Shown one piece after another: positions 1 to 64,000 of a DNA stretch of 64,000 nucleotides. The notes beneath the pieces are model-generated. The model made no database searches, was not told the origin of the DNA, and saw nothing but the letters and a program-made list of their open reading frames with translations. The position numbers were made by a program, and so were the translations under genes. Each line of letters begins with the position of its first letter. The stretch's first letter is position 1. The stretch comes from Bryoerythrophyllum caledonicum (Eukaryota > Streptophyta > Bryopsida > Pottiales > Pottiaceae). The DNA lies in NCBI GenBank assembly GCA_963971425.1, contig OZ020518.1, positions 1,748,263 through 1,812,262 of the forward strand. Direction: 5' to 3'.

Positions 1-1
1 T

Positions 2-3000
2 ACAAAATATGCAAGAGAATGTGTCAGGATAGCCATATCTAAGTATCGCCAACTATACGAAACTAGCCCAAAAAAGATTAATAGAAAAGTCTTTAAAAAT
101 AACACAAACCTGCCACTAGATTGCATATTAGACCAAAACAATAACATCCTAACCAGCCCTGATGACATCGCAAACGAAAGACATTTTCAACAATCAATAA
201 ACAATAGACCAACCACCCCCCCATGTCACTTCCAACCACAACACACATCAACATGCACGTGCGGAGTTAGGCAATATCCATGGCATGATTTAGACGGATT
301 TACCATTGACAAAAGAGGCGAGCCAACAATACCTCTCCACACATATTATAACAGAGACACATACAACATGTGCCTAAAAAATTTGGGAACTAACAAAGCC
401 CCCGGCCCGGACCATATACCCAACTCAATCCTAAAAAACATGCCACAAAGATTCCACGACCTCCTATCACTATTCTTCCTTCACTGTTACAAACAAAAAT
501 CCATTCCCGCATCTTGGAAAACAAGTCTAACAATCTTATTATACAAAAAAGGTAACCCATCCGTGCTACCTAACCACCGACGTATTGCCTTAGCTAACAC
601 CATCTACAAATTATACACTAGCACGCTAACATCAATATTATCGGCTTACGGGGAAATACACCAAATATTACACGAAAGCCAAGAAGGATTTAGAGCCGAG
701 AGAAGCACCACACGGCAACTATAAACCCTCATTGCCGCACTTGAAGATGCAAAATTCTCTAATAAAGACATTTACATACTCTACATCGACTTTAAAAACG
801 CATTCGGTTCCATTGACCATCCTCGATTGCTAGCCATAATGAGCGATCTTGGATATCCGGAAGACGCAGTCAAACTAGTTGGTAATATATACTCTCAATC
901 TACTACTACATACACCGGAGAATTCTTTGGTAAAACACGCCCTATCCCCATCCAACGTGGTACCATCCAAGGCGATACATTGAGCCCATACCTTTTTATC
1001 ATTTTTCTAGAACCTCTATTGAGATGGCTTCAAAGAGGCAATAATGGCTACACATTTGGCACCTCAAAAATCACCATAAACTCGGCCGCATATGCCGACG
1101 ATCTAGCGGCCATCTCCCTCCAAACTCAATTAGACAAAATAGACAAATTTTGTCTATGGACCGGGATGGAACTTGGGGTCCAGAAATGTGCCGTAACGGG
1201 ATGCCCAAACAAATCAAAAATAAATCCGACCGCCTTCAAAGCCCTCATTCAAGCTACCAATATCCAATATCGTAACCAACCAATCCCGGTTCTCAACCAA
1301 AACCAATCCTACATATACCTTGGAATAAACCTAGTCCCATCGTTCCCATCGTTAAAATGGAAAATTCAAATTCACGCTACTACTACAAAACTTATTAAAC
1401 AATGCAAAGAACTTACACTATGTCCGGCCACATTGCAACAAAAAATAAAAATGATTGATACCGTTATACGGCCGGGTATCTCATACAGTTTCTATGCGGT
1501 CCCCTATTCTATGCCCGCCATAAACAAACTTGATAAAAAAATCATAGCCATACAAAAGAAAGTATGCGGACTCCCTAATTGCACGCCCAATGTCATAACA
1601 CAACTCCCCCGCGAACTATTCGGATTAGAAGTTTTTTCCCTCAAAAATGCCTATCTACGTTGCATCGGAGAACAACTCCAAAATGCACTTAACGACAAAG
1701 GACGACTAGGATTAATCTATAGTGGACTCCTTCGGCACATCCTTGCCATTTATGGAGGAGCACAATACCTCCAAAGACTTAAAAAAACTGATTGTCTTCG
1801 GTCTCCCATTACCCGCACACTTTTTTTACTCAAAACAGAAGGTCAAACATTTCTAAAAAGCACACTAGAAGATTTCCCACTAGGCCCCGCGCCGCTTGAA
1901 CAAAATTGGGCAACTGAAATACATAACCTCCCTAGACTTGACCGACAATTATCCGACAAACTCCTACAAAAACTTTTTTCTGCAAATATTACCGATCTAA
2001 AACAAATTACACTACCAAATGGAACACACCTTATGGACGACAAGATCTATAAAACATTCTACGGTACCCCTCACAAATTAATAAAAAGTGCACTAAATAT
2101 TGCTAGACAATTATTTTGTCATCCTCCATGCCTCCCTATATGCCCCATCCCTTGCACCACTCACGCCACACCGCGCACACTTAAAGACCCATACATCATA
2201 GATCACAATGACATCCACCACAACATCAACCTCCCACTAATTACTCCTAACCCGCCACATTCACGACCATATACTCCCCCACCACATATATTAAAAAACC
2301 CTTTCATACACCCAATAAACAACATAACCGCGCACAAACATAGAAAGTACATTGACTCTTACAATATAAGCAAACAATATACGTCATACCTATGCCATTG
2401 GTCCCACAATAACACCACCTACGCCAAATGGCTCCCACAAAGAAATCTTTTCCCTTGGCACAACCCAAATACTTCCTTACATAACACCGAAATCCTCACA
2501 CAATACTACCGTAGAACTCAAAATAATTACTACCTAAATATCATACAATTACACCACCCTCAAACTCAACCTCGAGATAACAGATTTGTCATGCCACCTC
2601 TTATTATCCCCCTCCTTAACATCTTTACAGCCGAATGCAACCCCGAAACAGACATCCTCGCACAAACAAATACTATTAAAATACAACAAGATAATGCCCA
2701 CATATACGAAGGTAATGGGAGACACCTAATAACCATACCACTTGCTAGACTACAATGGCTATGGAACCAATATCACAACGCACTACAAACCCCCATTAGC
2801 ATTGAACCAATACCCCAAACATTTGAAACCGAAATTGTTTGGCTATACCAAAGATATAACTACCGGATACCCAAAAATGACCCCCTTAAAAATGCACACT
2901 ACACAATACCTGATCCTATCTTAGACTACCTTATTACATCCCTAAATATCACACACTCATACTTCTCATCCCCCGTTACATGCCCCACAAAAATCTCCAA

Positions 3001-5068
3001 ATTTTACTCTCCATTCGAACGCGATAAGATTTTTGGTTCTCTTGGTAAAGCTTTTGATTACAAGAGGAGTGGAATAGGCCTTGCACACCCTCACAACAAA
3101 GAAGAAACACAACAAGCAATACATTGGGCACGCCTGGCGGCAAATAATGACCCCAACCACAACATCACCATTATTATCACTCCCGATATTCATTGGTACC
3201 ATAACCCTAACCCACACTTAGGCCCATTCCCGGACTCCCACATCATAGTATTATTCGAAGCGGACTCTATGACATACAAAGAACCCACTATTCCACCGCA
3301 AATTCAAACACCCCGCCTGGAACCGGCAACTCTACGTATCTTATGTATACACCAACAAACCTGTGAAATAGGTACTCTAGACAACCTCACTCATCTCACC
3401 TTGATAGCAAAAAATCTAAACATTAACAAGGTATACACCGCAATTGCTTCTCCCACACCCATTTCAACCGGGGTTAATCGCAACAAAAAATGGTCTAAAA
3501 CCCCTCACACAAACATCTCCACATCACAAATTACCGAATTAAGCCTCCCCCTCTCCTACTACCAAACTAATACAGACCCTAAATTTGACCCCAACTTTAG
3601 CTACTACACTGACGGCTCTTTCAAATAACCATCCGAAGTAAGCCCAGGACATTGGCACCGAGAAAAAGCCGGTTATGGGATATACAATTCAACCAAACAA
3701 ATTAAATTAGGTAAAAGACTACATGGACTCCAAAATATTCTAAGAGCCGAAATGATGGCTATACACAAAACCCTTAAAATAATCACCACCCAATACCCAA
3801 ACGAACCGGCTCACATTTTTACAGATTGCATAAATGTATTATATCTCCTTAATACACATATTAAGCACCCTACTTTACACAATAGTCACCCGGATAAAAC
3901 TATCCTTACATCTATGGTTGAAATGCTCCAAAACCGTACACAGATCACTACACTCCATAAAGTCCGTGTGCATGCTAATATTGACGGTAATGAACAAGCC
4001 GACAAACTAGCAAAGGAAGGAAGAGAAAAAACCCACAAGAATGCCGAACACCCATACGAACACGCCCATGCCACCCCATACTACTTCCATAGATATGAAT
4101 GGCCCTCCATGGGTGAAACTCCCGATAAAGGCCCCATACGATTCTTGGACAATTACCTCAAAAAACATGATCTTGTAAATAACCTAGAAAAACTTACAGA
4201 AAACTTCCCTGATATTGATAAATGGACCGGCAACCCAAACATTCATAACGTACTATCCAACAATTTCTGGAAAAACCCCATAATAACGGATTCACAAATC
4301 ACATGCCTAATCAAATTTCGCACCGGACAATACATGGGCAATGCCCGCAAACAACTCTTCTATGGAATAGAAAGATTCCCTACAATTACATGTTCAATTT
4401 GTAACACCACGGACCCAGACACATGGCTACATGTCTTACTCAGGTGCCAAAACCCCCATATACACTCACTAATTGTTAAAAGACATAACAAAGCCGTATG
4501 GGCTATTCGTAAACTACTTATATCATCAACCAAATCCCGATGTTTCATTCTCATGAATGCTCGAACCTTTAATGACATTCCACAAGAAAATACGGTTGCT
4601 CCGTGGCTATTACCATGCATCTGTCATACCCAAAGATGCCACTGTAATGCAAGACTCAAACCGGACCTACTATGTGTTAGAGGACTTTCATACAAAGACC
4701 CGCCACCAAATCACATAGACCCTACTCTCACCATCCAATTTATTGAATTCACATATTGAAATGATAGATTCTCTCCGGACACCATTTCAAATAAAACAAA
4801 TAAATACCAACCACTACTTGACGATATTCAAGCATTAGGATGGAAAGTAGACCCCCTCATTGTCATCACCGCGGGTGCTAGAGCCACCACCTACATCCCA
4901 TCAATGACAACTCTTGAAGAAACCTTTAAAACCCCCATCACTTCAATCAAAACCACCTTCTCAAATATTAACACTATTGCTATTCAACATGCTATGTCGA
5001 TACTCCTACATAAACGTAAACTTGAAAACAATCAACCCCTTCCGGACGCTTTAAACCCCCCTCCATAG
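2..5068 (+). pseudogene. LINE-A ORF2: reverse transcriptase + RNase H + zinc-knuckle-like tail, three in-frame stops
   Basis: One reading frame runs from base 2 to a TAG at 5066-5068, interrupted only by TAA 722-724, TAA 3626-3628 and TGA 4757-4759. RT signatures include NKAPGPDHIP (near 395), the FRAERSTT block, YIDFKNAFGSIDH, RGTIQGDTLSPYLF and the catalytic YADD at 1091-1102. A long linker is followed by RNase H: YTDGS just before the 3626 stop, RAEMMA, FTDC and NEQADKLAKEG supply the four acidic positions. A CxxC...H...C cluster follows near 4390-4450, as is common in LINE C-termini. LINE-B reads CAA where the first stop lies, and the other two stops also fit single C-to-T changes (CAA to TAA, CGA to TGA). 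Relative to LINE-B the YADD region lacks 15 bp in frame. Probably recently inactive. RNase H and the APE domain of its sister copy argue against a typical angiosperm L1, but I did not assign a clade. Confidence 0.9.
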
Positions 5069-5303
5069 ATCTACACTTGCATGTTGCAGGTCACCGTGCT
5101 TGCCCTCCCTCTTTTAGGACTTTTTTGGGACCTTGGGTCCCCTAGTATTGGTTACTTGTTACTGGGTACATAGTGTCCACCCTCGAAAAGGGGAAGTAGT
5201 TCCATACTACTAACCCATGCCCGGTGGGCATGGACTTAGTGGTGGAACGAACGGACACTTTACTCACGCCGGCCCCCTTCGGGGACCGGCGTTCTTCTTC
5301 TTC
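5069..5303 (+). other. LINE-A 3' UTR with two strong hairpins and (TTC)4 tail
   Basis: After the last stop there is no coding potential. Bases 5215-5233 form a perfect 8-bp stem (CCATGCCC/GGGCATGG) with a 3-base loop. Bases 5266-5292 form a second, GC-rich stem (ACGCCGG with CCGGCGT, extended by CCCC/GGGG and one bulged A) immediately before the TTC tail. Terminal hairpins of this kind are known recognition sites for the LINE reverse transcriptase; that role is inferred here. Confidence 0.7.
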
Positions 5304-6313
5304 TGGAATGCTTCAAACCTTTCAAGACTGCGTTTAGAAAAATTAGAGATGCCTGGACCTTGATGAATAAAAACAAACGTGTACTAGATAAGCAAGATTT
5401 ATGTGAGCGGACAATATAGGCTTTGAAAGTAGCTCTCCGTCCTAAAAACATTAAATCGGGTTTTCGATTAATTGGGATCTAGCCTCTGCACCGTGACGCA
5501 GCTCTGTCTGCGATGACAACTGCCGCAAGGTTCGAAGAGGGTGGGATGACCGGCCCAGCAGGTCACCGGGAGGCTGGCCCCAGTGAGCCCATCGGCGAGA
5601 CCGGTTGCCTGTCAACACAATACGTACCTGTCACCGGCGAGGCCGGTATCACTGCCGACGACGATGAGGCTGTTGACTCCGCCTTTGACTCCGACATCGA
5701 CGAAGCTGCAATTCCATCGCACGTGCCCTTTGATGGATTGCAGGTGCCGTTTGGTGAATTGCAGGTGCCTGTGAGTGAAGACTCCACCTGCAATGGTGGT
5801 GCAAGCTCCAGATCGCCTCTACGGCCTGTGCATTACTATGTCCATGTCCCTGATGCTCATGAATCCACATACGACGCAAGTGAAAGAAATGTGGAAATTG
5901 ATCCAGACTTTGAAGCACAACTGCAAGAAGAACAAGAAGAAGACATCAGCACATTCCTTGCCCTCCCTAAAATCATCCGTGCAAGGAAGCGAAAAGGGCA
6001 ACCTCTATTGGATTACACTAGATCCAAGATTCTTACATCTGTTACATACACACAAGGTTGCGAGCGCCTTTTGGCACAGAGAAAAGCCCATGCAAATGAA
6101 ACAAAGCCTAAGACAGCAAAGAGGGAGGAAACTAAGGAGATACGATGTAAAGAGAAAGAGGACCGAGACCTGCAGATCAGGGAGCAACGTATAGGGGGAG
6201 GCAAATCGGTAGGAGAAGGAGCGCGCTCAGGCAGAGCGGCGTGCGTGCATGGGTACAGGGCGCAGGCGGAGTGGATCAGTTCTAGCGGTGGAGGCTGCAA
6301 ACATCGCAGGTGA
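5304..6313 (+). pseudogene. C-terminal part of a pogo/CENP-B-like (DDE_1) transposase, left copy
   Basis: The frame begins directly after LINE-A with CFKPFKTAFRKIRDAW, the segment that follows the third catalytic Asp in DDE_1 transposases. It continues through ALRPKNIKSGFRLIGI (compare the family pattern PKNIKSGF..TGI.P) and then the open stretch 5513-6313. In-frame TAG codons occur after ERTI and after LIGI, probably from Trp codons. The rest is an acidic then basic tail (EAQLQEEQEEDISTFLALP, RARKRKGQPLLDY). The catalytic core is missing because LINE-A or the arm end lies upstream. The right copy (63135-64000) preserves two catalytic Asp motifs. A second frame, 6249-6653, is also similar in both arms and may be a frameshifted extension. 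Confidence 0.78.
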
Positions 6314-7879
6314 CGTCGGATTAGGCATACGGGCAGGGGGTGCTACAGTAGTCTATGCTGCAGCGGGCAATGCATCTCGCAGTGGATCGAGGGGTGGTGG
6401 GGGTTTACAAACCTCTGCCACAGGCCAGCAACTACCACCCTTCCCACCTCCGCAGTTCAACCTCCCACCATGCATGAGTTCACAACATTTCTACAATCCT
6501 CTCACGTGGTCCTTCCCCCCTCTCTCTCTAACTTTGAATTTGAATGATGCATGCAACGGTCAATCTGCATGGATGCCACACTACTTTGTATTACCTGGTT
6601 TTTATCACCACGGAGTTGGGTCCTCAGAGGACGGATCAAGGTGCCGGGGTTGAGAGTCCGTGGACATAGGCGGAGCGGGCATGTGAATCCAACTGGGAAG
6701 GGGGCCGTCACGGGAGGGATCAGGGTGCCGCTATGGAGAGTCCGAGGACACAGGCGGAGCGGGCATGTGCCACCAGTTGGTTAGAAGGCCCGGCATGTGG
6801 GCGCGATCATTGTAGTTCCCCGGCACAGTGCATGGCCCTCATTTGCCGGTACATCCACAACAGAGGGCGAGTTCCAACATGGGACGTGGCTGAAACTTGG
6901 TTCCATTTTTGTACAGGCTCTGGCTCACCTTGTGTAGTTCAGTAGCACTATAGTATATTTTTGAGCTAATCCATTGTGGATAGTTGGTGAGACTTTGTAG
7001 CACACCTCCACAAGGACTCTACAGTTGTGTCAGGGCCCTGCTACTATGAAACCTTTTTTATTTGTAACTAATTCAGGACACGCCCAAAAAAATTAAAAAT
7101 AGTTGGACTTACCTCCTTCATACTTGGCCAATCAGGGAAAATTAGTTCCCAAATTTCTCCATCTAAACTGGCTGCGTACTGAAAATTTGTGCGGTTTCTG
7201 AGCACTCCACTTTACTGTTATATCATGTACAATCCTTGTAGAAGGTTGTTAGTTTAAGAACTAAGGAGTCATGGACATTTTATGGAGACAATTACAGCCT
7301 AGAGGCAAAACATCACGGGCGTGGTGATTTTGTTCTTCTAATTTTTGAAGTTTTCTCTCAACATTCTTGATTCCAAGATTTTCATTTGCTAGAAAATGCC
7401 TACTAAGTTTGAGTTTATGGCCATTTGGATGAAAAATTTTAGGTGTAGATGAGCTATACACTACTTTGGATAAATATGTCATAGAATTAGGAGTGATAAT
7501 AGCTTTTCTTGCTAGTACTATTCTAGTACCATTAGAAATTTTTTGTTGAAAATCTGGCAACACCACAAAACCTAGAAAAATGGCTTACATGACTACATGC
7601 TCCACACAAAACTACACTAACGATGGTGTTAGGTATAGCTTGACATTTACTGATAGTCATCTCATAATGTAGTTCACTCTATATATAAGCAAGTTGAAAT
7701 TTAGTGTGTGCGATACAACAAGTTAAATCATCAACAAATGTCAAGCCAAGCAAGGGCATTGGAGAGGCCTCATGCTAAATGTACACATATAACTTTTTTC
7801 TACTCAAATTTGATAAATAGTGTTAGCCACATTTCCGCCTATGTTTATATTTAGTGTTAGTGTTTATATCTAGCGTTGC
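6314..7879. other. Non-coding arm DNA; transition from diverged to near-identical arm sequence
   Basis: The first part (to about 6.8 kb) contains a GC-rich segment with a local duplication of a GGCGGAGCGGGCATGTG motif (6670s and 6755s). Around 7,050 the match to the right arm changes from clearly diverged to almost identical. A reading frame on the minus strand at 7261-7566 (about 100 codons, no ATG at its 5' end) is identical in the right arm at 61574-61879, but this reflects arm identity. I recognise no family in it. Confidence 0.5.
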
Positions 7880-8312
7880 TAAGAGCATTGCCAACAACAA
7901 CCCGGAAACATGTCATTTGCAAAGTCCAAATATAGTCCACAACCTACATTCAAGTTCATTTTGTGGTCATCGCCCCAACAACCCTCAAAATCCCACCTTG
8001 GTTCCCTTGGACCACGACATACCGCGTCTCGCAATGTTCAATCCTCACACCACGCTATAGCCAAAATCGTAAGATGACTGGTTGTCAGCTGGTTATGAGA
8101 TGTAATGATGACTTTGAAGGATATACACTGAATAAAAAATGACACGCCAAAAAGCCTTCAGTGTAGCATTAAATTGTATATGTGAAGAGACAAACGCCAC
8201 TTTTCTAGTTTTGCGGGGTTGCTAGTGGAGAGCCACTTTCAGCTCTAGAGACCCGATGCCGCTTAAAGCCCTCCTGCGGTGACGGTTGTCCTCACTACTA
8301 GCGATGCTCTAA
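7880..8312. mobile_element. Possible MITE with AGAGCATYGC-type inverted ends
   Basis: The left end AGAGCATTGCCAACAAC and the right end, read in reverse as AGAGCATCGCTAGTAG, resemble the ends of non-autonomous plant DNA elements. The interior has no coding potential. I could not settle a target duplication. The counterpart in the right arm is at 60830-61262. Confidence 0.35.
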
Positions 8313-10274
8313 CACTAAATCCCATAGATAGTGTAGTATCCTCCACCTTAGACTAAAAACTTGAACTCTTAGAATTTTTCTTGATCAAAAGCAATTGACT
8401 TTGTCCAGATGTTGATCTCAAATTCAAGGAAGGCAATGAAATTATGTAGACTGAACTGGCATGTGACTGGTGGATGCTTGTTAAACGTGACACTCATGCA
8501 CCTCAAACCTTGAATTCCAAGTGTTGTGATTAAGAGATGGCGCTAGTACTCATTGGTTGTATAGTAACTGATAAGTAGCATCACTAGCACAAATGGTGTT
8601 GGTTTTTGACACTCTAAATTCCACTCTATTCCACTCTTTTACAAGTGTTACACTTTTTTCAAATTATTTTGACACTTTGCCAAAGGGTGTGTCGAAAACA
8701 ACTCCATGTGTATTGGTGCGTCGGCTATGAGCAAGTTATCATACACGCGGTTACCATACGCATGGTCTGGTTCGGCATCTCCGTGCGGAATTATTAGTTT
8801 TTCCAAATCACAATGGATATCACTTAAGGTATTGTATGGTTATCACATACATATATTAGATGGGTATCACCTATATATGATGCAAGCATTACATGGGTAT
8901 CGCCTAGACGAATCTCTTGAATTTTCCAGACTTTTTGAACATTCTCCATTGTGAATTAATTATGTACGACACTGAACAACGCGTGGGGTATCTCATATAT
9001 AATCTTCAAGAAAATAAACAAATCTCCCAAGTTAGTATGTTTACAGCAAATGTGTCAACTTGTCCTTAGTTTGCAACATTATATCTCCACTCGTCCAAAA
9101 CTTAGGCCAACATTCTAGTTGAAGCGGTTCACCCAAATCCTCATCGAGGCAGGGTTGTCTTCATGATTTCTACCAGTGCATCTCCGGGGAAGTTTGGTAG
9201 ATCCTTACACACTTTCTGCAACATGAATATTTATGCAGAAGAGCCATCGTTTCTCCTTCACAGGTGGTAGGCAGAATCGGTTTAAACACCCAAATTCAAA
9301 TGATCTGCCTGCGGATTCAACAAGGCACTCTCCAAAGTGCAACACTGCTTCCGCAGCATCCTCCATTACGAGCTGTAGAAGTCCAGATCTCTACCAGTGC
9401 ATCTCCAGCGATGGTTATACCCAAAGTGCTACACATGACTACTGCAACATGATACATCTACTCAAAGCGCTACCGGTTTACCTTCACAGGTGAGAGGCAG
9501 AATTGGTTTGAACACTCTGCCTGAGGATACAACAAGGCACTCTTGACACAGAACGATGTCCATAACTCAGCTCATAACCAGATTCTTGACACGGAAGAAC
9601 TGGGCCCAGAGTTTCTGAGCAGTTTTATTCAGTACTTATGAGCCACTACAGCAAGAAGCCAAGTTACGACTCATAGTACTTCTCCTGATTCATCCATCAG
9701 GCTACCGCTACTGGCGCTGAAACCTTACTGTTGATGCAACTAACATAATATCGACCAAAACATCACCACTTGCAATATTAACATGTCTCAAGCTGCACCT
9801 GGCGCCAAATGCGACAACATAACGGTCACAAACACAACACATATTCTGTTTAAAAGACTCCAACAGACTGTTCTATTGATTTCTTCACCCTTCAACTCCT
9901 TCAAGCGTCTCAGCTACCTGGAATTCACAAACCAATTGCCAGTCAATATCCAGAGCAAATTATGGAGATCATATTCATTGCTTTAAATTTGAGGTTGAAG
10001 GTGGGTTCAAATACACAACATATCCATGTTTAGAGAGGAGCTGCTAGAATTAGTAGAAACTCATGTCATAGGTAGGAGAAGCTGCTAATGTAGGGAATAA
10101 CTCTATGAAGTAGGGACATCAACAGGGAAATTTGGATGACTTCATGAAATTTGCTAAGCTATTGGTACAAGTTCAGTCCATCCAAAAATGACACACAAAA
10201 AGTGATCAAATGTTAACCGTAGCTTACCACAGGTTCGTGAATTTGAACCCAAGTCCAGGCTCCATGTTGCACAT
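8313..10274. other. Non-coding arm DNA upstream/downstream of PRP-L
   Basis: No convincing gene. Short direct repeats occur near 9140-9500: two versions of a segment with CACAGGTGGTAGGCAGAATCGGTTT and CACAGGTGAGAGGCAGAATTGGTTT (each shown here only to identify it). The PRP-L 3' flank lies at 10.0-10.27 kb. The right arm carries the same sequence almost unchanged (58.9-60.8 kb). Confidence 0.5.
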
Positions 10275-10709
10275 CTACCAATGCTTCGGAGGAGGCTTCT
10301 CGTACTTGGGAGGAGGCTTGTGGTACTTGGGAGGAGGCTTCTCGTACTTGGGAGGAGGCTTGTGGTACTTGGGAGGAGGCTTCTCGTACTTGGGAGGAGG
10401 CTTCACGTACTTGGGAGGAGGCTTCTCGTACTTTGGAGGAGGCTTGTGGTACTTGGGAGGAGGCTTCTCGTACTTGGGAGGAGGCTTCACGTACTTGGGA
10501 GGAGGCTTCTCGTACTTTGGAGGAGGCTTGTGGTACTTGGGAGGAGGCTTCTCGTACTTCGGAGGAGGCTTGTGATACTTGGGAGGAGGCTTCTCGTACT
10601 TTGGAGGATGGTGTCCCGTCAAGTCACGCCCCCTAGCATCCGCTGGAGCCCCAACAAAAACCACCACCAGGGCCAGCAGAACAGCCAGGCACATCCTCAA
10701 GGGAGCCAT
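10275..10709 (-). CDS. Secreted proline-rich cell-wall protein, PPPKYEK/PPPKYHK heptads (PRP-L)
   Basis: The ORF encodes 144 residues. I chose the ATG at 10709 because it sits in a good context (GGCC ATGG) and starts a clear signal peptide: MAPLRM followed by a Leu/Val-rich core ending near APADARG. The in-frame upstream extension covers the 5' UTR and TATA box and is unlikely to be translated. The mature part is 15 heptads alternating PPPKYEK, PPPKYHK and occasional PPPKYVK, ending PPPKHW. Such Pro/Lys/Tyr repeats are typical of structural PRP/extensin-like proteins cross-linked into the plant wall through Tyr. There is no Ser-Pro4, so it is PRP-like and not a classical extensin. No intron is needed. 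The right-arm copy has 11 heptads. Confidence 0.85.
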   Translation of the reverse strand: MAPLRMCLAVLLALVVVFVGAPADARGRDLTGHHPPKYEKPPPKYHKPPPKYEKPPPKYHKPPPKYEKPPPKYVKPPPKYEKPPPKYHKPPPKYEKPPPKYVKPPPKYEKPPPKYHKPPPKYEKPPPKYHKPPPKYEKPPPKHW

Positions 10710-10772
10710 GGCCAGAGATGAGTGAATGAGAGAGAGAGAGAGAGGTGGGAAGAGTGGAGAATGGGGTGTGGT

Positions 10773-10780
10773 CTTTATAG
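10773..10780 (-). promoter_or_regulatory. TATA box of PRP-L
   Basis: CTATAAAG on the minus strand, about 65 bp upstream of the ATG and followed by a CT-rich leader (CTCTCTCTCT). The identical sequence is present in front of the right-arm copy. Confidence 0.7.
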
Positions 10781-11749
10781 TGCTCGAGTCTAAGGCTGAA
10801 GTACCAAGCCTTACCATTAAGTATATACTTAGGTGACGTGCTTTGACAGAATTGCATTTTCCTGTAGTGCCCATTTTCATGGGGACATGAAAGTCACGAA
10901 AGTGGACCCTCTTGTGCGCTGTGGGCTGTGGGCTGTGGGCTGTGTGCCATCAAGAATGTAGAATACAAAACATAAACTGTATGTTGTCTCCTCTGAGGCA
11001 TGACAAATGTGGCAAACTGATTCTCAACCCGAGCCTGGATGTGCTCATTTCACATCTTGTGTTTCTCCACCCCAGCCTCCGTGTGGTCATTCCATATCTC
11101 ATGCACCTCCTGTCTATCTCTTGTGCGTATGCTATGCATATCTTATGCATCTCCTGCGCATGTCAGCTTTCTCTAATACATCTCCTTGCATGTCTTATGC
11201 ATGTCTTTTGTAAATTCAGCTGTGGTCCTTCATGTGGCTATTTCACAAGTGGCATCGCCCATGGGTAATTTAGTCAGCGAGCAGATTCAAATTTTGAACT
11301 TTCTCAAGTCAACGTTTAACCTGCCTGATTTGATAGGGTTAGGATGTCAGGAAATGAAACAATGCAATCTTATGCATGTCTTATGCATGTCTTATTGCAA
11401 ATTCAGCTGCTGCACTTTCATGTATGGTAAGGCCCCCCTAATAACAAACCTACACCCATAACCAACGCCTATAAAATTGGGGCATATCCAAGTTACCCTC
11501 TTCCATTCCATTACCACCAACTCAGCTCCAAATGGAGGTTTTCTATTAGTCACGACCCTTACTTTTGGTCGTTGGTTATTGGAGGTACCTATTGCTGGCC
11601 ACCCACTAAACATGGTTGGATAGTTTGAAAATTCATAATTGATTCAATTTTCATCAAAAAAATATGAAATCACTTGGGTTGGAATTGTAATTCTATTGGC
11701 TATCACCAGAAAATAATACTATAATTATCTCCTCTCACCATATATTTAA
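10781..11749. other. PRP-L upstream region
   Basis: It contains a short run of CTGTGGG/GCTGTGG repeats (about 10917-10944) and many ATGCAT-containing steps (TCTTATGCATGTCT at 11185-11205 and 11370-11395). These may be promoter or repeat DNA of the PRP gene. There is no credible coding region. Confidence 0.45.
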
Positions 11750-12419
11750 CCCCTAAAGGACCACGACCACTTTCGCTCTAAAACCAGTCCAAAACTGCCA
11801 CTGCCAAAAAGAGACATGAAAATCACATTTTAATGTGAATTTTGGATTTTCAACCGTAAGATCTTAAAATAGACTTCTACATAAACATGCCTCTAAATTT
11901 CGGTTGCAATCCACCACATGGATTAATAGATTTTAGTGTATGAAGTCAAAACAATGGTTCATTTGCTTTCCTGCATTGAGTAGATCAGTAGACTTTGACT
12001 TCACTTTGTATCAAATTTTTGCATTGTACAAGGTCTTAATCTTTTACCATTGTCTTAAGCATGATGTTATTTCCCAACACACCAATTTTTAGAGGTAAAA
12101 AGGGGTGTAGCATATTCAAAACAAGTGTGCAAGGAGTGGAGGTTCAAAAATTGCCATTTCACGTTTATTTTTTTGTGAACTACGTATGTATTCAAATGAT
12201 AATCCAAACGGTCAATAAGAAGGTTTTCACCACATATTGTTGGAAAAATAACAATATCTTTCAAACCACAAATCCAAAAAATAATATAAAAATATCTCCA
12301 CGAAGCTCTTATCAGAGGCTATCTTGGATAAAATTTTCAATTAAAAAGGATATTTTTTTGAATTGTAGGTATATGCCCAAAATCCAATTTGACCCCGAGG
12401 GGAGTTGGTCCTTTAGGGG
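11750..12419. mobile_element. 670-bp non-autonomous TIR element, left arm copy
   Basis: It is bounded by CCCCTAAAGGACCA (11750-11763) and its reverse complement (12406-12419). The interior is AT-rich and its ORF on the + strand (12061-12423) reads through the end, so it is not a gene. The same 670-bp unit is at 56805-57474 (minus). A partial diverged copy lies inside the large hAT at about 22957-23460. No clear target duplication was resolved; the flanks TTAA/TTAC are compatible with a short TA-type target. Confidence 0.7.
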
Positions 12420-12623
12420 GTAATACGCACATTCCTTAACTTGTCGGTTTTAGGGGGGCTTAGAGCTTCTTTTCATGCACCATCCAATCCATCATCTTTG
12501 ACGGGGTCGGGTCACTCACATGTTCTGATTGAGACACCCTCCCCGAACAAAATAAGTCGGGTGTAGCTAAGAATTTTGGAAATGCGACTCTCACTTTGCA
12601 AGCCCATCATCTTCAAAAGTCTT

Positions 12624-12891
12624 GATCTCAATAATTTGGTTGCTCAAGCCATTGGAGGAGGGAGGTGTAGTTAAACCTGGCCCCTATTTCAATTTTGGAT
12701 GGAGGACCTATTTATAGAAAATAGGGGCCTCCAAGATTAATTTGAGGCTACAAGCTTAAAAATTTGCCCAAAATTTTCTTTAAAAACCCTTTGGACCCCT
12801 TAATTTGAGAGGGCCAGAAAAATGAGAGGGTGCCATTGAGGTGGGGGGCCACCTCCCCTAAATGGCTTGAGCAACCACAATATTGAGATCC
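12624..12891. mobile_element. 268-bp MITE with 10-bp target duplication (MULE-like), left arm
   Basis: Imperfect TIRs begin GATCTCAATA and contain GGTTGCTCAAGCCATT (left) and AATGGCTTGAGCAACC (right). The flanks repeat CAAAAGTCTT (12614-12623 and 12892-12901). A 9-11 bp duplication is the Mutator-like hallmark. The interior resembles that of the 14673-14927 element. The exact counterpart in the right arm is 56333-56600. Confidence 0.8.
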
Positions 12892-13181
12892 CAAAAGTCT
12901 TCACAACTTACTATTCTCAACAAAGTAGATTTTGTCGGCCTTGGTTAAAGGTAATGTGCACCCACTTGATTTGGCAATTTGGTGTGGAAGAACCTATTGG
13001 AAACATGTTCTTGGCAGCCATCTAAGCATCGATTGATTTAATCCCTAAAGGCCAAAGAGTCCCCTCCGAAGACTGTAATAGTCTCCTCGGTGGACCTTCG
13101 GGCCTTTAGAGGTTAAATAGCCGACGGGTCAAGCACATGGAAGTGACCCTACTTTCTCTTTCCCACATTCTTCACGTCGGG

Positions 13182-13352
13182 TTATAATGTAGGATAATAC
13201 TATGTAGTCCTATTGAATGTAATATAGTATTGTCAAGATTATAATGTAGGATAATACTATGTAGTCCTATTGAATGTAATATAGTATTGTCAAGATTATA
13301 ATGTAGGATAATACTATGTAGTCCTATTGAATGTAATATAGTATTGTCAAGA
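13182..13352 (+). repeat. Three exact 57-bp tandem repeats (left arm)
   Basis: The unit starts TTATAATGTAGGATAATACT and repeats at 13182, 13239 and 13296. The right arm also holds three units (55872-56042). A degenerate single unit is seen at 29400-29455. Confidence 0.9.
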
Positions 13353-14105
13353 TTATATAATTTCTATTTTCATACACAAACTCTATATTGCGTCACAACG
13401 TAGTATACATTAGTCTTGTATATGTTTGGTATATAATATCACAAACGATATTTTTTTTGGTTATATTATATACCAACTACCATAGATGAAGGTCACCTTC
13501 AGCTTTTAATAATTCAAAAAAAAGGATGATGAATTTGTGGAAATTATTAAGTGAAAATGTCCAAATTGAAGAAAATATTAATATACAGTATACAGTACCC
13601 TCGAACTTGGAGGGCATCAATAGAGAATGGGGCTTCGAAAAGCCTTCACCTTGGAAAGTGTGTATATGAGGAAATTGAGTTGGAGACTTGGAGGCTCAAG
13701 GTCTTAGGTTCATCCCCCCTGGCCGTCAAAACATGCTAAAGCTTAAGTTCATCCCCCTTGGCGTCAAAACATCCTAAATATAGCCATCTATGATTTATTG
13801 TCATAGATAATGTGACTTTGTAGGTGTAGCATGGGGGAGTCGCCCTTACCTCCACTACTTCACAAGTGGTATGTCTCAGCATGGGTAATATAGTCAGCCG
13901 TGGATTCAATGATTGAAAACTTTGTCAAGTCAATGCTTAACATGCATGATTTGGTGGGTTAGGATGTCAAAAAAAAACGAAACAATGCAATCTCTCTTGC
14001 AATAAAATATCTTGTCAATGGTCACACTGCTCAAAAAGTTCAACCAACTGGTCCTCACCATGACCTATTGTTCAACTGGGCTCTCCATGTTACACGGCAT
14101 TCAGC
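13190..14105 (+). repeat. Long inverted repeat, copy L1 (partner L2 at 28743-29455)
   Basis: This AT-rich segment recurs inverted at 28743-29455. The two copies bracket about 2.2 kb of arm DNA once the 12.4-kb hAT is removed, giving a ~3.9-kb unit with ~0.7-0.9-kb inverted ends, like a foldback element. The right arm has the same arrangement (44405-45064 and 55170-56036). The short ORF 13551-13739 lies in it and is not considered a gene. Confidence 0.75.
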
Positions 14106-14672
14106 AGTACCTTTCCTGCACGAAAGGTTGCTGTAGGATGGTTTAGCTCCTCTGGGAAAATTTTTAAATTGAAAATTTTACAGTTTTTTAAGCCCTTTTG
14201 CTGAATATTGCATATTGCTGAAATTCATGCATGTTGTTGAAATTCCTGCACATTCTTGAAATTTGTGCTCATTCCTGAAATTCGTGCACATTCCTGAAAT
14301 TTGTACACAACCAGCTGATTTTTTTATTTAAAATAAATTATTCCTGTTTTCTTTTCGGTCACAAATCAGCTTGGAATTCATGCACATTCTCGATAGACAT
14401 GCACAATTTTTATTCCTTTTTATCTCCCTGCGGATAATCTAACAATTCTTTATGTTTGGCCTTCTCAATAAATTGAACATAATATACTATTCTGTTACTA
14501 AAAGACCCTCAAGCTGAAAACAATTCAATACAGAGAAACAAATTTGATCGCTATACAGCAAATGTGAAGCTTGAAATTTTTTCCTATATCCAATTTCTTG
14601 TATGAAATGCTTAATAAAACTGCAAGAAATAATTGTCTTGCATCCCTCAATGATGAAGTGGATTTGCCTAAA

Positions 14673-14927
14673 TACCCCGGTCGAGCGTTGCACCAAGCTT
14701 CAGGTTTGGAAATGTTGGGGAGGGTAGGGACAAAATCGGCCCCTATTTTTATATTGGAGGGGGGCCCTACTTGTTATGCAGAAGACCTACCGAAGGTAAT
14801 TTGGGGCCGCAGGTCTCAATTTTGGCAAATTTTTTTTCAAAAAAAGCCTCTAGAATCCTTAAATGGGCAGGGCCAAAAAAATGGACCCACCCGAGGCTAA
14901 GGTTTGGTGCAACGCTCGACGAGGGTC
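14673..14927. mobile_element. ~255-bp MITE with GTCGAGCGTTGCACCAA inverted ends (left arm)
   Basis: GTCGAGCGTTGCACCAA near the left end is mirrored by TTGGTGCAACGCTCGAC at the right end. The interior shares the 'cccctattt...ggccc' and 'gggccaaaaaaatg' type segments with the 12624-12891 MITE, so they look like one family. The target duplication was not resolved. The counterpart is 46553-46806. Confidence 0.65.
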
Positions 14928-15269
14928 AATAAGGAGATCCTGGTGAAGTTAAAGCAAAGAACATGTGGCTAGGGGAAGCCGCACGCCCCCCGCTACACAT
15001 GTCGTTGCACGTGGCGGATCGGGCTAGGCGATGAGGAATGGGGAACAATGAAGTGCTCACGGCAAATGGAGAGGATTTCCCATCTCGAAGCTGAAAAGAC
15101 GCTAGGCCGACGGACCAGGACACCGTGGTGGCGTCTACGGCGCAATGTTTCACACGCCAACTAGGCAAATCTGCCGGGGCCCATGCCGCAATGGAGATGC
15201 TCTTAATCAGGTAGGTTGTGGCGTTGAGATTAAAAGCCGCATGGAACCAACTTCGCCTTTTGTTGTGGG

Positions 15270-16161
15270 CAGGGTTGTCTATTGTGTCGTGACGAGGACA
15301 ACTTCCGTCACAATGTCACGATGTCACGACACAATGACGGCATGACATTGTGACGGATCGTGACTTTACTATGACGGGGCCATTTTGACGTCAGAATACA
15401 CAATATTTACATTTACCTCTCGAGAGACACGTTGGATACAGAAAGGAATCGGTATGCCACATGTGCAGACATGTCATCAACTACGGTAAATTCATGTCTG
15501 ATTAATTTTCAGCATGGCTTGAAGGAGTGTCCGTGCAAATCCGCGCCTTACTCCGTTTTCAAAGACTGTCTGCAGATAGTCCACAATCAGTTCGGGGTCA
15601 GTCCGCGGCTAGTCTGCGGCCAGTCTGTAGTTAGTCCGCCAATCTACGGCCAGTTCGCTAGTCCGCCAATCCGCGCCAATCCGCAGTCAGTCCGCCAGTC
15701 CGTTAGTCCGCACCAATCCACGGTCGGTCCGCCAGTCCGCTAGTCTGCGGTGAGTCCACTAGTCCGCGCGCAATCCGCCTCTCCGCCAGTCCGCCCAAGT
15801 CCGCCAGTCCGCGCCAGTCCGCGGGCACTCCGGGGTCAGTCTACAGCCAGTCCGCGGGTCTACATCTAGTTCGCTGCGTATCCGCAACATTGTCCGCGGT
15901 GGGTCCGCCCCTAAACCGCTCCTTTTCAATACCCCCCGCACTTAATTGATTTTCGCTCTAGGATAATACTACATACTATAAGGTAAAAGCGATGGTATAC
16001 ACGTAGGATGGCAATGCCACATAGGACGGCCACGTCGACATAGGGGTAAAGTTCATCTTTGACCCTACGTTGACTCCATTGTGTTGTGACGAGAGGGACC
16101 GTCACAACTTGTGGCGTCATAACGGCACGTCACTATCACAGTGTCAGGATAGACAACCCTA
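15270..16161. mobile_element. 892-bp non-autonomous hAT element (left arm)
   Basis: The left TIR is CAGGGTTGTCTAT (15270-15282). The right end in reverse reads TAGGGTTGTCTATC, so the last base has mutated. It is flanked by the 8-bp duplication GTTGTGGG/GCTGTGGG (15262-15269, 16162-16169; one mismatch). Subterminal DNA is full of TGACG/CGTCA steps (15285-15370, 16080-16140). No transposase ORF. The first 10 TIR bases equal those of the 12.4-kb hAT 200 bp away, so it may be a dependent relative. The counterpart is 45265-46210. Confidence 0.85.
15590..15900 (+). repeat. Degenerate GTCCGC(C/G)A tandem array inside the small hAT
   Basis: Dozens of short steps of the type AGTCCGCCAGTCCGCGG with variable spacing. 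The right-arm counterpart (45520-45860) differs in unit number, which accounts for most of the 54-bp length difference between the two hAT copies. Confidence 0.75.
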
Positions 16162-16353
16162 GCTGTGGGAATGGTGAAGTTGGTTCCAGTTAGTTATTAA
16201 TTTCAATGCCGCATGGAACTAACTTTGCCTTTTGCTGTGGGAATGACGAAGTTGGTTCCATGATGCTATTAATTTCAACGCTTCAACCTACTTGATTGAG
16301 GAAGTTACAATAGAAAGTCATGTAATATGTAGAGCCCAGCTCAACAATAGGTC

Positions 16354-16374
16354 ATTGTCATCAGGGTTGTCATA
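16354..16374 (+). repeat. 8-bp target duplication + left 13-bp TIR of large hAT
   Basis: ATTGTCAT (16354-16361) is followed by CAGGGTTGTCATA (16362-16374). The CAGGG start and 8-bp duplication are the hAT superfamily signature. Both match the right end perfectly (28722-28742). Confidence 0.95.
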
Positions 16375-16450
16375 ACGGACGGGTTGAGGTGATCGGACGG
16401 GACAACCGGACGGGCGGTCCGAACCGGACGGACGGACGGTTCGGATGGAT
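16375..16450 (+). promoter_or_regulatory. Subterminal CGGACGG repeats, left end of large hAT
   Basis: The motif CGGACGG or a close variant (GGACGGG, CCGGACGG) occurs about six times directly inside the left TIR. Similar CGGACG steps are inside the right TIR (28674-28716). Subterminal repeats of this kind are typical binding sites for hAT transposases; binding is inferred. Confidence 0.65.
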
Positions 16451-16543
16451 TACCTGAAGTACGCCCAATAATTTTTGTAAGTAAGAAATTTTTACTGTGA
16501 CGGCCACGTCATATTCGGATGTGTTAAGCCACCGTGGCACTAG

Positions 16544-16586
16544 GGCGGGGACGTCTCCACCTCTGATGTAGGCGTCCCCATCCCTG
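16544..16586. promoter_or_regulatory. GC-rich GACGTC cluster 1 (left end of large hAT)
   Basis: It reads GGGCGGGGACGTCTCCAC, then GGCGTCCCC in inverted sense. It is related to clusters 2-5 in the same element. Confidence 0.6.
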
Positions 16587-16803
16587 CATCGTTCACCTAG
16601 GGGACCTTAATGTTTGAGAGCAAAATAAGTTTATTATATTAAATTATTTTACGATTTAACAACAATTCCCTAATTTGATACTTCCAAACGAAGTAATATT
16701 GGCGCTAGTTATCTAAGAAACCTTTTTCTCTCCTAGCTTCGTCTATGAATTATCACAACTCTCTTGATTTTGCATACATATACGCAGTTACTTTTTTTGT
16801 CCT

Positions 16804-19800
16804 TTAATTAATCAAACAACCCAATCTGCGCACTCCTTCGGTGGACGGGCCACCCATAACGGCATCTCGAAGGACGATATCATCATTATCTGGTGCCTCA
16901 TCGCAATCTGGACGATTGTCATGATCTGCTCCTTCATCGCTCTCATCTTCGAATTCTCCATTGCTACCATCCGTAGTCCAAAAGCCCTCTATTTTAGAGT
17001 TGTCATTGCGAAGCTCTACGATTGTTTCACCGTCGCAACGCGAGTGTCTGAGTCTCTTTTGTCGATGTGCGTGAGGATCATCGCCGTCGGAATTTATAGT
17101 TGGGCCGTTGGTAGGACGAACTGCTCGATTCGGAACAACAAACGCCGGAGTTGTTGAAGAGCGTCCTGGAACATACGTGTCCAAAAACGGTTGTACAACC
17201 ACGTTCAGATCTCGTGCCCCTATTCCAAGGAGGGGACGTCTACGAAGCCTTGAGGATGATGCTTCGCCGTTGTTTCTTCCTTCACGGCCTCTAGCCGCTC
17301 CACGACCTCTAGACCCTCCACGAGCATTAGTCCTTCCACTGGGTTGTTGATATTGACCCATTGGATGAATTGGCCCAGCTCTAGCGGCCAAAGGGGGTCT
17401 GCTATTTCTGGTAGTAGTAGTGGAAGTGTTTAGACTTGTCCCCTCAACGCCTGCACTTTGCTGGAAAAGTCCATACATGGCATTCGCCGTTCTAGGAGAA
17501 GAGGAATTCCAGGAAGGCGGCGTTGGTACATTTTGGTCATTGATAATAGTAGGCAACACCACAATCGGAGATGGTTGTGGCTCAAGGTCCTCTGTGAATG
17601 CAAAATCATCAGAGGGGTCTAAATATTCCGGGTCAAAACGCTTTCGCTGATTAACAACCCTTTCATTTCTTGAAGTCGTCCCTACAATTGTTGTATTTAC
17701 AACATTTGCGTTAGAGTCTCCTTGAACGACTCCAATGCTATGAAATGATTTACCCATTCCAATAGGGCTCTCCTCGCCATACCGGTTTTCAACCGATCCT
17801 TGGTTGTTTTGAGTCGCAATATTTACTGCGTTCTCTCTGGCTCCGTTGTTGTCAGCATCTCCATTTTCACCTCCATAGTCTGATGGGGAATTGTCATCAT
17901 CGCGAACATTCCCAACATTGCCTCCCCCCCGGTTTCAGGCTCTTCAAGGTTAGTCACATTTGGGATGTTGCTCTCTGAGGAAGTAGACAAAGGTTGCACT
18001 TCATAAATGCCCTCATTTTGAGGAAATGAGGCGAAGAACTACTACGAGGACTTCAATTCCAAGGTCCCAACGACCTTGAGCCAATTCTTCTTCCACATCG
18101 TCATCATCTCCATAATAGTTTCTTATTTCCTCAAGGTGATCGGCGCCTTCCGCCCAAAGATTAGGATTTCTCCGGTACTCCAGCGGAGAGAGTAGAGCTG
18201 CCATATTGTGCTACTCCTCTTCCTCGGCTATCAACACATTAAATTCACGATTAGGTTCACCGACCGGGACCGGCACCAGGGCATCTGGGTCGGAATCCTC
18301 CAGGTGAATATTTGCATCGTACCATCGAACGGGATCGGCCCCCGGTCTTTGTTGAAGGCATCGGCTATTGGTATAAATATATACCAATGACGCAGCATTT
18401 TCCGCCGCTAATCGATTTCGGCTCTTGTTGTGGACAAACGAGTACATACTCCAGTTTCGTTCGCAAGAGCTAATTGAACACGTAAGGGCTAGAATACGAA
18501 CAGCTATTTCAGACAATGCCTTGTCTGCGATCCTGGCCCACCATTGGTGGAGTTGAAGCTTTGTCTGGCGGATGTTAGATGCCTCGGTAGGGCCATATGG
18601 TCTTGTGCCCTCCTTGTACTGTGTTAACTCATATTGGTCGTCGTCATAAGAGATGTCCAATACCTCCATCATTTTACGAACAACCCGATTCAATGCTCTT
18701 TGTGCAATTCCGTCAGCCCTAAGCGCCACATTATCCTTGAGGTATGGATTCAAAAGAGGCGCGGCGTAGTGAACATCGGTAAAAACCATTTGCCACCGGG
18801 CATCAAAAGATTGCTCAAGAGTGGATGCTATGTCAGCTCCTAGAGTAAAGGGTGACTCTCTCAAAGAGTACACGTGTTCTCGCAAATTATGCATCACGAG
18901 CCACACATGACCCATGGCTGGTTCGCGGCCATCAAACACACGCAATGCCTTCAAAACATCCCCAGTCATATGCACGTAATTCTGACATCGTTGCCAAAAG
19001 GCCACATCTTCGATGGTGAGCAGCACATTACGCAAAGCGGTTGTTGCTTGCTTTCTATTTTGTTTATTCCGTAGGGTTGTAAAGTAGTTTATAACACGGG
19101 GGTGGTCTTTCAACTGCTCCAACACTCCTTTGAGTCTCACCAATCGATCCAACATAAGGAAATTACAAGCAAAGCGGGTTTCAGTGGGCACTACAATATG
19201 CAGGTTTGGACTCAACTCACGAAGTGTCCCCATTATCGCATGGTGGTTTCTAATATATTGGCACAATTTCTTTGCCCTCTCTATTAAATCTTTAAATTCT
19301 TGGACCTTCATCCAATCTTCCAACATGAGATCCAATGCATGTGCCATGCACCCCAGCTTGTGAATGTGCGGGTATGTGAGAATAATATCATCCATTGCTC
19401 TAAGCATGTTGGGAGCATTGTCTGTACAAATCTGTGTCACATTTTTGGAACCCACCTTCTCAATGTAAACTTTCACTTGGTCCGCTATGTACCGCATGGA
19501 CTTCTTCTCACCACTGGTGTCTATGCTCCCCAAGAATACATCACCAGTGGGGCACGACATCATTAAATTCATGAGGGGCCTCCGGTGGACATCATCCCAA
19601 CCATCCGTGCATATCGACACCCAATAATTCTTGATTGCAAAACCAACTTTGGCTTCAATCTCTTTCTCAATTTACAACCTCTTAGGTTCAATCAATCTAG
19701 TCCTCAACTGGTGATATGAAGGAGGAGTGTATTCAAACTTTGCCACGGATGTTGCCCTCACTGCATCGATGAACACCTGATTTCGCGCCACATTAAAAGG

Positions 19801-20338
19801 CACATTCGCCTGATAGAAAAACGTCGCCCACTTCTCATCAAGTTCCTTCCTCTTTGCAATGTTAAAAGCATCAAGCATCCGTTGTTGATGTAGTTGCCCA
19901 GATCTAGTGGAATTTCGAGGCGGTAAGACCACCCGACACATGTGAAGGGTCGTTTCCTTCAGAGAGATTAGGCACTCCTTTCCAAGGCCCACTTGTTACC
20001 CTACCCGCCACATTATTTTGAACGTCGGATTGGCTTGAAGCGTCAATAGTTGGTGCCTTCGATGGACCACTCGGACCTGAATCTCCGCCATACATATCCC
20101 CGCCCGTCATTCGTTGCGGAACAATGTTTCCACAATTGGCAAATCGATGTCGCACATGGGGAGGTAGGCTACGACAAATCGACCTCTCTGACTTGGCACC
20201 ACATCCAAAGTGAGCGAACGCACGCTCACGTTTATAGCTAAAAGTATAGTTGCAGAAAACACAACTCACTTTGCCCCCGTTGTCACCAAAATTGTACCAA
20301 GGTTTCCATTCTTTTGTTTGCTTCCTTTGACTTCCCAT
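16804..20338 (-). pseudogene. hAT transposase (BED zinc finger, DUF659-type core, dimerisation domain, acidic tail), decayed
   Basis: The ATG at 20338 begins MGSQRKQTKEWKPWYNF, then a BED-type finger (CVFCNYTF...AFAHFGC...). The core follows in another frame: ANVPFNVARNQVF, catalytic-type CTDGWDD and CTDNAPNM, HKLGCMAHALDLML, and the C-terminal hAT dimerisation block ALTCSISSCERNWSMYSFVHNKSRNRL region, cited here by its SCERNW motif at about 18.45 kb. Breaks: a frame change (or unrecognised intron) near 19,900-20,000, TAA at 19672-19674, TAG at 18211-18213, TGA at 18013-18015, and a shift at a C7 run (17924-17930). After the TAG the same frame goes on with an acidic region (NYYGDDDDVEEEL) and, from 17757, a Ser/Asn/Asp-rich tail to 16804. 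The tail may be a separate ORF. It is the element's own transposase gene, now inactive. Confidence 0.88.
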
Positions 20339-20637
20339 TGCATTCACGGCTTATGCCAAATAATGTGCAAGTCCCGTCTAAGCCAAAATACGGGGATAGA
20401 TATAGTATAGAATCGGGTGAAAATATGAGTTCTGATAGCGCTAGTGCATTGCTTGAACCAATTTTTACATCACCTCAGCCGCACACCGATGTTGCCTGCC
20501 ACCCAAGTAGACTTGCAAGGAGCTCAAATTGAATTGAGGTCCAAGGGATAGAGGCCAAGGTGACAATCGTGAGGACAAACGGCCCTCCCCGATCCATTTA
20601 TACACGAGCCAAGAACGGGTGGGACCTAACACGCCAA

Positions 20638-20782
20638 GGGCGGGGACGTCTCCGCCCTTGCCTGGATAAGGGCGGAGACATCTCCGCCCCTGTCTGGGTA
20701 AGGGTGGAGACGTCTCCGCCCCTGTCCGGGTGAGGGCGGAGACGTCCCCACCCTTACCCGGGCAGGGGCGGGGACGTCTTCC
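20638..20782. promoter_or_regulatory. GC-rich GACGTC cluster 2, upstream of the hAT transposase
   Basis: Five to six tandem, partly palindromic units of the form GGGCGGAGACGTCTCCGCCC (variants GGACGTCCCC, AGACATCTCC) separated by CTGTCTGGGTAAG-like spacers. The cluster is about 300 bp upstream of the transposase ATG. The core GACGTC is a classical bZIP (C-box/CRE-like) site, but here it may equally be a transposase site. Confidence 0.7.
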
Positions 20783-20814
20783 CAACCTAGAAGAAGGGGG
20801 TCTTTGGGGCATTT

Positions 20815-21060
20815 TAGGTGCTTAGGCACTCCAGGCTCCTCCTTTCCATGAGGAGGGTGGAGGTTATAATATAGGGTGCCTTATTTTTGGTTCCGACAAG
20901 ATTGCGACGCACTTAAAATAAGAAGCAGATTATGTCTACAAAGGAAGGCTAAATGGAAAGCACCACTTTTGTCCTTTGACGGCATGCTCTCCAATAAGGA
21001 ACACCTTTATTAGCTCCCTATTAGTTTTGGGGCGGACATAAGAGACTAGAAATGAATGCA
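20815..21060. repeat. Direct repeat upstream of the transposase gene (copy at 22597-22830)
   Basis: About 240 bp including GGCATGCTCTCCAATAAGGA and CCTTTATTAGCTCCCTATTA recurs at 22597-22830 in the same orientation, each time next to a GACGTC cluster and upstream of a minus-strand gene. It looks like a duplicated promoter/5' flank. Confidence 0.8.
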
Positions 21061-21145
21061 CCACTTGACATAGGAAATTGGAAAAATATTGAAAAGATTA
21101 AGGAGATTAAAATAAGAGACGTTTCAAGTTTTGTAAGAATTTAAT

Positions 21146-21568
21146 AAATCAAGTAGTGAATAGCAAGGGAGCTATGCAAGTCTCCATCCATAAGGGGTAG
21201 TATAAGCTTCTAGTAGAATGTAATGTGCAAGTTCTCTAAATAAAAACTTTAAACACAAGTGCTCCACAAAAGATTAGGAATGTACCACATACCATTAAAG
21301 AAAAAAATAAATCAAGTAGTGAATAGCAAGGGAGCTATGCAAGTCTCCATCCATAAGGTATAGTATAAGCTTCTAGTAGAATTTAATGTGCAAGTTCTCT
21401 AAATAAAAACTTTAAACACAAGTGCCCCACAAAAGATTAGGAATGTACCACATACCATTAAAGAAAAAAATAAATCAAGTAGTGAATAGCATGGGAACTA
21501 TGCAAGTCCCCATCCATAAGGGGTAGTGTAAGCTTCTAGTAGAGTGTAATGTGCAAGTTCTCTAAATA
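21146..21568 (+). repeat. 163-bp tandem repeat, about 2.6 copies
   Basis: The units start at 21146, 21309 and 21472 with AAATCAAGTAGTGAATAGCA. The last is cut short. A 35-bp remnant of the unit is at 23248-23282. No coding potential. Confidence 0.88.
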
Positions 21569-21677
21569 AAATGTACCATTACAAACAAAAATGATATTTA
21601 AAATCATATCATGTATAAAGCAAAAGTATTGTTCGCAAATTTTTTTTGCTATGTCCTAAGCCTTTAAATACTCCTAG

Positions 21678-22325
21678 TCAGTAGTAACGTTGGTAAAGGG
21701 CTCGTTCGGTCCTCCTCTGCCTACCACGTGCTTGTGCCTTTTTGCTTGCGACTTGGACGTGGGTTCCGTCGAAGTCTGCATCTGAACTCAACGTGTCAGT
21801 ATCGTAGTTGGGTGTGTCGTCCATCACAGTCATGAATTTGCCCAATCCACCTTCCGGATACTTGCGCCATCCCATTGGAATTATTCCATATTCTGGGCAA
21901 GGAATTTTTATCTTCCCCGGCATCGACTTCAAAGTCGACCAATCCACTTTCTTGTTCAAATTCACCTCCTCATGAATACCCTGCGCAATTAAGAGATTTT
22001 TGTTTGACGAATGGGACGTTGTACAACACCTGGTAACTTCAATGCACCGATTTTTAAACGCCTCGTCGACGCAGTGTTTCAGGTTTGCCTTGTGGAAGCG
22101 TCGGTTATAGTTGTGTCTCTCCTCTGGGAAAACCTTGTCGATGTGGCACCACTCGATGAAGTTTGCGCAATCATCAAAACTCCATGGCTCCTGTACGTCT
22201 TCCCAACCTCGAAAAGCCAACTTCGCGGGATTACAAAAAACGTGCAACCGCTTCCAATGGGCGTTCCCCGCTTGTGTGCGGGTCTTGTCTCGCTCCTCCT
22301 TGGCCAATTGTCCAGGTGAAGCCAT
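21678..22325 (-). CDS. U1: unknown protein of the large hAT, intact (paralogue of U2)
   Basis: 215 residues from the ATG at 22325 (MASPGQLAKEERDKTRTQ). The longer in-frame extension to 22667 runs through the GC cluster and duplicated promoter and is judged non-coding. There is no family I recognise. Features shared with U2: KRLHVF-NPAKLAF, WEDVQEPWSFDDCANFIEWC, HIDKVFPEERHNYNRRF, EAFKNRCIEV, KVDWSTLKSM, IIPMGWRKYPEGGLGKFM. An Asp/Ser-rich acidic stretch (DDTPNYDTDTLSSDADFDG) and a basic end (KKAQARGRQRRTERA) follow. The conserved Trp/Cys/His-rich block could bind DNA or metal, but that is speculation. It is probably a cargo or accessory gene of the transposon. Confidence 0.65.
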   Translation of the reverse strand: MASPGQLAKEERDKTRTQAGNAHWKRLHVFCNPAKLAFRGWEDVQEPWSFDDCANFIEWCHIDKVFPEERHNYNRRFHKANLKHCVDEAFKNRCIEVTRCCTTSHSSNKNLLIAQGIHEEVNLNKKVDWSTLKSMPGKIKIPCPEYGIIPMGWRKYPEGGLGKFMTVMDDTPNYDTDTLSSDADFDGTHVQVASKKAQARGRQRRTERALYQRYY

Positions 22326-22477
22326 GGTTTGCACGTGTTTTTGCAAAAATTTGGTATATGTGGATGAATGAAGACCCCGCACGACGCCAACATCCAGCTC
22401 AATGAAGAGATGGATGGAGAGGAGTATGCGAGGCGGGGACAAATGAAGAGTTTCTCCATTAAAATAGTAATCCGGTA

Positions 22478-22522
22478 GGGGGCGGGGACGTCTCCGCCCC
22501 ACCAGGGTAGGGGCGAGGACAT
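22478..22522. promoter_or_regulatory. GC-rich GACGTC cluster 3, upstream of U1
   Basis: GGGGGCGGGGACGTCTCCGCCCC-type unit (22478-22500) plus a degenerate GGGGCGAGGACA step, about 155 bp upstream of the U1 ATG. Confidence 0.65.
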
Positions 22523-22596
22523 TTGCTTGAAAATTTTGGGGGGGGGTCGTCCCCACAAAACTCTTGAAGGAGGCGTTTGAGGCCATTGTTGCTTGG

Positions 22597-22830
22597 CCGA
22601 GGCACTCCTCTTCTCCATGAGGCGGGTGCACAATTAAATAAGGGTGCATTATTTTTGGTTCTGACAAGATCCTAATGCACTTAAAATAACACGTAGGTTA
22701 TGTCTTTCCTTAGTTCTAGGGAGGAAGGCGAAATGGAAAGTACAACTTTTGTACTTTGACGGCATGCTCTCCAATAAGGAACACCTTTATTAGCTCCCTA
22801 TTAGTTTTGGAGCAAACATAAGAGTGTAGA
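22597..22830. repeat. Second copy of the duplicated promoter-side repeat
   Basis: Direct copy of 20815-21060 (shares GGCATGCTCTCCAATAAGGA). It lies upstream of U1 on the minus strand. Confidence 0.8.
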
Positions 22831-22956
22831 AAATTATTTACTTTCAAATTTTTAAAAAAATTCTTGTCTTTAGTGGAAAATAACGCTTCAACTCAAGTCA
22901 AAGATTTTCACATATTGCCAAAAATAAAACGGGCAAGGTACCAAAAACAAAAACGT

Positions 22957-23460
22957 CTTACCACATAAAACTTAGAGATTTTAACTTTTTATACTTTTGA
23001 TTTTTTCCACAACAATATGTGGTGTAGACCTTCATACTGACCGTTTGGATCATCAATCTAAAACATATCAAGTATCTAAAAACTAAAACGTTAATTGCCC
23101 ATTTTTGAGCTTCCACTACTAGCATAGTTGACTTGAATAAGCTACACCCTTTTTCTACCTCTAACAATTGGTGTATAAGGAACTAGCATCATCCTAAACT
23201 ACCATTAGTAATGGATTTAGGCCTTATGTAGTGCAAAAATTTGATACCAAGTAGTGAATAGCATGGGAGCTATGCAAGTCTTTCAATCCGTGCGGTTAAA
23301 ATTTATGAAATTTTGTGGGGACATTAACAAAGAAGTATTTATTGAGATCCTACGGTTAGATGTAGAAATAAAAAATGTTTTGTCTCCCTTCTTAGGCATT
23401 ATACTATAGCCGGGCAGTTTTGAAGTGTTTTTGGTGCAAAAATGCCTTGGTCCTTTAGGG
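22957..23460 (-). mobile_element. Partial, diverged copy of the CCCCTAAAGGACCA TIR element
   Basis: In reverse complement this segment follows the order of 11750-12419: a GGTCCTTTAGGG end at about 23449-23460, then the region whose translation reads VEKGCSLFKS...AQKW..., comparable to 12090-12260. The far TIR is not found. It probably inserted into the hAT and then decayed. Confidence 0.6.
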
Positions 23461-23645
23461 ATTAAAAATGTTTGGAGGTTTAAAAATTGGTCCACACCAT
23501 TTTTGTTTATACAAACGCACAAATCCTTATGAGGCTTAAGTACATCCATAATCACACCACTATTATCAAGTGGAATGTAGACACTACTATTCATATTTTT
23601 TTACCATGCATAATGTAGTACAAAAATGGGAAAATACATTAAACG

Positions 23646-24968
23646 CTAAAAGATGAAGCATTGTAAGAAAAATGTCTCTTGGTACCACAAAAACAAAAAA
23701 TACACGTAGTCAGTATTCATCGGGCTATTAGTAGTGCCACTCGCCCCTGCCTCGTTGTCGTGTGCCCCTACATGCATAGGGAGGTCTTCATCTAAGCCCA
23801 ATACAAGTCTACAAGACGCTGATCGTATTCTCCTCGCTGGTCCATCTTCATCCAACACGGCCCTTAGGATTTGGGATTGCATGAGCTGGTCGAGCGCTTG
23901 CCGTGTCCCTGGACTGTGCACATCCAGCAAGAAGTCCATTATGTCATTTCGGAAAATTTCTTTCCACTCTGATTCCGATAATTGTCTTAGTTCTTGCGGG
24001 TCCGGTTGGTCAACGTCGTGAGAAATGCGATCCCCGTTGTCGTCTGTGATGCGAACTCCGTCAACGGTCCACAACCATTGCCGTGGATGTGGTCCGAATC
24101 GAAATTGCTCCCCGTTCTCGTCCCAATGGCCATTAAAGCATGGATAGAAGAAATTTCGTTTTCCTTGACTGTATTTGTCCATTAACGGGATCAAATTCTT
24201 GCACACCCGGACAATTTGCTCCGGGTCCCTTTCCCAATCCCACTCGTTTGAGAGGTGCATCTTATCCAACGAGTGCATCTTTAGTTTCCAGCTCCACACC
24301 AAATCCTTTCCCCACATCTGTGATTGATCAGGGGCGTTCGTCACATTGAACTCCCAATGCGGGGGCATGTATGGAACTAATTCAAAAAGTTCGTACAATT
24401 GCTCGTCAAATGGGGCCTTGCACAATGAGCACCGCCGGTGTACAACCATCAAGCTAATCAAGCAAAATGGATGGTACAAGTGCTCATAAGTGCCTAGATG
24501 CATCCCACCTTCTGGACCAAATGGGTTTAGACAAATTGAGCAAGTCGTACCGTCGGATACGAAGCTCGAAGGTTGTGGCCACAATAACATGGGGTTGCCC
24601 CGATGATCGAGGGTGGATGAAACCTCTTTTTTGAAATCCCAATTGTAATAGAACCAATCGATGGTTGTTTGCCCACCGGCGGTTTTCACCATCGCCATTT
24701 CATCCATCTTGAAAAGATCATCTACGAGGGCCCATGACGTCAAACCAAACACCCTCTCTTGGTTGTTTTCGGTATAATTGTTGTTGATTTTTTGGAATTC
24801 CGCCACCAATTTTTGGAACCGATCGACCGTGAACACGCAAGCCAATTTCCATTGATAGTAATGTTCTACCAACACATCCAAGGGACTTTGTAGTCTTGAA
24901 TTCTCTTCAAGCGCTTTGGCGAGCTCTTTGCCGCCGTCACCCGCCGCACCCTCTTCTTTATTGACCAT
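23646..24968 (-). CDS. RING-like zinc-binding protein carried by the large hAT
   Basis: 440 residues with no internal stop. Residues 1-130 are unassigned (KALEENSRLQ, LVEHYYQWKLACVF, TTIDWFYYNWDF). Residues 143-183 hold C143xxC146, H163xxH166xxC169 and C180xxC183 with HPFCL and SLCK, the layout of a RING-H2 finger. The usual third ligand (Cys before the first His) is absent; H157 might replace it. RING-H2 fingers usually make E3 ubiquitin ligases. The C-terminal half is rich in Trp and Asp/Glu (WEFNVTNAPDQSQMWG, HPRQWLWTVDGVRITDDNGD) and has no family I know. The last ~20 residues are hydrophobic read-through and may not be native. An upstream minus-strand frame (25066-24866, MTTRAREEEGLVHV) may be the true N-terminus after a frameshift. 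Confidence 0.68.
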   Translation of the reverse strand: MVNKEEGAAGDGGKELAKALEENSRLQSPLDVLVEHYYQWKLACVFTVDRFQKLVAEFQKINNNYTENNQERVFGLTSWALVDDLFKMDEMAMVKTAGGQTTIDWFYYNWDFKKEVSSTLDHRGNPMLLWPQPSSFVSDGTTCSICLNPFGPEGGMHLGTYEHLYHPFCLISLMVVHRRCSLCKAPFDEQLYELFELVPYMPPHWEFNVTNAPDQSQMWGKDLVWSWKLKMHSLDKMHLSNEWDWERDPEQIVRVCKNLIPLMDKYSQGKRNFFYPCFNGHWDENGEQFRFGPHPRQWLWTVDGVRITDDNGDRISHDVDQPDPQELRQLSESEWKEIFRNDIMDFLLDVHSPGTRQALDQLMQSQILRAVLDEDGPARRIRSASCRLVLGLDEDLPMHVGAHDNEAGASGTTNSPMNTDYVYFLFLWYQETFFLQCFIF

Positions 24969-25165
24969 AGTTTTGTCTGCGTTGGTAGGGCCTCATCAAA
25001 CGACAATAAATCGTCTTCGGTTGACACGTGTACAAGCCCTTCCTCCTCCCGTGCTCTTGTGGTCATTGTACTAGCTTGTAGGGCAAGTCAGAGCTCCTCC
25101 ATATCACGTTGTTGCTAGTCAATAACAATATTTTTGTCATTGAGTTGAGCTCTCAACTTGCAAAC
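24969..25165 (-). other. Space between U2 and the RING-like gene, with a candidate N-terminal extension
   Basis: An ORF at 25066-24866 (66 codons, acidic start EEEGLVHVSTEDDLLSFDE, basic end) overlaps the RING ORF in another frame. A single frameshift would fuse EALPTQTK to the RING N-terminus. No GACGTC cluster lies here, so the RING gene may lack its own promoter or share U2's. Confidence 0.4.
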
Positions 25166-25978
25166 CTAATCGCGCAATGATAATAGTTTTGTCGTCTTCC
25201 CTTCCAATTGGTTCAACAAGGTTTGGATAGTGCTGGCAAAAATAGCACCAATAGAGGCTTCTAACGTTCCACCAACAACCGCGGGAGATTGCACCTGAGC
25301 TACAACTTCATTAATGGTATCGTTAACAACTACGTTAACCATCTGTTCCGCCCTCCTTCGTTTGGTGCGCGCTTGTGTGCTTTGGCTCCTTGTGATTGGA
25401 ACGTGGGATCTATGAGAATCTGTATCCGTGTTCGAGGGATCGGTCTCGTACGTGTCGACCGGTTCAGTCTTCGCCATTAATTTGCCCAATCCGCCTTCTA
25501 GATACCTCCGTGTCCCCATTGGAATCAATCTGTTTGCCGGAGAAGGAACTCTTATGCTATCTCCCATGGTTTTCAAGGTGGACCAATCCACCCTCTTGCC
25601 CAACTTTACCTCCGTGTGGACACCTCGCGCAAGGAAGAGATTTACTTCATTGCGTTTGATATAAGTGATGTTGTACAAGACCTGGTATACTTCAATGCAC
25701 CGATTTTTGAACGCCTCGTCGGTGTACTTCCATAAATTTGCCTTGCAAAAGCGTCGATGATAATTGTGTCGCTCCTCTGGGAAAGCCTTGTCGATATGGC
25801 ACCACTCGATGAAGTTTGCGCAATCCTCGAAACTCCATGGCTCTGGAACTTCTTCCCAACCTTAAAAAGCCAGTTTAACAAGATTTCGAAGCACATGCAA
25901 CCTCTTCCGCTGTTTGTTTTCCGATCAATGTCGACTCTTGTCTCGTTCTTCTTTATTCATTTTTACCGGCGTGGCCAT
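25166..25978 (-). pseudogene. U2: diverged paralogue of U1 with two in-frame stops
   Basis: One frame of 271 codons from the ATG at 25978 to the stop at 25166. It follows U1 closely: MNKEERDKSR, KRLHVLRNLVKLAF, PEPWSFEDCANFIEWCHID, FPEERHNYHRRF, DEAFKNRCIEV, RVDWSTLKTM, LIPMGTRRYLEGGLGKLM. TGA at 25925-25927 and TAA at 25862-25864 interrupt the N-terminal part. The C-terminal half adds a segment absent from U1: basic TKRRRAEQ followed by a likely helical tail with QTLLNQLEGKTTKLLSL. The 5' flank matches that of U1, so gene and promoter were duplicated together. It is divergent from the kinase-like gene, with cluster 4 in between. Confidence 0.72.
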
Positions 25979-26148
25979 GGATGGGGAAAATCTGAATATA
26001 ATGTATGTGATGCGAATGGATGAAGTCCTCACACGACGCCCACAACCAACTCAATTAAGAGGTGGATGGAGAGGGAGTATGTGAGGCGGGGACAATTAGG
26101 GGCGTGCACGATATTATATAGCCGATAGACGAAGCACCGGTCTAGGGT

Positions 26149-26281
26149 CCCCGGGCAGGGGCGGGGACGTCTCCGCCCCACCCTAAGCACGGCGGAGACG
26201 TCCCCGCCCCCTCCATTTATGGGCGGAGACGTCTTCGCCCCTACCCAGGTGCTCCCCGGGTGGGGCGGGGACGTCTTCGCG
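26149..26281. promoter_or_regulatory. GC-rich GACGTC cluster 4, between U2 and the kinase-like gene
   Basis: About four GGGGCGGGGACGTCTCCGCC / GGCGGAGACGTCCCCGCC units in the 517-bp divergent intergenic region. A TATATA-like run (26110-26119) precedes it on the U2 side. Confidence 0.7.
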
Positions 26282-26494
26282 AAAAGAACCCTAAACCACA
26301 TAAATAGGGGACTTTTGTCCTTATTCTCTGCCAAGTCTACTCCCTAGGCCTTACGTGTCAGTTTGCTTTGCTGCCTGAAAGTGAGTTTGGTGGATGGTTG
26401 GGCTTGGCCCATTTATTGCACCCAGACTCTTTGCGGTTTTTTTTAAAACCATCAACTTGGAATTTCCACCACGGTAGGGAGTTGACTATCACAT

Positions 26495-28081
26495 ATGGCA
26501 GGAGAAGGAAGTAGGTCGATGGAGAAGCACCCCCAATTTATGGATTTGGATGATGTTGGTGAGACGGTGCTTCCGTCCACCAACACGGAGTTGACTTCGG
26601 GATCATTGAATCCGTCGTCATCGAGCGAGAAGAGGCGGAAGAAGTCACCAAATACGGACATGCCCCCGCACGAATACATGGTTGAATGTAGAGGGATTGC
26701 CGTCGAGTTTTACAACCGCCGAACGAGAGGGCCTTGATGAGGAGCTATTTGGCGCACAACGAAGAGGGATACCACACGTTGACCGTTGACATGCGACACG
26801 AATTAATATCAAACGTTGATAAATTTGAGAAATTTAATAATTTCTCAGATTTATTGGTTGCATTCGGAGTGGTTGGACACACAAGTGACCGCACTAACCA
26901 CCAATATTGTTGCGAACTGGTGTTACATCACGGAGAAGAAGGAGGATGAAAGCAATTGGAACATGGAGGAGCACGCACTAGTGGCGAAGATGAGGATGAT
27001 CCAGGGCTTCGTTCAACAATACTCTTCTTCCCGTAAGAAGAAACTGGCTCCTTGGAAAGCGTCTATTGAGGGGTAAATTTTGGCTCACTACGTCCGTGGA
27101 ACTTTCAAATGGCTTGAAAGTTGCGCTAAGGTGATTCCAATGCCAGGACAAAAAGCGGTGGGTGGCTATGGGGCTGTACGGAAGGTGATGATAACCAAAT
27201 TGGAAAACATTCCAAGTTGGATTTACTTTGCCGGAAAGACTCTGACCAACACCAACGAGAGGGAGAAGCGCCGAGACATCATCAACAAGGCTCGAGGGAG
27301 TCCGGTAGTGCATCCAAGGATCATTAGACTTGCATACATCCACCCGACAACTATAGAAGGGTACACGCTCTGGTCGAATGGGGGATCTCTGGGGAGTTTT
27401 TTGTCCAAGTTTGACTCGAAAGTGGACAAAGCATTGCCGTTTGAACAGATTGAGATGCATCCAAATACCGGGTTGTCGATCCAAAAACTTTGATGGGTAA
27501 AAACTTACCGCAAAAATCGAGTGAACCTCGCGCTATCGTTGCTTGTCATTGTGGGGAAATGCCACGACGCGAATTATATACACAATGACATCCCTCCATC
27601 AAATGTTTTGCTTCACTTTGATGAGTGGAAACCCAATACGGTGTACATAGGAATTTGCGATTGGGGGCTTTCTAGTCGGGTTGTGGAGAATGAGCCATCA
27701 AGGTATGGTTATGAATTCAAGGAGCAGGTTCAACTTGAGAGAGAGCGGCGACGGTTTGTGGCACCAGAACTGTTCTATGTTTTTGGGCCGCGGGACTCCA
27801 CCAACTCGCTTGAAGTCATGCAACGGTCACACCTCTACTCCAAGGCAGGAGATGCATTTGCGGTGGCCCGGTGGGTTGGATTTGTGAATTTTTTTTGGAA
27901 AGAAGATTGGGACACTTCGTATTTCACCGCCAAAAACACGGAGCAATATGTACACCTGAAGCTACAATTTGCAGCCTTGCAAAAAGATGTGAAAGACCGG
28001 TCTTCTGTGCCAGATGTTATAGACACATTAATGAAACCCCCCCACGGTTGGACTATGCCTCTATGTTGTTACCGACAATAG
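26495..28081 (+). pseudogene. Protein-kinase-like gene carried by the large hAT, decayed
   Basis: The ATG at 26495 starts a Ser-rich N-terminus ending KRRKKSPNTDMPPHEY. The frame shifts twice (near 26735 and 26870) and is crossed by stops at 27074-27076 and 27491-27493. The kinase domain starts near 27,160: Gly loop GGYGAVRKV, likely strand-3 Lys in FAGKTL, hinge-like YTLWSNGGSLGSF, catalytic loop YIHNDIPPSNVLL (HND for HRD, with Asp and Asn kept), CDWGLS (DWG for DFG), VAPEL (APE) and KAGDAFAVARW (subdomain IX). The key residues for catalysis are therefore present, so the ancestor was probably an active kinase. It is separated from U2 by cluster 4 and transcribed towards the right TIR. It may be a captured host gene or long-standing element cargo. 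Confidence 0.82.
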
Positions 28082-28450
28082 TTTTTTGTTAATTAGTTGC
28101 ATTAGTTTCGCATGTAGTGGTTAAGTAGGCAGTACGGCATCTTCGTAGAAGAATATGTGTACTTGGCAATTGCCATACGTCTCATTTAATCAATTTTGGA
28201 TACGTCCAAATCTTAAATTTTCAGTCCGAGATTTGTATTTCTTCAAACACAAATAATTGGGTATAAATATTTTCTTCACATATAACATGCCAATGCAAGG
28301 CTATCAACCTAGTGCACATGTGAACCGCTCTAATTCAAAGTAAAAAAAATCTTGCAAGACTCTATTGATAGTTAAAGTTGTACACCCTCCAAATTCCACA
28401 ATTTCCACTGCCAACATACTGTAACTTTAAACACTATAATCTAACTCATG
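28082..28450. other. AT-rich 3' flank of the kinase-like gene
   Basis: No coding potential and no repeat recognised. Confidence 0.5.
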
Positions 28451-28580
28451 AAGGGGTAGGGACGTCCCCACCCTTGCACTAGTAGAGGCGGAGACGTCCT
28501 CGCCCCTTCATGGGCAGGGGCGGGGACGTCTCTGCCCCACCTCCCTCTTGGCATTAGTCCCCGCCCCTACTCAAACATGT
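28451..28580. promoter_or_regulatory. GC-rich GACGTC cluster 5 (right end of large hAT)
   Basis: Three units (GGGACGTCCCCACCC, GGCGGAGACGTCCTCGCC, GGGGCGGGGACGTCTCTGCC) plus a CCCCGCCCC step, about 155-285 bp from the right end. Together with cluster 1 it puts the motif at both ends of the element. Confidence 0.65.
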
Positions 28581-28721
28581 CCATGTCCTACGTGGCAGCG
28601 ATGTGGTGCCAACATGGCTGCCACGTCGCCTATTTTTTACCTTGCGGGTAAGTCTACCCTCTGTTGACTGTATCGGACGGGCGAGAGCTCTACCGGACGA
28701 GCGAACCGGACGTCCGTCGAG

Positions 28722-28742
28722 TATGACAACCCTGATTGTCAT
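28722..28742 (+). repeat. Right 13-bp TIR + 8-bp target duplication of large hAT
   Basis: TATGACAACCCTG (28722-28734) is the exact reverse complement of the left TIR and is followed by ATTGTCAT (28735-28742). Confidence 0.95.
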
Positions 28743-29455
28743 GATCAGTTAGTTGAAATTTTTCAGCACTGTGACCATTGACAGGATATTTTATTGCAAG
28801 AGAGATTGCATTGTTCCATTTTTTGACATCCCAACCCAACATATCACGCATGTTAAGCATTGACTTGACAAAGTCTTCAATCATTGAATCTGTTGGTGAC
28901 TATACTACCCGATCTCAGACATGCCACTTGTGAAGTAGCTAAGGTAAGGGCGACTCCCCATGCTACACTTGACCGAACGAAGTCACATTATTTTGGACAA
29001 TAGATCACACATTGCTATATTTAGCATGTTTTGATGGCCAAGGAGATGAACCCAAGACCTTGAGCCTCGTATTTGAATTCCTCATGCACACACTTTTCAA
29101 GGTCAAGGCTTTTCGTAGCTCCATTATCCATTGATGCCCTCCAAGTTCGAGGGTAGTGTATATTAATATTTTCTTCAATTTTGACATATTCACTTAATAA
29201 TTTCCACAAATTCATCATGCCTTTTTTTGAATTAATAAAAGCCAAAGGTGACCTTTACCTACGATAGAACTTGGTATATAATATAACAAATACCAAATAT
29301 GGTTTGTGGTATTATATATCATACATATTCAAGACTAATGTTTACTACATTGTGATGCGATATAGAGTTTGTATATGAAAATAGAAATTATATCATCACG
29401 ATAATAACATATCATATTCAATAGGACTGTAACATAGTATTATCCTAGATTATAG
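28743..29455 (-). repeat. Long inverted repeat, copy L2
   Basis: Inverted copy of 13190-14105, including a remnant of the 57-bp unit at its far end. It is the counterpart of R1 (44405-45064), but extends about 150 bp further, because R1 is cut by the LINE-B junction. Confidence 0.75.
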
Positions 29456-31400
29456 TTGGATATTTTGTTAAATCAATATAGCAAAATGAAATTGAATAAA
29501 GTCAAGTATGGTGTAATAATGTATTATGATAAAATTATATTTTCTAGAAAAAAATTAATATTTTTATAAGATTGAATAAATTAGTTTATATATCTATAAT
29601 AAATTGGTACATAAATGTTTTAATAATTTGGATGTATTGTAGCATAATATAGTATGTTAAGTTGGTTTGTAATATACACTATGTGAAATATATACTTTAT
29701 ACTTTGTTCCAATACTCAACACATTTTATCATATGATTATGAACTTGTATTATATGCAACATAGTACTTTACTTTAATGCCCTACAACGTATTATAGTAT
29801 TTCCACACTTAGATTAATTTAATAATTTAATTAATTTTCATATTAGCTTTTAATTTATCTTGCACGCCTACTATTCAACTTCATAAACTCATTGAATGCT
29901 TAAAAAAAGAACATTTTTTTGAAGTTTCATTGGATGTTATTGAATGAATTTTACTTTTAATCCAAATCTAATATCTATGTATGGTATATTAATATAATAA
30001 AGTGTATTATGATAAACTATAATATCATATATGATAGTCATTGTAATCATGTGGAAAATGATAGTGATTCTATTTATAGAAAATAGTTATATATATATAT
30101 TTATATGTATATATTTGGATGTATCGTAGTATGATAATAATAGTTATATCAAATTGTAGTATGCATTATCTTCAAAATACATCTTATATTTTGTTCCAGT
30201 ATTCTACACATTTCATTATAGTATGGCTACACTTCAATCAATTTCTTCTATAAAAGAAATTTCATGTTAGCTTTCAATGTATGTTGCATTCATGGTTTTT
30301 AAAAGTACTACATTATAGAATATTCAACTTTTAATGGATACAAAATCAAGAAAAAAATATCCAACTCTATAAACCTATTGGATGTTCTAAAGTGTAAATT
30401 GAAAAAAGTGGAGTTTATTTAATGGTACCAAATATTGAATTTAATTTGTTTTTCTCTATTTGTATTTGTATTTGAATTTACTAATATATCAATTTTTATA
30501 AGATAGTGTATGATATCAATATTTTTTAAGTTTGTTTTAGTTTGTATCATGAACAAAGAAATTAATTACAATTTCTACAAAAAAATATTTATTATCAGGC
30601 AACATTTTTTTGAACTCCTTGCACTTTTGTTTTACATTGTTGCATCTTTCTCTTCTTTTATGTAGTTTAAAATATTATATTGAATTATACATACTCTTAC
30701 TCTTCTCAAATACAAGACAATGCATCAAGTCAAAAACATAAACAAATGTAAAGACAAAAACAAATAGAGTTACAAGATACTTTGTACAAATCCCTTATAG
30801 AAGACTCCTTAAACAACAACTAGCTCCAAGCTAGGACTCACACGTTCTCAATTAATCTTGTGTATTAAAAATGATTACACTTGCTTTCAAGTTTACTAGC
30901 ATTTCCTAAAGAATACAACTAATGGCAAGGGATTTTTTCCTAATTTCCACCAAGCATTTATTCCAACACCTCTTCACTTAAGAGTGTATCTCTCCCTAAA
31001 AGTATATCTTTAATCCTATTCATACTTCTTTTTAAGTCTTGAAATATAAAATTTTGTTTTCAAAATTTTAAAGGTTCTTAGTGGAAATAATCCTATTATT
31101 CATCTAGTTTAAAAATATTTACAACCCTATGTATACTAAAATTTAGAAAAAAACTAAAAATTTAAAATTGGCTACAATATCTTCAAAAAATATTTATGTA
31201 ATTCAATAGTGAGAGACTGATCAAGAAGAAGTCGTGTAAGTAATTGCAGTTTTTACTAGAAAATGTTCAATCAGCTTGAACCGGTATTATTTGAAATTAT
31301 TTCAGAGAAAGCGATTGAAGCATACATTTCAAATTTATCATAGGTAAAGTTTAATATCTACACCAAGCTCCTACCACTTTGCTATATTAATCCTACAAAA
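29456..31400. other. Very AT-rich spacer
   Basis: Almost wholly A/T with TATA-type steps and short homopolymers. No gene or clear tandem repeat. The palindrome match stops at about 29300. It could be the natural spacer DNA or old transposon remains. Confidence 0.5.
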
Positions 31401-33457
31401 TATAACCTACTATAATATAGGATAATATCATTCCAGAGGAGGTTGAGGATGGCTGAGTGAGCTCCAAAATTTCTGGTTAGGGGAGGTGAGACTAGGTCTC
31501 AAAAACAAAATTATGGACACCAAGAGGTGGTTGGCCTTGGTGAGAGCTCTCCACACATCTTAGATTTGAGAGGAAGGAGAAGCTGGGGAAGCAGACCATG
31601 TTGGAAAGGGCTCATAAGCATCAAATTTGGGGTTAGAGGAGTGAACGTAATATTTGTGTTAGATCTATGTTTTGCATTTACTGAGAAGTTTGGAAGCAAG
31701 TATTGGCACATAGATCTAGCTAAGTCTCACCCCACAAGATGTGCCCCAAATCTGAAGGCTGAATATCAGATCTGCAGGCCTCTCTATTAGTCACCGCACC
31801 TCCTCGACCCAAATATTTATCTTACATTATTGTAGGAAAGGCAAGACCAATGCGACTCCATAACATCAACAACTCTCTATAGACCAAGATCGACAACACT
31901 GACAACAAGTCACTACGCAATCTAAGGCAGCAAGAGCACATGCCCTAGCACTGGAATGCAGAGTTCAAGCAGTCGCATCCACAGCCTTGAAGAGCACCTC
32001 AATGAGAAGCAAAAAGCACGCGCGCCCCACATCTCAACAACAAGAAACGCATCATACCTTTGTGAGTACTATCAAAGATATCCACTCCTCCTCATCCTTT
32101 CTGTTATTGCAATAGATCTGTAGCTTACACTCCATAAACCAACACCCTTTGTCTTACAATTATCTCCTTGATACAATTTAACAAGTTACATATATCACTA
32201 GCAGCAATATTAATAACCTAACCAAATACAAAACAACCTAACCCTAGATCACAATAATCACGTGCACATAGATAGAGATCTCCACATCTGGAGTAGAACG
32301 TGGAAGCATTGCACATTTTTTCCTAGAGTTTTGCAGGCCTACGAAAGACGCTACGCTAAGCACCCGCTTCTCCTAAACCTGCCAAGCTCAAGCCAACATC
32401 AATACCTACAAACGCCTATCTTCCTCCATTCAACACAACAATCTGCAACGCCGTAGCAGCACTCAACCAAGACTGACCAATAGTAACTACAAGACCCGCA
32501 ACCCCAAAAGTGACCCTGCAAAACCAAGGCATCACCAACAACCTCGCCCTAAGATACCAAGACGCCACTAGCGATCCATCAACACCAACTAAACACTTGA
32601 CAAAAACCAGGCTGTATGAACGCCAAGACCGCATCAACATCATCAACCCCAAGTGCAGAAGAGCGCACCTTAGACTCGAGCCGACATCTTCCAATCAAGG
32701 GCTGCAAGACGAGCACGACTCTGCCCAAATTTCAAAATCGAGGAGTGTCGGCACTTTTGTAATACAGCCTTGACAAGAAGAGCGACCGCCCAAGTGCTAG
32801 ACTCCAGAGTGCAAGTGTGATCTTTGACTCTACTGCATTTTGATCAAGAGCTTCACTTGACAAAGAAGACGACAAGAAGAGCTGCACTCAACACAAATGA
32901 CAACAAGAATAGCTTCACTTGACGAGGAAGACGAAGAACCTCATATGTAAATCTCCTGGTTCAAATAGTCAAGGTCCATAACTCCAAGGGCAAGGTCCAG
33001 CACTTTGAGAGCAAGTGAAAGAACACAATCTCAGAGCACAAGTACAAGAGCCCATAAAAAAACACAAGTATGATAAACCAATCAGAGAGTGCGAGAACCC
33101 AACGGAAGCTCAAACCTCAGTATCGAAACCAGAAACTCCGAGCCAATGACCGACACGTGCATATTAACTTAAGCAAACTTAGCGCAAGTACAAAACCCCA
33201 GTATTGGAACGAACAACTCCAGGCTAACGATCCTACGCAGCGACCCAGCGCAAGTGCAAAATCCCAGTACTATAACCAGCGACTCTGAGCCAACGACCCT
33301 TAAGCACAAGTCGACTCCAACAAACCCCTTCGGCAACCCTCTCCGATCCAACGACCCTCCTCGACCCAACGACCTCCTTGCCCAAAGACCTACTCTACCT
33401 TCAACGACTCCCTAGTCCAGTGACCTCCTAGTCTAGCGTCCCTCACCCACTGCCAAG
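31401..33457. other. Unassigned spacer DNA with a ~65-80-bp degenerate tandem repeat
   Basis: No supported gene. At 33105-33305 three imperfect units share CCCAGTA...AACYAG/AACAACTCC...GAGCCAACGACC-like steps (starts about 33109, 33187, 33252). Before this lies CAAG/GAAGA-rich DNA (32830-33060). It may be the 5' non-coding part of the element whose ORFs start at 33458. Confidence 0.45.
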
Positions 33458-35095
33458 ATGGCTGACATGGACACTGAAAACTATCCTTCGGGATTTACGA
33501 AGACCATAAAGACTGAAGAATTAGTCTCAGTGTCAAGTGAAGATCCACCCCTGCTAAAAAAGCCAAAGGTAATTATCTCATCCCAATCTAGATTTTTGTC
33601 CCTGACCTCTCCTCATTTTGAATATGGTTGGGCTTCTCCACATAGAAAAGCTTGCCATGGATGTGGGACATAAGCCCTTATTCAGTGGGGAGAGTGTTAG
33701 AGATATGATCACTTGTGGAGCATCCAAAGAAGAAGCAAAGGAGGCCCTGGGCGCCGTTGTGGCCTATCCTAGGATCCCACAACTCCTATACTCCTCGGTG
33801 CGTAGCCACAATGTCGAGGGCCAACATCACAATCTTACAGAGGTACCCTTTGATATTCCTACAAACCCTGTCATTGGAATCTCCTATGACTTTTGTATGG
33901 CAATTCACTTCAAATTGCCACAGCATCCCGTGTACCATGATGAGTTGAAGGGACTCGCTCTAGCTAGGCTCAAACACATGAAAATGCCATTAGGCACTAA
34001 TCTAATGGACCCCATTGCAATTTTATGCAAAGGGGTCAAAAAAGAGGGACAATTTGGTCAGGTATCATCAAATTACATCTTTTTAGGCCGGAGGTAGATG
34101 CTATTGCTCTCCTTTGAGGCACCCGCTACTTCATCCAATGTCATGTGGATCCTATAAGACATGCTTCTCTTGAGAAAGTGTGCAAATTTTTTTAGGCGGT
34201 GGCACAAAAGAATTTATTAGTGCGAATCAAGAATGAGACTCTCCACGATGCTGGTGCTCACACCCTTTTCCAAGATGTAGTGGCAAACAGTCTCTAAGAA
34301 ACTTGGAATTTGAGATTACAAATGTGTAGAAGGTATTGGAGAAGTCACACGCATTTATAGTTGCCCCAACTCCCCAACAGGCCAAAAAATTTGAGCTCGA
34401 CCATAAAACCACATACCATGAGGTGATACCAGCTCGTGTTAGCAGCTCTAGAAGCCTCTTGCCTGCTGATAGAGCCAAGAAAGAGGCACTTACGATTATC
34501 CTTTCCGACTTCCCATCTATATATGATATGAGTCATGACCATGGCTGAAACCACGAATGCTATTCACCAAATCTTTGATGCCAAGAATGTAATCTCTCTA
34601 TGGTTCCACATGCAGTAGAGAGGAAAGCACAATGGTAGTGCCAATGTGCAATTCCCTAACTCCATCATCTACTGCCAATTTCTACACAAGACCTTTAATA
34701 TAGGGCGACATCAAGTGGAGATTTGTCTCCACCGCCGCAGCCTCGACCGTGATGATCCACCATCTACCGTCTTATTGGAGAAGTGGAGCTTCAATGACAT
34801 CAATAAAGCACTTGTAAACACTATGGCGTCCCTCCAAGTTACACCCACTCTTGTAGGAATTACTAGGTCAAAAATGACCACTATAATTATAGATACAAGC
34901 AACAAGAGACTACACCAAGAGCTCTCTACCCTTAGAGAGGACATCATTAAGGATACAAGGGCCTACACTGACAACCGCACTAGTAAATTACAAGCAAAAA
35001 TCTCAAATGTTGAACAGTTGATGGCCTCTACACTGATGGCTATGCAACAAATCACAAGATTGCGGTGTCTTGATGTAAATATTTACAGTGTGTAA
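33458..35095 (+). pseudogene. Unrecognised decayed ORF cluster, possibly a retroelement ORF1/gag
   Basis: Successive open pieces in different frames: 33458-33673 (MADMDTENYPSGF, acidic with KKPK), 33618-34097 (ESVRDMITCGASKEEAKEAL, VIGISYDFCMAIHFKLPQHP), a piece from about 34125 (GTRYFIQCHVDPIRHASLEK) with internal stops, 34336-34548, and 34646-35095. The last ends in a probable coiled coil (RLHQELSTLREDIIKDTRAY, KLQAKISNVEQLMASTLMAM). The set looks like one gene of about 540 codons broken by several frameshifts and stops. The terminal coiled coil and absence of known domains would suit a retroelement ORF1 or gag, but I do not recognise it. Confidence 0.45.
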
Positions 35096-37190
35096 AATAT
35101 ATAACTTTTTATATTTTGAAAAGATCTTTGATTAGGAGGATGAAACTTATTGATGAAGCTTCGAGTAGCTTCAAGGTGATGTTTATTGCTCATGGAATTG
35201 TTTAAAAGACGAAAGCCGTAAATAATATTCACCAGTTCAAAGTATTCATTTACGTTCTTAGACTTTGTGTTTAGATTTGAAGTTCGAACTGTAAAATATT
35301 GAACTGGAGGGTTTTTATGAAGTCACAAGATCTAGAGTCTGAACTAGAGGTAGAATTAGAGTTTTCCTTGTCTCAGTTGCCAATTCAACCATCCCAGCCG
35401 GCGGTTTCCACACCAGTGCCATTCCACCCACAAGATGAAGTTGTACCTTCTCGTCCGTTGAAGGAGCCTCATATTGAGCGGCGTTGGCATGGTAATCTCC
35501 AAAAAAACGCTTGTGTTTAAGTAATCTTACTTCAAACTGGATGTGTTCAACCGGGCACCCGTGAAGTGACTTTTGAAGAAAGTTTCGAAGGTCTGAACGA
35601 AGACCATTACTTTTGTATACCTAGATCAATCGAGATAAGCGCTGGCCACCATCGTTGATTAGAAGGGCCAGTGAATCCTTTGACAAAAACTCAGCGTGCA
35701 GATTACATCACAATCACTATCAAGCGCATCCTTAAGTTCGTGCAGATGGAGTAACATTCTTCTTTGACTTTAGTTTTTACCTCTACTTGATTTTTATTGA
35801 ACCTTTGTACTAAATATAAGTATTTTGTGTTCCATTTGAATGTTAGAAATTAAAAGATGGTAGATAGAGGATAGTTTACCTCCTAGTTAGAACTCTAGAG
35901 GTTTGTTGACCTTAAAAGATAAATAGGTACTTATCTTTTGAGTTTTCCTAGGGCCAATGGGTGTTTTGAGGCCCATGTGATATGCACATGGGCTAATCTC
36001 ATCTATCTTAGGGGTCTAGAGAGTAGGTAGGCATCTTCTCTCTCCCTCTTAGTCGGATTTTTTAGGGAAAAATGGCTAGTGTGCTTTTAGAATGAAGTGT
36101 GTGTGGATGTAGAGAGCCGACGGTTTGATGGGCCATAACTCGGATTGTAAGAAACATTTTGAAATAAAATTTTGAAAGTTTCTTTTTTTTTGAAATGTGC
36201 TTCCATAGAGATAATTTTTGCTTGATTTAAAGTTATGGATAAAAAGTTACAAGCGTGTGAGTGGAGGAGGGTTTGTTGCCACCTAACAAAGAGGAGCAAA
36301 GATTCGGGCGACTGCCAAAGTTTGTACTTTTGGCGTCTCTCATTGAGAATTTCAAGAAATGTATAACTATTTTTTAGCTTTCCAAAAACTTATCATTGAA
36401 GTTGATTGGAATTGTTTTGCAAAAGTTATGAAGGTTTGAAATTGTAAAATCCCGAGGCCATCCATTGAGAGGGTAGAGGTTTCAACAAGCCATAACTTCT
36501 GGACAATAGTTTAGTATGGTTTGAGATTTGAAAGGTGTGTGCACAATTGTCATAGCTCTTCAAAAAAATATTAAAATTGAGATTTTGAGTTTTGAATAAG
36601 AAATTATAAGCAATTGAATATTTAGAAGGGGCAAAACTTTGAATTCATATAACTTTCGGACGGTAGTTTAAAATGACTTGAAATTTAGAGGAGTTAGTTA
36701 TTTGTATTAGCTTTCCAAAAAATTACTACACTTAGTATTTGGAATTTTAAATCATTTGTCGCATCTGTTTGAAGGTTACAACCTTGGTGGAAGCTTTTTC
36801 ATTGTGTTTTTGAACACTTCTTTTGAGTTTCTTTGTGTTTTTGAACACTTCAAGATAAGAAGACAAGAAGACATGAAGACTCGTGTGTTGTGGCTTGTGG
36901 TTTGTTATTCCCAGCCAGATTTGAAGGCTAATTGTTTTCAATTCTGCTTCGTAAATTTTGTTGCGGCAAAGTAGGGTTGATCACCCACACGGTCATATTT
37001 ATGTTGTTTCCACCAGTGAGGCGCGATTGCTGGTCAACGTAGGTGAAATTTAGGAGCCAATCTAACGGACGATTTCAGCTCGTGGTCTGGCCGTCATGTT
37101 TTACCCGTCCAAGGCCGTGGGTTCTTATCACCTTACTTTTACCCTTAACCCTTTAGAACCACCACATGATAGGCCAACGGGGAAGAGTTT
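35096..37190. other. Non-coding region with diverged 'CATAACTTTYGGAC' repeats
   Basis: No gene. Related segments near 36128-36250, 36480-36600 and 36645-36760 share GCCATAACT.C.GGA.....GTTT.A.AT..TTGA.ATTT and a following AGCTTTCCAAAAA step. They resemble internal repeats of plant LTRs. A TGTTAGAAATTA start at about 35843 would suit an LTR edge, but no partner LTR was found. Confidence 0.4.
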
Positions 37191-37247
37191 GAAGATTGAA
37201 GATTGAAGATTGAAGACTGAAGAATGAAGATTGAAGACTGAAGATTA
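37191..37247 (+). repeat. GAAGATT heptamer microsatellite (about 8 units)
   Basis: GAAGATT with occasional GAAGACT/GAAGAAT variants, directly before the AC-rich LINE-B sequence. Confidence 0.85.
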
Positions 37248-37429
37248 TAAGATTTGACAGAACTCCATAGCAGACTATAAAAAGCCGCAGCCAGATACCT
37301 CACGTATTCTCAAAACGCGCTCCTCTCTACCCGACAGCGGCCACCAAGTATTCCAACTCTACAGGACTACTCAAACGTGAATTGACCAAGGACCACGACC
37401 AAAGATATCACTAATCTAAAATCACAAGG

Positions 37430-38930
37430 GTGAACAAGTTTATCACTCCTCTCCTCAACTTTTTCCCACTCTTTCTATGCATTCCTTTGTTCATTGAACT
37501 TGTGATCTCCTCTAATGTGTTCTCTCCCCCTGACTATAATTTGTTGGTTTGTACTCTCATACTTACTGCACTAGTACTCTCCACACCCCTCCAGCTAGTT
37601 GTAAACTACCAAAGCCACTACTCTCCTTCCGTTTTGCCCTTACTAATGGCATGCCATTCTACTCTTCTCTTTGCAGTTTACTCTTGCCTCACTATAGTCT
37701 TTATACTCACCTCCCTAGCTTTAGACATATTCTCTACTTTTACAACACACCTACATCTAGATACACGACTTGGAGACCACATGATGGATGGTTGTATTGG
37801 TGCTGGAATTCAATCCTCCATATATATAAACGTTGTCGCTACATATACCATTACGGTATAAATATCTCTTGGAAAAACACACATGGAATACACACACTCA
37901 ACACTCATACACCCCTACCGCATATAAATATTAAAAACACACCTCATACATCCACATACAATACACTAGCCCTACTCCCGCAGACACCTTCAACTACCAA
38001 AACCACTTGCCACCCCACACTCATATACATCATTTTACACACCTCCCAAAACCTCAAACAAAAAAACCTACACCACTACAAATTCACCCTTAACCACAAA
38101 GCATTGCCTTACCACAGCTCCCATTCCACTCATATCAATATTGGAATCACACCTATAACACACATATGGCAAGGCATTCAAAAAACAAAAACAAACACAC
38201 ATACAAAATCGCTAAACCTCAACACAGCCACAAACACATACATCCAAACAACTATAAGCCCACACTTAATCACAATTACGATTATAAACACAAACCACAC
38301 CATTCATCCTTTCATAAATACACCTATAATTACAATCAATCAATCCACCCCTCCTCCTATCACATTGATAGTTATCATAATAGCCACACATACCCGATAG
38401 TACATAAAATATAAATGTTTCCAATGCTAACACAAAACCCTCAACCACACCATCCAAGACACAATTGCAACTTCTATACAACCAAAGCTAAGAAATTTGT
38501 AACTCTAAATACATACCACATCGCAATTAAATACTAGGAAACTACACCTTTCACTACAAACCCCCTCTCATCAACACAACCATAACCACATCATTTGTCA
38601 CAATACTCAAATTCCAATAAATCACTGAAAACAACCACCACCTCTACCAAACTCAACATAAAACTAATGAAACACACAAACCCCCACATACAACCCTACC
38701 CCAAAACATATTCATCGATAACAATAAAAAGTACATATCACTCTTCTTGTAGGATGTCATTGAAGCCAACCCCATGCTTATACTTCACATATTATACTCC
38801 TACCCTAAATCCTACAAAAACCTCACTCACACCTATCTTATCTCCGACTCTATTAATTCCCACCCTTGATACTCTTGCCAACGCAATAATAAGGATAGCA
38901 ACACAAAGAAAGTAAACAAAAAAATAAAGT
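37430..38930 (+). other. LINE-B 5' region, possible decayed ORF1
   Basis: Two overlapping frames are open: 37430-37861, strongly hydrophobic (Leu/Phe/Ser/Thr-rich), and 37549-38400, rich in His, Thr, Asn and Ile because of the A/C bias. Neither has a motif I can place, and low-G composition alone can keep frames open. No zinc knuckle or RRM was seen. Confidence 0.4.
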
Positions 38931-39013
38931 CCATATTCAAAATTCCACTTTCCATACTATTCCTACTCCCGTACGGAAATTGTATGCAATGTGCACTGCT
39001 ACTAACACTATGT

Positions 39014-39040
39014 GGAGACATCAAAACCAATCCTGGTCCA
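39014..39040 (+). other. 2A-like peptide motif in LINE-B (GDIKTNPGP)
   Basis: The frame reads CALLLTLCGDIKTNPGP, then MPNVFHSHPKK. The canonical translational-recoding 2A core is D(V/I)ExNPGP; here Glu is replaced by Lys (a GAA to AAA change would do it). The 25 residues before it are hydrophobic (SILFLLPYG, CALLLTL), as in 2A sequences at the start of some animal and protist LINE ORFs. It sits about 650 bp upstream of the endonuclease motifs, where such 2A elements are normally found. Whether it ever acted is unknown. Confidence 0.75.
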
Positions 39041-39689
39041 ATGCCTAATGTCTTCCACTCTCACCCAAAAAAACACAAAAAATCGCTAACACATACTTTA
39101 TCCCAAGCACAATAAAATTCCACTCAGAATACCAACATCAAGCCTTGACTTTTGCACCAATATTTAAAAATACCCACGTACTCTATCAAACATAAAGTGC
39201 ACTATATCCACACATTTCCCATTTTGTACAACAAATAATAAATAATAATAACTACCTACCCTTGCACATTCTATATGCTTTAATTACTACCCTTCACCCC
39301 TCAATAGACAAATGTAATAACATCATTGGACAACATACCACAAACATTAACCCAACATATTGGACAAAGCTTCTACTAAACACCCTCTCTTCCTTACAAA
39401 ACCCCCTCAAAAGACATATTGAAACAAAACACCCATATGCCAAATTCCTAGAAGACAACCAACACCTCTTGCAACACAAAAACTCTCTCCACAACGACTA
39501 ATATAACCTCATTCACAGTCAAACCTCACCCCCACCCTCCAAGCAATACAATCACAATTTCCCTTCTTCCCGCACAATCTCATCCAAGAAGCTCTTTGAT
39601 GCTTTGATCCAATAAGTGCATACACACATCCTCCTCAACTATCCACCCACATCCCTCCTCTCCCCCATACACCGAGCATAGAAATTAGA

Positions 39690-40365
39690 GACACCTATAT
39701 ATCAACATGGAATGCCTCGTCATTAAACACCGCCCTACCATGCATTCATAATCTAGCTTCTCACACTAATACCCCCCCGGGCTATAATCGCCATTCAAGA
39801 AACCAAATAACCGCTACAAAATCTTCAAAGTATATACAAAGAATTTTTCCCAACTACAAGCTCATATTCAACAATACACATGCACTCACACGTTGCATCC
39901 AACAACAAATGCCATATATGCTAGCGAGAGGTGGACTTCTTCTGCTCATACACCAATCTTACACATTCCATATAAACATTATCAAAATTCCTATCCCGGT
40001 TAACATATTGCCATACTTACAAATTATCGAAATTGCAAATTGACCACTCCAACCATGGCTTATTCTACATTGTACATGCCCTCACAGCTAGAAGACTCTA
40101 GACTTATTCCAGCTATCCAAACCACCATCACCACTCAAATTAACTCCCACATCAATCATACCATAATTCTGTGCGGAGACTTCAACCAAGACATTGCCCT
40201 ACTTTGAAAACAAAATGGCCATATCCTAACCCCCCCAAACTAAAAAAGACTACCAATGGCAAAATTACACAGACAACCTAAAACTTACATATATTCCAAA
40301 CAACATCACATACTCTAGACAAGGCGGACTCAACTACAAACACACCAAGCCTAATTGATGGTTTT
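39690..40365 (+). pseudogene. LINE-B APE-type endonuclease, decayed
   Basis: ISTWNASSLNTA is followed after a frameshift by AIQETK (39793-39807, with the catalytic Glu), TMAYSTLYMPS and ILCGDFNQDI (GDFN at 40175-40186), then ISRQGGLNY-like text near 40315. These are the signature blocks of apurinic-like LINE endonucleases, which nick the target DNA. Several stops and shifts make it non-functional. Confidence 0.75.
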
Positions 40366-40684
40366 TATAAAAATAAAAATAAACCCCACCCATTATATGG
40401 CTACTACTAACATCACAACCAATTTAAACTCAAACCACTTTCCAATTCAACTCAATATTCCACATAACACCCTTATTAGCAGACCTCCCACTACTACGAA
40501 TCCAAATGATATTTAAATATTCAACCCCATCCCCAAAGAAAACCTACAAACCTTTAATACAACATTTTTTGAAACAAATTCCTTACAAATTGACAACCTT
40601 ACAAATACCCTTTCCAATCATGAACACCTTATACAAACACAATGGCAAGAAGCTTGCACTACCTTGGACAACAATTAATGAATC

Positions 40685-43600
40685 TTGAATACCTTAGAGA
40701 AGACCTGTAAAGCGCCCTCCATACCACAACTGACACCCAGAACCTTACAACAAGGGGTTATCTTCGTCGTAAACTGGCAAAGAAATGGAAACAACAACTT
40801 ACCACATACCACACCATACGAAAAACAATATATAGCCAAAACTAACTCTAATTGGCACTCCCACCCTATACTCTCCAAACTATTAAACATACGCCGTATT
40901 CAAACACCAAACATACCACCAACCAACACCCCACACAAACAATGGATAAATGAGATCGCAACCATTGCAAAAAATGCCAACAAACAAGCCCAGAAAATCA
41001 CTACAAAATACACCAAAGAATGTATCAAAAAAGCCATCTCTAAATACGGCCAACCTTATGGAACAAGCCCCAAAAAGATTAATAGAAGAGTCTTCAAAAA
41101 CACTGAGAATCTTCCCCTAGATTGCATAATGGATCAAAATAACAACATTCTGACTAGCCCAGATGACATCGCCAATGAAATCCATTTTCAACAATCTATA
41201 AGTAAAAGACCGACCACCCCACCATGTCATTTTCAACCACAACATACACTTACATGCACGTGTGGAGTGAGACAATATCCATGGCATGACCTTGATGGAT
41301 TTACTATTGACAAAAGGGATGAACCTGCAACCCCTCGTCACAATTACTACAACAAAGATACGTACGATATGTGCCTAAAAAACTTGGGAAACAACAAAGC
41401 CCCCGGCCTGGATCACATACCCAGTTTGATTTTTAAAAACATGCCTCCAAGATTCCATGACTTGTTATCACTATTCTTTGCCCATAGCTACTAACAAAAA
41501 TCAATACTAGCATCTTGGAAAACGAGTCTCACCATTCTTCTATACAAAAAGGTAACCCATCCGTATTACCCAACTACCGGCCTATAGCCCTCGCTAACAC
41601 CATCTATAAATTATACACTAGCACATTATCATCAATATTGTCGGCATATGGGGAAAATCATCAAATACTCCATGATAGCCAAGAAGGGTTTAGAGCCGAG
41701 AGAAGCACCACATGACAACTCCAAACCCTCATCTCTGCCCTTGAAGACGCAAAATTTACAAACCAAGACATTTACATGCTTTACATTGACTTTGAAAACG
41801 CCTTTGGGTCTATTGACCATCCCTTGCTTTTAGCTATCACGAGCGATCTAGGATATCCGAAAGGCGCAGTTACCTTGGTTGGCAACATCTCCTTACAATC
41901 TACCACTACATATGTCGAAGAATACTTTGGTAAAACCCGAACTATCTTCAAACAACGTTGCACCATACAAGGCGACACACTGAGCCCCTATCTTTTCATC
42001 ATTTTTCTTGAACCTTTACTCCGTTGGCTTCAAAAAGGTGATAACGATTACACCTTTGGCACCTCAAAAATCACCATAAACTCAGCCGCTTACGCCGATG
42101 ACGTAGCTGCCATCTCCAGACGTCTTAAATCCCTCCAAACCCAATTGACAAAATAGATAAGTTTTTTCATTGGACCGGCATGGAACTCGGAGTTCAAAAA
42201 TGTGCCGTGACTAGGTGCCCTAACAAATCCAAAACAAACCCAGCTGCCTTCAAAGCTCGTACCCAAGCTACCAATATTAGCTACCGTATCCAACCAATCC
42301 CAGTTCTACACCAAAATCAACCTTGCACCTACCTCGGAATCAACCTTGTTCCATCGCTTAAATGGAAAATACAAATCCACGTCACTACTTCCAAACTTAT
42401 CAAGCAATGCAAAGAACTAACGTTATGTCCGGCTACAATGCAACAACAAATAAAAATGATTGATACCATTATACGACAAGGAATTTCATATAGTTTCTAC
42501 GCGGTCCCTTATTTGTAGCCCGCCATTAAAAATCTTGACAAAAAGATCATAGCCATACAAAAGAAAGTATGTGGCCTTCTCAATTGCACACCCAATTTCA
42601 TAATACAACTCCCTCAAGATCTATTTGGACTAGAAGCATTTCCTATTAAAAAAATGCCTATCTTTGTTGCATTGGGGAACAACTCCTAAACGCCCTTAAC
42701 GACAAGGGACAACTGGGTAAATTATACCATGGACTTATTCGCCATATTCTCTCCAAATAAAGACGTGCCGAACAACTCCAAAGGCTAAAAAAATCCAATT
42801 GCATGCGGTCCCCTATCACCTGTACACTCTTCCTACTCAAGACGGAAGGCCAAATATTTCTTAAAAGTACAGTAGCGGATTTTCTACTCGGTCCTACGCC
42901 ACTAGAACAAATCTAGTCAAGCAAAACTAGTAACCTCCCTAGACTCAACCGACAACTATCCTCCAAACTTCTACAAAAGCTATTCTCCGTAAACATCATC
43001 AATCTAAAACAAATAACAGTACCAAATGGTACACACCTTATGGACGCAAATAGCAATAAAATGTTTTATGGCACCCACACAAGCTTCTAAAAAGCGCGCT
43101 CAATGTTGCTAAACAACTATTTTGCCACCCGCCATGCCTTCCTATATGCCCCAACTCATGCCCCACTCACGCCCTACCTTACACACTAAAAGAACCATAC
43201 ATCATTGATAACACTGTCATCCAACCTGCCAGTGACCCTCCACCAAATCCACCAAATCCACCAAACCCACCACACCCACTCCATCCCCCCCTCAGCGCGA
43301 CATATTTAAAAAAATCCTACTACATATCATGTCAATAACATTACTCACCACAAATAAAGAAAATACGTAGACTCAAATAAAATAAGCAATAAGAGACATC
43401 ATACCTATGCCATTGGCAACACAATAACATAACCTATAGTAAATGGCTCCCGCAAAGAAAGCTTTTTCCCTGGCTCAATCAGAACACCTCTCTCCATAAC
43501 ACCGTAATCCTTAAAAAATACTACGATAAAGTCCAAAACAACTTCTACCTAGGAATCACAACTTAGAGATACAAGATTTGTCACACCGCCCATGACACCA

Positions 43601-44405
43601 CCCCCTCCTTAGCATCTTTACGACCGAATGTAACCCCGAAACCGATATTCTTACACAAACGAACACAATAAAAATACAACAAGATAATGCTTCCATATAT
43701 GAAGGAAACCGCAGACACATAATCACTATACCAATTGCTAGACTACAATAGTTGTGGAACCAATATCATAATGCTATACAAAACCCCCATGAACATTGAA
43801 CCCACATCTCAACCATTTGACACCGAAATTGTTTGGCTATACCAAAGATACAAATACCGCATACCCAAAAATGACCTCCTTAAACATGCACACTCCACAC
43901 TATCCACCCCCATACTACACTCTCTTATCACATCTTTTAAAATAACACAATCATATTTTTATCCCCCATCACATGTTCCACAAAAATTTCAAAGTTCTAC
44001 TCTCCATTCGAACAAGATAAAATATTTCGCTCACTTGGGAAAGCATATGACTATAAGTGGAAAGGAATAGGCCTCACACACCTCCACAATGACGAAGAAC
44101 CACAAAAAGCAATGCATTGGGCGCAAGTAGCGGCAAACAATGATCCCAATCATACCACCACTATCATTATCACGCCTGACACTAACTAGTACCAAAACTT
44201 CAATCAACACCTAGGCCCATTTCTAGACTCACATCATAGCACTATTTGAAGTAAATTCAATGTTGTATATGGAGCCCACCATTCCACTAGAAATACAAAA
44301 CTTCAATCCTAAACCATCAACCTTACCTGTCCTATGCAAACATCATCAAAATCTAGAAATTGCAACACTAAAACACCTCGTTCAACTTACACTAATTGCA
44401 AACCT
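40685..44405 (+). pseudogene. LINE-B reverse transcriptase region, decayed, RNase H missing
   Basis: It matches LINE-A residue by residue over long runs: NKAPGLDHIP, YIDFENAFGSIDH (as YIDFENAFGS), IQGDTLSPYLF, YADD at 42091-42102. Breaks include TAA at 41492-41494, loss of one A in an A-run near 41550 (five here, six in LINE-A), TGA in the ERSTT region near 41713, a 1-base loss near 42137, and many stops after 42500. It keeps five codons before LQTQL that LINE-A has lost. The sequence stops inside the linker upstream of RNase H. Confidence 0.88.
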
Positions 44406-45064
44406 GTGTTTAGGATATTTGGTTTTTGTTATATTCTATACCAACTATCGTAGGTAAAGGTCACCTTCGGCTTTTATTAATTCAAAAAAAGGCATGATGA
44501 ATTTGTGGAAATTATTAAGTGAATATGTCAAAATTGAAGAAAATATTAATATACACTACCCTCAAACTTGGAGGGCATCAATGGATAATGGAGCTACGAA
44601 AAGCCTTGACCTTGGAAAGTGTGTGCATGAGGAATTCAAATACGAGGCTCATGGTCTTGATTTCATCTCCTTGGCCATCAAAACATGCTAAATATAGCAA
44701 TGTGTGATCTATTGTCCAAAATAATGTGACTTCGTCCGGTCAAGTGTAGCATGGGGAGTTGCCCTTACCTTAGCTACTTCACAAGTGGCATGTCTGAGAT
44801 CGGGTAGTATAGTCACCAACAAATTCAATGATTGAAGACTTTGTCAAGTCAATGCTTAACATGCGTGATATGTTGGGTTGGGATGTAAAAAATTGAAACA
44901 ATGCAAACTCTCTCGCAATTCAATGATTGAAGACTTTGTCATTTCAATGCTTAACATGCATGATATGTTGGGTTGGGATGTCAAAAAATGAAACAATGCA
45001 ATCTTTCTTGCAATAAAATATCATGTCAATGGTCACAGTGCTGAAAAATTTCAACTAACTGATC
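44405..45064 (+). repeat. Long inverted repeat, copy R1, with a ~100-bp internal tandem duplication
   Basis: Counterpart of L2, truncated at the LINE-B junction. The stretch starting TTCAATGATTGAAGACTTTG at about 44826 is repeated at about 44925; L2 has it once. Confidence 0.75.
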
Positions 45065-45072
45065 ATGACAAT
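45065..45072 (-). other. Empty target site of the 12.4-kb hAT
   Basis: ATGACAAT (ATTGTCAT on the opposite strand) is present once, flanked by the same bases that flank the element in the left arm (GATC..., GACCTATTGTT...). This is the pre-insertion state. Confidence 0.92.
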
Positions 45073-45264
45073 GACCTATTGTTGAGCTGGGCTCTACAAA
45101 ATACATGACTTTCTACTGTAACTTCCTCAATCAGGTAGGTTGAAGCGTTGAAATTAATAGCATCCTGGAACCAACTTCGTCATTCCCACACCAAAAGGCA
45201 AAGTTAGTTCCATGCGGCGTTGAAATTAATAGCATCCTGGAACCAACTTCGCCATTCCCACAGC

Positions 45265-46210
45265 TAGGGTTGTCTATCGTGACACTGTGATAGTGACGTG
45301 CCGTCATGACGCCACAAGTTGTGACGGTCCCTCTCGTCACAACACAATAGAGTCAACGTAGGGTCAAAGATGAACTTTACCCCTATGTCGACGTGGCCGT
45401 CCTATGTGGCATTGCCATCCTACGTGTATACCATCGCATTTATCTTATAGTGTGTAGTATTAACCTTGAGCAAAAATCAATTAAGTGCGGGGGGTATTGA
45501 AAAGGAGCGGTTTAGGGGCGGACCCACCGCGGACTGACCGTGGACAATGCTGCGGACTGGCTGCGGATACGCGGCGGACTAGATGTAGACCCGCGGACTG
45601 GCCGTAGACCAACCCCGGACTGCTCGCGGACTGGCGTGGACTGGCGGACTTAGGCGGACTAGCGGATTGCGCGCGGACCGGTGGACTGCGCGCAGACTAG
45701 TGGACTGACCGCGGACTAGTGGACTAGCAAACTGACTGCGGATTGGTGCGGACTAACGGACTGGCGGACTGACTGCGGATTGGCGCGGATTGGCGGACTA
45801 GCGGACTGGCCGCAGACTGGCGGACTAACTATAGACTGGCCGCAGACTAGCCGCGGACTGACCCCGAACTGATTGTGGACTACCTGCAGACAGTCTTTGA
45901 AAACGGAGTAAGGCGCGGATTTGCGCGGACACTCCTTCAAGCCATGCTGAAAATTAATCAGACATGAATTTACCGTAGTTGATGACATGTCTACACATGT
46001 GGCATACCGATTCCTTTCTGTATCCAACGTGTCTCTCTCGAGGTAAATGTAAATATTGTGTATTCTGACGTCAAAATGGCCCCGTCACAGTAAAGTCACG
46101 ATCCGTCACAGTAAAGTCACGATCCGTCACAATGTCATGCCGTCATTGTGTCGTGACATTGTGACATTGTGACGGAAGTTGTCCTCGTCACGACACAATA
46201 GACAACCCTG
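45265..46210. mobile_element. 946-bp non-autonomous hAT element (right arm)
   Basis: Reverse counterpart of 15270-16161. Its right end keeps the full ...ATAGACAACCCTG TIR. The target duplication CCCACAGC/CCCACAAC (45257-45264, 46211-46218) again has one mismatch. It is 54 bp longer, mainly from differences in the GTCCGC-type array and an extra CAGTAAAGTCACGATCCGT unit near 46090. Confidence 0.85.
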
Positions 46211-46552
46211 CCCACAACAAAAGGCGAAGTTGGTTCCATGCGGCTTTTAATCTCAACGCCACAACCTACCTGATTAAGAGCATCTCCATTGCGGCATGGG
46301 CCCCGGCAGATTTGCCTAGTTGGCGTGTGAAACATTGCACCGTAGACGCCACCACGGTGTCCTGGTCCGTCGGCCTAGCGTCTTTTCAGTTTCGAGATGG
46401 GAAATCCTCTCCATTTGCCGTGAGCACTTCATTGTTCCCCATTCCTCATCGCCTAGCCCGATCCGCCACGTGCAACGACATGTGTAGCGGGGGGCGTGCG
46501 GCTTCCCCTAGCCACATGTTCTTTGCTTTAACTTCACCAGGATCTCCTTATT

Positions 46553-46806
46553 GACCCTCGTCGAGCGTTGCACCAAACCTTAGCCTCGGGTGGGTCCATT
46601 TTTTTGGCCCTGCCCATTTAAGGATTCTAGAGGCTTTTTTTGAAAAAAAATTTGCCAAAATTGAGACCTGCGGCCCCAAATTACCTTCGGTAGGTCTTCT
46701 GCATAACAAGTAGGGCCCCCCTCCAATATAAAAATAGGGGCCGATTTTGTCCCTACCCTCCCCAACATTTCCAAACCTGAAGCTTGGTGCAACGCTCGAC
46801 CGGGGT
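46553..46806. mobile_element. ~255-bp MITE (right arm counterpart of 14673-14927)
   Basis: Same GTCGAGCGTTGCACCAA ends. The interior is identical at the translated level. Confidence 0.65.
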
Positions 46807-47159
46807 ATTTAGGCAAATCCACTTCATCATTGAGGGATGCAAGACAATTATTTCTTGCAGTTTTATTAAGCATTTCATACAAGAAATTGGATATAGGAAA
46901 AAATTTCAAGCTTCACATTTGCTGTATAGCGATCAAAATTGTTTCTCTGTATTGAATTGTTTTCAGCTTGAGGGTCTTTTAGTAACAGAATAGTATATTA
47001 TGTTCAATTTATTGAGAAGGCCAAACATAAAGAATTGTTAGATTATCAGCAGGGAGATAAAAAGGAATAAAAATTGTGCATGTCTATCGAGAATGTGCAT
47101 GAATTCCAAGCTGATTTGTGACCGAAAAGAAAACAGGAATAATTTTTTTAAATTAAAAA

Positions 47160-48756
47160 ATTCAGCTCATTGCAGTCCTTTTTTTAGGCGATTTAAAGCC
47201 AAACGGCGAATTAAAAAAATCTGTGGCGAATGGGCCTGTTAAAAAGAGGGGTCTGAAAGGAAAATTAGCCAGAGGAGATGTTTGAGCCTGACGTGATGTG
47301 CCTGATGGCAACTTGTAGTGAGCAAGTTGGGCCACATCAAGCACCATCTCCAACTTTGTCCATCGCCACTTGGCGCCTTACTAAATCTAGTTGATACTCC
47401 CACGCGATGATGAATCCCTGTCAGTAGCCAAATTTTCTTCTCTTAATTAAGTGACGTCGCCGCACCTTGCGCATGGAGATCCGCATTAATCGCCTGTACA
47501 GGTTGCCGTTGAGGAAATCGCCTCGCCAGTTTGCACATGGGTTATTGACCTTTCTCTGCAAAGTTTGTTGAACGAAGGTCGCCTAGGGTTTGAGGTTTCT
47601 TGTTGGTGCACCTTGTACTCCACCTTGCGCCACATTCACGGGCCATACTCTTGCTATCTAGGATGGAGATGGCCTTCATGCAGGAAGCAATTGTTGAGGA
47701 GTTGTAACTTGTCGCATTTACATTGAAGATGGTGTACTTGGAGGCTTGGATTTTGTTGCATCCCAGATGGTGGAGGTGGGGCGATGCACCGGCGGCGCAT
47801 CAACAAGTTTGTTTTGATTCAAACTCGGTTGTTTGGATCTCCAGATCTTGCTGGTGTGTTTGGGTACGTTAAAGTTTGTGATTGTTTGTTGTGTGGAAGG
47901 GCAATTGAGGTGAGAGAAGAGGAGGTGGAGAAGCTGAGGGCCGTGGTGTGCAATTGCGTGGTGCGTGGTGCGTGATTGTCTGCTAGGCGATTGCGATCCT
48001 GCCGTGCGCTCTCATCCAAGGTGTCCATCGCCTACTCTGGTATAAATTTTCGTCTCACACCGATAAGCTGAACTTTCTAATATGGTTTAGGATTTAGGAG
48101 GTTTTCGATGTTGTTGCGCTTCTTCTGGTTTCAACGTTCCGGTCCTAAGGTTTGGCAACGACGCGTGCGAGAGCGCCATGGCATACAACGTAGAGGCTAT
48201 AACACCATCGGCTAGCACTTACGGTGCGACCACTCGCTTCGGTGGTAGATCTTGTCCATCATGCTTGCAGATCTTCTTCATGTTTTCTCGTATCTGCCGT
48301 GGGACCTTAGTTTCATCGAGCACAAGAGTGACATCGGTTGAAAAGAGTAATCCTTGAAACACCTATCTGCAAAGAACTGCTTTGGTTTTTTCCATAAGAT
48401 CTCGTGATATTATACATTCTTTTATGCTACTTGCATTTGCTAGTGATTTCGTTTTAGTTTATGAATATTTCACAGTTCGGTTCCCAGTACAAGCTCAGTA
48501 TGATGAGCGATATCTGCATAGAGCACATGAGAAATGAAAGTTTACAAGGGCTCAGCTTGTGGTTTATGTGACAACATAGGTTTCAGAGGGCGAAGCTGAT
48601 CATTATCGACCCAGAACTGTACCTGGAGAAGAAGACCCACATTTACTGGGCCTCACAAAGACGCTCATTACCCACTGCGTTTCGTTTGTTCACAGGTAAT
48701 AAATATCATCATGGACCCTCACTGAATATATTAGATATATTTATCAGTTTCCAACT
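47160..48756 (+). other. 5' flank of the spliced hAT-type gene
   Basis: No firm coding exon. A 63-codon ORF (47784-47975) is open but unsupported. The region could hold the promoter and a 5' UTR exon. Confidence 0.4.
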
Positions 48757-51700
48757 GTGGACCTAGTAATGAGTAAGCAGCTCCTAGTAATGAGAATGAA
48801 TCTAGTGGAGCCAAGTAATTTTGGTGCTTTTGTGCAGGAATTGGCTGGCCGTGTAGACCGTGGTGTCCATCCAAGGCCAACGACCTTGGTGATGGAGAGA
48901 ACCTTGTTTAGCAGTCAATACCTTGATATTGAGGGCGCCGAGGCTCTTCAAGCATTGTGCGCAAGCGACGCGCGCACTTTCGACGTCGTAGAGGCTTCAA
49001 GTGGCACAACAATGCTTGCAGAGTGTGAGCTAGGGGGCTCCGTCCATATGTCGCGCAAGAAGGGTGTTGAAGGCAATGTTTCATGTGCGGTGGTTGCAGG
49101 CGGTCTCAGCTTTGACGCTTCTCACGTCGCTCACAATTTCAGCGGCGCCCATGACGTTCCTAGCACCCTCAGCACTGACAGTGGCCTCGGCTTGGGCGGG
49201 GCGATCGGCGCTCATCATACTCTTGGTGGAGGAAGCGTTCAGGCCGCTGTCGCATGTGACAACCCTCACAATTTGTCAAGTGCGGAGCACCATTGTGTGG
49301 CCGACCGGGAGCAGCGGAGGATCAATAAGAGATTATTAAAGGATAGTGCCAAGAAGGTGAAGAGATCGCGTGCAGCTGGGAAGGATGAAAAGGAGCCTGC
49401 CAAGATAGGAGTGACCTTGAAGATGTTCTGGCAATCGTCAAGGAATGCGATGAAAACTAGAACCATCGAGTGGCCTCGTGAGCCGAAGGAGCCCGAGGTG
49501 GAGGCAATGGTGTCGGCCGACGACACGGTTGTCGTATCCGTTACACCTCCACGCAACAACCCTGCTGAGCAACTCCTTGGCGTAGGTGGAAAGGAAAAGC
49601 GGCCTCTAGTTTCGTCCAAGTGTACATTCAAACGGAAGAAGGTTGTGGCGTCTTCGGTAGGAGGCTCAACATCAACTACAGCTACACCGGCCCCCCTTCA
49701 GGTTAGCACACACTATCTACTATTCATAGTCATGTCATCAATTACTGCTCCATCAATCTGCTCTCGTCTTGTCTCTATTCCCTGTACTACCATGTTCCTT
49801 TGCATATTGAGAAATGTACTGCTCTTCAACAAGGGTCAACCTGAGTAAACAAAAGCAGCTCTCCAATTGTAGATAGGTTGAGGTTATTGTAGTTCAGAGC
49901 AGCCTTATAATTAGCTTATGATATCTTTAGTGATGCGCGGCGTGCTGTTACGGTCGCGAGCTACTCGGCGATGAGGTGCGATTTATTTATTTTTGTTTAG
50001 TCGATAGCTCCTTGTTGATGTGTTGAAATGGATTGCTCTTTTTCAATTATAGCATCTCTAGATCAACAGTTGATAATGGAGCATTCTCGATTGGTTTACG
50101 TTTGCGCTGGTTTTGTTAGTTTTGCGATGTTTCAGTGCGTGCGGTGAGGTTTTTTTTTTTGGTGATTTTCGTCGTGAGGTATGTTTTAGTCTCAAGCTTC
50201 AATGTTGTGGAGCAATGTGAGGATGAATGCTTGTCTGCATGAGCATCCCTAGTTGCATTGAATGTTTACGGCAATGGAGGAGTTGAGTCTACGCTGCAGA
50301 AGTCTTACATCTGCTCTTGAATTCAGCATCATCTCTGGTTTGAACGTGCTTTTGGAATTTGTAGAGTTGTTTATATTGGAACACATTGTGCATGTCTGAA
50401 GGTAGATTCTGTCGTGTTTTCTCAGGCATAGTTGATATTTGTGTTGTATATTGCAACTAAAGAAGTGGCGAGTAGCTTAAGTATCCTTGCTTTGTAGTAT
50501 TCCGAATCCAGATCAGCGTCATTGCAGGTATTGTTGACTTTTTGGTTGTAGGTTGTCCATGGTTTGGTATTTTCTCTTAGCAATCTTTTCTCTTCTTTGA
50601 CTTCAATTGCAGGTCTTCTCTAGAGTCGAAGCTTTTCTCATTTGGTCTTTCTTGTTGATCTTTGTGTTAGAGTATTATCTCGATCCTGAACAATCGCTAA
50701 TGATATAAAAATTGTAGCCACATGGTCAAGTTTTTATTTATTTATTATATTTGGCATGTTGGACCCAAGTAGTCTCATCAGAAAAATATGAACAAGTTCT
50801 TGAATTGAGATTTTGTTGAATAGGTTACATCCGACACATCAGACACATCCAAGGACGAGCAGAGCGAGTCAAGTGACTCAGACCGCAGTGCATTGAGGGC
50901 ATTCTCGACAAGCAAGCGGTAGTATGATTGTAACCGGCGGTATCACGTCAAGTGGTCCAAGAGATTTCCCTGGGCGGAAGGAGTGGTGGAGGACGGCATA
51001 CACTTTGTCAAGTGTATTACTTGCTCAGCTATCGATGGTCGACCCAAGATGCTTGCGCCAAAGACAGACACTCTTCAGAAGCATGAGGGTCAACGCAAGG
51101 TATGTTCAACTCCATACTTCTATTTTTCTCACTTTTTTCCTATTTTATCTCTCATGCTAATGTTGCTCATTTTTTGTTGCACAGGCTAAGAAAGCGCAAC
51201 TTGCCAAGGGTCTGAAGGTGGGAGACACTTTTGTTACCAAGGCTTGTCGACATCAAAAGAATTTTGTTCTTTTTAACAAGCGGCAGCCTGCGACAGTGCT
51301 TCAACAGGTCAACTACTTGAATGCTAACATGAGGCAGAAGAAAAAAATCCAGTTTGCGACGGTGTTCCAAGTTCTACAAAATGGCCGGCCCATGCTAGAG
51401 TATGAAGAACGAGAGAAGCTATACAATTTTTTAGAGTTCCCCGACATTCTGTGCATGCATTGGACTGACTCATCTGGCTGGTTCATGGCGGAGTCTACGT
51501 ACGACCTGGTCAGTTGCCAAGTCTCTCATGTTTTACCTTCATTTTTTCCCTTCTTGTTAAGTTTGCATGATATTTCATATTTTTTAACTATGGCTAAATT
51601 CTATTGCTGCACCTTGTTTATTCACTGCTATACCTTGTCTTTTCCTTCTTGTTAAGTTTGCATGATATTTCATATTTTCTAACTATGGCTAAATTCTGCT

Positions 51701-53716
51701 GCTGCTGCTGCTGCACCTTAGTGACCGTGGTCATTGTTAGTGGTTGCAGCTGCTTGTAAGTGGCAACAACTACTTGTATGTGGGCTCTTATGGTTTGTTG
51801 CTGATAGTGGAATCTTGTGCATATGCAACTGAAGGTACACGTGAAGAGGAAGGTATAAGGTGCTAATTTTGTAGCAATCTTTTGTGACGAGGCAACCGCG
51901 ATTGATACAACTTCATGGATATCTATCCATCTGTACGTCATGGATAATTGGACAAGACAACCCTTGTTATTGAAGATACACAAGGTGGTCAAAGGTTCGA
52001 GGGCGGACGACCTTGTGGCGTTGCTCATTGCGGTGTTGTAGGAGCGTGGAGGCTTGTCGACGGTGGATATTGAACGCAAACTCATTAGTTTTGGGGCTGA
52101 TGGAGCTCCTCTATTCCAAGGGAGCTTCACCGGTGTGGGGGTCCAACTGAAAGAGAGGCATGCTCCATTTGTTCAGACCAGGCACTGCTTCGCTCACTGA
52201 TGTAATTTGGCATTTAAGTCCCTCAATGAGCTGAAGATCATGGACGCAACAGAGAAGTTATTGGCAACAACATATATGTACTTCAACAAGAGCCCAAAGC
52301 GCATACAAGACTTCAAGGATCTTGCCATGACGATGGAGTGCACAGGGCTGAAATTACTGAAGAATGTACAAACTCGTTGGATAAGTCTGGTTGATCCAAT
52401 GAGGCGGCTAATCTCCCAATACCGGCCAGTTCTAGCTAAAATGAACAAGTCCAAGGAGTCCAAGGTTGCAGCGCAGGTATGTTCATGGCTTTTCTTTATA
52501 CTTTAAAGCATATTTGATTATTAGTGCATCATGGCATTTTATGTTTGTGGATGTTGTTAATATGTACTCATGACTAATGCCTTGTTTTTTGCACCTTGCA
52601 GGCTTGTTTCAAAGATATGATAGACCCTAGTGTTCTTTTAGGCATGGTGGCCATGATACCCCTGATCGAGACTGTGGATGTTCTCATTACGTTTGCCCAG
52701 ACTTCAAATGTGTATGTTCAAGATTTTGTGGTAGCGTTGGGCGCATGTAAAGCACAATTGTTCAAATACTACGTGGATTGTGCCACCTCGTTCAGTGCAG
52801 ACGAATTCATGAATTTCAAGGCTCTATTAGAGCTTGGCCATTACTGTGTATACATGCGCTGGGACGTTGATCTTAATACTCAAAAAGAACGGCTCATGTG
52901 GCGCCTTGACAAGGTAGAGGTGCCTGCAATGCACAACAACAATATTGTGGACCGAAATACATTCACAGCCATCGCTGTTGACATCAAATCACAATGTAAA
53001 CGTGAGTTTTTTACATTACTAGCCTTTTCATTTTGTTTTTTTGATACTTTGGGGTTGATTTTGAAACTGACATTCCTTGGTATGGTGTGCTGATTGCAGA
53101 GGCAGCTCTCCATGTCATTGCAGAACTCAAGCAAAGGTTCCCCTCGGTGGATACCCTAAATGCCATGGGGATCCTTTACCCTCAGTATTGGGCCCAAGAG
53201 GACAGCATGAGGACATTTCCTCTTCACCTTGATGTTATCAAGCGGCAGTTCTGTGAGACTAAAGACTTGAAGGTTGAAGGTGGGGTAGTCGGCACAAAGA
53301 TAGTTGTGCCACCAATGTTGAATGGCTACAACTTAGACTCCGAGCAGAGTATGTTTAAATTGTTCATGGGGAACAATTTTTGGCGTGTGATTGAACCTCC
53401 CTTTGAGCTGAACCCCCTCACCCGTGTTTGGCGGGAGGCCCAGGCCAACACACCTTTCGCTGGACGGTTTCCAACATACATGATGTAAGCTGAAATTGCT
53501 ATTGTCATGGTGTTGGGCTCGATGGAGGACGAACGTGTATTCAGCTCCTTGACTTTTCTCGAGAATCGGCTCCGCAACTCCTTAGATACCCATCTGGGGG
53601 TGGTTGTTGGCATGTTCTCGCAGAACATGTTCGACTTGAACAACTTCTCTTTTGATGAAGCCTTTGACTTGTGGTACGAAACCGCTGAGGGAGTGCGTTA
53701 TGGCGGTCAGGCTTAG
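48757..53716 (+). pseudogene. Six-exon hAT-family transposase-like gene (BED finger, core, dimerisation domain) with five in-frame stops
   Basis: Exons with matching GT-AG borders and phases: 48757-49701, 50824-51099, 51185-51508, 51835-52476, 52602-53001, 53100-53716. Exon 1 is low-complexity and basic at its end (KRLLKDSAKKVKRSR). Exon 2 has an acidic Ser/Asp tract and a BED-like finger (VKCITCSAIDGRPKMLAPK...LQKHEGQRK). Exons 3-5 carry the transposase core (AIFCDEATAIDTTSWISIH, FGADGAPLFQG, FAH*CNLAFKSL). Exon 6 has NPLTRVWREAQAN and the dimerisation block GSMEDERVFSSLTFLENRLRN (written here only in part: EDERVFSSLTFL). Stops: TAG 50920-50922, TAA 51856-51858, TAG 52039-52041, TGA 52198-52200, TAA 53486-53488. 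Intron sites are still intact, so decay is moderate. The start of exon 1 is the least certain. Confidence 0.85.
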
Positions 53717-54895
53717 TTCCTTTTGCTAGGTGTTCAGTTGCCTTTGATTTGTATGTGAATGAATTCATGTGCCTTGCCGTGAATTTACTAATTTTATTGG
53801 CATATTGGCTTTGTTGTTGTTACATTATTTCATTCTCTATTCACTTTGTATCATAGGTGACAAATTTAGATGGCTTCCAAGTGCGTGGGCGCATCTACAT
53901 GGGGCTATGCTTACCCTAAACTTGTGAATGTGGGCTGTTGCTTTGAGTCTAGGCTCCGACGTTGTAGAATTTGAATATGGTAATTTGTGTCAGTAAGTTA
54001 GTGGCTGTCGCAGCTTCTTACTAACTATTTATTTATGTATGTATGCTTGTTCACTACTGCAGCTTGGAAGTGGTTCTTTTTTAATACTTGTTGGTTTGTT
54101 AGTGGTTGCAGCTTAGAAGGTTGGCTTTTTGAATGGTTGTTAGTTTGTTAGTGTGTTGGTGGCTGTTGTTAGTCAGTGTGAGGGACTATTGTTGCTCTTA
54201 TTTGGTGTCTAGGTAGTTGCACTGTGTTAGTTGTTAGTGGCCAGTGACTTCATAAGTGACTACTTATGCCGTTGCTTTGTTGATAGCTGAAGTTATATGT
54301 TGTTTATGTATGTTATTACTTAACATGGTAGTGATTGCTTATGTTGTTGCTTTCTTGATAGCTTAAAGTATATGTGGATGATGTAATTGTGAAAACAAAC
54401 TTGGGTTTGATGATGGCTGAAATCATATGTGGATGATCACTTACTTGATCGTCGGAGTGTCGTTCTTGTGTGTGCAGGTTGGAAGAGTCACACTGCAACC
54501 TCTACCACTCACATATGTTTGTCAAGTACAAGTCTTCCATTGTTGTTGTTGTTGGAAACTGGCATTTGATTTGTAGCCTCTTTGCTCACATTCCTCTTGT
54601 CTTGTAGCCAATCGAAGGCCAAAAGTTTGAAACAATCGCCAATGAACCGATTGTAGATTTCCACGCAAGAGCCATATAGCACCTTTTCGTAATTGTTAGG
54701 TAGCCAGAAAAATCATTCAAAGGGAACAAAATATCGCCACACAAAACTATGTGATGTACCTAATCAACGCCAATGTGCTGCCTCACATGCACTCCAGTCG
54801 CCACTCGTTTTCCTCCTCTCTCCATCCCTAAGAGCCGAATTTGCTACCCCAAGTAAACAAGGTTGGCCACTATGGCTATCCCACTCATTTATTTT
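53717..54895 (+). other. 3' flank of the spliced hAT-type gene
   Basis: GT-rich DNA with repeated TTGTTAGTTTGTTAGTGG-like steps (about 54000-54260) and no ORF of interest. It runs to the insertion border. Confidence 0.5.
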
Positions 54896-55169
54896 AAAAA
54901 AAGGGCTGGCTGATTGTGTACAAATTTCAGGAATGTGCACGAATTTCAGGAATGAGCACAAATTTCAAGAATGTGCAGGAATTTCAACAACATGCATGAA
55001 TTTCAGCAATATGCAATATTCAGCAAAAGGGCTTAAAAAACTGTAAAATTTTCAATTTAAAAATTTTCCCAGAGGAGCTAAACCATCCTACAGCAACCTT
55101 TCGTGCAGGAAAGGTACTGCTGAATGCCGTGTAACATGGAGAGCCCAGTTGAACAATAGGTCATGGTGA

Positions 55170-56036
55170 GGACCAGTTGGTTGAACTTTTTGAGCAGTGT
55201 GACCATTGACAAGATATTTTATTGCAAGAGAGATTGCATTGTTTCGTTTTTTTTTGACATCCTAACCCACCAAATCATGCATGTTAAGCATTGACTTGAC
55301 AAAGTTTTCAATCATTGAATCCACGGCTGACTATATTACCCATGCTGAGACATACCACTTGTGAAGTAGTGGAGGTAAGGGCGACTCCCCCATGCTACAC
55401 CTACAAAGTCACATTATCTATGACAATAAATCATAGATGGCTATATTTAGGATGTTTTGACGCCAAGGGGGATGAACTTAAGCTTTAGCATGTTTTGACG
55501 GCCAGGGGGGATGAACCTAAGACCTTGAGCCTCCAAGTCTCCAACTCAATTTCCTCATATACACACTTTCCAAGGTGAAGGCTTTTCGAAGCCCCATTCT
55601 CTATTGATGCCCTCCAAGTTCGAGGGTACTGTATACTGTATATTAATATTTTCTTCAATTTGGACATTTTCACTTAATAATTTCCACAAATTCATCATCC
55701 TTTTTTTTGAATTATTAAAAGCTGAAGGTGACCTTCATCTATGGTAGTTGGTATATAATATAACCAAAAAAAATATCGTTTGTGATATTATATACCAAAC
55801 ATATACAAGACTAATGTATACTACGTTGTGACGCAATATAGAGTTTGTGTATGAAAATAGAAATTATATAATCTTGACAATACTATATTACATTCAATAG
55901 GACTACATAGTATTATCCTACATTATAATCTTGACAATACTATATTACATTCAATAGGACTACATAGTATTATCCTACATTATAATCTTGACAATACTAT
56001 ATTACATTCAATAGGACTACATAGTATTATCCTACA
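55170..56036 (-). repeat. Long inverted repeat, copy R2 (counterpart of L1)
   Basis: Reverse complement of 13190-14105, near-identical, including the 57-bp array at its far end. Confidence 0.8.
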
Positions 56037-56042
56037 TTATAA
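55872..56042 (-). repeat. Three 57-bp tandem repeats (right arm)
   Basis: Exact counterpart of 13182-13352 with the same copy number. Confidence 0.9.
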
Positions 56043-56332
56043 CCCGACGTGAAGAATGTGGGAAAGAGAAAGTAGGGTCACTTCCATGTGCTTGACCCGT
56101 CGGCTATTTAACCTCTAAAGGCCCGAAGGTCCACCGAGGAGACTATTACAGTCTTCGGAGGGGACTCTTTGGCCTTTAGGGATTAAATCAATCGATGCTT
56201 AGATGGCTGCCAAGAACATGTTTCCAATAGGTTCTTCCACACCAAATTGCCAAATCAAGTGGGTGCACATTACCTTTAACCAAGGCCGACAAAATCTACT
56301 TTGTTGAGAATAGTAAGTTGTGAAGACTTTTG

Positions 56333-56600
56333 GGATCTCAATATTGTGGTTGCTCAAGCCATTTAGGGGAGGTGGCCCCCCACCTCAATGGCACCCTCTC
56401 ATTTTTCTGGCCCTCTCAAATTAAGGGGTCCAAAGGGTTTTTAAAGAAAATTTTGGGCAAATTTTTAAGCTTGTAGCCTCAAATTAATCTTGGAGGCCCC
56501 TATTTTCTATAAATAGGTCCTCCATCCAAAATTGAAATAGGGGCCAGGTTTAACTACACCTCCCTCCTCCAATGGCTTGAGCAACCAAATTATTGAGATC
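56333..56600. mobile_element. 268-bp MULE-like MITE (right arm)
   Basis: Counterpart of 12624-12891, with AAGACTTTTG duplicated at both sides (56323-56332, 56601-56610). Confidence 0.8.
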
Positions 56601-56804
56601 AAGACTTTTGAAGATGATGGGCTTGCAAAGTGAGAGTCGCATTTCCAAAATTCTTAGCTACACCCGACTTATTTTGTTCGGGGAGGGTGTCTCAATCAGA
56701 ACATGTGAGTGACCCGACCCCGTCAAAGATGATGGATTGGATGGTGCATGAAAAGAAGCTCTAAGCCCCCCTAAAACCGACAAGTTAAGGAATGTGCGTA
56801 TTAC

Positions 56805-57474
56805 CCCCTAAAGGACCAACTCCCCTCGGGGTCAAATTGGATTTTGGGCATATACCTACAATTCAAAAAAATATCCTTTTTAATTGAAAATTTTATCCAA
56901 GATAGCCTCTGATAAGAGCTTCGTGGAGATATTTTTATATTATTTTTTGGATTTGTGGTTTGAAAGATATTGTTATTTTTCCAACAATATGTGGTGAAAA
57001 CCTTCTTATTGACCGTTTGGATTATCATTTGAATACATACGTAGTTCACAAAAAAATAAACGTGAAATGGCAATTTTTGAACCTCCACTCCTTGCACACT
57101 TGTTTTGAATATGCTACACCCCTTTTTACCTCTAAAAATTGGTGTGTTGGGAAATAACATCATGCTTAAGACAATGGTAAAAGATTAAGACCTTGTACAA
57201 TGCAAAAATTTGATACAAAGTGAAGTCAAAGTCTACTGATCTACTCAATGCAGGAAAGCAAATGAACCATTGTTTTGACTTCATACACTAAAATCTATTA
57301 ATCCATGTGGTGGATTGCAACCGAAATTTAGAGGCATGTTTATGTAGAAGTCTATTTTAAGATCTTACGGTTGAAAATCCAAAATTCACATTAAAATGTG
57401 ATTTTCATGTCTCTTTTTGGCAGTGGCAGTTTTGGACTGGTTTTAGAGCGAAAGTGGTCGTGGTCCTTTAGGGG
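56805..57474. mobile_element. 670-bp CCCCTAAAGGACCA element (right arm)
   Basis: Counterpart of 11750-12419 with intact ends and equal length. Confidence 0.7.
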
Positions 57475-58443
57475 TTAAATATATGGTGAGAGGAGATAAT
57501 TATAGTATTATTTTCTGGTGATAGCCAATAGAATTACAATTCCAACCCAAGTGATTTCATATTTTTTTGATGAAAATTGAATCAATTATGAATTTTCAAA
57601 CTATCCAACCATGTTTAGTGGGTGGCCAGCAATAGGTACCTCCAATAACCAACGACCAAAAGTAAGGGTCGTGACTAATAGAAAACCTCCATTTGGAGCT
57701 GAGTTGGTGGTAATGGAATGGAAGAGGGTAACTTGGATATGCCCCAATTTTATAGGCGTTGGTTATGGGTGTAGGTTTGTTATTAGGGGGGCCTTACCAT
57801 ACATGAAAGTGCAGCAGCTGAATTTGCAATAAGACATGCATAAGACATGCATAAGATTGCATTGTTTCATTTCCTGACATCCTAACCCTATCAAATCAGG
57901 CAGGTTAAACGTTGACTTGAGAAAGTTCAAAATTTGAATCTGCTCGCTGACTAAATTACCCATGGGCGATGCCACTTGTGAAATAGCCACATGAAGGACC
58001 ACAGCTGAATTTACAAAAGACATGCATAAGACATGCAAGGAGATGTATTAGAGAAAGCTGACATGCGCAGGAGATGCATAAGATATGCATAGCATACGCA
58101 CAAGAGATAGACAGGAGGTGCATGAGATATGGAATGACCACACGGAGGCTGGGGTGGAGAAACACAAGATGTGAAATGAGCACATCCAGGCTCGGGTTGA
58201 GAATCAGTTTGCCACATTTGTCATGCCTCAGAGGAGACAACATACAGTTTATGTTTTGTATTCTACATTCTTGATGGCACACAGCCCACAGCCCACAGCC
58301 CACAGCGCACAAGAGGGTCCACTTTCGTGACTTTCATGTCCCCATGAAAATGGGCACTACAGGAAAATGCAATTCTGTCAAAGCACGTCACCTAAGTATA
58401 TACTTAATGGTAAGGCTTGGTACTTCAGCCTTAGACTCGAGCA
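57475..58443. other. PRP-R upstream region
   Basis: Mirror of 10781-11749: ATGCAT-rich DNA and the CACAGCC repeat run (58279-58308). It probably contains the PRP promoter and enhancers. Confidence 0.45.
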
Positions 58444-58451
58444 CTATAAAG
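58444..58451 (+). promoter_or_regulatory. TATA box of PRP-R
   Basis: CTATAAAG about 64 bp before the ATG, followed by a CT-rich leader. Identical to PRP-L. Confidence 0.7.
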
Positions 58452-58514
58452 ACCACACCCCATTCTCCACTCTTCCCACCTCTCTCTCTCTCTCTCATTC
58501 ACTCATCTCTGGCC

Positions 58515-58865
58515 ATGGCTCCCTTGAGGATGTGCCTGGCTGTTCTGCTGGCCCTGGTGGTGGTTTTTGTTGGGGCTCCAGCGGATGCTAGGGGGCGTGA
58601 CTTGACGGGACACCATCCTCCAAAGTACGAGAAGCCTCCTCCCAAGTATCACAAGCCTCCTCCGAAGTACGAGAAGCCTCCTCCCAAGTACCACAAGCCT
58701 CCTCCAAAGTACGAGAAGCCTCCTCCCAAGTACGTGAAGCCTCCTCCCAAGTACGAGAAGCCTCCTCCCAAGTACCACAAGCCTCCTCCCAAGTACGAGA
58801 AGCCTCCTCCCAAGTACCACAAGCCTCCTCCCAAGTACGAGAAGCCTCCTCCGAAGCATTGGTAG
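58515..58865 (+). CDS. Secreted proline-rich cell-wall protein, 11-heptad copy (PRP-R)
   Basis: 116 residues from the ATG at 58515. The signal peptide (MAPLRM, Leu/Val core, APADARG) and the C-terminal PPPKHW are identical to PRP-L. The repeat region has 11 heptads against 15, an exact loss (or gain in PRP-L) of 28 residues or 84 bp, in frame. The first eight heptads match in order (E,H,E,H,E,V,E,H); the missing block includes the second PPPKYVK. Promoter and leader are conserved, so both copies may be expressed. Confidence 0.85.
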   Translation: MAPLRMCLAVLLALVVVFVGAPADARGRDLTGHHPPKYEKPPPKYHKPPPKYEKPPPKYHKPPPKYEKPPPKYVKPPPKYEKPPPKYHKPPPKYEKPPPKYHKPPPKYEKPPPKHW

Positions 58866-60829
58866 ATGTGCAACATGGAGCCTGGACTTGGGTTCAAATT
58901 CACGAACCTGTGGTAAGCTACGGTTAACATTTGATCACTTTTTGTGTGTCATTTTTGGATGGACTGAACTTGTACCAATAGCTTAGCAAATTTCATGAAG
59001 TCATCCAAATTTCCCTGTTGATGTCCCTACTTCATAGAGTTATTCCCTACATTAGCAGCTTCTCCTACCTATGACATGAGTTTCTACTAATTCTAGCAGC
59101 TCCTCTCTAAACATGGATATGTTGTGTATTTGAACCCACCTTCAACCTCAAATTTAAAGCAATGAATATGATCTCCATAATTTGCTCTGGATATTGACTG
59201 GCAATTGGTTTGTGAATTCCAGGTAGCTGAGACGCTTGAAGGAGTTGAAGGGTGAAGAAATCAATAGAACAGTCTGTTGGAGTCTTTTAAACAGAATATG
59301 TGTTGTGTTTGTGACCGTTATGTTGTCGCATTTGGCGCCAGGTGCAGCTTGAGACATGTTAATATTGCAAGTGGTGATGTTTTGGTCGATATTATGTTAG
59401 TTGCATCAACAGTAAGGTTTCAGCGCCAGTAGCGGTAGCCTGATGGATGAATCAGGAGAAGTACTATGAGTCGTAACTTGGCTTCTTGCTGTAGTGGCTC
59501 ATAAGTACTGAATAAAACTGCTCAGAAACTCTGGGCCCAGTTCTTCCGTGTCAAGAATCTGGTTATGAGCTGAGTTATGGACATCGTTCTGTGTCAAGAG
59601 TGCCTTGTTGTATCCTCAGGCAGAGTGTTCAAACCAATTCTGCCTCTCACCTGTGAAGGTAAACCGGTAGCGCTTTGAGTAGATGTATCATGTTGCAGTA
59701 GTCATGTGTAGCACTTTGGGTATAACCATCGCTGGAGATGCACTGGTAGAGATCTGGACTTCTACAGCTCGTAATGGAGGATGCTGCGGAAGCAGTGTTG
59801 CACTTTGGAGAGTGCCTTGTTGAATCCGCAGGCAGATCATTTGAATTTGGGTGTTTAAACCGATTCTGCCTACCACCTGTGAAGGAGAAACGATGGCTCT
59901 TCTGCATAAATATTCATGTTGCAGAAAGTGTGTAAGGATCTACCAAACTTCCCCGGAGATGCACTGGTAGAAATCATGAAGACAACCCTGCCTCGATGAG
60001 GATTTGGGTGAACCGCTTCAACTAGAATGTTGGCCTAAGTTTTGGACGAGTGGAGATATAATGTTGCAAACTAAGGACAAGTTGACACATTTGCTGTAAA
60101 CATACTAACTTGGGAGATTTGTTTATTTTCTTGAAGATTATATATGAGATACCCCACGCGTTGTTCAGTGTCGTACATAATTAATTCACAATGGAGAATG
60201 TTCAAAAAGTCTGGAAAATTCAAGAGATTCGTCTAGGCGATACCCATGTAATGCTTGCATCATATATAGGTGATACCCATCTAATATATGTATGTGATAA
60301 CCATACAATACCTTAAGTGATATCCATTGTGATTTGGAAAAACTAATAATTCCGCACGGAGATGCCGAACCAGACCATGCGTATGGTAACCGCGTGTATG
60401 ATAACTTGCTCATAGCCGACGCACCAATACACATGGAGTTGTTTTCGACACACCCTTTGGCAAAGTGTCAAAATAATTTGAAAAAAGTGTAACACTTGTA
60501 AAAGAGTGGAATAGAGTGGAATTTAGAGTGTCAAAAACCAACACCATTTGTGCTAGTGATGCTACTTATCAGTTACTATACAACCAATGAGTACTAGCGC
60601 CATCTCTTAATCACAACACTTGGAATTCAAGGTTTGAGGTGCATGAGTGTCACGTTTAACAAGCATCCACCAGTCACATGCCAGTTCAGTCTACATAATT
60701 TCATTGCCTTCCTTGAATTTGAGATCAACATCTGGACAAAGTCAATTGCTTTTGATCAAGAAAAATTCTAAGAGTTCAAGTTTTTAGTCTAAGGTGGAGG
60801 ATACTACACTATCTATGGGATTTAGTGTT
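58866..60829. other. PRP-R 3' side, non-coding arm DNA
   Basis: Mirror of 8313-10274. No gene seen. Confidence 0.5.
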
Positions 60830-61262
60830 AGAGCATCGCTAGTAGTGAGGACAACCGTCACCGCAGGAGGGCTTTAAGCGGCATCGGGTCTCTAGAGCTG
60901 AAAGTGGCTCTCCACTAGCAACCCCGCAAAACTAGAAAAGTGGCGTTTGTCTCTTCACATATACAATTTAATGCTACACTGAAGGCTTTTTGGCGTGTCA
61001 TTTTTTATTCAGTGTATATCCTTCAAAGTCATCATTACATCTCATAACCAGCTGACAACCAGTCATCTTACGATTTTGGCTATAGCGTGGTGTGAGGATT
61101 GAACATTGCGAGACGCGGTATGTCGTGGTCCAAGGGAACCAAGGTGGGATTTTGAGGGTTGTTGGGGCGATGACCACAAAATGAACTTGAATGTAGGTTG
61201 TGGACTATATTTGGACTTTGCAAATGACATGTTTCCGGGTTGTTGTTGGCAATGCTCTTAGC
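60830..61262. mobile_element. Possible MITE (right arm counterpart of 7880-8312)
   Basis: Same AGAGCATYGC-type ends in inverted orientation; one amino-acid-level difference from the left copy in the shadow ORF. Confidence 0.35.
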
Positions 61263-63134
61263 AACGCTAGATACAAACACTAACACTAAATATAAACATA
61301 GGCGGAAATGTGGCTAACGCTATTTATCAAATTTGAGTAGAAAAAAGTTATATGTGTACATTTAGCATGAGGCCTCTCCAATGCCCTTGCTTGGCTTGAC
61401 ATTTGTTGATGATTTAACTTGTTGTATCGCACACACTAAATTTCAACTTGCTTATATATAGAGTGAACTACATTATGAGATGACTATCAGTAAATGTCAA
61501 GCTATACCTAACACCATCGTTAGTGTAGTTTTGTGTGGAGCATGTAGTCATGTAAGCCATTTTTCTAGGTTTTGTGGTGTTGCCAGATTTTCAACAAAAA
61601 ATTTCTAATGGTACTAGAATAGTACTAGCAAGAAAAGCTATTATCACTCCTAATTCTATGACATATTTATCCAAAGTAGTGTATAGCTCATCTACACCTA
61701 AAATTTTTCATCCAAATGGCCATAAACTCAAACTTAGTAGGCATTTTCTAGCAAATGAAAATCTTGGAATCAAGAATGTTGAGAGAAAACTTCAAAAATT
61801 AGAAGAACAAAATCACCACGCCCGTGATGTTTTGCCTCTAGGCTGTAATTGTCTCCATAAAATGTCCATGACTCCTTAGTTCTTAAACTAACAACCTTCT
61901 ACAAGGATTGTACATGATATAACAGTAAAGTGGAGTGCTCAGAAACCGCACAAATTTTCAGTACGCAGCCAGTTTAGATGGAGAAATTTGGGAACTAATT
62001 TTCCCTGATTGGCCAAGTATGAAGGAGGTAAGTCCAACTATTTTTAATTTTTTTGGGCGTGTCCTGAATTAGTTACAAATAAAAAAGGGTTTAGAGTAGC
62101 ACGGCCCTGACACAACTATAGAGTCCTTGTAGAGGTGTGCTACAAAGTCTGACCAACTGTCCACAATGGATTAGCTCAAAAATAAACTACAGTGCTACTG
62201 AACTACACAAGGTGAGCCAGAGCCTGTACAAAAATGGAACCAAGTTTCAGCCACGTCCCATGTTGGAACTCGCCCTCTGCTGTGGATGTACCGGCAAATG
62301 AAGGCCATGCACTGTGCTGGGGTACTGCAGTGATCGCGCCCAGGCCCCACATGCCGGACCTCTCGACCAACTGGTCGCACATGCCCGCTCCGCCTGTGTC
62401 CGTGGACTCTCCACCGCGGCACCCAGATCCGTCAGGTGAGGGCCTCCTTCCCAGTTGGATTCACATGCCCGCTCCGCCTATGTCCACGGACTCTCAACCC
62501 CGGTACCTTGATCCGTCCTCTGAGGACCCAACTCCGTGGTAATGAAAACCAGGTGACACAGAGTAGTGTGGCATCCATGCAGATTGACCGTTGCATGCAT
62601 CATTCAAATTGAACGTTAGAGAGGGAGGGGAGAAGGACCACGTGAGAGGATTGTAGAAATATTGTGAACTCATGCATGGTGGGAGGTTGAACTGCGGAGG
62701 TGGGAAGGGTGGTAGTTGCTGGCCTGTGGCAGAGGTTTGTAAACCCCCACCACCCCTCGATCCGCTGCGAGATGCACTGCCCGCAGCAACATAGACTACT
62801 GTAGCACCCCATGTCCGTATGCCTGATCCGACCTCACCTGCGATGTTCGCAACCTCCACCGCTGGGACTGATCCACTCCGCTTGCGCCCTATATCCATGC
62901 ACGCACGCCGCTCTGGCTCAGCGCGCTCCTCCTACCGCTTTGCCTCCCCCTACACGTCGCTCCCTGATCTATAGGTCTCGGTCCTCTTTCTCTTTACATC
63001 ATATCTCCTTAGTATCCTCCCTCTTTGATGCCTTAGGCTTTGCTTCATTTGCATGGGCTTTTCTCTGTGCCAAAAGGCGCTCGCAGCCTTGTGTGTATGT
63101 AGCAGATGTAAGAATCTTGGATTTATTGTAATCC
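61263..63134. other. Non-coding outer right arm, near-identical then diverged from the left arm
   Basis: From 61.26 to about 62.09 kb it matches the left arm almost base for base. Beyond that, differences and indels are frequent (the left arm's 6.67-6.79 kb duplication is arranged differently here, 62390-62480). The minus-strand frame 62494-62898 corresponds to 6249-6653. Confidence 0.5.
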
Positions 63135-64000
63135 AATAGAGGTTGTTGCCGTTTTCGCTTCCTTGCAGGGATGATTTAAGAGAGGGCAAGGAATGTGCTG
63201 ATGTCTTCTTCTTGTTCTTCTTGCAGTTGTGCTTCAAAGTCTGGATCAATTTCCACATTTCTTTCACTTGCGTCGTATGTGGATTCATGAGCATCAAGGA
63301 CATGGACATAGTAATGCACAGGCCGTAGAGGCAATCTGGAGCTTGCACCACCATTGCAGGTGGAGTCTTCACTCACAGGCACCTGCGATTCACCGAAGGG
63401 CACCTGCAATCCACCAAAGGGTACCTGCGATGGAGTTGCAGCTTCGTCGATGTCAGAGTCGGAGGCGGAGTCAACAGCCTCATCGACGTCGGTAGTGATA
63501 CCGGCCTCGCCGGTGACAGGTACGTATTGTGTCAACAGGCAACCGGTCTGGCCGGTGGGCTCACTGGGGCCAGTCTCCCGGTGAGGTGTTGGGCCGGTCA
63601 CCCCACCCTCTTCAAACCTAGCGGCAGTTGTCATCGCAGACAGAGTTGTGCCACGGTGCAGAGGCTAGATCCCAGTTAATCTAAAACCCGATTTAATGTT
63701 TTTAGGATGGAGAGCTACTTTCAAAGCCTATATTGTCCGCTCACATAAATCTTGCTTCCCTACACGTTTGTTTATATTCATCAAGGCCCAAGCATCTCTA
63801 ATTTTTCTAAACGCAGTCTTGAAAGGTTTGAAGCATGCCACATCTAGAGCCTGTAGTGCATGACTAGTATGTGAATGTAATGAGACAATGTCAAGTCCTC
63901 ATTCCATAGAAATTTTCACCACTTCTAACGTCACATGGGAGTTGTGTCTATCTAAAATCAGTAGGTGTCTATTTGTTAGATCTAAACCAGGTTCTCCTCT
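63135..64000 (-). pseudogene. Pogo/CENP-B-like (DDE_1) transposase, C-terminal half, right copy (runs off window)
   Basis: Read from 64000 downward the frame gives LLILDRHNSHVTLEVVKIS (second catalytic Asp, then the conserved His), SLHSHTSHALQALDVACF (third catalytic Asp in ALDV), FKTAFRKIRDAW, ALHPKNIKSGFRLTGI, and the acidic tail DISTFLALS. Three in-frame stops (after SME, ERTI and LTGI) sit where Trp codons are expected, so each is explained by one G-to-A change on this strand. A further TAA ends the 63634-63176 ORF. DDE_1 enzymes cut and paste Tc1/pogo-type transposons. The N-terminal DNA-binding domain and first Asp lie outside the window. Confidence 0.85.

Follow-up and report, generated by a model that had tools for sequence, protein, structure and literature searches.

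The window, by which we mean the whole 64,000-nucleotide stretch of Bryoerythrophyllum caledonicum DNA that was analyzed, contains a hAT element in which the transposase gene is accompanied by several other genes. This raises the question of whether these genes are a lasting part of the transposon or were captured in passing. The original prediction had described positions 16362-28734 as a single mobile unit, and the boundaries fully support this description. Perfect 13-bp terminal inverted repeats (TIRs), CAGGGTTGTCATA, are located at 16362..16374 on the plus strand and at 28722..28734 on the minus strand, and are flanked by the 8-bp target site duplication (TSD) ATTGTCAT at 16354..16361 and 28735..28742. 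The left TIR is followed by CGGACGG subterminal repeats, six of which lie within 16376-16439. These two TIRs are the only exact copies of CAGGGTTGTCATA in the window; four further matches have two mismatches, giving 6 matches at up to two mismatches as compared to a mean of 2.1 expected by chance. The window also contains a large inverted duplication (5304-16361 versus 63840-45065, three blocks, 94.6-99.7% identity), and the opposite, paralogous arm carries an empty site with a single TSD copy at 45006..45124 on the minus strand. The flanks of the element together with one TSD copy are identical to 45124..45006 at 115/119 positions, with no gap. Because the opposite arm holds this ungapped empty site, the hAT element represents a genuine insertion, which, most simply, postdates the duplication of the arms.

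The transposase gene spans 16804..20350 on the minus strand and is broken in the window copy. It consists of an N-terminal piece (19904-20350), a middle piece (19672-19995), a core with DUF659 and Dimer_Tnp_hAT domains (18211-19671), and an acidic C-terminal extension (16804-17934), all on the minus strand, and its pieces recur in 10/10 fetched copies from the same genome. Pfam analysis of the window transposase detected PF04937 (E 2e-33) and PF05699 (E 9e-8), and both families were also found in the homologue P0073. The C-terminal extension forms a 376-aa frame, and two metagenome transposase homologues of ~1,100 aa terminate, judged by eye, in a comparable acidic stretch. On these sequence grounds, we regard the frame at 16804-17934 as part of the transposase. 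With a DUF659 and hATC transposase, an 8-bp TSD, and short TIRs, the window element belongs to the hAT superfamily on the features tested, and the window copy of it is dead and decayed. Likely positions for the catalytic DDE residues of the transposase can be picked out by eye. A tandem array with a unit of ~163 bp, detected by self-comparison, lies between the transposase and the next gene, U1 (21143..21571).

U1 and a second gene, U-RING, are related to each other. The U-RING gene occupies 23646..25978 on the minus strand (predicted start) and is found in the window copy as two halves on that strand, at 25166-25861 and 23646-24992, with its own stop lost. Its length is ~760 aa; in another copy, the frame runs uninterrupted for 777 aa, and an open frame of 797 aa is common in the scored copies. 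The protein is composed of a U domain, predicted long helices, a RING-H2 finger, and a conserved C-terminal part. U1 (21678..22325, minus strand, ~218 aa, start predicted from other copies, frame open to 22697) is a stand-alone paralogue of the U-RING N-terminal domain without the RING, and a Pfam search of U1 returned no family above its cut-off. The gene content proposed originally was thus correct in listing a transposase, a RING gene, a kinase, and a U1 paralogous to the U2 part; U2 (231 aa) and the RING gene (448 aa), which had been counted separately, turned out to be one gene, as indicated by the 777-aa frame.

In an alignment of 12 sequences, the RING ligands C500, C503, C518, H523, C526, C537, and C540 were invariant and H520 was conserved in at least 90%, which accounts for the eight ordered zinc ligands of a RING-H2 finger. 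One zinc-ligand Cys is changed to Tyr in the window copy. The zf-RING_2 match (E 1e-4) was under the curated cut-off, and single U-RING proteins score below Pfam cut-offs; a search with a U-RING profile retrieved RING finger protein 24 (E 3e-7). The structural model of U-RING was poor (pLDDT 51.5), and a search for the U-domain fold found no PDB match at E up to 0.001. We regard U-RING as a likely ubiquitin ligase.

The last gene of the element encodes a protein kinase (26495..28081, plus strand, predicted start) and is divergent from U-RING, the two genes being arranged head to head. It is frameshifted in the window, where it is represented by several broken frames, and forms a single frame of ~530 aa in other copies. 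The kinase of another copy, P0002, matched PF00069 with 37.6 bits (cut-off 31.7), and the AF2 model (pLDDT 85.8) was matched by Foldseek to PDB kinases with a probability of 1.00. Residues K251, E268, D368, N373, and D392, the putative catalytic Lys, Glu, Asp, Asn, and Asp, were invariant or conserved in at least 90% across 45 sequences. The fold and the five conserved residues place the protein in the eukaryotic protein kinase superfamily. Among 81 scored kinase copies, 30, including the query's own copy, had no internal stop, and 51 had stops.

We evaluated the recurrence of this gene set in the 437-Mb genome, in which the 21-bp left end has 205 exact copies. With a single 26-bp marker per gene and up to two mismatches allowed, we counted 364 matches for the transposase, 325 for U-RING, and 334 for the kinase, and 0 for the reversed-pattern control. 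Ten loci were then fetched that had been picked for a left end and a RING match. Transposase, U1, U-RING, and kinase were all present, in the same order and orientation, in 10/10 of them; because of the selection on TIR and RING, the transposase, U1, and kinase constitute the unselected part of this result. Long open frames of the kinase, U-RING, and U1 persist in some copies. The region 22957-23460, which had been proposed to be a nested TIR fragment, is instead family sequence, as 26-mers taken from it recur exactly in nine or all ten of the other copies. An exact right TIR was found in 7/11 copies (the window and 6/10 fetched loci), with none within the 20 kb read in e2, e4, e6, and e9. Among the copies with both ends, the TSD was exact in the window, e5, and e10, and had one mismatch in e1 and two in e3; e7 and e8 had no matching TSD. 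These copies are 12.1-13.2 kb long, with the exception of e10 at 17.7 kb.

We also took a census of exact markers on contig C1, with no selection by gene content. A kinase marker followed 2.9-4.3 kb on (about 3.0) for 41/69 RING markers, as compared to 0.14 expected by chance, and a RING marker followed 3.5-11.4 kb on (mostly ~4.9) for 39/97 transposase markers, with 0.41 expected. Of the 73 kinase markers, 53 had a RING or a transposase marker at the proper position and 20 had neither; of the 69 RING markers, 56 had a transposase or a kinase marker there and 13 had neither. As copies age, they probably lose exact matches to the markers. Of 42 left ends on C1, the transposase marker was found in place in 17, the RING marker in 14, the kinase marker in 15, and none of the three in 18. 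When eight left ends were read, six were followed by transposase sequence and two by interiors with rearrangements or deletions. Because rearranged interiors are found behind the same left ends, gene-poor derivatives coexist with the full unit. The idea that other copies carry the same set was therefore borne out by the fetched loci and the marker counts, with gene-poor derivatives existing beside them.

Next, we asked whether the genes are constrained. The pooled dN/dS over 11 copies was 0.41 for the kinase (out-of-frame controls 0.75 and 1.02), 0.43 for U-RING (0.67 and 0.89), 0.54 for U1 (0.68 and 0.78), 0.56 for the transposase core (0.50 and 0.96), and 0.65 for the transposase C-terminal part (0.81 and 0.64). 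By this measure, constraint is clear in the kinase and in U-RING and weak in U1, and neither transposase part is informative; for the core, this is because 0.56 is no better than one of its frame controls (0.50). We also compared shared changes, present in at least two copies and mostly predating the settling of the copies, with private changes, present in one copy. For the three extra genes, the ratio of nonsynonymous to synonymous changes (N/S) was 61/52 for shared and 256/126 for private changes (one-sided p 0.008), and for the transposase core it was 23/21 and 157/53 (p 0.003). Taken per gene, the test gave p 0.006 for U1, and neither U-RING (p 0.10) nor the kinase (p 0.27) was significant alone. 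These comparisons cover the changes remaining after omission of the transposase C-terminal part, stop-making changes, multi-change codons, codon columns with fewer than nine sequences, and the private changes of the window copy (N/S 34/24 for the kinase, 42/34 for U-RING, 23/13 for U1, and 27/24 for the transposase core). The substitution pattern thus indicates that the extra genes, when pooled, are under purifying selection.

Searches for protein homologues returned 11 sequences for U-RING, 57 for the kinase, and 20 for the transposase, the last from the 7994 scored candidates that shared most words; most of them are on short contigs without context. The best identities were similar for all three (66% for U-RING, 68% for the kinase, and 66-70% for the transposase). 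Distant kinase homologues, 22-67% identical, keep the putative catalytic residues, and distant U-RING homologues keep the zinc-binding residues. The only match named as a plant protein in the U-RING and kinase searches was from Ceratodon purpureus (28%), and the transposase search yielded a homologue in Chara braunii (24%). One close homologue carries a bacterial label. Regarding an origin outside plants, searches of IMG/VR with the kinase and with U-RING found no relatives at the sensitivity of the tool, and GTDB contigs gave just five short, weak kinase-like matches; we rejected both a viral and a bacterial origin.

Querying the same genome with distant homologues revealed other subfamilies. 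At the diverged kinase loci (best 6 of 81 by score, 34-35% identical to P0002), a transposase adjoined the kinase in 6/6 cases. In five of them, it begins roughly 0.4-0.6 kb downstream of the kinase on the same strand; at the sixth, L049, the transposase C terminus lies upstream of the kinase and a hAT end, TATGACAACCCTG, identical to that of the window family, lies downstream. Among the matches listed (62 U-RING and 81 kinase rows), diverged U-RING and kinase genes formed at least 11 head-to-head pairs within 6 kb, with 0.11 expected by chance and 0 pairs in other orientations; three of the listed pairs are spaced by ~2.1-2.2 kb and eight by 0.6-1.3 kb. With a diverged transposase as the query, a listed kinase was found within 12 kb in 12/53 listed rows (9 loci; chance 0.4). 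All three genes occur together at no fewer than three C1 loci, near 15.44, 41.76, and 45.15 Mb. Subfamilies thus differ in gene order but have the same kinds of partner, a pattern that we read as inheritance of the genes as a set accompanied by rearrangement.

The element is also marked by a repeated GACGTC motif. The window element contains 16 sites, as compared to a mean of 1.9 in shuffled sequences and to 7 in the flanking 51.6 kb of the window. Fourteen of the 16 are located outside coding spans, most of them within palindromic GGGCGGAGACGTCTCCGCCC-like units with a tandem period of ~32 bp at most places. Such palindromic arrays are located upstream of the transposase (20636..20780, ~32-bp period), between U-RING and the kinase (26150..26280), and near the right end (28454..28545), with one more site at 16550 near the left end. 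A single unit is present upstream of U1 (22479..22510), where other copies have more sites. Each of the seven copies in which both ends were found has 16-36 GACGTC sites, as compared to 0-5 in their flanks. In a diverged subfamily, GACGTC repeats are found between the kinase and the transposase, and at L050, a related transposase copy is followed by GACGTC repeats ahead of the likely right end. The motif was sought at L049 and was absent there, which means that not every member of the lineage has it. Given its position upstream of genes and near the ends, a single factor could act on every upstream region as well as on the ends.

Because the set recurs across the genome, because diverged subfamilies contain the same kinds of partners, and because the pooled genes bear a signature of selection, we conclude, with a probability of roughly 0.88, that this is a high-copy hAT lineage with a stable accessory set that is an old part of the lineage and not the product of recent captures. 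A contrasting explanation is transduplication, in which an ordinary hAT captured host genes in the style of Pack-TYPE elements or of the histone H3 hAT and amplified them as passengers without function. The decay of the window copy would agree with this, and there are precedents, as captured genes amplified by hAT elements are described in PMC6710886 and Pack-hATs in PMC8903248. However, the kinase adjoins a related transposase both here and in two other arrangements at ~35% identity, and U-RING sits beside the kinase in the diverged groups. Moreover, many scored copies have full-length open frames, shared changes are depleted for amino acid changes when pooled, and distant homologues retain zinc-binding and putative catalytic residues. 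The sole named plant match, at 28% in Ceratodon purpureus, points the same way, while being no proof that host parents are absent. We therefore consider transduplication very unlikely.

The capture of DNA by nested insertion, raised originally as the alternative, is likewise rejected as the main account. A reading in which U-RING and the kinase form a separate element that nested into the hAT and rides along could draw on the 20/73 C1 kinase markers that lack a partner marker, U-RING or transposase, where one was expected, and on the differences in gene order between subfamilies. Against it, the L049 kinase sits between the transposase C terminus and a hAT end, and the age-related loss of exact markers may explain many of the missing partners; we judge such a pair of systems more improbable still. 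Least probable of all is that the extra genes serve the host and that the element spreads by carrying them, as does the cargo of Starships. In favor of this, the genes are of a signaling type and high in copy number, but the same kinds recur and do not vary, and we know of no host phenotype associated with them. In addition, the stops in 51/81 scored kinase copies are what is expected of selfish copies.

The lineage may work as follows. The mobile unit, mostly ~12-13 kb, combines a DUF659/hATC transposase with U1, U-RING, and a protein kinase, and its anatomy suggests that the transposase moves the whole set by cut-and-paste between the CAGGGTTGTCATA ends, generating 8-bp target duplications. 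The extra genes would serve the element itself, in that the kinase and RING protein may modify the transposase or the host proteins that silence or license the element, and U1, as a RING-less paralogue, might tune U-RING. The GACGTC repeats could be bound by one DNA-binding factor, either element-encoded or host bZIP-like, that coordinates the genes and the ends. Thus, the element might be a hAT with its own host-control module, consisting of a divergently arranged kinase and RING ubiquitin ligase, tied to the transposase and both ends by GACGTC, which counters silencing or licenses the transposase and has been kept long enough for the kinase to diverge to ~35% identity. We put this forward tentatively, as a possibility to which we give less than even odds.

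Autonomous hAT elements are usually taken to consist of a transposase and ends. The window family shares with the Ac/Ds-like hAT superfamily the DUF659 and Dimer_Tnp_hAT domains, short TIRs, 8-bp TSDs, subterminal repeats, and internally deleted derivatives, and differs from it in a length of 12-13 kb and three extra conserved genes. Starships of fungi are large multigene elements with a tyrosine recombinase captain and variable cargo. The likeness to Starships that the original prediction had drawn did not hold, as a scan of nine element ORFs found a hAT transposase and no recombinase, and the gene complement is recurrent and common to diverged subfamilies. VANDAL elements are Mutator-like and belong to a superfamily other than hAT, and, to our knowledge, VANC is neither a kinase nor a RING protein. 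With these elements, the window family shares the combination of a plant DNA transposon with a non-transposase protein, and by analogy its GACGTC arrays recall the targets of the VANC anti-silencing proteins, which are often tandem repeats (PMC5735166).

In terms of size, PMC6710886 gives ~5 kb for a typical hAT, with a range to 7144 bp, beside that paper's own 9.5-kb case. The latter, from Pseudocercospora fijiensis, carries a captured host histone H3, and its copies were inactivated by RIP (PMC6710886). It resembles the window family in its large size, DUF659 transposase, extra gene, and hundreds of copies (PMC6710886); in contrast to it, the window family has extra genes that are found again in diverged subfamilies and, taken as a pool, show constraint. 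The Pack-hATs of rice and maize, as outlined in PMC8903248, similarly have non-transposase coding DNA between hAT ends and an 8-bp TSD. However, Pack-TYPE elements are described there as non-autonomous and as carrying gene fragments (PMC8903248), while here full-length genes stand beside the transposase in 10/10 fetched copies. These two are the closest precedents, and in each the extra DNA was captured from the host. Among titles and the first lines of abstracts in the open-licence literature, we found no hAT with kinase or RING genes. The word hAT is absent from the main text of a giant-transposon review (PMC6431247), as are cargo, kinase, and moss from that of a 2026 review on plant gene capture (PMC13317346).

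The presence of a conserved kinase and RING protein in one lineage suggests that a module dedicated to host interaction can be part of cut-and-paste elements. The use of phosphorylation and ubiquitination by a transposon against silencing becomes directly testable, in a natural system where the copies number in the hundreds, fall into several subfamilies, and share a cis motif. Some similar kinases and RING proteins annotated in plants and metagenomes may likewise belong to transposons.

The kinase encoded by the hAT element has a homologue (P0018; 66% identity) whose database record is labeled as a protein kinase from a "Bacilli bacterium" metagenome-assembled genome. The source contig of this record is 2 kb long, and the record more likely represents plant transposon DNA that was misplaced in a bacterial bin. 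At two other genomic loci, L002 and L008, we found left ends of the hAT family fused to the element interior, with pieces rearranged or absent. These loci are internally deleted derivatives that carry the family's own left end.

The window also contains a large inverted duplication, in which 5304-16361 matches 45065-63840 in three blocks of 94.6 to 99.7% identity. Each arm carries a frame for a proline-rich PPKY repeat protein, at 10275-10949 on the minus strand and at 58275-58865 on the plus strand. Both arms (12003-12248 and 56976-57221) further share a repeat of ~250 bp, at 77% identity, with the spacer between the U1 and U-RING genes of the hAT element (23002-23252). The spacer copy lies inside the segment that the original prediction had described as a nested TIR fragment (22957-23460), which was also found in other copies of the hAT family.

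A non-LTR retrotransposon-like unit occupies 725-4759 on the plus strand. Its reverse transcriptase domain (RVT_1, E 6e-16) is followed downstream, in a shared frame, by a PCIF1_WW domain (E 2e-9), and RNase H is encoded in the next open frame. To our knowledge, a PCIF1-type domain is unusual for such an element.

Last, the 65-Mb contig C1, which makes up 15% of the genome, carries 97 exact matches to the 26-bp transposase marker, as compared to 364 genome-wide when up to two mismatches were allowed. This suggests that the hAT family is over-represented on C1, which is perhaps a sex chromosome or a repeat-rich chromosome of another kind.
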